Positions 1 through 37,884 of a stretch of 37,884 nucleotides of DNA are shown piece after piece. Position 1 is the first letter of the stretch. The number at the start of each line of letters is the position of its first letter. The notes under the pieces were generated by a model. It made no database searches. It was not told where the DNA came from and saw nothing but the letters and a program-made list of their open reading frames with translations. Both the position numbers and the translations under genes were made by a program. The stretch is from Planctomycetia bacterium (GTDB lineage: Bacteria; Planctomycetota; Phycisphaerae; Phycisphaerales; SM1A02): the NCBI GenBank assembly GCA_005799495.1, contig SYGP01000020.1, forward strand, positions 1 to 37,884, given 5' to 3'.

Positions 1-277
1 CGATGGTGAAGTCGACGTGACCAGGCGTGTCGATCAGGTTGACCTTGTACTCAATGTCCTGATGGGTCCAGGGGCAGGTGGTGGCAGCGGACTGAATCGT
101 GATGCCGCGTTCCTGCTCTTCCTGCAGCGAATCCATCGTGGCGGTGCCCTCATGCACTTCACCCATCTTGTGAATCTTGCCCGTGTAAAAGAGGATGCGC
201 TCGGTGACCGTGGTCTTTCCAGCATCGATGTGGGCGCAGATGCCGATGTTGCGAACGCGGTTCAGGTCGGTAGACAT
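1..277 (-). CDS. fusA: Elongation factor G, N-terminal 92 codons (partial)
   Basis: Translocation GTPase of the ribosome. Only the start of the gene is in the window; the rest runs off the left edge. The translation from the ATG at 277 begins [20 protein letters not shown] and continues with KTT, giving the P-loop AHIDAGKT at residues 14-21. The switch I block [20 protein letters not shown] follows near residue 48, then the G3 motif DTPGHVDF. A Shine-Dalgarno AAGGA lies 6 bases before the ATG, and a plausible promoter is at 324-351. The MDSL...TIQSAATT form of switch I is closer, from memory, to the spd/mitochondrial EF-G1 branch than to the MDWMEQE form of proteobacterial EF-G. The gene follows the RNase HII-like gene by 132 bases on the same strand but probably has its own promoter. 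Confidence 0.95.
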
Positions 278-323
278 GGGGGTTCCTTCGATGGAGAGAG
301 CGTGCCTTGTTGGAAAGTCCCGA

Positions 324-351
324 AGTCTAGCAGGCTCCCCCGAAGTTTCAA
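324..351 (-). promoter_or_regulatory. Putative sigma70-type promoter for fusA
   Basis: Read on the minus strand, TTGAAA (346-351) is followed after 16 bases by TAGACT (324-329). Transcription would start near 317 and give a leader of about 40 bases before the fusA ATG, with the AAGGA ribosome site inside it. This is a visual match only. Confidence 0.45.
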
Positions 352-409
352 ACAGGACGCGCCTGGCCTCGCCGCAGGTTCGGAGGGAAAAAGGGGGCGC
401 ACAATCCGA

Positions 410-1384
410 CTAGATCGCCCGCACCAGGCGCGTGCAGTCAATGCCGTCGCGGTCGAGTGCAGGCCGGATTCCGTCGATGAAGCGCCGCCCATCCGTGACA
501 TATCCGGCGGTCGGCTCGAGCCCATCCACGCGCGATGTGAAGAAGCGGTTCAGTCGCTGCATCCAAAGTTCACGGACATACTTTGCGGTCATTGATGCGA
601 GCGCCACGGGCAGGTGCACAGCCTCCGCATCGACGGTGAACGAGATCACGAGGGTGCCGAGTGATCCCTCGAGGCGATAGCGACTCTCCGTCTCATCTTC
701 CCGCTCGATGGCGAGGCGATCGTTGGGAAACTCGCGCAGCAGTTCCTCGACATGGCGCATGCGTCCGCCTTGGCGGTCGACCGCAAGTCGCAAGGGTTGC
801 CCGCCCGATGCGGCGCGCAGGCGGTGCGTGTGTTGCATGACCAGGAGCCAAGGGAGACTCGACTTCACCGCGCCTCGGCGCGCCGCATCGTTGATCGGTC
901 CTGCATCGACCGCCGCGCAGTGCAGTCCATGCATTCGCACTGCCGCGTGCTCGAGACATCGGCGAAGCATGCTGGATCCGAGCGAGAGATGCGGCGCATC
1001 ACATGCGCAGGGCAGGGGAACACACCCCTCGTACCAGGGCTCCGAATCGGGGGGCGCCGCACTGCCGAGTCGGTCGAACACATCCGCATCGGTCCTGCAA
1101 GGCGTGGCGTGAAGTGCGCCGAGTGCGGCGAGAACACCACGCTCGATGTCCGCCAGCGGGTGGCGTCCGCCCGCGCCTGTTCCCTTCAACTTCTTGCTGT
1201 CGTTGATGGCGATGCGTCCGCGCCGATCGCGCGTCTTGCGGCAGATGGCTGTCTTGAGACGCTGCCAGAGATCGGGCGGTGCGGCGATGTCGTCGTCGTC
1301 ATCGATCTGCCATGCGGAGCAGCCGACACACAGTGGCCCGAGCAGCGGTCCGTATCCAGCTTCATCGATCCCCGCGTAGAGCAT
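410..1384 (-). CDS. rnhB: RNase HII-like ribonuclease, long form
   Basis: Family role: cleaves the RNA strand of RNA/DNA hybrids and single ribonucleotides in DNA. The start at 1384 gives MLYAGIDEAGYGPLLGPL, which carries the first two acidic catalytic residues (D, E). The RNase HII signature NDSKKL follows at about residue 63. Near the C-terminal half, VDRQGG and VDAEAVHLPVALASMTAKYV match the other two catalytic Asp regions (family: ASILAK). The protein has 324 residues against roughly 200 for ordinary RNase HII, with extra sequence in the middle. The GRG motif that reads the ribonucleotide junction is GYG here, so substrate choice may differ. No Shine-Dalgarno is obvious; an upstream extension to 1684 would run antisense through fbaB and was rejected. 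Family membership is fairly sure, the exact substrate is not. Confidence 0.8.
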   Translation of the reverse strand: MLYAGIDEAGYGPLLGPLCVGCSAWQIDDDDDIAAPPDLWQRLKTAICRKTRDRRGRIAINDSKKLKGTGAGGRHPLADIERGVLAALGALHATPCRTDADVFDRLGSAAPPDSEPWYEGCVPLPCACDAPHLSLGSSMLRRCLEHAAVRMHGLHCAAVDAGPINDAARRGAVKSSLPWLLVMQHTHRLRAASGGQPLRLAVDRQGGRMRHVEELLREFPNDRLAIEREDETESRYRLEGSLGTLVISFTVDAEAVHLPVALASMTAKYVRELWMQRLNRFFTSRVDGLEPTAGYVTDGRRFIDGIRPALDRDGIDCTRLVRAI

Positions 1385-1448
1385 GGGACCATTGTGATCG
1401 CTGTCGGCTATCTTTGCACAGAGACCTCGCGACCTCGCACCGGCCCCC

Positions 1449-1454
1449 AAGGAG
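1449..1454 (+). promoter_or_regulatory. Shine-Dalgarno of fbaB
   Basis: AAGGAG, 6 bases before the ATG at 1461. It fixes the fbaB start and shows that canonical ribosome sites are used for some genes here. Confidence 0.8.
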
Positions 1455-1460
1455 TCCATC

Positions 1461-2558
1461 ATGACGCAAGCACCAGCCCGCCCGACCACCGCAGCATCCA
1501 CAACCGAGTCGATCCTCGGTGCCGAGGCGCAAGCACTGCTGACCTTCCAGGCGAAAGTCAGCCGTGATCTGCTGCACCTGCCTGGTCCAGACTTCATCGA
1601 TCGGACCTTCCTGCAAACCGACCGCAATCCGCAGGTGATTCGCAACATGCAGGCGATCTTTGGGCACGGACGACTCGGCGGCACCGGTTACTGCAGCATC
1701 CTTCCCGTGGATCAGGGGATTGAGCACTCCGCTGGCGCGAGTTTCGCGCGCAATCCCCTCTACTTCGACGGCGGGAACATCATCAAGCTTGCGATCGAAG
1801 GCGGTTGCAATGCGGTGGCAACCACCTTCGGCGTCTTCGGCAGCGTGGCGCGCACCTATGCGCACAAGATTCCCTTTCTCGTGAAGATCAACCACAACGA
1901 GTTGCTCACCTATCCGAATCAGCACAAGCAGATTCTCTTCGGGTCCGTGCGCGAGGCGTGGAACCTCGGCGCGGCCGCCGTGGGTGCAACGATCTACTTC
2001 GGATCGGATGATGCGGATCGCGAGATCATCGAAGTGGCGGAGGCGTTCCACGAAGCGCATCAACTCGGGATGGTGACCGTGCTCTGGTGCTATCTGCGGA
2101 ACAAGGCCTTCGTGAAGGATGGCCGCGACTTCCACACGAGCGCCGATCTCACGGGGCAGGCGAATCACCTCGGTGTCACGATCCAGGCGGACATCATCAA
2201 GCAGAAGCAGGCAGACTGCAACGGGGGCTATGAGGCGCTCAACATGGGCGGCTCGAGCTATGGGAAGTTCGACAAGCGGATCTACACCGAGTTGTGCTCG
2301 GATCACCCGATCGACCTCACGCGCTATCAGGTGCTGAATTGTTTCAGCGGGCGCAGTGGGCTCATCAATTCGGGTGGCGCGAGCGGCGGAGGAAACGATC
2401 TTGCCGAGGCGGTACGGACGGCGGTGATCAACAAGCGCGCGGGCGGGACGGGACTCATCTCGGGCCGCAAGGCGTTCCAGCGCCCCATGGCGGAAGGCGT
2501 TCGCCTGCTGCATGCGATCCAGGATGTCTATCTCGATCCCGCGGTGACGATCGCCTGA
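1461..2558 (+). CDS. fbaB: Class I fructose-bisphosphate aldolase (FbaB/DhnA type)
   Basis: Cytosolic Schiff-base aldolase that interconverts fructose-1,6-bisphosphate with dihydroxyacetone phosphate and glyceraldehyde-3-phosphate in glycolysis and gluconeogenesis. The 365-residue protein is collinear with E. coli FbaB (350 residues) almost throughout: [20 protein letters not shown], then [28 protein letters not shown], and the C-terminal [18 protein letters not shown]. The Schiff-base lysine is Lys247 in ADIIKQK. A strong ribosome site precedes the ATG. The gene stands alone on the plus strand. Its TGA stop directly abuts the stop of the convergent ATPase gene (TGATCA at 2556-2561), leaving no intergenic terminator. 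Confidence 0.96.
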
Positions 2559-4589
2559 TCAGACGGCGCGCTGCGCTGCGCGGGTCGGCTTGGGAGCCAG
2601 CGCCGTTCGCGTGGCCCGCCGAATCTCCTCGGCGTCGGCATACTCCTCGCCGAAGCGAACCAGCCGCAGGCTGTTGGCGATCACGAAGATGTACGCGGTG
2701 GCTTGATAGAAGGGGGTCACCCAGATGTCGATCTGCCCCGTGGCAGCGAGCGCCAGGCCGATGGTCGCGAGCAGCAGGCTGATGCCGATGTTCGCGGCGA
2801 TGATTCCCTTCGCCTTCGATGCGAGTTCGACGAGGAAGGGAATGTGGCGCAAATCCTCGTTCATGAGTGCCACGCCGGCGCTGTTCGTTGCGATGTCCGA
2901 TCCCGAGAGTCCCATCGCCACGCCGACATCGGCGCTTGCGAGGATTGGGCCGTCGTTGATGCCATCGCCCACCACGAGCACGCGATTGCCTCGGCGGATG
3001 AGGTACTTCAGTTCCTCGTGCTTCTCCTCGGGGAGGCACTCCGCCTCGATCGTGTCGACGCCCACCGACTCGCCCACACGCTGCGCGACACCGAGGCGGT
3101 CGCCGGTGAAGATGCAGACGCGTCGCACGCCGAGCTGGCGCAGTCGGCTGACCGCCTCCGCCGCGTGCTGTCGAAGCTTGTCTTCCAGACCGACGGCGCC
3201 GAGGTAACGCCCATCCTTCATGACATGCACACTCGACATGCCTTCCGTCCGCTCCTCGACCTGCTTGATCTGCGCGACCGCACCGGGATTCAGTTCGGCA
3301 ATCCACTGGGAACGACCCGCATGCAGCACCGTGCCCGCCTGAGTTCGGGCGAGCACGCCACGCCCATGGATCTCCTCGTACGAATCGATCGCCGATGGAA
3401 CGATGCGTGCACGCTGCGCGGTTTCGAGGATGCTGCGAGCCAGCGGATGATTGCTCGACTGCTCGCAGTCCGCCGCGGCTTGCAGCAGCGCTGCGCCCTC
3501 GGCGCCCTCCGCAGGTGCGAGCCGACTGACGGAGAAGCGCCCCGTGGTGAGCGTGCCCGTCTTGTCCATCACCACCGTATCGATGCGCGCGGCCTCCTCG
3601 AGCGTTCGGGTCTGCTTGATCATGATCCCCAGCCGCGCTGCGGCGGCAAAGGCTGCCACCATCGCCGTTGGGTGTGAGATGAGCAGCGCCCCCGGGCAGG
3701 TCACCACAAGCACGGTGATCGCGCGCACGGCCGCTTGGCTTCGCACATCCGCCGATGCGCTCTTGGTCGTGAAGAACCAGACGAGGCCCGCCACCATCAG
3801 CACGACGGGCACGTAGTACGCAGCGAGCCGTTCGATCATCTCCTGTCGATCGCTGCGGGAGTTTTCCGCTTCACGAATGAGCGATTCCACCTTGCCGATG
3901 GTCGTCTCGCCGGCGACGGCAGTCACCTCGATGTCGATCTGTCCCGTGAGGTTCGTCGTGCCTGCATAGACCTCGCTCCCCGCTTGCGCTTCGATGGGAA
4001 CCGCTTCGCCCGTCAGCGACGCCTGATTGATGCTCGTGGTCCCGCGCCGGACACGCCCATCGGCGGGCAGATTTTCGCCGGGTCGCACCCGCACCAACTG
4101 ACCGACCGCGAGGGCGCTTCGGCGCACTTCGCGTTCAGTGCCATCGCTTTCGACGATGCGCGCGACATCGGGCGTCAGTTCCAGCAGTTCGCGGATCGCG
4201 CGCTGCGCTCCCCATGCGGTGCGTGAGAGGATGAGTTCCGAGAGCCACAGGAAAAACGCAAGGAATCCAGCGGCGAGATAGAGCTGGTTCGCCATGGCGG
4301 CGAGCACAGCCAGCGTCGCGAGCGAGTCGCTCGAGGGGCGCCCAGCGCGAAGCTCGGCGATGGCGCCCGACGCCATGGGAATGGTCAGGATGATCGCACC
4401 GAGGACGGCAGGAATCTGCGCAACGGCGGGCTCGATCCCGAGGAACGACTGCCCCACGGCGGCCACAAGTAGGAGGACACCGCCACACAAGGCGACGAAC
4501 AGCCGCCGCTCCAGCCGTGCGCCACCCTGCGATGCGTCGTCGTCGCGTGTGCGTTCAGCCCACTGCGCTCGCGTGTCGATGGTGCTCAC
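2559..4589 (-). CDS. P1B-type heavy-metal-transporting ATPase with CPG metal site
   Basis: Inner-membrane ATP-driven metal efflux pump. The family signatures are all visible: actuator TGEA, phosphorylation site DKTGTLT with Asp342, the P1B-specific SSNHPLA, and hinge GDGINDGPILASADVGVAMG. The membrane metal-site motif is TCPGALLIS with Cys298, that is CPG instead of the usual CPC, CPH or SPC. No N-terminal HMA or CxxC domain is present; the chain begins with a short hydrophilic stretch and then membrane helices. The GTG start at 4589 is preferred because GAAGGAG lies 7 bases upstream. An ATG at 4691 would add 34 unlikely residues and run into the gpsA promoter. With this start the protein has 676 residues. 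Zn/Cd/Pb-type or Cu export cannot be decided by eye. Confidence 0.9.
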   Translation of the reverse strand: MSTIDTRAQWAERTRDDDASQGGARLERRLFVALCGGVLLLVAAVGQSFLGIEPAVAQIPAVLGAIILTIPMASGAIAELRAGRPSSDSLATLAVLAAMANQLYLAAGFLAFFLWLSELILSRTAWGAQRAIRELLELTPDVARIVESDGTEREVRRSALAVGQLVRVRPGENLPADGRVRRGTTSINQASLTGEAVPIEAQAGSEVYAGTTNLTGQIDIEVTAVAGETTIGKVESLIREAENSRSDRQEMIERLAAYYVPVVLMVAGLVWFFTTKSASADVRSQAAVRAITVLVVTCPGALLISHPTAMVAAFAAAARLGIMIKQTRTLEEAARIDTVVMDKTGTLTTGRFSVSRLAPAEGAEGAALLQAAADCEQSSNHPLARSILETAQRARIVPSAIDSYEEIHGRGVLARTQAGTVLHAGRSQWIAELNPGAVAQIKQVEERTEGMSSVHVMKDGRYLGAVGLEDKLRQHAAEAVSRLRQLGVRRVCIFTGDRLGVAQRVGESVGVDTIEAECLPEEKHEELKYLIRRGNRVLVVGDGINDGPILASADVGVAMGLSGSDIATNSAGVALMNEDLRHIPFLVELASKAKGIIAANIGISLLLATIGLALAATGQIDIWVTPFYQATAYIFVIANSLRLVRFGEEYADAEEIRRATRTALAPKPTRAAQRAV

Positions 4590-4596
4590 GTGGACG

Positions 4597-4603
4597 CTCC
4601 TTC
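4597..4603 (-). promoter_or_regulatory. Ribosome-binding site that decides the ATPase GTG start
   Basis: GAAGGAG on the minus strand, 7 bases before the GTG at 4589. It supports this start over the longer ATG form. Confidence 0.7.
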
Positions 4604-4681
4604 GGCAAGCAGGACGGGGCGGTTCGTTCGCAGCGTGTCCATTGGGCAAAGGGTAGCACCCACCGCTTCGCTGCGGCGTGG

Positions 4682-4687
4682 TAGCGT
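4682..4687 (+). promoter_or_regulatory. -10-like hexamer directly before gpsA
   Basis: TAGCGT, 6 bases before the gpsA ATG, with no Shine-Dalgarno between and no recognisable -35. It would place the transcription start at or beside the ATG (leaderless). Confidence 0.4.
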
Positions 4688-4693
4688 GCAAGC

Positions 4694-5686
4694 ATGCCCG
4701 AAGAGATTGCCGTCATTGGCTGCGGTCAGTTCGGCAGTGTTGTCGCGAGTCATTGCGCTCGAGCGGGTCATTCGGTGCGTCTTTGGGGGCGGAACGATGC
4801 GGAGGTCGGGGGGTTGCTGCAGAGTCGTCGCAGCACGCGCGTCGAGGGTTTGGTGATCCCTGATTCGGTTGTCATCACGACGGATGGGTTGGCTGCGATG
4901 AACGGCACCAGCATGGTCATCACGGCGATCCCATCGCAGTACGCGCGGAATGTGTGGCAGGTTCTTCGCTCTGCATGCCCGAAGGATGTCACGGTGGTGA
5001 GTCTGGCCAAGGGATTCGAGGTGGAGACGCTGAAGCGCCCGAGCGAGGTGCTGCGGGAACTTGGGGTTGGCGGCGAAGTCGTGACGCTTTCCGGACCTTC
5101 GGTCGCGAGCGAGGTTGCTCTCGGTCTCCCGACCGCCCTGGTGGTGGCGGGCGAAGCCGTTGCGGCACGGCAGGTGCAGCAGGCTCTCTCCACCTCCGCA
5201 TGGCGCATCTATCTCTCCGCGGATCAGGTCGGCGTGGAGGCAGCCGGTGCACTCAAGAATGTCATCGCCCTTGCGGCGGGCATGGTCGATGGAATGCAGC
5301 TGGGCATCAATGCGAAGGCAACGCTCCTCGCGCGCGGGACGGCGGAGATGGCGCGGCTTGGCATGGCGCTCGGTGGCAGTCGAGAGACATTCTTCGGCGT
5401 CGCGGGAGTGGGCGATCTCGCCACGACCTGCTTCAGCGCCGATGGGCGCAATCGAACGCTCGGCGAACGCCTCGGACGTGGCGAAGACTTCGCATCCGCG
5501 CTTCGGTCGATGCACGCGGTGGTGGAAGGAGTCGACACCTGCCGAGCAGTTGTCGAACTGGCTCGACGGCTGGGCGTCGAGGTGCCCATCGCATCCGCGG
5601 TGAACGCAGTGCTCTTTGGTGGCGTGACGCCGCGCCACGCGCTGCAGGAACTGATGCGGCGGACGAGCGGCGAAGAGCGACTCTGA
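4694..5686 (+). CDS. gpsA: NAD(P)+-dependent glycerol-3-phosphate dehydrogenase
   Basis: Cytosolic enzyme that reduces dihydroxyacetone phosphate to sn-glycerol-3-phosphate, the backbone for phospholipids. The 330-residue protein has the normal length. An N-terminal Rossmann fold AVIGCGQFGSVVA (about residues 6-18) is followed by LWGRND, the central VSLAKGFE and LSGPSVASEVALGLPTALVV, then the catalytic-lysine and substrate region AAGALKNVIALAAGMVDG and GVGDLATTCFS. The gene is divergent from the metal ATPase, with a 104-base shared upstream region, and converges on the pseudouridine synthase gene with a 22-base gap. The start is set by the position of the Rossmann fold; no Shine-Dalgarno is seen. 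Confidence 0.97.
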   Translation: MPEEIAVIGCGQFGSVVASHCARAGHSVRLWGRNDAEVGGLLQSRRSTRVEGLVIPDSVVITTDGLAAMNGTSMVITAIPSQYARNVWQVLRSACPKDVTVVSLAKGFEVETLKRPSEVLRELGVGGEVVTLSGPSVASEVALGLPTALVVAGEAVAARQVQQALSTSAWRIYLSADQVGVEAAGALKNVIALAAGMVDGMQLGINAKATLLARGTAEMARLGMALGGSRETFFGVAGVGDLATTCFSADGRNRTLGERLGRGEDFASALRSMHAVVEGVDTCRAVVELARRLGVEVPIASAVNAVLFGGVTPRHALQELMRRTSGEERL

Positions 5687-5708
5687 TCGCGGGCGAGTCG
5701 CACCCGTT

Positions 5709-6893
5709 TCAGGGCTTTGGGTCGCCGTTCTCGCGCGGGACGGAAACCTTGTTTCCGCCCGCATCCACCGATCGGATGAATCGGTGAGTCCGCAGGAGAT
5801 CCACGGTTCGTTTGAGATCGCTGCGCAGGGGTGCCTCGAACACCATCGGTTCGTTGGTGATCGGATGGCGAAAGCCGAGCATCGCAGCATGCAGCCCTTG
5901 CCGCATCAGCAGAGGCGCATCGGTGTCGCCTCCGACATCGGACTCGCGCAGGTGCGTTCCGCCGTACATGTCGTCGCCCGCAAGCGGATGGCCGAGATGG
6001 GACATGTGAACGCGAATCTGATGCGTGCGCCCCGTGCGGAGTTCCAACTCGACGAGCGCGAAGCCCTGAAAGAGTTCGAGCGTTCGGTAGAAGGTCTGCG
6101 AAGGCTTGCCGCTGTCGTCGAAACGCACCGCATACCGCTCGCGAATCGATGGATGCTTGCCGAGCGGCAGATCGATGAGATCGGCCAGTGGATCGGGGTG
6201 ACCCTCGACGAGTGCGATGTAACGCTTCTGCGTGGTGCGCCGCTCGAACTGCTTGCCAAGCCTCCAGTGCGCGGTCTCCGTCTTGGCGGCGACCATGACG
6301 CCACTGGTGTGCTTGTCGAGTCGGTGCACCACTCCGGGGCGCGCGTGTTCACGGCCGACCTCCGAGAGTTTGCCGCTCGAGCGGTGCAGGAAATGCCATG
6401 CGAGCCCGTTGATCAGCGTTCCGGACTTGTGACTGCGTGCGGGATGCACGATCAATCCCGGCTGCTTGTTGATGACGATCAGTTCGTCATCCTCGAAGAG
6501 GATGTCCAGAGGGATCTCTTCGGGTGCGATCTCGTTGCTCGGTGGTGGCGGGAGGGTCGCAACGATGATGTCGCCATGCTGCAGTCGCGTACTCGACTTC
6601 GGCAGGCGCCCGTTGACCGTCACGGCCTCCTCATCGATCAGCCGCTGCAATGCCGTTCGGCTCAGGAACGGCACTCGGTCCACGAGATAGCGGTCGAGGC
6701 GCTTCGAGAGGTGGTGCTGGATGCAGAATGTGACGCGGACAGGCTGGTCATCGTCGCTCGCGGCAGAGCGCTCGTAGACCGCGAGCAATGCATCGCGGTC
6801 GACCGTGCCCGCCGCGGTGAAGAGTTGCATCGCATCGGCATCGTGCGATCGCTCCTCCGAGTCCCCCTTGGGCGCTTCCTCGGGAACGCTCAC
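5709..6893 (-). CDS. rluD: RluA/RluD-family 23S rRNA pseudouridine synthase
   Basis: Isomerises uridines in rRNA. An N-terminal low-complexity stretch of about 55 residues is followed by an S4 RNA-binding domain (about residues 58-110; KRLDRYLVDRV, then ALQRLIDEEAVTVNG). The catalytic domain carries VVHRLDKHTSGVMV with catalytic Asp193, then QKRYIALVEGHP and the C-terminal RTGRTHQIRVHMSHLGHPLAGDDMYGG in two parts. At 394 residues it is somewhat longer than E. coli RluD (326) because of the N-terminal extension and a tail. It starts 6 bases after the membrane protein gene at 6900-7766 and is very likely cotranscribed with it. RluD is the best fit by domain content, but RluA-family paralogues cannot be told apart by eye. 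Confidence 0.88.
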   Translation of the reverse strand: MSVPEEAPKGDSEERSHDADAMQLFTAAGTVDRDALLAVYERSAASDDDQPVRVTFCIQHHLSKRLDRYLVDRVPFLSRTALQRLIDEEAVTVNGRLPKSSTRLQHGDIIVATLPPPPSNEIAPEEIPLDILFEDDELIVINKQPGLIVHPARSHKSGTLINGLAWHFLHRSSGKLSEVGREHARPGVVHRLDKHTSGVMVAAKTETAHWRLGKQFERRTTQKRYIALVEGHPDPLADLIDLPLGKHPSIRERYAVRFDDSGKPSQTFYRTLELFQGFALVELELRTGRTHQIRVHMSHLGHPLAGDDMYGGTHLRESDVGGDTDAPLLMRQGLHAAMLGFRHPITNEPMVFEAPLRSDLKRTVDLLRTHRFIRSVDAGGNKVSVPRENGDPKP

Positions 6894-6899
6894 GGAGTC

Positions 6900-7766
6900 T
6901 CAGGGCTTTGGAGCATCGCCACCGGGCGCTGCGGGTGCCGGGGGAGCCGCAGGATTCGCGGGCGCCGCTGGCGTGATCGGTTGATCCGACGCGGGGTTCA
7001 TCGCTCCCCCTTGGAGACCGCCAATCAGCGCGCGCATCGCTTCCTCATCGGTGACCGAAGCGCCCGTCGGCAGGTTGAAGCGCGTGCCATCGGGCAGCAC
7101 AGCCTGCGGCATCGGTGCATCCGGAATCTGATAGGGCGACGACACCAACGCGATCGTCTCGATCCGCGCCTTCGCTTGCTGGGAGAGCCATGGCATGCTC
7201 TGCGAGGTTCTCGTCTCGATGCGCTCGAGCGAGGACTTCGCAATATCCACTTCACCGCGCGATTCGGCAACCGCCGCAAGGCCGAACAGCGCCGCAACTT
7301 CAAAGGCGACATCATTCGGGTCATTCGACGACTCGGCACGCGCGAGCACTTCGCCGTACAGGGTTCGCGCCTCGAGAAGCCACTCCCTGCGCAGTTCAGG
7401 TGTGACGGCGGCATCTGCGGCGCTCGGCTCACGGTCGAACCGCTGTCCGCTCACGACGCTTTGCAGATGGCGATCCGCGGCTGTCAGCAGCGCAAAGGAC
7501 GCTACGCCATCCACATCCGCATGCTTGGACGCAACATCACGGAGCGTGGCGGGGATGTCTGCATCGGAGAGTTCGCTCCACGCCGCATCACGCGCCTGGC
7601 CCTGCTTGTTCTTCCACCAGTTCCAACCCATGGCGAGCGTGAGCACCACGAGGACTGCGAGAAGCCAGTTCGGGCCGCTGTTCTTCAGCCAGAACAGGAA
7701 GTCATCGTTGATCCGACTCTCCGTGAGGTCGGACTGTTGCACATTGGCGAGCCGCTTGCGATCCAT
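6900..7766 (-). CDS. Membrane-anchored protein of unknown function
   Basis: Not recognised as a named family. The 288-residue chain has a hydrophilic N-terminus (about 32 residues), one transmembrane helix (WLLAVLVVLTLAMGW, about residues 34-48), then a mostly alpha-helical soluble region to about residue 225. It ends in a Pro/Ala-rich tail (AAPANPAAPPAPAAPGG). The layout recalls YfgM/TPR-type anchored proteins, but no clear TPR repeats are visible. The ATG at 7766 is chosen because it precedes MDRKRLANV and leaves a divergent promoter space with the HAD gene; the reading frame stays open upstream to 8372, antisense to the HAD gene. It is the first gene of a two-gene unit with rluD. Confidence 0.7.
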   Translation of the reverse strand: MDRKRLANVQQSDLTESRINDDFLFWLKNSGPNWLLAVLVVLTLAMGWNWWKNKQGQARDAAWSELSDADIPATLRDVASKHADVDGVASFALLTAADRHLQSVVSGQRFDREPSAADAAVTPELRREWLLEARTLYGEVLARAESSNDPNDVAFEVAALFGLAAVAESRGEVDIAKSSLERIETRTSQSMPWLSQQAKARIETIALVSSPYQIPDAPMPQAVLPDGTRFNLPTGASVTDEEAMRALIGGLQGGAMNPASDQPITPAAPANPAAPPAPAAPGGDAPKP

Positions 7767-7776
7767 ACGTCGCGAA

Positions 7777-7786
7777 AGAGTAGCAT
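7777..7786. promoter_or_regulatory. Overlapping divergent -10-like hexamers
   Basis: The ten bases AGAGTAGCAT contain TACTCT on the minus strand (10 bases before the ATG at 7766) and TAGCAT on the plus strand (13 bases before the ATG at 7800). The whole intergenic space is 33 bases, so the two promoters must overlap. Confidence 0.35.
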
Positions 7787-7799
7787 TTTGTCGGTTTCC

Positions 7800-8675
7800 A
7801 TGCCCGCACGAATGTTGGTGACCGATCTCGATGGCACGCTGCTCGATAGCGAGGGGCGTGTGTCGCAAGCCAACCGAGACGCGATCGCCCGTGCGCGCGA
7901 TGCGGGGATGGAAGTCATCTTTGCCACAGGCCGATCGTGGCTGGAGTGTCGATCGATCGCGCAAGCGGTGCTCGGTCAGGGGCTGATCATCACGGCCGGC
8001 GGTGCGGCACTGCATGACATTGCGACGGGCCGCTGCGAGGACTGCATCACGATTTCGACCGAGTTGGTGCAGCACTGCACCGAGAGCCTGCTGCTGCACG
8101 GTCACCTCGCGCATCTGCTGAAGGATGCATCGAGGAGTGGATACGACTATCTGTTGGTGGGGAACCGCGAACTGGATGCGGCGAGTCGCTGGTGGTTTGA
8201 GATTCACCCCGTGGCGACTCGCTCGCTTGCGGCGCTTCCGAGCGATGCCCAGGAGCGGCAGATCCACCTGCAGCATGTCTTGCGCGTGGGCACCGTCGCC
8301 CATCAGGCGGAACTGGGCGATGTCACCGCTGCGCTGCTGCGCGAAGTGCCTGAACACCTGTCCATCAAGCACTGGCCCGCCCTTGTGTCAGCGGGGAAGC
8401 AGGGAGCGGATACGCATCTGCTGGAGATCTTCGATGCCGCCGTCGACAAGTGGACGATGGTGCAGCGGCTCTGCCGTACGCACGGCATCGACGAGCGTTC
8501 GGTCGCAACCGTGGGCGATGGACTGAACGACATCGGCATGCTTCGAAACTCGCGACTGTCCTTTGCCGTGTCGAATGCCATGCCCGATGTTGCATTGCAC
8601 GCGGCCGAGCGCGCACCCAGCAACGATGCGCATGCGATCGCGTGGGTGGTGGATCGCCTCCTCCGGGGCGCCTGA
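7800..8675 (+). CDS. HAD-superfamily (Cof-type, subclass IIB) phosphatase
   Basis: Cytosolic phosphatase, probably acting on sugar phosphates or similar small substrates. The four HAD motifs are visible: motif I VTDLDGTLLDSEG (nucleophile Asp about residue 9), motif II FATGRSW, motif III the Lys in DKWTMVQRL, and motif IV VGDGLNDIGML. The 291-residue length and the cap position between motifs II and III fit the Cof/YidA type. The ATG at 7800 gives MPARMLVTDLDG; a second ATG at 7812 is possible. The frame is open far upstream (to 5784), but that part is antisense to two real genes and is not coding. The substrate is not predictable. Confidence 0.9.
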   Translation: MPARMLVTDLDGTLLDSEGRVSQANRDAIARARDAGMEVIFATGRSWLECRSIAQAVLGQGLIITAGGAALHDIATGRCEDCITISTELVQHCTESLLLHGHLAHLLKDASRSGYDYLLVGNRELDAASRWWFEIHPVATRSLAALPSDAQERQIHLQHVLRVGTVAHQAELGDVTAALLREVPEHLSIKHWPALVSAGKQGADTHLLEIFDAAVDKWTMVQRLCRTHGIDERSVATVGDGLNDIGMLRNSRLSFAVSNAMPDVALHAAERAPSNDAHAIAWVVDRLLRGA

Positions 8676-8691
8676 TCGCTGCGCGGAGGCT

Positions 8692-8697
8692 TACCAT
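8692..8697 (+). promoter_or_regulatory. -10-like hexamer before the oxidoreductase-like gene
   Basis: TACCAT, 8 bases before the ATG at 8706. There is no Shine-Dalgarno in between and no -35 match at the proper distance. Confidence 0.4.
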
Positions 8698-8705
8698 CGT
8701 TCCCC

Positions 8706-11700
8706 ATGGACGCGGTGGACGACGCGCGAGCTCCGATGGAGGCGACTGCGCAGGACCGCACGCGCGGCTCTCGCTCGCCGCTCGATCGTGTCGACGGGGC
8801 TGCACTCTTTTCGGCCGCGCAGGCGCTGCTGAAAGGACTCCTCGAAGCGGAACTCGATGTGCATCGGCTGCTCGTGGTTCGGCATCCGCCCTTTGAAGCG
8901 GTTCTTGCCGCAGCAGAGGAAGCGGGTGCTGCAGAGGTGTTGGAGCGAAATGCCCTTCAGGTGACAAGCGTGGCCAGCGGGGCACGTGCACTCGAACTTG
9001 CGGCACAAGAGGCTGCGCGCGGACGACGGAGTGTGGTGCTCGTTCCCAATGAGGAGCTCGATGGGCTCGTGGGTCAGATGGAGGAGATCGGGCGCCTGCC
9101 ATTGAGTGAGGGTGGCGGCATCGTGCTCGTCCTCGAGGACCATCCTGTCGCGGTGCCCACCACCTGTCCGCGGCGCGTCTGCCGCCGTGCGGGACTGACG
9201 GCGATTGAGGCTGCGGATGTGGATGGGATCCGCGGCGGCTGCGATGTCGCCCTTCGCCTGACTCGTGCCACACGGCGCCCAGCGGTGTTGGTGGTGCACA
9301 TCTCGCTGCTGCGTTCAGCGGCAACGCTGAGCGTCCTGCCCAACCGCCATGTGGCGCGAGTGGATCACGATGCATGGCTGCGCCGTCGGCGCCTTGCACG
9401 AACGGGTGAGTCCGCGGACCCGCTGCGCATCATCCGCGTGCTGGAACTGAACAGCGTCGAGCACTTGCCCAGTCCGGGTGAACACGAGCAGTATGGATTC
9501 ATTGCGATCGGCCCCGCACTCGTTTCCGTGCGTCACATGCTCGATGAACTTGGCATGAGCGCGCGTGTTCCCGTCCTTGGGATTGGCGCGCCAGAGCCGC
9601 TCGATGAGTCTGCGGTGGGGCGGATATTGGAACGCTGCCGGAATGTCATTGTGCTCGAAGCGCGCCCCGGGTCGGTGGCACCGCGGATTGTGGCAGCGGC
9701 GGAGTCGTTGCGGGCATCCGGCGGCGATGTCGCGCGCGTCTGGTGGAGTCGCCTTCCGCCTGCTGCGGGAGATGTCGAGCCGCTGGCCGTCAATGACGCG
9801 CTGGTCACGAGTCTGCTGACGCGTCGCGTGATCCGTTTGCTGCATGAGGTGCGCCCAGGCCTCCAGTTGGAGGAAAAACTCGCGCGTATCCCCGCTTCGA
9901 TTGCGACCATGGAGGTCCGACGGCGCGGGGAGGACATCGGTGTGGCGTCAGCCGAACGCCTGATTGCCTTGGCGATCCATGATGCCGATGCGTTGCTGGC
10001 GGAGCGGACGCAGGAGGGTGCGTACGCCTGCGCGCTCGTGACCGGGCGCCAGGGCCTGCGTGCGGGAGCCATCCCGTGCGTCGTGGAGACGTGGCATGTG
10101 CAGCGCTTTGTCCGCGACGGCATCCTTGCCGTTCGGCAGGCCGCGGTGGAACGCCAGCGTCGTGTGATGGTGGTACTGGACTTCGGCGCCGCCGAGCGGG
10201 TGGACGTGGAACGACTCGCGCGCGCAGCGGCGGGTGCCGAGGGGGAGCCGCGTCTTCGAGTCGTTGCCCTCGATGTGAACGACAGCGAAACCCTTCGCGA
10301 TGCGCTGGTGGCCGCGGCGGAGGTGGATGCGCTGACGCTGGTCATTGCGCGGGATGGTCCACCGCCGAGGCGTGATGTCTCCGCGCTCGAGCGGTCCGCG
10401 TGCGAGGTGGACCGCGATGGGTTCCTGCGCTTTCAGCGGTTCATCCTTCCTGCGGACCATGCGTGCGAACTGCGCGATCCAGGACTTGCCGCACAGATCG
10501 CGCGCGGACTGCTGCGCGGGAGCGATCCGCTGCGTCCTGAGCCGCTCGTCGATCGGTCGTTGGTGCCTGGCGCCCGAGGCGTCTTCGTTCGACTGGAGCC
10601 GTTGCTGGAGCAAGTCGAGATCATCCGAACGCGTCCGCCGCCAGGACTCGATGCCCTTCGCACCGTGGAGCGTTTGCCCGTACCGCAGCCCATCCATGGC
10701 GATCAGGGATTGTGGCGCGCACACATCGGCGGATTCCGAGGTGATGCCCCGGGAATCATCGGCAGCGTTCTGTCGGAAGCGGGTCGCCACATGGGATTTT
10801 CCGTGTCCTGGACGCACCGCAGCACGCCGCTTGGACCAGGCAGACGGGCATGGTCGCAAGTGGTGTTCACGCAAGGTGAAGCGCCCACCGCCGAGGGCGC
10901 CGAGGCGTCACCACAAATGCGCGGACAACGGTTCACGACGCAGATTCCCTACGGTGAGGCGGATCTGGTGCTCGGGATCGATCCGCTCGAGACCATTCGG
11001 GCGCTCGCGACCGACCAGCGTCTGCGGGTTGCCGACCCTCAGCGCACGGCCGTGGTTGCCAACAGCGGGACGCTCGACGATCAGATTTCTGAAGAGTGTC
11101 GGCGCACCGCGGCACGGCTCGCATCGACGGCGGAGGCGACATGCAATCAGCGCTGGACGGAGTTGCTCGATCTTGCCGAGTTGGCTCGTGCGACTTTTCT
11201 CACCGATCGACCCGTGGATGTGATCGCGCTGGGGGTCGCATTCCAGCGCGGCTGGATCCCGCTGTCCGTCGAAGCCTTTGAGTACGGCATCGCGCAGGTG
11301 GAGGCATCGGGCATTGCGTCGGTCCGTGAGGGCGTTCAGCTCGGTCGGCGCATCGCCGCGGGCCTGCAGAAAGTCCGGAGCCAGCCGCGTGCGTCGGCAA
11401 CACTCAGTCCCGTGCACGAGTCCGATGGGTCCGGGCAGCGTGCGTTGCTTCGGCTCGTGCGCGTCGCGACAGCGGCGCGGCAGATCGGGAATCGTCGGCA
11501 GCGCACGCAGGCGCGGCGCATGCGACGACGCGTGGGTGCTTCCTTGCAGCAACTCTCGGGATTGCTGTCCACGCGTCATGGGCATGAGGCACTGCAAGAC
11601 TTCGCCATGGCGATGCGGCGATGCGAGATGTGGGGAGGGCTGGACTATGCGCTTCGCTACGCCGAGATCATCTCGGAACTGTGCCGGGCCGATCCGACGC

Positions 11701-12191
11701 TCGAGTTGCCGAGGTTGGCGATCCTGCCCCTTGCGGAGGTGTTCCTGATTCGGGACCTCTGGTACATCGGAACGCTGACCACGAGCGTGGATGAGAGCCA
11801 TAGGATCCGTGAGACGCTTGGCGTGAGGCTCGCGCGAGGCGACGAGATTCGGCGCCGTTATCTGCATCGACTGGAAGCACGCGTGCGGGAACATCAATGG
11901 GTCGTGGAGTTTCGGTCGAGCGACTGGCCTGACCGCATCCTGCAGTTCACGCGTCGCTTCGTGCCGCTGCAGGTTCGTGGTTCCGTGCAAAGCCGTGCGC
12001 TCCGCGAGACCATCGTCGAACTGCTGATGCGCGCTGCCCGCGAGCCTGATCGAAATGCCGCATGGGTTGCCTGGGCTCGACGCATGCACGACGGCGCGCT
12101 CGCAGGCTCCGTGCGATCGATGACCGATGCCGAGGTTCGTCAGCTTGCGGTCGAGAGCGGGGCAGTCGTGAATCCGCTCAGCGCTGGGTAG
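8706..12191 (+). CDS. Indolepyruvate:ferredoxin oxidoreductase homologue with degenerate active site
   Basis: A 1161-residue chain in the order of the long fused indolepyruvate/2-oxoacid:ferredoxin oxidoreductases. Residues about 34-230 resemble the alpha pyrimidine-binding domain (VLVPNEELDGLVG, then ATRRPAVLVVHIS). Residues about 262-310 resemble domain II (YGFIAIGPALVSV). Residues about 380-600 occupy the TPP domain. Residues about 668-785 resemble the gamma domain (HIGGFRGDAPGIIGSVLSEAG, then EADLVLGIDPLETIRAL). Residues after about 835 (VIALGVAFQRGWIPLSVEAF) match the C-terminal domain. By eye the catalytic Glu region is SVASGARALE (residues 88-97). The TPP/Mg GDS...N pair is replaced by His464-Val465-Gln466 and Phe493, and the ferredoxin cysteines are mostly gone. 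The family call is an inference from these blocks; activity is doubtful. Its end overlaps rlmN by 14 bases. Confidence 0.7.
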   Translation: MDAVDDARAPMEATAQDRTRGSRSPLDRVDGAALFSAAQALLKGLLEAELDVHRLLVVRHPPFEAVLAAAEEAGAAEVLERNALQVTSVASGARALELAAQEAARGRRSVVLVPNEELDGLVGQMEEIGRLPLSEGGGIVLVLEDHPVAVPTTCPRRVCRRAGLTAIEAADVDGIRGGCDVALRLTRATRRPAVLVVHISLLRSAATLSVLPNRHVARVDHDAWLRRRRLARTGESADPLRIIRVLELNSVEHLPSPGEHEQYGFIAIGPALVSVRHMLDELGMSARVPVLGIGAPEPLDESAVGRILERCRNVIVLEARPGSVAPRIVAAAESLRASGGDVARVWWSRLPPAAGDVEPLAVNDALVTSLLTRRVIRLLHEVRPGLQLEEKLARIPASIATMEVRRRGEDIGVASAERLIALAIHDADALLAERTQEGAYACALVTGRQGLRAGAIPCVVETWHVQRFVRDGILAVRQAAVERQRRVMVVLDFGAAERVDVERLARAAAGAEGEPRLRVVALDVNDSETLRDALVAAAEVDALTLVIARDGPPPRRDVSALERSACEVDRDGFLRFQRFILPADHACELRDPGLAAQIARGLLRGSDPLRPEPLVDRSLVPGARGVFVRLEPLLEQVEIIRTRPPPGLDALRTVERLPVPQPIHGDQGLWRAHIGGFRGDAPGIIGSVLSEAGRHMGFSVSWTHRSTPLGPGRRAWSQVVFTQGEAPTAEGAEASPQMRGQRFTTQIPYGEADLVLGIDPLETIRALATDQRLRVADPQRTAVVANSGTLDDQISEECRRTAARLASTAEATCNQRWTELLDLAELARATFLTDRPVDVIALGVAFQRGWIPLSVEAFEYGIAQVEASGIASVREGVQLGRRIAAGLQKVRSQPRASATLSPVHESDGSGQRALLRLVRVATAARQIGNRRQRTQARRMRRRVGASLQQLSGLLSTRHGHEALQDFAMAMRRCEMWGGLDYALRYAEIISELCRADPTLELPRLAILPLAEVFLIRDLWYIGTLTTSVDESHRIRETLGVRLARGDEIRRRYLHRLEARVREHQWVVEFRSSDWPDRILQFTRRFVPLQVRGSVQSRALRETIVELLMRAAREPDRNAAWVAWARRMHDGALAGSVRSMTDAEVRQLAVESGAVVNPLSAG

Positions 12192-13284
12192 CGCTCGCGT
12201 GTTCATGCCGCAACTGGCCGCAGGCAGCGGCGATGTCCCGTCCGCGGCTGGCACGGATGTGCGTGTTGACGCCACGCTCGCGCAGGATCTCCTGGAAGCG
12301 AAGCACGCCATCGGAGTTGGGACGCTGGTAGGGCATCCCCCGAACCTCGTTGTAGCGGATCAGGTTGACGTTGGCGTGGATGCGCCGCGCATGCTCGGAC
12401 AATTCTTCGGCATGTTCGGCTCTGTCATTCACGCCGCCGAGCAGGATGTACTCGAGCGTGATCTCCCGACCCGTGCGCCGGAACCACTCATCGCATGCGT
12501 CGAGGAGTTCCTCGATCGTGCTGAAGTCTGCCCAGGGGATGATGTTGCGGCGTATCTCATCGTTGGGCGCATGCAGGCTCAGTGCGAGCGTCACCGGCAG
12601 TTCGAAGTCGCAGAAGCGGCGGATCGCCGTCGGCAATCCGACCGTCGAGACCGTGATCCGGCGCGCACTGATGCCGAAGCCCCAGTCGGCATGCAGGGTT
12701 CGGATGGCATCCGACACCGCGCTCAGATTCGCCAGCGGTTCACCCATGCCCATGAAAACCACATGCGAGATGCGTTCCACCGCATCGAGTGTGGAGAGAT
12801 GAAAGACCTGCTCGATGATCTGTCCCGCGGTCAGGTTGCCCTCGAGCCCGCCGATTCCCGAGGCGCAGAAGCGGCACCCGACTGGGCAACCGAGTTGACT
12901 CGAAATGCACGCGGTCCGGCGGGGATCGGCGGGAATCATCACACACTCCGTCTGCCGACCCGATGCGACGGGCGTTGCGCCGAGCACAGGCAACAGCGTT
13001 GGAGTCGCTTCCGAGGACCCGCGTTCCCATGCCATCAACAACTTCTGCGTTCCATCGGAAGCCATTCGGTGGTCGATGCGGCGCGCTGTCGTGAATCGCA
13101 TCGATTGTGCAAGCAGGTCGCGGTTGCGCTTCGACAGATTGGTCATCCCCATCGGATCCGCACACGCCTTCCGATAGACCCAGTCCAGGACTTGGTCGGC
13201 AGTGTGGCGCTGCATCCCGCGCTCGGTGCACCACTCGCGAAGCGCGTCTCGCTGCAGAGCGAAGAGGTGCGGTGCATCGGTCAC
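12178..13284 (-). CDS. rlmN: Dual-specificity 23S rRNA/tRNA adenine-C2 methyltransferase (radical SAM)
   Basis: Methylates C2 of A2503 in 23S rRNA and, in many bacteria, A37 of some tRNAs. The radical-SAM cluster motif is CX3CX2C at Cys133, Cys137 and Cys140 (GCPVGCRFCASGIGGLEGNL). Other family blocks are VVFMGMGEPLAN, RRITVSTVGLP, LALSLHAPNDEIRRNIIP, LEYILLGGVND and the C-terminal RASRGRDIAAACGQL with the methyl-carrying Cys. Length is 368 residues. The GTG at 13284 overlaps the ispH stop (GTGA), a coupling arrangement, and fits the family N-terminus; an upstream ATG at 13353 lies inside ispH. The 3' end overlaps the convergent oxidoreductase-like gene by 14 bases. Confidence 0.96.
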   Translation of the reverse strand: MTDAPHLFALQRDALREWCTERGMQRHTADQVLDWVYRKACADPMGMTNLSKRNRDLLAQSMRFTTARRIDHRMASDGTQKLLMAWERGSSEATPTLLPVLGATPVASGRQTECVMIPADPRRTACISSQLGCPVGCRFCASGIGGLEGNLTAGQIIEQVFHLSTLDAVERISHVVFMGMGEPLANLSAVSDAIRTLHADWGFGISARRITVSTVGLPTAIRRFCDFELPVTLALSLHAPNDEIRRNIIPWADFSTIEELLDACDEWFRRTGREITLEYILLGGVNDRAEHAEELSEHARRIHANVNLIRYNEVRGMPYQRPNSDGVLRFQEILRERGVNTHIRASRGRDIAAACGQLRHEHASATQR

Positions 13285-14351
13285 GGTGCGACCGCCGCGC
13301 CCTGCACCGTGAGGTCCACGATTCGGAATGGGATGTTGTGTGCGCTGAACCACTCACGCAGTTGATTCCCTTCGTCACCGCGGACGATGCGTCGTCCCTC
13401 TGGATCGACGCCGCGCTCACGCATCAGCGACTTCAGGCTGCCCGGCAGCCCGAACTCGACTTCCTCATGGCGCACATCATGCTGTTCGACCTCGGCACCG
13501 AACGTGCGCACGAGCTCTTCGATGAGATCGTGCACCAGATCCTCGGGGGCGCTTGCGCCCGCCGTCACGAGCAGTGTCTGCACCCCATCGAACCACTCAC
13601 GCTTCAACTCGCTGCGGTCATCGATCAGCCGTGCCGGGGTGCCCATGTTCATCGCGATCTCCGTCAGGCGAACGGAGTTGGATGAGTTCGAGCTCCCCAC
13701 CACGAGCACCAGGTCACACTGGGGGGCGATGGCACGCACGGCAGTTTGTCGGTTCGTTGTCGCGTAGCAAATGTCGCTCGCAGGCGGCTCCTTGATCTGC
13801 GGGAATGCGCGCTTGAGCGCGTCGATGATGACGCCTGCATCATCGAGCGACAGGGTCGTCTGGGTCAGGTAAATGAGCTTCTCGGGATCGTTCACCTTCA
13901 GGGATGGAATGTCGGCCGGACTCTCCACCACTTGCATCACTTCGGGAGCCTCGCCGAGGGTTCCAACGACCTCCTGATGATGTCGATGACCGACAAGCAG
14001 GATCTGAAATCCTTTGCGCGCGTAGCGGATGGCTTCGGCATGAACCTTCGTCACCAGCGGACAGGTTGCATCGACTGCCATGAGTCGCTTCGACTGCGCC
14101 AGTTGTCGCAGGGCAGGACTCACGCCGTGAGCGCTGAAGACCACGATGGAACCGTCGGGCACCTCATCGACCGATTCCACGAAGCGCACGCCACGCCGCT
14201 GGAATCGTTGCACGACATGGCGGTTGTGCACGATTTCGTGGTACACGAAAATCGGCTCATCCGGGCATATCTCGAGGAGTTGATCGACGACATCGATCGC
14301 CATGTAAACGCCCGCACAGAAGCCGCGTGGATTCGCAAGGATGATCTTCAT
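13281..14351 (-). CDS. ispH: 4-hydroxy-3-methylbut-2-enyl diphosphate reductase
   Basis: Last enzyme of the MEP pathway, a [4Fe-4S] protein that produces IPP and DMAPP. The cluster cysteines are Cys12 (NPRGFCAGV), the Cys in VDATCPLVTKVH and the Cys in SDICYATTNRQ. Active-site blocks HEIVHNRHVV, FSAHGVSP, HHQEVVGTLGE and VVGSSNSSNS are all present. The 356 residues exceed the usual ~315; about 45 residues after the normal end (after EEVEFGLPGSLK) form an unusual tail. The ATG at 14351 gives the canonical MKIILANPRGFCAG. A TATGAT box lies 9 bases upstream. The gene is cotranscribed with rlmN (overlapping stop/start) and divergent from hpnC across 55 bases, so isoprenoid precursor supply sits beside squalene synthesis. 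Confidence 0.97.
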   Translation of the reverse strand: MKIILANPRGFCAGVYMAIDVVDQLLEICPDEPIFVYHEIVHNRHVVQRFQRRGVRFVESVDEVPDGSIVVFSAHGVSPALRQLAQSKRLMAVDATCPLVTKVHAEAIRYARKGFQILLVGHRHHQEVVGTLGEAPEVMQVVESPADIPSLKVNDPEKLIYLTQTTLSLDDAGVIIDALKRAFPQIKEPPASDICYATTNRQTAVRAIAPQCDLVLVVGSSNSSNSVRLTEIAMNMGTPARLIDDRSELKREWFDGVQTLLVTAGASAPEDLVHDLIEELVRTFGAEVEQHDVRHEEVEFGLPGSLKSLMRERGVDPEGRRIVRGDEGNQLREWFSAHNIPFRIVDLTVQGAAVAP

Positions 14352-14360
14352 CTGAGTCGG

Positions 14361-14366
14361 ATCATA
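14361..14366 (-). promoter_or_regulatory. -10 hexamer before ispH
   Basis: TATGAT on the minus strand, 9 bases before the ispH ATG. It matches TATAAT at 5 of 6 bases. No Shine-Dalgarno and no -35 are visible. Confidence 0.5.
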
Positions 14367-14391
14367 GCCATGCCTGCGCGAAACTCCGCGG

Positions 14392-14397
14392 TAGCCT
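14392..14397 (+). promoter_or_regulatory. -10-like hexamer before hpnC
   Basis: TAGCCT, 9 bases before the hpnC ATG. It is divergent from the ispH element 26 bases away within the same 55-base spacer. Confidence 0.4.
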
Positions 14398-14406
14398 TGG
14401 ATCGGT

Positions 14407-15387
14407 ATGGGAGCTCCCAAAGTCGACCGCACGCTCGAACTCGGGCGATACGGGCCCGAGTTGGACTGCACATGCACGCTGACTGAGGCGCAAGCGTGGT
14501 GCATGCGTCTCGCGCGCGGACATGGCGAGAACTTCAGCGTGCTGAGCGGATTCGTGCCGAGCGCACTCCGCGACGACTTCGCTGCGGTGTACGCGTATTG
14601 CCGCTGCGCCGATGACCTTGGCGATGAGTGCGGATCGCCCGAACGGGCAAGCGCCCTGCTTGCGTGGTGGCGCCGAGGCACGGAAGCGATGGGAAGCGGG
14701 CGTTCATTCCACCCTGTCTTCACGGCGCTCGCGCCGGTGGTGGCGAGGCATGGGATGCCGCTGAAGCCGTTTCTCGATCTCCTTGCAGCCTTTGAAATGG
14801 ACCAGCATGTCACGCGGTACGCAACATGGGATGAGTTGCTGGGGTACTGTCGGCTCAGTGCAGATCCTGTTGGACGGCTCGTGCTCATGCTGCTCGATGA
14901 GCCACGCGACGAGGCCGCGCTCGCGGCGAGCGACGCCATCTGCACGGGACTCCAACTGGTGAATCACTGGCAGGATGTGCGGCGCGATCTCCTCGAGCGC
15001 GGACGCATCTATCTGCCACAGGAGTCCTGGCAGGGGGAGATCTTTGACGAGCGGCTCTCCTGGACCTGTCACCGTGGGTTCGCGCCGGATCGGGACTTTC
15101 TTGAGGAGTACCGTGCAACGATTCGTTCCCTCGCCGAGCGAACCTGGCCGCTCTTCGCTGCGGGCGGCGAACTGCTCGAGCGACTCCATCCGAAACATCG
15201 ACCTTTGGTGTGGTTGTTTCGGGAGGGTGGGATGCACACGCTCCGGTTGATCGAGTCTTGGAACTACGAGACCTGCCTTGCGCGCCCCACGTTGACATCA
15301 TTCACCAAGATTCGACTGCTGCTGCAGGCGCGCTGGAGTACCGTGCGCGCCATCCGATCTGCGCGGCGGGAGGCGCGTGCAGCATGA
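14407..15387 (+). CDS. hpnC: Hydroxysqualene synthase HpnC
   Basis: Squalene/phytoene-synthase fold. In the HpnCDE route HpnC converts presqualene diphosphate to hydroxysqualene. The first Asp-rich motif is YAYCRCADDLGDECG (about residues 60-74), preceded by ENFSVLSGFVP, which is typical of HpnC. The second region LVNHWQDVRRDLLERGRIYLP carries the other metal-binding Asp pair. Length 326 residues is normal. It is the first gene of hpnC-hpnD-hpnE-queG, its stop overlapping the hpnD start (ATGA at 15384-15387). HpnC is told from HpnD by gene order and the ENF...CRCADDLGDE form. Confidence 0.92.
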   Translation: MGAPKVDRTLELGRYGPELDCTCTLTEAQAWCMRLARGHGENFSVLSGFVPSALRDDFAAVYAYCRCADDLGDECGSPERASALLAWWRRGTEAMGSGRSFHPVFTALAPVVARHGMPLKPFLDLLAAFEMDQHVTRYATWDELLGYCRLSADPVGRLVLMLLDEPRDEAALAASDAICTGLQLVNHWQDVRRDLLERGRIYLPQESWQGEIFDERLSWTCHRGFAPDRDFLEEYRATIRSLAERTWPLFAAGGELLERLHPKHRPLVWLFREGGMHTLRLIESWNYETCLARPTLTSFTKIRLLLQARWSTVRAIRSARREARAA

Positions 15388-16271
15388 GTACGACTTCGGA
15401 GGCACTGCTGCTCCAGGAGGATCTCCGCGATGCGGTCGAATACTGCCGTGATGTGACGCGCGCACGCGCTGCGAACTTCTACTGGGGGCTCCGCCTCACC
15501 CCGGAGCCGCAGCGCTCGGCGATGTACACGATCTATGCGTGGATGCGTGAAGCAGACGACATCGTGGATGGAACATCGGTCGACGGTGATGCCGCATCCA
15601 CCATCCAGGCATTCCGTGCGAACACGCGCCTTGCACTGCGCGGCACGGTGGCGGAGCCGACATCGCTGTGGCGTGCGTTCGCGGCGGTGGCGCGTGCGTA
15701 CCCGCTCGATCTGAACGACTTTGAGGCGATGATCGACGGCCAGATCGCTGATCTCCGCCCGCAACGGCTGCACCAAGAAGAGGAACTCCGCCAGTACTGC
15801 GAACAGGTCGCAAGTTCCGTCGGGCGAGTGTGCGTGCGTGTGTGGGGATACCAATGCGTGGATGCCCTTGCGCTCGCATCGGAGCGGGGCGTTGCATTCC
15901 AGATGGTGAACGTGATCCGTGATGTTGCGGAGGATGCGCGGATGGGGCGCGTGTACATCCCCCAGGCGCGTTTCGATCGGGCGGGCATCGATCTCGAGGC
16001 ACTGCTCCAGTGGAGAGATCCGCCGCGATGCATGGCGCTGCTCGAGGGCATGATCGATGCCGCGCGTGATCGATTCGAGGTGAGCGCACCGCTCGAGTCC
16101 ATGATCGAGCCAGCCTGTCGTCCGACGCTGCGTGGGCTGACGGGCATGTACCGCGCGCTGCTCGAGCGATTGGCGGCAGACCCCGAGCGTGTCGTGCGCC
16201 AGCGCGTCTCCGTGCCGACGCTGCAGAAGGCGCTTGTCATCGTGCGTGCGCGGCTTGCGGGCGAGCGCTGA
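15384..16271 (+). CDS. hpnD: Presqualene diphosphate synthase HpnD
   Basis: Condenses two farnesyl diphosphates to presqualene diphosphate, the first step of the HpnCDE squalene route. It is a squalene/phytoene-synthase fold of 295 residues. The first Asp-rich motif is YAWMREADDIVDG (about residues 52-64), and the second is VNVIRDVAEDARMGRVYIP (about residues 172-190) with the DxxED and GRxYIP elements. The ATG at 15384 overlaps the hpnC stop; longer frames reach back into hpnC and are not needed. Its stop overlaps the hpnE start by one base (TGATG). The tight overlaps suggest balanced synthesis of the three enzymes. Confidence 0.94.
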   Translation: MSTTSEALLLQEDLRDAVEYCRDVTRARAANFYWGLRLTPEPQRSAMYTIYAWMREADDIVDGTSVDGDAASTIQAFRANTRLALRGTVAEPTSLWRAFAAVARAYPLDLNDFEAMIDGQIADLRPQRLHQEEELRQYCEQVASSVGRVCVRVWGYQCVDALALASERGVAFQMVNVIRDVAEDARMGRVYIPQARFDRAGIDLEALLQWRDPPRCMALLEGMIDAARDRFEVSAPLESMIEPACRPTLRGLTGMYRALLERLAADPERVVRQRVSVPTLQKALVIVRARLAGER

Positions 16272-17677
16272 TGGGACCGCCCATCGTCATCGTGGGCGGA
16301 GGCCTTGCCGGACTCGCCGCCGCCGTGCGCCTGACAGAGGCGGGGCGCGAAGTCGTCCTGATCGAGTCCAAGCGAAAACTGGGCGGGCGCGCCACCAGTT
16401 TCGTCGACCCCCGCAGCGGCGAGACGCTCGACAACTGCCAGCATGTCCTCATGGGAAGTTGCACGAATCTGCTCGATCTGTACGGTCGGCTCGGCGTGCT
16501 GGACCTGATCGAGTGGCACCGCACCATTTGGTGGGCGAATCCACCGGGCGATCCGGATGAAATGACCCCGTCGTCCCTCCCCGCACCGGCGCACTTCGCG
16601 GGCAGTTTCCTTCGCATGCGGTTCCTCGGGCTCGAGGACAAGCGCGCAGTTGCCCGTGCCATGTGGCGTCTGATTCGTCTCGGCCGAGAGGGCCGTGAAC
16701 GCTGGAAGGGGCAGTCTTTCGGGAGGTTCCTCGAGGAGACTCGGCAGACGGAACGGGCGCGGTCGCACTTTTGGGAGCCCGTCATCATCAGCGCGTGCAA
16801 CATGCCGTGTGCGCGGACGGACGCGTCGCTGGCGATGTATGTGTTTCAAGCTGGGTTCCTCCAGGATTCGTGGAGCCCGGTGATGGGGCTTTCGATGCGG
16901 CCTCTGGTGGAGCTCTACGATCCTGCGCAGCAGTTCATCGAGTCGCGTGGGGGAGCGATGCGACTTGGCGTCAGCGCCATGTCCCTCTCATTCGACGGCA
17001 CTCGCGTGCGCGGTGTGGTGACCGATGAGGGCATGGTGGAAGCGTCGGCGGTGATCACTGCCGTTCCTCCCGATCGGCTTGCGAAGCTCTGCTCTGGGAC
17101 ACTGACGAGTGCGGATGTGCGACTTGGGCGACTGGATGAGATCGCCTTCAGCCCAATCCTGGGTGTGCATCTCGCGTTTGACGCACCGATCATGGAGACG
17201 CCCCATTTGGTATTGCCTGGCCGCGACACGCAGTGGCTGTTCCGTAAGGAACGCGATGCACAGGGACGCCATCGTGTGCATGCGGTGATCAGTGCCGCCG
17301 ATTCCTGGATGGATTTGGACGAGCGGGCGATCGTCGATCGGGTGATGCACGATGTGCACTGGGCGCTGCCCCGTGCGCGGGGACTGCAGCCTGTTGCGTT
17401 TCGGGCAGTGAAGGAGAAGCGTGCGACCTTTGCAGGTGTGCCGGGGATCGATGCGCTCAGGCCGAAGGCAAAGCGCGACGGCGTGCGCGGCGGCGTCGAG
17501 AATCTGTTCCTCGCTGGTGACTGGTGCGCGACGGGTTGGCCCGCAACCATGGAGGGGGCGGTTCGCAGTGGCTATCTCGCGTCCGCGGCGGTGTGCGGCA
17601 GGTCCGGCGATCGATGCGAGGATGCGCTGGTGCCCGATGTTCCTGCCGCGCCTCTCTCGCGTTGGCTGGGGCTGTAG
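16271..17677 (+). CDS. hpnE: Hydroxysqualene dehydroxylase HpnE (FAD-dependent)
   Basis: Flavoprotein that removes the hydroxyl group of hydroxysqualene to give squalene. The N-terminal FAD-binding motif is VIVGGGLAGLAAAVRL (residues 5-20) followed by the Glu of VLIESK and the amine-oxidase-like KLGGRATSF. The C-terminal FAD block is FLAGDWCATGWPATMEGAVR (about residues 412-431). Length 468 residues fits the phytoene-desaturase-like amine oxidase family. The start overlaps the hpnD stop by one base. queG follows after 22 bases and has its own ribosome site. Confidence 0.93.
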   Translation: MGPPIVIVGGGLAGLAAAVRLTEAGREVVLIESKRKLGGRATSFVDPRSGETLDNCQHVLMGSCTNLLDLYGRLGVLDLIEWHRTIWWANPPGDPDEMTPSSLPAPAHFAGSFLRMRFLGLEDKRAVARAMWRLIRLGREGRERWKGQSFGRFLEETRQTERARSHFWEPVIISACNMPCARTDASLAMYVFQAGFLQDSWSPVMGLSMRPLVELYDPAQQFIESRGGAMRLGVSAMSLSFDGTRVRGVVTDEGMVEASAVITAVPPDRLAKLCSGTLTSADVRLGRLDEIAFSPILGVHLAFDAPIMETPHLVLPGRDTQWLFRKERDAQGRHRVHAVISAADSWMDLDERAIVDRVMHDVHWALPRARGLQPVAFRAVKEKRATFAGVPGIDALRPKAKRDGVRGGVENLFLAGDWCATGWPATMEGAVRSGYLASAAVCGRSGDRCEDALVPDVPAAPLSRWLGL

Positions 17678-17684
17678 GAGCAAC

Positions 17685-17690
17685 GAGGAG
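17685..17690 (+). promoter_or_regulatory. Ribosome-binding site that decides the queG GTG start
   Basis: GAGGAG, 9 bases before the GTG at 17700. It supports this start over ATG codons lying inside hpnE. Confidence 0.7.
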
Positions 17691-17699
17691 AAAAGCGCA

Positions 17700-18788
17700 G
17701 TGCCTCCCTCCACCGACCCAGCGGCTTGCACGGCGTGGTGTTTGGCGCGCACGCGCGAACTCGGCTTCGCTGCAGCGGGGGTCTGCGACGCCTCGCCAAG
17801 CAAGCGAAGCGGAGCGCTGCGCGCGTGGCTCGATGGGGGCCGACATGGACCGATGGAGTGGATGCGGTCCTATCTCGAAGTGCGAGTCGATCCGGCGCGC
17901 ATCGTGGATGGAACGCAGAGCGTGCTCGTCGCCGCAGCGAGGTATCACGATGGACGACCGGATGCACGATTCGTGGGCGCAGACGGCACCTCCTCTGCTG
18001 CGTTCGGTCGCGCTGCGCGTTATGCCCGAGGTCCCGATTATCACCGCGTGATGAAGCGCCGGCTGCGCACGCTGCAGCGAGAGCTGGAGGATGCGTTGCC
18101 GGGCACCCGCGGCAAGGTGTGCTGCGACATCGAACCGATCCCCGAGCGTGAGTTGGCGGAGCGTGCCGGCATCGGACGCATCGGAAAGAACACGCTGCTG
18201 ATCGCCGATGGCCTCGGTTCGTGGACCGTGCTTGCCTGCTACTTCACGACGGCTCGACTTCAACCGACGCCGCGAGCGGACGATTCCGATCCCTGTGGAA
18301 CGTGTACCCGCTGCATCGATGCATGTCCCACCGCGGCGATCTCGCCCTGGAGTGTCGACGCATCGCGCTGCATCACGACGATCACCATCGAGCAGCGATC
18401 GTTGCCAGATCCGCAAATTGCCTCCAAGGTCGGTGACTGGCTGTTCGGATGTGACATCTGCCAGGAGGTCTGCCCGCACAACCAACCGACGAGGCAGTCG
18501 CGAAGGCAGGGGATTGATCAGGCATGGGATGGACGCACTGCCGCCTTTGCCCTGCGGGATGTCCTTCGGTGGGATCAGACCTCACGGCGGGCGGCGATGG
18601 GCACCAGTGCGCTGACGCGCGTTCATGCAAGGCAGGCAAGACGCAATGCCGTGTGGTGCGCACTCGATGTGCTGCAACAAGACCCAAAGCACCCGCTTCG
18701 TGGCGATCTTGAATCCATTGCAGCGAATGAAGCGGATGATCCGCAGGTGCGGCAGGCCGCGCGGACAGTGCTTGCCATGATCCGATGA
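17700..18788 (+). CDS. queG: Epoxyqueuosine reductase
   Basis: Cobalamin- and iron-sulfur-dependent enzyme for the last step of queuosine synthesis in tRNA. Two ferredoxin-like clusters are visible: DPCGTCTRCIDACPTAAI (about residues 199-216), and FGCDICQEVCPHN further on (about 250-262). The N-terminal B12-binding part includes ERELAERAGIGRIGKNTLLI in the usual place. The C-terminal ~80 residues are HEAT-like (TRVHARQARRNAVWCAL). Length 362 residues is normal. Why queG should sit behind the squalene genes is not evident; it is probably only shared transcription. Confidence 0.96.
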   Translation: MPPSTDPAACTAWCLARTRELGFAAAGVCDASPSKRSGALRAWLDGGRHGPMEWMRSYLEVRVDPARIVDGTQSVLVAAARYHDGRPDARFVGADGTSSAAFGRAARYARGPDYHRVMKRRLRTLQRELEDALPGTRGKVCCDIEPIPERELAERAGIGRIGKNTLLIADGLGSWTVLACYFTTARLQPTPRADDSDPCGTCTRCIDACPTAAISPWSVDASRCITTITIEQRSLPDPQIASKVGDWLFGCDICQEVCPHNQPTRQSRRQGIDQAWDGRTAAFALRDVLRWDQTSRRAAMGTSALTRVHARQARRNAVWCALDVLQQDPKHPLRGDLESIAANEADDPQVRQAARTVLAMIR

Positions 18789-18858
18789 TGCCGTGCAGGA
18801 CGAACGCGCCCTGAAAACGGCGCCGGGACACGCGCTCGCCCCGCATCAAAGCCGCCCC

Positions 18859-20844
18859 TCAGGGCTCCTGCGCCTCGCCATCACCCGAGCTGCTCGGTGG
18901 ACCGCCGCGCATCCCGCCCATCGCCCGCTGCATTGCCATGCCGAGAGCGGCTTGCACGCCGGCGGCATCGCTGATCTCTCCGGACTCCACCTTCTGCCGG
19001 ATCGAGTCCATGGCACCGAGCAGCGGACCGACGATCGCCTGTGCGGCAGTCAGCTGCATGCGGACCTGATCGGGCATCGCTGAGCTGGTGGCATCCATAT
19101 CCAACTTCCATCCGTTGTCCGTTCGCGCCGCCTGCATGCTGAGAGCTCCCACTTGGGATCGGAGCTCGAGTGTTGCAGCAGAGTCGGTTGCCTCGATCAC
19201 GCTGACCCGTCCTCCTCCCCCGAGGGCTGCCTTCATCGCGCCGAGGTTGGTGCTTCCGAACTTGTCGCGCATCGCGACTTGCAGTGCGCCCATCGTGCGC
19301 ATCGGAGCAATCAGCACATTGGCAACCTGCCGACCCTCGTCCGTTTCCGCAACCGTGAACTCATCGACTGCCGCCATCGCGGCCGGATCCTTGTTGGCAT
19401 CACTCATGAATGCCGCGAGCGCTTCCACAGTTCCGAAGGGGGGGCCGGCGGATGGTGCGGTGTCCGCAGCGGGAGACTCGCTCTCAGCCGATGGACTGTC
19501 CGTTGTCCCTGTCTTCGCCGTCGGAGCGGTTGCAGCAGCGGTTGCAGCAGCGGCAGAGACGTCGAAGGTCGGCTTGGTGATCGACTGCAGAGCGCGCGTC
19601 ACGGTCTCTCCAAGCGCTCGCTTCGCTTCGGATTCTCCGCCCGACGACAGCATCGACTGCAGTTCGGTGTATGCCTCGATCGCAGACTGGGTGGACGCCT
19701 GCGCCTTGGCAAGCCAGGCATTCGCCTTCGATTCGTACTCGCCAGAACTCTTGCGCAGCGCATCACTCTCGGACAACGCATGAAGAAGCAGTGCGTGCTG
19801 AAACTCCGACTGTCCTTTGCTGAGGAAAGACCGCGCGACCGCCGCCTGGATCTGGAAGGCGACACTCGACTGTGCCCCGATCAACTGCGCCGAACTCCGC
19901 GCATTGTCGAGATCCTGCCGAGCGCGTTCCGTGCAGCCTGCGAGCCCCGCATCGGCCTCTGGGTCGGCGGTCGTCAGCAGCTCGTCAATGCGACTCCCAA
20001 ACTCCGCAGCCATCTCTGCCGACGACCGTGCTGTCCGTTCGCGCGATGACCCAAGGCGCGTGATGGACTCCACAGCGCGTTGAATGGCCTCCACCCGTGT
20101 CGCAGCACCAGCTGCCTCTGCCGTTCGTATCCGCAGGAGCGACTGCTGCATCACGGCATTCGACTCAGCCGTAGATGCTTCTGCCTGCAGCGGTATCGCA
20201 AGGTCGCGCTGCTGAGCCGCCTCCTCCGCGATCTGTGTGATCTCGCCGGGTCCCGCACTCGCCGCGCGCTGGCGAATCACCTCGGCTTCGTCCAGGATCG
20301 CCTGTGCACGCGCGAGCGCATCAGCGCTTGCGTCCTGCAGCGCTGCGACCTGCGTTTCCAACTCCTCCCGCTGCCCCTCCAACTCCGATCGAGCCGCCGA
20401 TGCAGCGGACAGTTCCGAGCCGAAGTCGCCGGCGGCGGAGTCGTTGCTGGAGAGCGAGGCAGTGAGGTCCAGTTGATCGAGCACGGAGAGAAGTCCTGCG
20501 GCGACACTTCGAGCTGCGCGGTTCTCGCTCTCCAACTGATCGGCGCGGCCGATTTCGAGCAGGGCTGCCTGGGTCAGGGCGCCAGCCGCCAAACCCGCAG
20601 CAGCCTGCTTCTGCGCACTCGTTGCGTTCGACACGCGGGAGAGGTTGGACGCGGCCGCTCGAAGGGTCTCTGCCGCCGCGACTCGATCGGTGCTGGCCAA
20701 CCTGGCCGCTTGCGCGATCTTGGCGCCCCCCTCGCGGATCTGTCGCTCGGCGCGATCGCGTTCAGCGATCTGGGGATCCTCGCAACCAAACGTCAGACAA
20801 GCCGCCATCAGGGTCGCGAAGAGGCGAAGGAGTGTGCTCATCAT
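18859..20844 (-). CDS. Coiled-coil lipoprotein of unknown function
   Basis: Not recognised. The 661-residue protein starts with a signal peptide and two candidate lipidation cysteines, Cys16 (MAAC) and Cys21 (TFGC). A long Ala/Glu/Gln/Arg-rich helical region follows (about residues 25-455), with blocks such as ELEGQREELETQVAALQDA that read as coiled coil. A low-complexity Ala/Thr/Pro/Ser linker comes next (about 460-505), coded in part by a 12-base tandem repeat. The C-terminal globular part (about 505-640) contains DNGWKLDMDATS. The tail is Gly/Ser-rich. It is the last gene of the unit that begins with glutamate dehydrogenase, 29 bases after the CX4CH gene. Two in-frame ATGs (20844, 20841) are possible starts. 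Confidence 0.75.
   Translation of the reverse strand: MMSTLLRLFATLMAACLTFGCEDPQIAERDRAERQIREGGAKIAQAARLASTDRVAAAETLRAAASNLSRVSNATSAQKQAAAGLAAGALTQAALLEIGRADQLESENRAARSVAAGLLSVLDQLDLTASLSSNDSAAGDFGSELSAASAARSELEGQREELETQVAALQDASADALARAQAILDEAEVIRQRAASAGPGEITQIAEEAAQQRDLAIPLQAEASTAESNAVMQQSLLRIRTAEAAGAATRVEAIQRAVESITRLGSSRERTARSSAEMAAEFGSRIDELLTTADPEADAGLAGCTERARQDLDNARSSAQLIGAQSSVAFQIQAAVARSFLSKGQSEFQHALLLHALSESDALRKSSGEYESKANAWLAKAQASTQSAIEAYTELQSMLSSGGESEAKRALGETVTRALQSITKPTFDVSAAAATAAATAPTAKTGTTDSPSAESESPAADTAPSAGPPFGTVEALAAFMSDANKDPAAMAAVDEFTVAETDEGRQVANVLIAPMRTMGALQVAMRDKFGSTNLGAMKAALGGGGRVSVIEATDSAATLELRSQVGALSMQAARTDNGWKLDMDATSSAMPDQVRMQLTAAQAIVGPLLGAMDSIRQKVESGEISDAAGVQAALGMAMQRAMGGMRGGPPSSSGDGEAQEP
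19525..19548. repeat. 12-base tandem repeat, two copies
   Basis: Unit AGCGGTTGCAGC twice in a row, with a partial third copy of AGCGG. It lies in the Ala/Thr linker code of the coiled-coil lipoprotein. Copy-number change would keep the reading frame and only alter linker length. Confidence 0.75.
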
Positions 20845-20855
20845 GGAAGCCCGCA

Positions 20856-20861
20856 AGTGTA
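20856..20861 (-). promoter_or_regulatory. -10-like hexamer before the coiled-coil lipoprotein gene
   Basis: TACACT on the minus strand, 11 bases before the ATG at 20844, in the 29-base gap after the CX4CH gene. It may be an internal promoter of the operon. Confidence 0.3.
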
Positions 20862-20873
20862 CTTCCGCTCCCA

Positions 20874-22307
20874 TCAGCGCGATGGTTCGTCCTGATCGGC
20901 CTCGCTGCCCGCGGGCGGCAATCGGAAGTCGGGAGGTTCGTAGTCGACTGGGTAGGTTGGACGCGGTTGATAGAGCGAGCGAATCCACGACACGGACGCG
21001 GCGAACTTGGCATCGTTCATGCGCTTGCCGAACGCAGGCTTCCAACCCTGCACGGGCGGATGCGGAGTCGCGGTTTCATCCCTCGGCAACGCGTACTGCA
21101 GGAGCGGCGAGCGTGCTGCATCACTGAAATCGAGCAGCGGGCGATCGCCGGTCCGACCCTGCAGGATGTGCAACATGTTCGTTGTCGCCACGTGCGTGTC
21201 GCCCCGCTCACCCCGATGCAGGAAGAGCGAACCTCCGTTGGGACCTCCATGGCATCCGCTTGTCGCACAGTTGGGAATCAGCCAACTGTCATGCACATCA
21301 CGGCGAAAGCGCAGCATCGACTCGGGCTCGGTGAGAACGCGAATCTTCGGATAGAAGTCCCTCGCCTTGAGATCAAAGGCGAGTCGGACAAGACGCAGCG
21401 GGTCCCCTTCGGCAAGTGCCGATTGTTCCGCGGGATCTTGTGGAACTCGCGGATGGGATGCATGATCCGCAAACAGCTGGCGTGCATCCGCTGGGGCGAT
21501 CGCGATGCGCGGCGGCCTGTCGAAGTCGATCTCGTACACGCGGATGAGATTGACTTCCGCATCACTCAGGAGGCGCAGCCCACTCATGTCAAAGAGTGGG
21601 TCGGCATCCTTGTTCGCACTCTTGGCATCGGCACTTGCTCGCCCAGACGCCGCAGCGGCTCTGCCTGCGTCGAGCTTCAATTGTGAACGCACCCGCTTGA
21701 GCAGTGCAACCGCCTCAGGCAACTTGCTCGCCTCGACGAGCGGGACGAGTTCTTGCTCTGCCATGGCGTACTTGCGCTGCGAAACAAGCCAGTCGCACAG
21801 TGCGAGCCGCCGGGCATGATCTTCGGGATCAATCGACTCGCGCAGCGCCTTGTATTGCTCGTCGAAGGGTCGAATGAGCACAACGCGGTACACCTCTTCG
21901 CGCGGGATGCTGCGCGGCGCATCCCCGATCACATGTCGTACTTCGTCGAAGTCATCCGAGACCAGCTGCACTCGGCGAACGCCGCCATCGCGCAGGTAGA
22001 CAAGGGCCGGAGCGGGTGATGTCACATCCACAAGATCGATGACATCGATCACCAAGTCCTTGTTGAACTCTGTTCGCTTGCCGTTGCGCTCGATCACGAG
22101 CCTCGTTTCCTCTTCCGTGATCACCGTTCCGCCGACTCCCGACTTTCGATCGACGATCACATGGACTCGACGGGCGGGTTTGGACTCGCCGGGCACCTCG
22201 CCCTGAGCCTGAGCAACTTCCTGTCCCGTGGGGACTGCGGACTGCCCAGACCAAACCACGTTGGTCAGGATCAGGGAGAGCGGAAGAACCAGGGTGGTGA
22301 TGGGCAT
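20874..22307 (-). CDS. Exported protein with CX4CH heme-type motif
   Basis: Unknown function, 477 residues. A hydrophobic N-terminal signal (TTLVLPLSLILTNVVW) suggests export. Residues about 45-190 look beta-rich with repeated references to charged strands (VIVDRKSGVGGTVI). A helical middle includes Ala-rich GRAAAASGRASAD. Near the C-terminus is NCATSGCHGGPNGGSLFL with Cys347, Cys352 and His353. CX4CH followed by a Gly-rich turn and a hydrophobic strand is, from memory, the form found in planctomycete cytochrome-c-like domains (DUF1549-associated, GCxxxxCHG). The distal Met ligand is not assigned. It lies 18 bases after the MuiA-like gene and 29 before the coiled-coil lipoprotein gene. Confidence 0.75.
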   Translation of the reverse strand: MPITTLVLPLSLILTNVVWSGQSAVPTGQEVAQAQGEVPGESKPARRVHVIVDRKSGVGGTVITEEETRLVIERNGKRTEFNKDLVIDVIDLVDVTSPAPALVYLRDGGVRRVQLVSDDFDEVRHVIGDAPRSIPREEVYRVVLIRPFDEQYKALRESIDPEDHARRLALCDWLVSQRKYAMAEQELVPLVEASKLPEAVALLKRVRSQLKLDAGRAAAASGRASADAKSANKDADPLFDMSGLRLLSDAEVNLIRVYEIDFDRPPRIAIAPADARQLFADHASHPRVPQDPAEQSALAEGDPLRLVRLAFDLKARDFYPKIRVLTEPESMLRFRRDVHDSWLIPNCATSGCHGGPNGGSLFLHRGERGDTHVATTNMLHILQGRTGDRPLLDFSDAARSPLLQYALPRDETATPHPPVQGWKPAFGKRMNDAKFAASVSWIRSLYQPRPTYPVDYEPPDFRLPPAGSEADQDEPSR

Positions 22308-22325
22308 GGCACTCTCAGCGAACCA

Positions 22326-24062
22326 TCACGGCGGCAGGGGCGTGATGTCCAGTTCCTTCGGGCGGCTGACGATCGTGCGCCATGTCACGAGCATGCCATC
22401 CTCGCCTGCGCGTGTGGGAGGCACCGCAAGATCCCAGCGAAGCAAGCCCAGCGGAGCCGAAACGGCGAGGAATGCACTGTCCGCCGAGAGCTGCGGATTC
22501 ACATCCTCCACACGAACTTCAATGCGGTCGCTGCCACTCACGGGCTTTCGGTCGAGGAGTTCCATGTCGATCGTTCGTCCGCTGCCGTTCTGGACCGAGA
22601 TGCGAAAGGAAGAGACCGTATCGATTCCACCACCAAAGAGCCCAGACTGGCGGTCGACTCGTTCCACTTCCTCGCGCCGCACGGTCACGGATGGGTCGAT
22701 GCCGAAAAACACGGAGACCTCCGCATTGGGTGCGGCGCCGTCGAAACGGGCTGCACCGACGAAGTCGTTGCCAACGAATGCGGAGCACTTCCCCGGCAAC
22801 AGATTGAAGCTGCTGCCGTTCACGAGCGTTGCACGGAGGAACGCGCCCTCGCCCGCGACGGGCTGTGCGCAGTGAACGAAGCGCGCCTTCGCTTCGAAGG
22901 ATGCGATGCGTGCGCGGCGGCTTGCTTCCCTGTCGCTCACGGCATCGAAGGGAAGGGCAATGGTGTAGGTCATGGCTGGCCCAGTGCCGCCGATTCGCGC
23001 ATCGGAAGAGAGTTCGGCGGCATCGCTTGCCGATCCGATCTGACCCGCCATCTCGGATGGTGCAGCGTCCACCGCCATCGCAGGTTCCATCATCTCAGCC
23101 CCAACACTTCGGCCAACCACGCCTCGCACCGCGGGGCGAATCGGCTGCAGCACATCCACACGCCAGGGAGTCACGAGGGGGGGTGCAGCCGCGCGCGATG
23201 GCTGCGCCGTGGAAAGTGCCAGCTGCACGCCGCGCCAATCTTCACCCGAAGCCTGGACGACGCGAGCATCAAACTCGATCCGAACCGATCCGGCGGCAGG
23301 GTCCGCGCGAACGGAGTAGGTCGGCTCCCATCCGGCTTGCGATACCAAGTACGAGAGCCGAACATCCGAGCTCCCACTTTCGGGAACAGCAACCACGACT
23401 TCCGCTGCCTGCACCGTACTGCTCATCGAGCCCAGTCGCGCTCGCCGCATCTCCGCCGCGACCTTCTGTTCACGCAGTTCATCCCCACGCTGTTCCGTTG
23501 TACGAAGCGCCTCCGAGATTTGCTTCTGCTGTTCCGTTATCCACTTGAGCAGCGCCTCGAGCCGAGAAATGTCGAGTTGGGAAGTCCCGGCGGTCGCGGT
23601 TGCATCTGCGGTGGCACGAATGCCAATCGCATCGATACGGCGCTGATCTGCTCGAAGCCCAGACAGTGAGTCCTCGATCTCCGCCAGCTTGCGCTGGATC
23701 TGCTTGAGCTCTGCATCGATCGCCTGTGCTTCGTCCGTGGTGGGGGACTCCACGGCGCTTTGCGCGAGGAAGTCGACCGACAGGATGCGGCCGATGGACG
23801 ATCTCGCCTCGATCGTGTCAGGCTGAACGGATGCCGGGAGTCCATTGAAGCGAAGGCGCCAGACGCCCGCGGTCAGCGTGAGCGTCGCCCTGCGCGTGAC
23901 GGCAGCGCGTCCTTGGTAAAGCAAGACCGATTCCACCTGTGCATCGCAGGTTCGTGCCGATTCCACTTGGGGTGCAGGAACTGCAACCTGGGCATGACTG
24001 GCCGGAACGGACAGCGAGAGTGCCACGGTGGCGATCGTCGATGGGAGGCATGCCCTGCTCAT
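22326..24062 (-). CDS. MuiA-family (DUF4140/DUF4139) exported protein
   Basis: The mucoidy-inhibitor A family has no agreed biochemical role. The 578-residue protein has a signal peptide (ATVALSLSVPASHAQ). A beta domain follows (about residues 40-95; VESVLLYQGRAAVTRRATL, family DUF4140). A coiled coil occupies about 105-210 (IDAELKQIQRKLAEIEDSL). The C-terminal DUF4139 domain begins with LSYLVSQAGWEPTYSVRAD and contains FLRATLVNGSSFNLLPGKCS. The ATG at 24062 overlaps the glutamate dehydrogenase stop (ATGA), so translation is probably coupled. This start also gives a proper signal peptide, unlike longer forms inside the upstream gene. Planctomycetes often carry such genes, but pairing with a glutamate dehydrogenase is unexpected. 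Confidence 0.88.
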   Translation of the reverse strand: MSRACLPSTIATVALSLSVPASHAQVAVPAPQVESARTCDAQVESVLLYQGRAAVTRRATLTLTAGVWRLRFNGLPASVQPDTIEARSSIGRILSVDFLAQSAVESPTTDEAQAIDAELKQIQRKLAEIEDSLSGLRADQRRIDAIGIRATADATATAGTSQLDISRLEALLKWITEQQKQISEALRTTEQRGDELREQKVAAEMRRARLGSMSSTVQAAEVVVAVPESGSSDVRLSYLVSQAGWEPTYSVRADPAAGSVRIEFDARVVQASGEDWRGVQLALSTAQPSRAAAPPLVTPWRVDVLQPIRPAVRGVVGRSVGAEMMEPAMAVDAAPSEMAGQIGSASDAAELSSDARIGGTGPAMTYTIALPFDAVSDREASRRARIASFEAKARFVHCAQPVAGEGAFLRATLVNGSSFNLLPGKCSAFVGNDFVGAARFDGAAPNAEVSVFFGIDPSVTVRREEVERVDRQSGLFGGGIDTVSSFRISVQNGSGRTIDMELLDRKPVSGSDRIEVRVEDVNPQLSADSAFLAVSAPLGLLRWDLAVPPTRAGEDGMLVTWRTIVSRPKELDITPLPP

Positions 24063-27016
24063 GAGTCCGCATCCAAAAGTGCAGCGCGCGCGCCCGCACG
24101 CTCCAGCAGCGCCGCGATCTCCGCCGCATTTCCCAGTCCGCTCGTTCGGATCTGATCGACCAGGGCACGAATCCGGCGGGACTTCTGCAGATAGCGGAGT
24201 GAAACGGACGCAAGGGCATCGCTTCCCATCGATGCAAAGAAGTCGATCCCCTCGCGGTAGACGAGTCGGCTTGCAACGCTCTTCGCCACCATCCATTCCA
24301 GGTATGGAACAGGCAAGTCCGTGAAGATCCGCTCGCCGCACGCGCGGTGCAGTTCGGTGGGCAGGTGGCGGAGGACGACCTCGCGGAAGAGATCGGCATG
24401 GTCGCGACGCCAAGAGGCCACGGCGGGCTTGATTGCATCGGCGCCCGAGTTGATGGCGCGCGAGAGGCGAGTCGAGAGTTCCGGCAGCGGTATGGAGGGA
24501 TGGCGTCGCGACTCCGCGAGCAGGATGACCGCCTCAGCCTGCGCGATTTCGCGCAGCCGCATCAGAACCTCTTCGACATACCGCGGCTTGATTGTCAGGA
24601 ACTGCGATTCATCCATGAGCATGCTCGATGCAATTTCAAAACTCGAGCAGATCACGCCACACTTGTTCGCGCTCGAGTCCTTGAAGATGGTCGTGCCAGC
24701 CTCCGTGAGCAGGTTGCGCGCTTGTGGTGTCAGAAAGAGATTCGCGCCTTCCACGATCAGGGGGCTCGAAGGTCGACCATCGGGCTGCAAGTACTCGCGC
24801 CAGTTCCGCTCGTTGATGGTGGCGGGGCGTCCACCACCTGGGACAAACGCATCCGCCACGAGCCGATTGTGGAGTGAGTTGCGAAGTTGGACACCCTCCG
24901 CTGTGCTTGCAGGAACGACGCGTCCGTGAGGCGAGAGCCGTGCGGGATCGAAGTGTGCGATGGCAAGTCCCGCATGAAAGAGCCGCAGGAGTTCGCCGTG
25001 ATCGAGCCCGTGAGGATCCTCCCCGATACCGCTGCCGTCCGCCACACCGACGATGCATGCGTTCTGTCCGTAGTCTCGCGACAGGATCCGCATCATGTTG
25101 CCGGCCACATCCCCGTCTGGACCACCTGTGATCTTGACGGTGAAGCGCTGCTTCGCCGGGTCGATGCCACGCGCGAGCAGAGCCGTGCGGAGGAACACAT
25201 TCACGCCCTCGCTCGTGACCCCGAACTCCTTGTGGTTGATCCCACCATTCGGCTTGGAACTCATGAACGCATTCGCCAGGGGATACCGGCGGATGGCAGC
25301 GCGGGCCACGATCCACTCGATGTGCGCTGGCGTGATGTTCTCGTCGGGACCGAGGTAAATGAACTCGTCGAACCCCAGGAGGTCGACCACGAGTCTGCGT
25401 GTTCCAGGTTCAGGTGTGATGAGATCGAGGATCCCGTCCACGAATGCCTTGACGCAACGCGTGGCCTCGGCCGGGGGTTCGAGGACGATGGCAGCCTTGG
25501 CGCCGCCCTCGGGAATATCCTTGTTCTTCAGTTGCTGCGCAAAGGACAGGCCGTACACCTCGTCGTAGAGCCGCTCCGATTCGCGGTCGTACAGGACGGC
25601 CGAGCTCGGCTTCACGATGCGGAGCCCACCGCGCGCGATTTCCTTGAAGCGCACATGGAAGCCGTGGAACCCGCGCCCGTAGACGAAGAACACGCCAAAC
25701 GGCAGTTCTGGTCGTGACGGGCCTTGGAGGAGATCCGGCGCAAGCCGCAGTGCCAAGGAGAAGCGGTTGGGGACGAACAGATTCGTGCGCAGCGTCGAAC
25801 GGATCGCCTTCCACAACGCGTCGAAGATATCGTGCGCGTCATCCGAGTCGCCGAGGGCGGCGATCCGTGTCGCCAGTTCCGTCGCTCGGCGGTCAAACTC
25901 ATGCGCAGGAAGCGGGTCCGCGGGATCAAACCGCTGCTGGAAGAGTGCAAGCAGTGCCTTCGTCAGCTGCGCGTGCGTCGCGAGGGTTTCGGTCACACGG
26001 TCGCGGGTGAACGCCAGCGGGTTCGCGGGCACCAGCATGTGCCGGACCAGATCGGCAAAGGCAGCCACCAGTTCTCCCTCGGGCACCGTGAATGCTGGGT
26101 GGCGTTCCACGAACTCGATGACGCGGAAATCCAGCCACTTCACGCGCAGAAGTTCTGACCGGAGCTGCAGCCACCGCGGATCGGTGGACTCGATGCGCGT
26201 TCCATTGGCCCACTGCGCGATGAATGCGATGAATGTCACTCGCCCTCCATCACCATCACGCGCCACATCGAGGTGAGCGCGAACGACACTCGCGTCATGG
26301 CGCTTCAGGACGCGAGCAGCGCGCTCGAGCATCGTCCGAGTGCGAGCGTTCGACACCGCAAGCGTGATGCGTGCAACCGTGGGATCGTCTTCCGTCTCGA
26401 GTGAGATGGTTGGCAGCTCCGTGCCGCTCACCGCCCGGAAGAGCTCAAAGTGTCGGCACATCCGCAGAGCGGTGAGTGTGAGCAGGTAGCGCGATGAGCA
26501 GCCCGCGAGATATCGGCGAAAGTCCGCGCCATCCATCGTTGGGTGGTGCAGGGTGGCGTAGTCGACCGCCGCATCGATCGCCGCGCACTGGCGGGGGTGA
26601 GTCGGGTCAAATGGTTCCTGTTCGCCAAACTCGAAGGTGTCGATGATCAGCGAACCATCACGAGAGGTGTGGATTTTTGCGGCGCGAAGCGACGCATCCA
26701 GCGGCAGATCGCGCACGACTTCCGCCAGGATGCCCGTTCTGTTGCCGGATCGGATGGCAGTGATGGACGATCCATCGCTCGAGCGGAAGGTCGTATCCAC
26801 GGGACGGCCCGATGCCCGTGCAGCCAAGATGGCGCGCAGGTGCGCACGCTGGGCGGCAGGGGACGTGTCCAGGAAGTACATGCGCGGCATGTTCTCGACG
26901 AACCAAGGCACGAGTTCGGCAGCGATGGATCGGAACTCTCCGCAGAGGTCGTCCAGAAGCGTGTCGTGCGCGGGGACCGATGGACTGCCAGTTTCGGTTG
27001 ATCGAACTCCCTGCAT
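24059..27016 (-). CDS. Large NAD-dependent glutamate dehydrogenase
   Basis: Oxidative deamination of glutamate to 2-oxoglutarate and ammonia. The 985-residue length places it near the ~115-kDa class rather than the hexameric 450-residue or the 180-kDa enzymes. An N-terminal regulatory half is weakly conserved. The catalytic half has FKEIARGGLRIV, then QQLKNKDIPEGGAKAAIVLE with the substrate lysines, and TSEGVNVFLRTALL. The dinucleotide fold is KITGGPDGDVAGN and VEGANLFLTPQAR follows, with EAGTTIFKDSSANKCGVICS behind it. The ATG at 27016 is 6 bases after a -10-like TAGTTT. It heads a four-gene minus-strand unit and is divergent from ribF (46 bases between starts). Confidence 0.92.
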   Translation of the reverse strand: MQGVRSTETGSPSVPAHDTLLDDLCGEFRSIAAELVPWFVENMPRMYFLDTSPAAQRAHLRAILAARASGRPVDTTFRSSDGSSITAIRSGNRTGILAEVVRDLPLDASLRAAKIHTSRDGSLIIDTFEFGEQEPFDPTHPRQCAAIDAAVDYATLHHPTMDGADFRRYLAGCSSRYLLTLTALRMCRHFELFRAVSGTELPTISLETEDDPTVARITLAVSNARTRTMLERAARVLKRHDASVVRAHLDVARDGDGGRVTFIAFIAQWANGTRIESTDPRWLQLRSELLRVKWLDFRVIEFVERHPAFTVPEGELVAAFADLVRHMLVPANPLAFTRDRVTETLATHAQLTKALLALFQQRFDPADPLPAHEFDRRATELATRIAALGDSDDAHDIFDALWKAIRSTLRTNLFVPNRFSLALRLAPDLLQGPSRPELPFGVFFVYGRGFHGFHVRFKEIARGGLRIVKPSSAVLYDRESERLYDEVYGLSFAQQLKNKDIPEGGAKAAIVLEPPAEATRCVKAFVDGILDLITPEPGTRRLVVDLLGFDEFIYLGPDENITPAHIEWIVARAAIRRYPLANAFMSSKPNGGINHKEFGVTSEGVNVFLRTALLARGIDPAKQRFTVKITGGPDGDVAGNMMRILSRDYGQNACIVGVADGSGIGEDPHGLDHGELLRLFHAGLAIAHFDPARLSPHGRVVPASTAEGVQLRNSLHNRLVADAFVPGGGRPATINERNWREYLQPDGRPSSPLIVEGANLFLTPQARNLLTEAGTTIFKDSSANKCGVICSSFEIASSMLMDESQFLTIKPRYVEEVLMRLREIAQAEAVILLAESRRHPSIPLPELSTRLSRAINSGADAIKPAVASWRRDHADLFREVVLRHLPTELHRACGERIFTDLPVPYLEWMVAKSVASRLVYREGIDFFASMGSDALASVSLRYLQKSRRIRALVDQIRTSGLGNAAEIAALLERAGARAALLDADS

Positions 27017-27022
27017 GGCGTA

Positions 27023-27028
27023 AAACTA
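27023..27028 (-). promoter_or_regulatory. -10-like hexamer before the glutamate dehydrogenase gene
   Basis: TAGTTT on the minus strand, 6 bases before the ATG at 27016, in the 46-base region shared with ribF. No Shine-Dalgarno is present. Confidence 0.4.
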
Positions 27029-27062
27029 CCCGTTTCGGTCCCGAACTGGGAATGGTCATTCG

Positions 27063-27941
27063 ATGGATGCGGTCCTCATAGGCAATTTCGATGGTGTCCA
27101 CCTTGGGCACCAGGCGCTCGTGCATGCTGCGCGGAAGGCAGCGGATATCGAGTCCGTGATAGCGGTGACATTCGATGCCCATCCGCGAACGTTGCTCCGC
27201 GGAGGTGCACCGCCACTTTTGACGCTCCCCGCGGAGCGCTCGCGTCTGCTGCGCCATGCAGGGGCGACTCGCGTGGAGTCACTCCAGCTCGATGATGGCT
27301 TGCTCGCGCGGTTGCCCGAGGAGTTCATCGAGTGGCTCCACCAGCGCATCCCGTTTGGTCTCATCGTGGAGGGTGCAGACTTCCGATTCGGTCGCGGACG
27401 CAGCGGTGATGTGCGAACCCTCGAAGCCGTGGGTGCGCGTCTTGGGTTTGAGACGCTCATTGCGAAGCAGGTCGAGGTCAGCCTCTGTGACGGCAACATC
27501 GTGTCCGCGCGCAGTTCGCTGGTTCGCTGGTTGCTCGAACTCGGGCGGGTGGCTGATGCGGCGCGCGTCCTCGGGCGGTCCCACGCGGTCGAAGGTCCTG
27601 TGGTACGCGGCGCGCAGCGCGGAAGAGGGCTCGGCTTTCCGACGGCGAATGTCGATCCATGCGGCATCATGCTCCCGGCCGACGGCGTGTATGCGGTGGA
27701 GGTCACGAGCGCGGATGGCGACCGATGGCGTGGCGCGGCAAGCATCGGCAGCAACCCGACCTTCGGTGAACAGCCGCGAACGCTCGAAGTGCACCTGCTT
27801 GGAGTTGGTTCCTCGCTGGACCTGTACGGGAAGACCATCCGCGTGCACTTCCTTCGGTGGATTCGCGGCATGGTTCGATTCGACTCGGTCGACGGTCTCG
27901 TCGCGCAGATGACGCGGGACTGCGAGAGGGTTGGGGCGTGA
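27063..27941 (+). CDS. ribF: Bifunctional riboflavin kinase/FAD synthetase
   Basis: Makes FMN from riboflavin and FAD from FMN. The N-terminal FAD-synthetase domain has LIGNFDGVHLGHQALV (residues 5-20) and the later FRFGRGRSGD. The C-terminal flavokinase domain starts at GRSHAVEGPVVRGAQRGRGL and carries the Mg/ATP signature GFPTANV. Length 292 residues is near normal. Its stop overlaps the GTG start of the DHH gene (GTGA at 27938-27941). No FMN riboswitch-like leader can exist in the 46-base upstream space. Confidence 0.96.
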   Translation: MDAVLIGNFDGVHLGHQALVHAARKAADIESVIAVTFDAHPRTLLRGGAPPLLTLPAERSRLLRHAGATRVESLQLDDGLLARLPEEFIEWLHQRIPFGLIVEGADFRFGRGRSGDVRTLEAVGARLGFETLIAKQVEVSLCDGNIVSARSSLVRWLLELGRVADAARVLGRSHAVEGPVVRGAQRGRGLGFPTANVDPCGIMLPADGVYAVEVTSADGDRWRGAASIGSNPTFGEQPRTLEVHLLGVGSSLDLYGKTIRVHFLRWIRGMVRFDSVDGLVAQMTRDCERVGA

Positions 27942-28975
27942 GCGACTACACATCGACCGCGACGATCGCGCAGATTGCGCAGAGGATTCGTCGTGCCAAG
28001 CACATTGCCGTGGTCACGCATGCGCGACCCGATGGCGATGCCGCTGGATCGGTGCTGGCAGCCGTTCGTGCGGTTCGGGCAGTTGGGTTGCGCGCTGAGG
28101 GGTACTTCTGCGGCTCCGTCGATCCGAACATCCAGGCACTCGCGCGTCCTGGAGAGACGATCCACGGCAATCCGCCCGCCATGGATGCGGACATCGATCT
28201 TGCGCTTCTCGTCGATACTGGTTCTTGGAATCAGGTCGAGCCACTGGACGGGTGGCTGAAGTCCATGGCGGGACGCGTGGTCGCGCTCGACCATCACGGA
28301 CGCGGCGATCCGATTGCCAGTGATCGAGTGGTCGACACCTCGGCTGCTGCCGCGACGCAGCTTGTCGCCCAACTTGTGGAAGCGCTCGGAATCGATCTGC
28401 AGAAGCATGGTGGCCGACACTCCATCGCCGAGGCGCTCTTCACGGGACTTGCGACCGATACCGGTTGGTTCCGATTCCAGAGCGTCACTCCCGCCGTGCT
28501 TGCGCTTGCCTCGCGACTGCTCGCAGCGGGAGTGGACCATGTCCACCTTCATCAACTGCTCGAGGAGAACGGCAGACCCGCTCGACTTGGCATCACCGCG
28601 CGTGCGTTGTCTTCGATCACCCTTCTGCGGGAAGCACGCATCGCCCTGATGCAGCTCGGTGCCGCTGATTTCACGGCAACGGGAGCCAGCAGCGATGACA
28701 TCGGGGGCATCGTCAACATCCCGCTGACCATTGGTGGCATCGACATGTCCTGCCTTCTGAGTGAGCAGTCGCCCGGAGTCACGAAGTGCAGTTTCCGCAG
28801 CAAGCCTGCCGGGGAGGGTCAGCCGAGCATCGATGTGAACGCCTTCGCGGCGCAGTTCGGCGGAGGCGGACATGTGCAGGCCGCGGGTGCACGCATTGCC
28901 AAGCCGCTCGCGGAGGCGCGGGCGCTGGTCGAATCGGCGCTTCTCGCGATGGTCCTGAGGGCGCACGCATGGTGA
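27938..28975 (+). CDS. DHH/DHHA1 phosphoesterase (NrnA-like oligoribonuclease/pAp phosphatase)
   Basis: Mn-dependent cytosolic phosphoesterase. NrnA-type members degrade nano-RNAs and 3'-phosphoadenosine 5'-phosphate. The DHH motifs are VVTHARPDGDAAGSVLA (residues 25-41), LLVDTGSWNQ, the name-giving VVALDHHGRGD and FTGLATDTGWFRF. The C-terminal DHHA1 nucleotide-binding loop is AQFGGGGHVQAAGARI. With the GTG at 27938 the protein has 345 residues, the family length; GAGAGGG lies upstream. It is coupled to ribF by overlap and overlaps the HMA lipoprotein gene by 7 bases. NrnA is the best subfamily guess. Confidence 0.9.
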   Translation: MSDYTSTATIAQIAQRIRRAKHIAVVTHARPDGDAAGSVLAAVRAVRAVGLRAEGYFCGSVDPNIQALARPGETIHGNPPAMDADIDLALLVDTGSWNQVEPLDGWLKSMAGRVVALDHHGRGDPIASDRVVDTSAAAATQLVAQLVEALGIDLQKHGGRHSIAEALFTGLATDTGWFRFQSVTPAVLALASRLLAAGVDHVHLHQLLEENGRPARLGITARALSSITLLREARIALMQLGAADFTATGASSDDIGGIVNIPLTIGGIDMSCLLSEQSPGVTKCSFRSKPAGEGQPSIDVNAFAAQFGGGGHVQAAGARIAKPLAEARALVESALLAMVLRAHAW

Positions 28976-29340
28976 CTCGGCACACACTCCGACGCGCTGC
29001 ATTCCCCATCGTGATGCTGCTGTGCAGCGCGTGCGGTCGTGACAGTGCGCCTGCGCCAACCGAGCCGATCGCCGTTCAGCTCGCCATCCGCGGAATGCAC
29101 TGCGGCGGCTGTGTGGAAGCAATCACCGCAGAGGCGCGCGAAGTGGATGGCGTGGAGTCGATCGATGTGTCGCTCGAGCGGCAGGCTGCCACGCTACGCG
29201 TTCGCGATGAGGCAACGGCGGCGGAGGTTGTGCGTGCGATAGGGGCGCTCGGATACCAAGTGACTCGCGCACCGACTCAGGGTGATGATGGATTGGAGTC
29301 GCCGCCAGCGCCTGCGGTACCACCATCGGACGGTGGATGA
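28969..29340 (+). CDS. Small exported/lipoprotein with heavy-metal-associated (HMA) domain
   Basis: A 123-residue protein. The N-terminal signal (FPIVMLLCSAC) ends in a lipobox-like CSAC with Cys22, though Cys at -3 is non-canonical. Residues about 34-102 form one HMA fold: VQLAIRGMHCGGCVEAI with metal-binding Cys45 and Cys48, then VDGVESIDVSLERQAATLRV and VVRAIGALGYQV. A Pro/Gly tail ends it. Cytosolic HMA proteins are chaperones for Cu or Zn pumps; here the signal peptide would put the domain outside the cytoplasmic membrane. It overlaps the DHH gene by 7 bases and converges with a 64-base overlap onto the MMPL exporter gene. The metal is unknown. Confidence 0.82.
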   Translation: MVTRHTLRRAAFPIVMLLCSACGRDSAPAPTEPIAVQLAIRGMHCGGCVEAITAEAREVDGVESIDVSLERQAATLRVRDEATAAEVVRAIGALGYQVTRAPTQGDDGLESPPAPAVPPSDGG

Positions 29341-32009
29341 CGGCGTCCGGCGAGAGCAGGGGCGACGCACAGCAGTGCGGGCAGCACGACGACCGAGCTC
29401 ACCAGTGCGCAGATCGAACCGACGAGGATGAGCCAGCCGAGTGATTGAAGCCCGCGGTGGGACGCAAGCAGAAGCGTGCCGAAACCCGCTGCAGTCGTGA
29501 CTGCGCTCAGCACCACCGCTCGCCTCGTCCACATCCAGGCCCGGGGATCGCCACCCTCGCGTGCTCGGTGCAAGATGTGCACGCCACCGTCCACGCCGAG
29601 CCCAAAAAGCATCGAGACCCCAAAGAAGTTGGCCAGATTGAGTGACACCCCACAGGCAGCCATGCAGCCGAAGGTCCAAAGCATTCCAAGAAGGAGAACG
29701 CCGAGCGCGGTGGCGGTCGCGCGGATGCTCCGCAGATCGATCCACACCAGCACACCGACGATGAGCAGGGACCAGAGCGCCATCGTGATGAATGCCTCTT
29801 CCATGTCGAGGAGCGATTCATAGACGGTGAATGGAACGCCCGTTGCGCGCCCATCGATTCGCGTGAGCGCGGCGGTGAATGCGGCGAGTGGTTCCTGGTC
29901 CCAGATGTCCTCCTTGGGAAGCAGCGAGACGAGATAGGTGCCGCGCGTGCTGATGAGGCGATCACGCAGCGCCCGCGGCAGCGCATCGCGCTGCGTGCCA
30001 GCCGCACTTCGCGCCATGTCGCGCAGGGCCTGCGCTGCGCGTGCGGCGTTTTCCTGCGCGTGCGATGCAGCCGCATCCACCTCCGCAGGCTGTTGCAACG
30101 CATGGTCGAGCACGCGCAAGCGGTCGGTTCGCTCGCGCAGCGGTGCAAGCTGATCCGCGGTGGCGCCAAGCGCGCCGAGCGTCTGCAGTCGTTCAAGGGC
30201 CGAGAGTGCTGCCGCTGTCGTTCGTTGAAGCGCCTTCACGCGTTCTTCGACGGAGGCAGGGCAGGGGGTGGTCCGTGTGTCGCAGGCTGCCGCAAGATCA
30301 CTGCGCAGCCGCGCGCGCTCGGATGTGTCGAGTGGCATGAGATCTCGGATGCTCAGCGTGCGCCCGATCGTCGCTTCGCCCGCCGCCGACGAACGCACCC
30401 GATCCACGCAGGACTCGTCGGCGCAGATGATCGCACCGAACCAAGAAGCACTCGTGGAGTCCTCGAGAATGCGATGCTCCCACTCGATCGACTCGAGCCC
30501 CTCTGCCTGCAGTTTCAGCAGGTTGCTCTCGAACGAGAGCCGAGGCAGCAGCCAAGCGCTTGCGGCGGAGACGAGCAGTGCCACGAGCAACACCCCGTGC
30601 GCAGAGCGCCGTTCCTTTGCCCGCTCGGCCGACGTGCTTCCCACTCGCTCCGCGGGCGATGTTTCCTCCCGCCACGCCTTGTCCATGCCTGCCCGCGCTG
30701 CAAGGGTGAGCAGGGCAGGCAGCACCACGGTCATCAGGAGTGCACAGATCAGCAGTCCGCTTCCCGCGATGATGCCCAGTTCGCGAAGTCCGCCAAAGTC
30801 GGTTGTCAATGCGAGGAAGAAGACCCCGGCACTTGTCGCGGCCCCGACCCAGATGGGCACGAATCCGCCTGCCATCGCGCGTCGCGGCGCCGCGAAGGGC
30901 GAGACCCTCGTGCGCCAATCCGCGTGGTGTGCAAGCGCATGGATGCCGTAGTCAATGCCCGCGCTGACGAGCACCAGCATGAAGACCAGGCTCAGGAGAT
31001 TCAGTCGCCCGACAAGCACGGCGGCAACTCCGTAGGTGCAGGCAAAGGTCAGCCCGAGCAAGAGTGCCGCGAGCAGGGGGCGCAGCACGCTTCGGAAGAC
31101 CGCGATCAGGAGTACCACCACGATGCATGCTGCGATCAGCGTCCCACGCGAGGTGTCTGCACTGGTGGTCGACAGTTCGTCCGCCTGCAGAACGGGTTTC
31201 CCCGTCAGCCCCAACTCGACCGATGGCTCGGCCTGCCGAACCCGCGCCATGATCTCGCGCACCTCGTGGAGGAGCGGCTCGATGGTGGCGAGGCTCGAGA
31301 AGTCCTTCTGGGGCTGAATCTGCACGAAGAGCAGCGATCCACCATCCGAGCGCAGGTACTCCGCTTCCCGCGGCACCGCGAGTGACTCCCCCGAAGGAGG
31401 TGGGCACACCGCATCGACCAGGAGCAGCGCGCTCGCGACGCGAGACTCCTGCTCAGCGCGCGACGCCGCCACACTGTCCCTCACTGTTGCGGTGAGAAGA
31501 TCGCGCGCCCTCTCCACCGCGCACAGGGACTCCGCACCTGGACTCGCCTGAAGCAGCGCCGGGAACGCGCCCTGAGCTTGGAGGAGGTCCCGCAGTTGTG
31601 CAGTGGGCATGGACCACGGCGCCAGTCGCCACTGTTCACTCGCGTCGATGCGACCCACCACATGGGGAATGCCAGGCAACGCTTCGAGTCCGTGGACCAG
31701 CGCATCGACAGCGCGTTTCGCGGCAGCATCATCGCCGCGCGGATCGACCGCGATGGTCAGTCCTTCAAGATCACCGAACTCATCGAGAAACTCGCGGTAC
31801 CGAACCATGAAAGGACGGTCTGGGCTGATGAGCGAATCGGTGTTCGCATCGAGCACGAGGGATCGGAGCGAAACGACGATGGAAAGAGCAGCGGCAACCA
31901 CTGCGACGAGTACCACGGTCCAGGGATGTTCGGTGACCCACAGTGCCAGCCGCTCCTGCCACCGTGAACCACCATCGGCATGATGACTTGGCGATGCGTT
32001 GGTATTCAT
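29277..32009 (-). CDS. MMPL/RND-family exporter (HpnN-like)
   Basis: Inner-membrane RND-type transporter of 910 residues with two MMPL repeats. Each has one helix (first: WTVVLVAVVAAALSIVVSL), a large periplasmic loop, then five or so helices. The first repeat has VFMLVLVSAGIDYGIHALAH, the second FFGVSMLFGLGVDGGVHILH, both with the Asp typical of proton-driven MMPL proteins. The size and the SLISPDRPFMVRY start of loop 1 resemble HpnN, the hopanoid exporter to the outer membrane, but lipid exporters of other types are equally possible. The start overlaps the aminotransferase stop by 4 bases (ATGA). The 3' end overlaps the HMA gene by 64 bases in the opposite strand. Confidence 0.85.
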   Translation of the reverse strand: MNTNASPSHHADGGSRWQERLALWVTEHPWTVVLVAVVAAALSIVVSLRSLVLDANTDSLISPDRPFMVRYREFLDEFGDLEGLTIAVDPRGDDAAAKRAVDALVHGLEALPGIPHVVGRIDASEQWRLAPWSMPTAQLRDLLQAQGAFPALLQASPGAESLCAVERARDLLTATVRDSVAASRAEQESRVASALLLVDAVCPPPSGESLAVPREAEYLRSDGGSLLFVQIQPQKDFSSLATIEPLLHEVREIMARVRQAEPSVELGLTGKPVLQADELSTTSADTSRGTLIAACIVVVLLIAVFRSVLRPLLAALLLGLTFACTYGVAAVLVGRLNLLSLVFMLVLVSAGIDYGIHALAHHADWRTRVSPFAAPRRAMAGGFVPIWVGAATSAGVFFLALTTDFGGLRELGIIAGSGLLICALLMTVVLPALLTLAARAGMDKAWREETSPAERVGSTSAERAKERRSAHGVLLVALLVSAASAWLLPRLSFESNLLKLQAEGLESIEWEHRILEDSTSASWFGAIICADESCVDRVRSSAAGEATIGRTLSIRDLMPLDTSERARLRSDLAAACDTRTTPCPASVEERVKALQRTTAAALSALERLQTLGALGATADQLAPLRERTDRLRVLDHALQQPAEVDAAASHAQENAARAAQALRDMARSAAGTQRDALPRALRDRLISTRGTYLVSLLPKEDIWDQEPLAAFTAALTRIDGRATGVPFTVYESLLDMEEAFITMALWSLLIVGVLVWIDLRSIRATATALGVLLLGMLWTFGCMAACGVSLNLANFFGVSMLFGLGVDGGVHILHRAREGGDPRAWMWTRRAVVLSAVTTAAGFGTLLLASHRGLQSLGWLILVGSICALVSSVVVLPALLCVAPALAGRRHPPSDGGTAGAGGDSNPSSP

Positions 32010-33454
32010 CCGTCCTTGTGCGCGCCGGTGGCAGAGGGATCACCGCTCCAGCGGCTGCGGAGCGAGCGCCACTTCGCACCGACTGCGTTCACCGCGATGG
32101 CGCTCAGAGCAGTCCAAGCGGGTCCGCCAGGGGTTTCGAGATCCCGGACCGCTCGCGCGAATGCAGCCGTGAACAGATCGATCTCCGGCTCGCTGATGAC
32201 GAGCGGCGGCGTGAGTTTCAAGACTGGGATTGCATGCCCGGCGACCTGCGTGAGGATTCGGTCGCGCTGCATCAGCGGGATCGTCACTGCTTGGACAAAC
32301 AGGTTGGGGTCGATCGCCTTCGTCAGATTCCAGGCGAGTCGCAAGCGCGGCGACTCCGGCGCAGCGAACTCGATGCCGACCATCAAACCGCGTTGGCGCA
32401 CAGCCGAGATGAATGGTGAATGGTCAGCGATCGCATCCAGCCCAGCACGCAGACGCGACCCCGCCAGAACGGCGCGCTCGCACAGGCGCTCCTCCTCGAT
32501 GACCGAGAGCGTCGCCAGTCCAACCGCCATCGCGAGTCCATTCATGTGGAAAGTGGATGAGTGCACTATGGCGCGGTCGAGCCGAGAAAACACGCGCTCC
32601 CAGACATCGGTCCTGCACAAGACCGCGCCCACGGGAACCTGTCCGCCGCTCAATCCCTTGCTGAGGATCACCATGTGCGGTGCGACATCGCCCTCTTGAT
32701 CGATTGCCAGGAACGATCCGGTGCGTCCGAGCCCTGTTTGCACCTCATCGACCACCAGCAGCGTGCCAAAGCGGGCGCACAGACGGGACGCTTCGGCCAT
32801 CATCCCACGGGGATGCGTCCAGACACCCTTGCCTTGAATCGGTTCGAGCACCAGCGCCGCGACATCTCGTCCTGCGAGGTGCGCCTCCAGCGCCGAAAGG
32901 TCGCCGCGCGGAAAGGCTCGCGAGTGCGCGCACAGCGGCTCGAATCCCTCACGAAAACTCGGACAGCCGTTGATCGCGAGAGCGCCGGTCGACAGTCCAT
33001 GAAAGGAGCCGGTTTCATGCAGGATGGTGGGGCGTCCCGTGGCGCAGCGCGCGAACTTGATGGCTGCCTCGATGCCTTCGGTCCCCGAGTTCGTGAAGAA
33101 GACGCGGTCGAGGTCACGCCCGATACGACCCTTCAACTGACGCGCGAGTATCCCTGCGAGCAGCGGCGCATCGAAACACACCATCGACGCAGCCTGTGAA
33201 GATGCAAAGTCCGAGATCGCCTTGCACACCACAGGGTGATTCCGCCCCACGTTGCAGGTGGCGTAGCCACCGATCATGTCGAGAAAGCGATTCCCCTCGC
33301 CGTCCCAGAGCGTGCATCCAGACGCGCGCACATACTCTCGGTCGAAGCCGATCAAACCAAGGGCATCCATCCACTTCGGATTGACATGCTCGCGGTGGAG
33401 ATCCCGCGCCTGCCCCTGCGAGCGCTGGAGCAAAGCGGCGATATCAAGACCCAT
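32006..33454 (-). CDS. Class III PLP-dependent aminotransferase (HpnO-like?)
   Basis: Cytosolic fold-type I aminotransferase of the ornithine/acetylornithine family, 482 residues. PLP contacts are visible: FFTNSGTEGIEAAIKFAR, FHGLSTGALA, LLVVDEVQTGLGRTGSF with the Asp, and MVILSKGLSGGQVPVGAV with the Schiff-base Lys266. A tail of about 40 residues after the fold is not in ordinary ArgD. In context (directly before an HpnN-like exporter, same window as hpnCDE) it could be HpnO, which adds the amino group of aminobacteriohopanetriol; ornithine or 4-aminobutyrate-type use is an alternative. The ATG at 33454 overlaps the pyrC stop region by 11 bases. Confidence 0.85.
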   Translation of the reverse strand: MGLDIAALLQRSQGQARDLHREHVNPKWMDALGLIGFDREYVRASGCTLWDGEGNRFLDMIGGYATCNVGRNHPVVCKAISDFASSQAASMVCFDAPLLAGILARQLKGRIGRDLDRVFFTNSGTEGIEAAIKFARCATGRPTILHETGSFHGLSTGALAINGCPSFREGFEPLCAHSRAFPRGDLSALEAHLAGRDVAALVLEPIQGKGVWTHPRGMMAEASRLCARFGTLLVVDEVQTGLGRTGSFLAIDQEGDVAPHMVILSKGLSGGQVPVGAVLCRTDVWERVFSRLDRAIVHSSTFHMNGLAMAVGLATLSVIEEERLCERAVLAGSRLRAGLDAIADHSPFISAVRQRGLMVGIEFAAPESPRLRLAWNLTKAIDPNLFVQAVTIPLMQRDRILTQVAGHAIPVLKLTPPLVISEPEIDLFTAAFARAVRDLETPGGPAWTALSAIAVNAVGAKWRSLRSRWSGDPSATGAHKDG

Positions 33455-34802
33455 GCGCCACCATCTCGCCCGTGGGCCGCGTGCGTGCGGCGAGAACGCC
33501 GCTCCGCAGCACCCAGCGGCCTCCGACCAAGACATCCGTCGCGCGCCCCCGAACTTGCCAACCATCGAATGGGCAGTTTCGACTTCGAGATTCGAACGAC
33601 TGCGCATCGATCGTCCAGCCGGCGTTCGGATCGATGACCGTGATGTCGGCGGGACCGCCGACGCGAAGCTGTCCGAACCCCGCATCGTCGATGCCGAGCA
33701 GTCGAGCCGGTCCGATCGTCAGCAGCGCGATCAACTGCTCCCAGCCGATGGCGCCTCGATCCACGAGAGCCTTGGCGTACAGAGGCAGAGCGCACTCGAG
33801 CCCGATCAGTCCGAACGGTGCGGACGCGAAGTCCACCGCCTTCTCCGATGCAGAGTGCGGCGCATGATCCGTGGCGAGAACTTCGATCGTGCCATCGACG
33901 ATTCCCTCGATGAGGCAGCGGATGTCCGCATCGGTGCGCAGCGGGGGATTCACCTTTGCGTTGGTGTTCGTGTGGGTACACGCCTCCTCCGTGAGCAGCA
34001 GATGATGCGGCGACGCCTCTGCCGAGACTCGTTCGCCGGCAGCACGCGCACGGCGCACGATGTCCACGGATCCCGCGGAAGACAGGTGCTGCACGTGATA
34101 CCTGCAGTGATGCGCACGATTGAGGCGGATGTCACGCTCGATGATCACTTCTTCTGCAACCGCGGGCCACCCGCCAAGACCAAGTCGCGCGCTGGTGACA
34201 CCTGCATTCATCACGCCGCCCACCGTCAGCGTTGGATCTTGGCAGTGCTGCATGAACGCCTTGCCGAGCGAAGCACACACGGCGAGCACCTTCCCCATCA
34301 TTCCCGCGGAGGCAACGCAGTCCCCATCATCGGTGAACGCCACCGCGCCCACGCCCGCCATCGCACCCATCGGTGCAAGTTGCTCACCCTTGCGCCCAAC
34401 CGTAGCGGCACCTGCCACATGCACGCGTGCCAACCCCGTCATCGCGGCGCGCATCTGCACGAACTCGACGGTGCTCGGGAGATCGATGGCGGGCGTTGTG
34501 TTGGGCATGCAGCAGATCGCCGTGAAGCCGCCGCACACGGCCGCTGCTGCGCCTGATGCGATCGTCTCCTTGTGTTCCGCACCCGGCTCGCGAAGATGCA
34601 CATGAGGATCGATCAGCCCGGGAACCACCAACTTCCCTTCGCACTGCACAATCGCCACGTCGGCAGCGTTCGCCCGAGTGCGTTCCTGTGCACTGGTTGC
34701 GATCGCCGCAATGCGCCCTTCTTCGACGAGCACATCCGCGGTTTCAGCGAGACCGCTTGCTGGGTCAATCACCCGTCCGCCGCGCAGGATCACTCGTGCC
34801 AT
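33444..34802 (-). CDS. pyrC: Dihydroorotase
   Basis: Zinc amidohydrolase of pyrimidine synthesis that closes carbamoyl-aspartate to dihydroorotate. The metal motif is LIDPHVHLREPGAEHKETI (about residues 59-77), then GGFTAICCMPNTTPA. Further metal ligands lie in RAHHCRYHVQHLSS, and ATDHAPHS carries the catalytic Asp. Length 452 residues and these motifs put it in the class I (Bacillus/Aquifex-like) group. It heads the unit pyrC - aminotransferase - MMPL. A TAGGAT hexamer lies 10 bases before the ATG, and a terminator facing the same way closes the upstream gene. Confidence 0.95.
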   Translation of the reverse strand: MARVILRGGRVIDPASGLAETADVLVEEGRIAAIATSAQERTRANAADVAIVQCEGKLVVPGLIDPHVHLREPGAEHKETIASGAAAAVCGGFTAICCMPNTTPAIDLPSTVEFVQMRAAMTGLARVHVAGAATVGRKGEQLAPMGAMAGVGAVAFTDDGDCVASAGMMGKVLAVCASLGKAFMQHCQDPTLTVGGVMNAGVTSARLGLGGWPAVAEEVIIERDIRLNRAHHCRYHVQHLSSAGSVDIVRRARAAGERVSAEASPHHLLLTEEACTHTNTNAKVNPPLRTDADIRCLIEGIVDGTIEVLATDHAPHSASEKAVDFASAPFGLIGLECALPLYAKALVDRGAIGWEQLIALLTIGPARLLGIDDAGFGQLRVGGPADITVIDPNAGWTIDAQSFESRSRNCPFDGWQVRGRATDVLVGGRWVLRSGVLAARTRPTGEMVAHGS

Positions 34803-34812
34803 GCGACAGGCG

Positions 34813-34818
34813 ATCCTA
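34813..34818 (-). promoter_or_regulatory. -10-like hexamer before pyrC
   Basis: TAGGAT on the minus strand, 10 bases before the pyrC ATG. It lies downstream of the terminator at 34853-34900, so pyrC needs a promoter in this 50-base space. Confidence 0.45.
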
Positions 34819-34852
34819 GCGAATCAGGCGAAGCCGCCGCGCGCTCCTGCGC

Positions 34853-34900
34853 TGGAAAAGAAATGCGGCAGGACCCGCATCAGCGAGTCCTGCCGCAAAA
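34853..34900 (-). terminator. Intrinsic terminator of the Cys-rich lipoprotein gene
   Basis: A perfect 11-base stem (34864-34874 with 34887-34897, TGCGGCAGGAC / GTCCTGCCGCA) and a 12-base loop. Read on the minus strand it is followed by TTTCTTTT. It lies 36 bases after the lipoprotein stop and before pyrC, and it is the only clear intrinsic terminator I found in the window. Confidence 0.85.
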
Positions 34901-34933
34901 ACCGTTGACTTGTTGGAGTCAGTCGGAGCTGAA

Positions 34934-35221
34934 TCAGCCGTTCGACTTGCCAGAGCCCTGTGACATGGGGCAGGTCGCTGGGCACGCCTTCGCGCCGGAG
35001 CAATCCTTCTTGCCGCTCACAGCGCCTGGTGATGCTGCGTCGGTCTTGGCTGTGTCGCAGGTTGCTGCCTTGTTCTCCTTGCAGCATGCCTTCTTTTCCG
35101 CGCACGAGGTCGAGCAGGACTTGCTGCTCACAGCGCCGGGGGCGGTGGTGTTCTGGTCGCCAGTGCAGGCGCCGAGGGCGAGAACGAGAGCAACTCCGAG
35201 TGTTGATGCGAAGATCTTCAT
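34934..35221 (-). CDS. Small Cys-rich lipoprotein with internal duplication
   Basis: Unknown function, 95 residues. The signal peptide ends in the lipobox LGAC with Cys19. The mature part has eight further cysteines in CSTSC, KKACCKE, TCDT, DCSG and KACPATCP. Two halves are related: APGAVSSKSCS and SPGAVSGKKDCS start each copy. Such Cys density suggests metal binding or disulfides, but no family is recognised. The ATG at 35221 is supported by GGAG 6 bases upstream and gives a good signal peptide; a longer form from 35305 lacks both. A strong terminator follows, so it is a monocistronic gene with its own transcript. Confidence 0.85.
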   Translation of the reverse strand: MKIFASTLGVALVLALGACTGDQNTTAPGAVSSKSCSTSCAEKKACCKENKAATCDTAKTDAASPGAVSGKKDCSGAKACPATCPMSQGSGKSNG

Positions 35222-35362
35222 GAAAGACTCCAAGTGGGTGTGGTGAAATGAATCGGGGAGATGAAACGAAGTGAATGCGGATGACAAACTTGGGCAGTGA
35301 CACACCGCCCACTGTCATTTATACCCATGAAGTTCATCGACTGCTTCCCTAACATCAAAGAA

Positions 35363-36706
35363 ATGCCTTCGTCGGCCATTCCGCAACTGCTTCAGAAGGC
35401 TCGTGGGCTGCCGAGCGTGCCGGGCGTGTATCTCATGAAGGACGAGGCAGGGGCAGTGCTGTACGTCGGGAAGGCCTTGGTTCTCCCCGACCGAGTGAGT
35501 TCGTACTTCTTGCCGAGCACGGATCTTGGACCGCGGAAGCAGCCTCTCCTCGATCATGTGGTCAACTTCGACACGATCGAGTGCGACAGCGAGTGGGAGG
35601 CGCTGCTCCTCGAAGCGCGGCTCGTCAAGGATCTTCAGCCACGGTTCAACGAGCGCCTCCTCGATGGCAAGTCATTTCCGTACCTCGCCGTCACGATGCG
35701 CGACGAGTTTCCCGGCGTGTTCATCACGCGGACACCTGCGCACGAGCGGTTCAAGGGCGCGCGCATCTTCGGGCCATTTCTCAGTGGAGGATCGCTGCGG
35801 CACGCCGTGCAGATTCTGCAGCGCGTCTTCCAGTACCGCACCTGCGAACTCGACATCCGCTCGGACAACCCTGCCAACAGGTCCTTTCGACCCTGCCTCC
35901 TTCACTCGATCGGGCAATGCACGGCGCCCTGCGCCAATCGGATCTCAGCGGATGCCTACCGCGAGGACGTCGATCGGTTCCTCCGATTCGTCGTCAGCAA
36001 ACGCAGTGCGATGCTTCGCGAGTTGCGATCCGAGATGAAAACGGCTTCCGACAGCCTGCTTTTTGAACGCGCCGCCACGCTGCGCGACCAGATCCGCGCC
36101 ATCGAGCGGCTCGATCACCGCGAACTCGGGCGGAGCGATCCCCGCAGCGACTGGGAGGGGCGTAGCAACGATTTCATCACGAACCCGCTCGACGGTGTCG
36201 GTGCGCTGCAGTCTGCGCTCGGAGCGGACGCGCCGATCCGCTGCCTCGAGGCGATCGACATTGCGCATCTCGGCGGCGGTGAAACGGTCGGCAGCAAGGT
36301 GTGCTTCATCGATGGAAGGCCCTTCAAGGATGGCTATCGACGGTATCGCGTTCGCACGGCGGAAAACGATGATTTCATGGCGATCCGAGAAGTGGTCAGC
36401 CGTCGTTACCGTGATGCGGGCGATGGACTCGAGTTGTATCCCGAGCTCGTTCTCATTGATGGCGGCGCTGGGCAGCTCTCCGCCGCGCTCGAGGCATTCG
36501 CCACGCTGGCGGTGAGACCGCCACTCGTCATCGGTCTTGCCAAACGCGAGGAGCTGATCTACCGCGCAGGCGATGCGGAGCCACTGCGCTTGCCGCGAAA
36601 CAGTCCCGCACTGAAGCTTTGCCAGGCGGTTCGCGATGAGGCACACCGCTTCGCCCAGCGGTACCACCACCTGCTTCGATCGAAGAGGATGCTCGGCGAC
36701 GCGTGA
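35363..36706 (+). CDS. uvrC: UvrC-type excinuclease subunit lacking the C-terminal HhH domain
   Basis: Makes both incisions of nucleotide excision repair with UvrAB. The N-terminal GIY-YIG domain is GVYLMKDEAGAVLYVGKAL. A Cys-rich linker follows (FRPCLLHSIGQCTAPCANRI), then the UVR motif region around SLLFERAATLRDQIRAIE. The RNase-H-like endonuclease has all three catalytic acids/His: AIDIAHLGG, LIDGGAGQL and DEAHRFA. The chain stops at HHLLRSKRMLGDA, exactly where the tandem helix-hairpin-helix domain (about 60-150 residues) should begin. The ATG at 35363 puts GVYLMKD at the usual distance; 35327 and GTG 35297 are alternative starts. The gene ends 5 bases from the convergent ftsH stop. Confidence 0.88.
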   Translation: MPSSAIPQLLQKARGLPSVPGVYLMKDEAGAVLYVGKALVLPDRVSSYFLPSTDLGPRKQPLLDHVVNFDTIECDSEWEALLLEARLVKDLQPRFNERLLDGKSFPYLAVTMRDEFPGVFITRTPAHERFKGARIFGPFLSGGSLRHAVQILQRVFQYRTCELDIRSDNPANRSFRPCLLHSIGQCTAPCANRISADAYREDVDRFLRFVVSKRSAMLRELRSEMKTASDSLLFERAATLRDQIRAIERLDHRELGRSDPRSDWEGRSNDFITNPLDGVGALQSALGADAPIRCLEAIDIAHLGGGETVGSKVCFIDGRPFKDGYRRYRVRTAENDDFMAIREVVSRRYRDAGDGLELYPELVLIDGGAGQLSAALEAFATLAVRPPLVIGLAKREELIYRAGDAEPLRLPRNSPALKLCQAVRDEAHRFAQRYHHLLRSKRMLGDA

Positions 36707-36711
36707 AACCG

Positions 36712-37884
36712 TCAGGCAGGTGAGGGGAGCGCGCCCGGCGGCAAATCCTCGTGCGGCTGCTGCTGCCCAGGACCAGGGCTGGGCGCGGCGGGGTTCTTCG
36801 GCAGTTCCCTCTTGAGCAGGTCTGCCACGGATGGCTTTTGGAAGGGCTCGCCCGCCATGATGCGATCCACATCGTCGCGGGAGAGCGTTTCGACGGCGAG
36901 CAGAGCTTCCGAGATGGCCACCACTTTGTCCCAGTTCTGCTCGATCATCTGCCTCGCATCGGCATACGCGCTGTCGATGAGCGTTCGAACTTCCTGATCG
37001 ATGACGTGCGCCGTCTCGGGGGAGTAATCCTTCTCGGGGATGAACATGTCTCGCTCATCGGATCCACCGTAGTTGACGAATCCAAGTCGATCGGACATGC
37101 CCCATTGCAACACCATGGTGCGGGCGTAGGCGGTCGCCATGCGAATGTCCATGGACGCCCCGCTCGAAATGTCGCTGGTCTTCTTTTCTTCGGCGATGCG
37201 CCCACCGCACAGCACACGCATCGTGGCCAGGAGGTGCCGACGCGAATAGCCATAGCGATCCTTCTCGGGGAGGCTGAAGGTGGCGCCCATCGCCTGCCCT
37301 CGCGGGATGATCGTCACCTTGTGCAGCGGATCTGCATCCTTCAGAAGGACCTGCAGGAGCGCGTGGCCAGCTTCGTGATAGGCAGTCGCCACACGTTCTT
37401 CTTCCTCGATCTTGCGGCTGCGATTCGCGCGACCGAAGCGCACCTTGTCGCGCGCTTCCTCGAGGTCGGACATCTCGATCGCATCCTTTTCCGCCATCGT
37501 CGCGATGATCGCCGCTTCGTTGATGATCGCTGCCAAGTCTGCACCGCTGAACATCGGCGTTCCACGGGCAAGCCTCTCGAGATCGACATCGGCGCCAATC
37601 TTCACTTTCCGCGCGTGAACGGCAAGGATCTGCCGTCGACCGCGCAAGTCAGGCAGCGGCACGGCGACCTGACGATCAAAACGACCTGGACGGGTCAGCG
37701 CAGGATCGAGGACATCCGGCCGATTCGTCGCTGCAATGACGATCACCTGATCATTCGCCTCGAAGCCGTCCATCTCCACGAGGATCGCGTTGAGCGTCTG
37801 TTCCCGTTCATCGTGCCCGCCCGAGGAGAACCCGCCACCACGGCGACGACCGACGGCATCGATTTCATCGAGAAAGATGATGCA
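36712..37884 (-). CDS. ftsH: ATP-dependent zinc metalloprotease FtsH, C-terminal 390 residues (partial)
   Basis: Membrane-bound AAA+ protease; the N-terminal membrane part and Walker A lie beyond the right edge. Visible in order: Walker [19 protein letters not shown] at the edge, the sensor/SRH blocks [17 protein letters not shown] and [10 protein letters not shown], the zinc site [10 protein letters not shown], and the third ligand region [12 protein letters not shown]. The C-terminal tail after KRELPKNPA is Pro/Gln-rich and probably disordered. Frame and stop are consistent from the edge to 36712. It converges on uvrC with a 5-base gap. Confidence 0.97.

Follow-up and report, generated by a model that had tools for sequence, protein, structure and literature searches.

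A full-length homologue of single-chain indolepyruvate:ferredoxin oxidoreductase without its catalytic residues, a probable pseudoenzyme retained across a family of Phycisphaerales

A long gene on contig SYGP01000020.1 (Phycisphaerales, SM1A02) encodes a full-length homologue of the fused indolepyruvate:ferredoxin oxidoreductases (IOR) from which all catalytic features tested are missing. The protein, called pseudo-IOR here (Table 1), is probably a fixed pseudoenzyme derived from a single-chain IOR and now serving in a non-redox role, for binding or as a scaffold. For the ancestral reaction, its status as a pseudoenzyme has all the support that sequence can give. It combines homology to an enzyme, loss of the catalytic residues and purifying selection. 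A sequence-only reading of the window (the whole 37,884-nucleotide stretch analysed) had proposed a pseudoenzyme, and this proposal was upheld by the retained predicted fold, the losses, the selection and the family-wide presence described below.

Table 1. Position of pseudo-IOR, its parts and its neighbouring genes in the window
Feature	Position	Strand	Remarks
Cof-type HAD-IIB phosphatase	7812..8675	+	30 nt upstream of pseudo-IOR; DLDGT and GDGLND kept
Pseudo-IOR	8706..12191	+	1161 aa, ATG to TAG; long-form IOR homologue without catalytic residues
OFOR alpha part (fold of domains I-II)	8778..9860	+	residues 25-385; borders approximate
Gly92	8979..8981	+	catalytic Glu column
Fold of the TPP (PP) domain, TPP site missing	9903..10418	+	residues 400-571; borders approximate
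His464-Val465	10095..10100	+	Mg/TPP Gly-Asp columns
Phe493	10182..10184	+	Mg/TPP Asn column
Former ferredoxin segment	10419..10685	+	residues 572-660; Cys587 sole conserved cysteine left
Gamma part (POR, domain III)	10686..11375	+	residues 661-890; most conserved positions in family
DUF6537-type C-terminal part	11376..12188	+	residues 891-1161; without Pfam match in window protein
RlmN-like radical SAM protein	12178..13353	-	convergent; overlaps pseudo-IOR stop by 14 nt

Homology extended along nearly the whole chain. In a profile-profile comparison (hhalign) with catalytically intact relatives from the same order, pseudo-IOR aligned with probability 100 (E 1.3e-106) over 1077 columns, the range reaching column 1128 of 1167, with length and domain order kept, as the sequence-only reading had described for a full-length fused IOR. 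Among NCBIfam models, the long IOR family PRK13030 (NF009589) matched residues 744-919 (E 1.1e-12) and IOR_alpha matched residues 246-321 (E 3.5e-4). The NF009589 score of 46.6 bits was below the curated cut-off of 816 bits, which was reached in none of 61 genomes, those with intact enzymes of the same order included. The Pfam search recommended by the earlier reading would by itself have shown nothing, no family being found in the protein at E<=1; PF20169 rose above its cut-off in two family relatives (G030 and G026). A PDB sequence search with the protein returned chance matches alone (YscU-type, E 0.14-0.39), and the family profile matched two ThDP N-terminal-domain chains (E 0.04). By its homology along the chain, pseudo-IOR belongs by descent to the 2-oxoacid:ferredoxin oxidoreductases (OFOR).

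The AlphaFold model (pLDDT 83.7, pTM 0.80) was closest to OFOR structures. Its best Foldseek matches were pyruvate:ferredoxin oxidoreductases (PFOR, E 8e-14), and VIA aligned 492 residues of model positions 29-888 to PFOR 7plm_A (Z 27.6). Whole-model TM-scores of about 0.3 and rmsd of about 20 in Foldseek were expected, because the domain order differs from that of PFOR. The alpha part aligned to 6n2n_A over 302 residues (Z 28.6) and to 9bt4_A (Z 28.4). When region 400-658 was modelled alone, the OFOR beta subunit 5b48_B was the best Foldseek match (E 6.6e-4) and the single one below 0.001, while the 50 VIA matches listed were ThDP-dependent enzymes (Z 8.9-10.1). Domains I-II, VI and III all retain the OFOR fold in these predicted models, domain VI only at a Z of about 10, over 109-137 residues.

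According to PMC5020499, a catalytic Glu activates TPP in OFOR and the Mg/TPP motif reads Gly-Asp-x...Asn, StOFOR having Gly-Asp-Gly and Asn. At the aligned Glu column pseudo-IOR has Gly92, within ASGARALE (residues 90-97), and His464-Val465 (464-466, HVQ) and Phe493 occupy the Gly-Asp and Asn columns; both substitutions had been spotted by eye and proved correct. None of 66 distinct family sequences (matches of at least 850 residues in one frame, duplicates removed, the shorter or split L086, L090, L093 and L208 left out) kept the Glu, the Gly-Asp or the Asn, so relatives have lost the same residues. In 84 other long homologues these residues were nearly always intact (Glu 83/84, Asp 82/84, Asn 83/84). 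The string GD[GSAV]-x22-30-N occurred nowhere in the pseudo-IOR chain, and hence the observation named beforehand as contrary to the pseudoenzyme reading, an intact GDx...N pair or Glu elsewhere, did not turn up; 12 of the 66 sequences carried such strings elsewhere, never with Gly-Asp at the aligned columns.

The cysteines followed the same trend. Eleven Cys columns, inferred to be the cluster ligands, were invariant in intact relatives; pseudo-IOR kept one (C587) and lost ten, every one of the 66 family sequences kept none or one, and the C587 column was Cys in 57 of them. CPGC and the ferredoxin-type CxxCxxC were absent from pseudo-IOR. The earlier count of two isolated cysteines before residue 600 holds for the former ferredoxin segment and fails for the whole region, which has eight (154, 159, 179, 311, 442, 458, 566 and 587) of the 12 in the protein. 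Loss of the Glu, of the Mg/TPP motif and of ten or more of the 11 cysteines means that the usual binding of TPP, decarboxylation of 2-oxoacids or electron transfer would not be expected.

The frame was under purifying selection, a point that the earlier reading had asked to be checked: dN/dS lay between 0.066 and 0.106 in all nine pairs, three of them rough estimates with dS >1, and did not exceed 0.126 in any of six parts of the gene (four pairs). Of 153 genomes in the window's family, mostly metagenome bins, 148 gave a match to the family profile, as did 102 of the 104 good ones and all 41 genera; the 148 matches take in partial and a few weak ones (e.g., G521, E 1.3e-4), and residues were checked for part of them. 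We guess that the family corresponds to the freshwater CL500-3/Nemodlikiaceae group described in PMC6461901. No internal stop interrupted the match in any of 19 same-genus genomes. The family count gave one stop within the matched range in some rows (G033, G031, G022 and others), taken for overrun at the match ends; the same G033, G031 and G022 genes were stop-free in the same-genus scan. At some family loci (L086, L090) the frame was split in two.

Conservation was uneven along the chain. In the gamma part, 39 positions reached >=90% conservation across the family, 25 of them common to intact enzymes, and the TPP part held the fewest (4 of 185 positions). Several near-invariant positions unlike those of intact enzymes were charged; residues at >=90% replacing those of intact enzymes (in brackets) were E144 (Gly), E247 (Gly), E461 (Gln), R678 (Gly), R713 (Gly), R828 (Glu), R835 (Leu) and D838 (Asn). 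The gamma domain, equivalent to the domain III with which pyruvate:ferredoxin oxidoreductases bind CoA, would be the conserved core of the protein. Because it carries two newly acquired, almost invariant arginines, R678 in what was the GVGGMG loop and R713, its ligand would most likely be a small molecule bearing a phosphate, e.g., CoA, acyl-CoA or a nucleotide. New, almost invariant charged residues (R94, E144 and E461) probably occupy the TPP cleft left empty.

The charged replacements would also fit a new active site. The main alternative to a structural or regulatory role is a repurposed active site, with which the old scaffold carries out a different, non-TPP reaction. We consider it possible but rather unlikely. 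The eight charged replacements listed above speak for it, as does purifying selection along the whole chain, beyond what a simple scaffold seems to need; no known catalytic motif was found, the old active site lies in the least conserved part, and the Arg changes may be structural, Arg being favoured in GC-rich genomes. An oxidoreductase that is still active, with TPP chemistry and clusters supplied by a partner or TPP bound without the usual motif, is very improbable. Some ThDP enzymes do work without the canonical Glu, e.g., glyoxylate carboligase according to a title cited in PMC5020499, but in pseudo-IOR the Mg/TPP Gly-Asp, the Asn and the cysteines have gone as well, and POR proteins (PF01558) were found in none of the 19 genomes of the window's genus.

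That same absence makes pseudo-IOR hardly an inactive partner of a live OFOR in the genus, for which this idea is unsupported. Across 23 family genomes searched, one (G022) had a PF01558 protein, and the IOR profile matched at further places in G026 and G029; a live-OFOR partner is conceivable in such members. A decaying pseudogene or a chance reading frame would account for the loss of every tested catalytic residue and for the frames broken in two, and overlapping long frames are common in GC-rich DNA, but dN/dS far below 1, stop-free frames throughout the genus and family-wide retention refute it, leaving it next to no credence. A fixed pseudoenzyme remains the preferred reading.

The HAD phosphatase gene just upstream, probably co-transcribed, would provide the first candidate partner. 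Its start codon is inferred, the open frame extending further upstream. The ORF at 5784-8675 was rejected as a fusion protein: family matches lie in its last ~290 residues (HAD) alone, and its front overlies a pseudouridine synthase on the opposite strand. Long overlapping ORFs are frequent in the GC-rich DNA of the window; a plus-strand ORF at 12199-13365, likewise rejected, has no family and overlies the minus-strand RlmN gene. Among 63 distinct family loci, counted from the start of homology, HAD lay directly upstream on the same strand in 53, was divergent in three and absent within 400 nt in seven; two further loci were set aside for short upstream sequence, and a cruder count from raw stop-to-stop frames gave 50/69. 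Without deduplication, 67 family loci had enough sequence to place RlmN, which was convergent in 62. Because gene order is generally conserved in the family, the position of HAD says little about a functional link; the loci without HAD in this arrangement count against it, as do two related lineages with other neighbours, Rho in f4 (6/6) and an E1-lipoyl-FabH fusion in g34 (4/4).

These lineages, family f4 and genus g34 of the same order, also lack the Glu, Gly-Asp, Asn and cysteines, bar one Cys in f4, and their homologues share 21-22% identity with the window protein. In the tree they formed one clade with the window's family (f1; support 99/97), to which L203, with all 11 Cys kept and the Mg/TPP Asn changed to Asp, was sister (93/96). 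A sister with clusters kept and an altered Asn suggests stepwise loss of the enzyme parts. AU tests, selected once the tree was known, rejected tying any one stripped lineage to intact enzymes separately from the other two (f1 p 0.0004, f4 p 0.0039, g34 p 0.03); the careful tree comprised 30 rows, 20 of them with odd letter make-up. As regards history alone, the three lineages may instead have lost their active sites independently. All three sit on long branches (~1.0-1.2 changes per column) that may attract each other, their gene neighbours differ, and the L204/L209 pair shows that change at the TPP site can begin separately; the well-supported single clade, L203 as its sister and the AU tests make such convergence unlikely.

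A broader reading, which we offer tentatively and at somewhat less than even odds, is that an oxygen-sensitive enzyme of the thiamine/iron-sulphur type was stripped once, in an ancestor within the order and through intermediates that still live, and that its fold became a new, near-universal metabolite-handling protein (a sensor, a scaffold or a new enzyme, with the gamma domain as its base). Its genomic partners would later have diverged between lineages (HAD phosphatase, Rho-linked, E1-lipoyl-FabH). Going by the literature searched, pseudo-IOR would be the first full-length pseudoenzyme among ferredoxin-dependent 2-oxoacid oxidoreductases, and one present throughout a bacterial family. Since intact, half-altered and stripped homologues coexist in one order, they offer a natural series for the order in which parts were lost, and for asking what use a 1160-residue scaffold has without the cofactor parts of a multi-cofactor enzyme. 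Annotation could label such genes "hypothetical" or, wrongly, take them as evidence of ferredoxin-dependent metabolism.

Known pseudoenzymes are mostly kinases, phosphatases and proteases, and they resemble pseudo-IOR in having lost catalytic residues while fold and selection are kept; none among the ferredoxin-dependent 2-oxoacid oxidoreductases appeared in the literature searched, which leaves out most subscription journals. The f4 and g34 homologues are alike in their stripped catalytic residues and shared clade, and differ in their neighbours. Domains I, II and III of pseudo-IOR are predicted to fold as in PFOR (Moorella 6cin/6ciq, Desulfovibrio 1b0p/7plm; Z 25-28 over ~490-500 residues) at an identity of 11-14%, whereas the PFOR structures have bound cofactors. 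In single-chain PFOR, the TPP domain (domain VI) stands last. The closest known system is the long single-chain IOR (NF009589/NF009588; TPP_enzyme_C, POR, DUF6537): unlike it, pseudo-IOR lacks the catalytic Glu, Gly-Asp...Asn, CPGC and CxxCxxC, and like it, it has the same length, predicted fold, conserved gamma positions (25/39) and domain order, I-II-VI-(ferredoxin)-III-DUF6537.

The ORF under study encodes a homologue of the long-form indolepyruvate:ferredoxin oxidoreductase (IOR). Pfam gave no family at E<=1 for the window protein. The NCBIfam long IOR family PRK13030 matched residues 744-919 (E 1.1e-12), IOR_alpha matched residues 246-321 (E 3.5e-4), and DUF6537 was over its cut-off in two relatives within the window's family (f1). 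Two further families of the order (f5 and f6) include members with a catalytically intact long form, which keeps MGDGTFFHSG and its Asn, the catalytic Glu of NNEA, CPGCPH and the ferredoxin cysteines. Profile-profile alignment of 31 window-family sequences with 8 of these intact ones covered 1077 columns (E 1.3e-106). The domain assignment made in the sequence-only reading was correct. Across the phylum sample (246 genomes), whole-profile matches were confined to this order, apart from a single genome (G316) in another family of its class; elsewhere, the 62 matching genomes gave partial matches, many in frames sized like a separate alpha subunit.

Catalytic residues were absent from every family sequence aligned. 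The alignment, which covered 160 distinct long homologues, placed Gly92 at the catalytic Glu, His464-Val465 at the Gly-Asp pair and Phe493 at the Asn, as had been called by eye. In a structural study of the Sulfolobus 2-oxoacid:ferredoxin oxidoreductase (OFOR), Gly-Asp-Gly and Asn are reported to bind Mg near the TPP pyrophosphate and Glu to activate TPP (PMC5020499). The same residues were gone from orthologues, with Glu, Gly-Asp and Asn each found in 0 of the 66 distinct family sequences. At most one of the 11 cysteine columns conserved in intact forms was kept in any of them; the survivor in the window protein, C587, was Cys in 57/66. Homologues outside such stripped groups (n=84) had Glu in 83, Asp in 82 and Asn in 83.

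Decay of the gene was ruled out by purifying selection, which the sequence-only reading had proposed to look for, together with family-wide retention. dN/dS (NG86) was 0.066 to 0.106 in nine of nine close-relative pairs, three of which had dS >1, and the pair with dS 0.23 gave 0.078. In four pairs, dN/dS was <=0.126 in each of six parts of the chain; the TPP part had the highest value in two (0.105 and 0.126), and in the other two (0.095 and 0.096) about equalled the gamma part (0.095 and 0.100). Profile A4, built also from intact and other stripped forms, matched 148 of the 153 family genomes scanned (all >=80% complete), 102 of the 104 good ones and 41/41 genera, some matches being partial or weak and residues having been checked for part of the 148. 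A search with the window protein itself hit 36 family genomes out of 37, none of the hits having an E-value above 7e-133.

The kept fold claimed from the sequence alone was borne out by the predicted model, which was nearest to OFOR and pyruvate:ferredoxin oxidoreductase (PFOR) structures. The AlphaFold model, from a 26-sequence family alignment (pLDDT 83.7, pTM 0.80), had PFORs as best Foldseek matches (E 8e-14), and VIA-align matched 2-oxoglutarate:ferredoxin oxidoreductase (Z 28.6, 302 residues, rmsd 3.4) and PFOR 7plm (Z 27.6, 492 residues, rmsd 4.2, model range 29-888), with CoA-bound PFOR 6ciq also among the structural matches. Judged from aligned length and range, the VIA-align matches would fit domains I, II and III. 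When the TPP region was modelled alone (400-658; pLDDT 78.0, pTM 0.68), the beta subunit of Sulfolobus OFOR was the sole Foldseek match under 0.001 (E 6.6e-4), and the best 50 VIA rows were ThDP-dependent enzymes at moderate score (Z 8.9-10.1, 109-137 residues). The isolated region, as modelled, thus looks like the TPP domain of a thiamine enzyme.

Equally stripped groups occurred elsewhere in the order, in family f4 (6 sequences) and in genus g34 of f6 (4 sequences). In a careful tree of 30 sequences, f1, f4 and g34 formed one clade (support 99/97), recovered in a quick tree of 49 sequences (98). AU tests, with constraints picked post hoc once the tree had been seen, rejected joining f1 (p 0.0004), f4 (p 0.0039) or g34 (p 0.03) to intact enzymes apart from the others. 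Long-branch attraction may also group the stripped lineages, whose stems are long. Three half-altered long-form IORs with all 11 cysteines carried GDV and Asp instead of Asn (L203), GA (L204) or GQ (L209) at the TPP site. L203 was sister to the stripped clade in the careful tree (93/96), with L204 and L209 placed elsewhere; its position was not settled in the quick tree. The three may be extant intermediate stages in the loss of the active site, or enzymes that bind metal in an unusual way. Frames of the homologue were split in two in L050, L086 and L090, through either an error or a real split.

Gene neighbours differed among the stripped groups. The window's genome is that of a planctomycete (2.36 Mb, 97.8% complete), in which the HpnD-like gene scored under the HpnD cut-off. 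Among 63 distinct family loci, the HAD gene immediately preceded the IOR-like gene in the same orientation in 53, was divergent in 3 and was not found within 400 nt in 7. This adjacency is weak evidence of a link because gene order is generally conserved here, RlmN being convergent in 62/67 family loci. None of the window-family neighbours was found in the other groups (HAD in 0/6 loci of f4, 0/4 of g34 and 0/12 with intact or half-altered forms). In f4 (L044-L046, L048, L050, L051), a conserved protein of about 250-350 aa with no clear family lay upstream of the stripped IOR and Rho downstream, in 6/6 loci. In g34, a relative of an E1alpha-E1beta-lipoyl-FabH fusion adjoined the stripped IOR or sat within 1.2 kb in 4/4 loci; the L049 fusion has relatives next to L205 and L206 and, at a distance of 1.2 kb, near L207. 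Fusion domains were scanned in L049 alone, the other g34 loci ending inside the fusion. From its domains the fusion would seem to make branched fatty-acid starters on a single chain.

Features of the window and of two compared loci
Feature	Position	Strand	Basis or remark
IOR-like protein, 1161 residues	8706-12191	+	ORF
Cof-type HAD-IIB phosphatase gene, ending 30 nt upstream of the IOR-like ORF	about 7812-8675	+	family match
RlmN-like radical SAM gene, convergent with the IOR-like ORF	12178-13353	minus	
IspH/LytB, beyond the RlmN-like gene	13281-14945	minus	
Squalene genes HpnC, HpnD-like, HpnE, and QueG, next to IspH	14407-18788		
Three long ORFs (728, 477, 688 aa), first two mutually overlapping	18862-22307 and 27059-29122 (minus)		no Pfam match at E<=0.001
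Glutamate dehydrogenase-like protein, 985 aa	24062-27016	minus	matches ELFV and large bacterial GDH
2-oxoacid dehydrogenase E1 alpha, E1 beta, lipoyl and FabH (KAS III) in one chain	L049:8177-11722		domain scan
Long-form IOR of L203	L203:2844-6575		

Positions conserved at >=90% among 41 thinned family sequences were most numerous in the gamma part (domain III, residues 661-890), with 39 of 230, 25 of them the same as in intact enzymes; the TPP part had 4 of 185. New residues conserved at >=90% had replaced formerly conserved ones at E144, E247 and E461 on the alpha/TPP side, at R678 in the former GVGGMG loop, and at G712-R713, R828, R835 and D838. In PFOR, CoA is seated on the gamma domain. 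The best reading, which takes binding from residue conservation, is a candidate scaffold, or a protein that would bind a ligand bearing phosphate, in which the gamma domain would form the base and charged residues would stand in the cofactor's place. The same scaffold may instead carry a new enzymatic activity. A silent partner of a live oxidoreductase is hardly likely in the window's genus, since the POR family PF01558 gave no match in 19/19 of its genomes.

Literature searches, with most subscription journals outside their coverage, found no paper on pseudoenzyme IOR, on DUF6537, on pseudoenzymes among thiamine-linked ferredoxin oxidoreductases, on inactive thiamine homologues or on pseudoenzymes connected with oxoacids; four papers touching on both IOR and planctomycetes did not, by their titles, deal with this subject. 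The protein is classed as a pseudoenzyme, which as such is a known kind of protein; within that coverage none was found described for this enzyme family.
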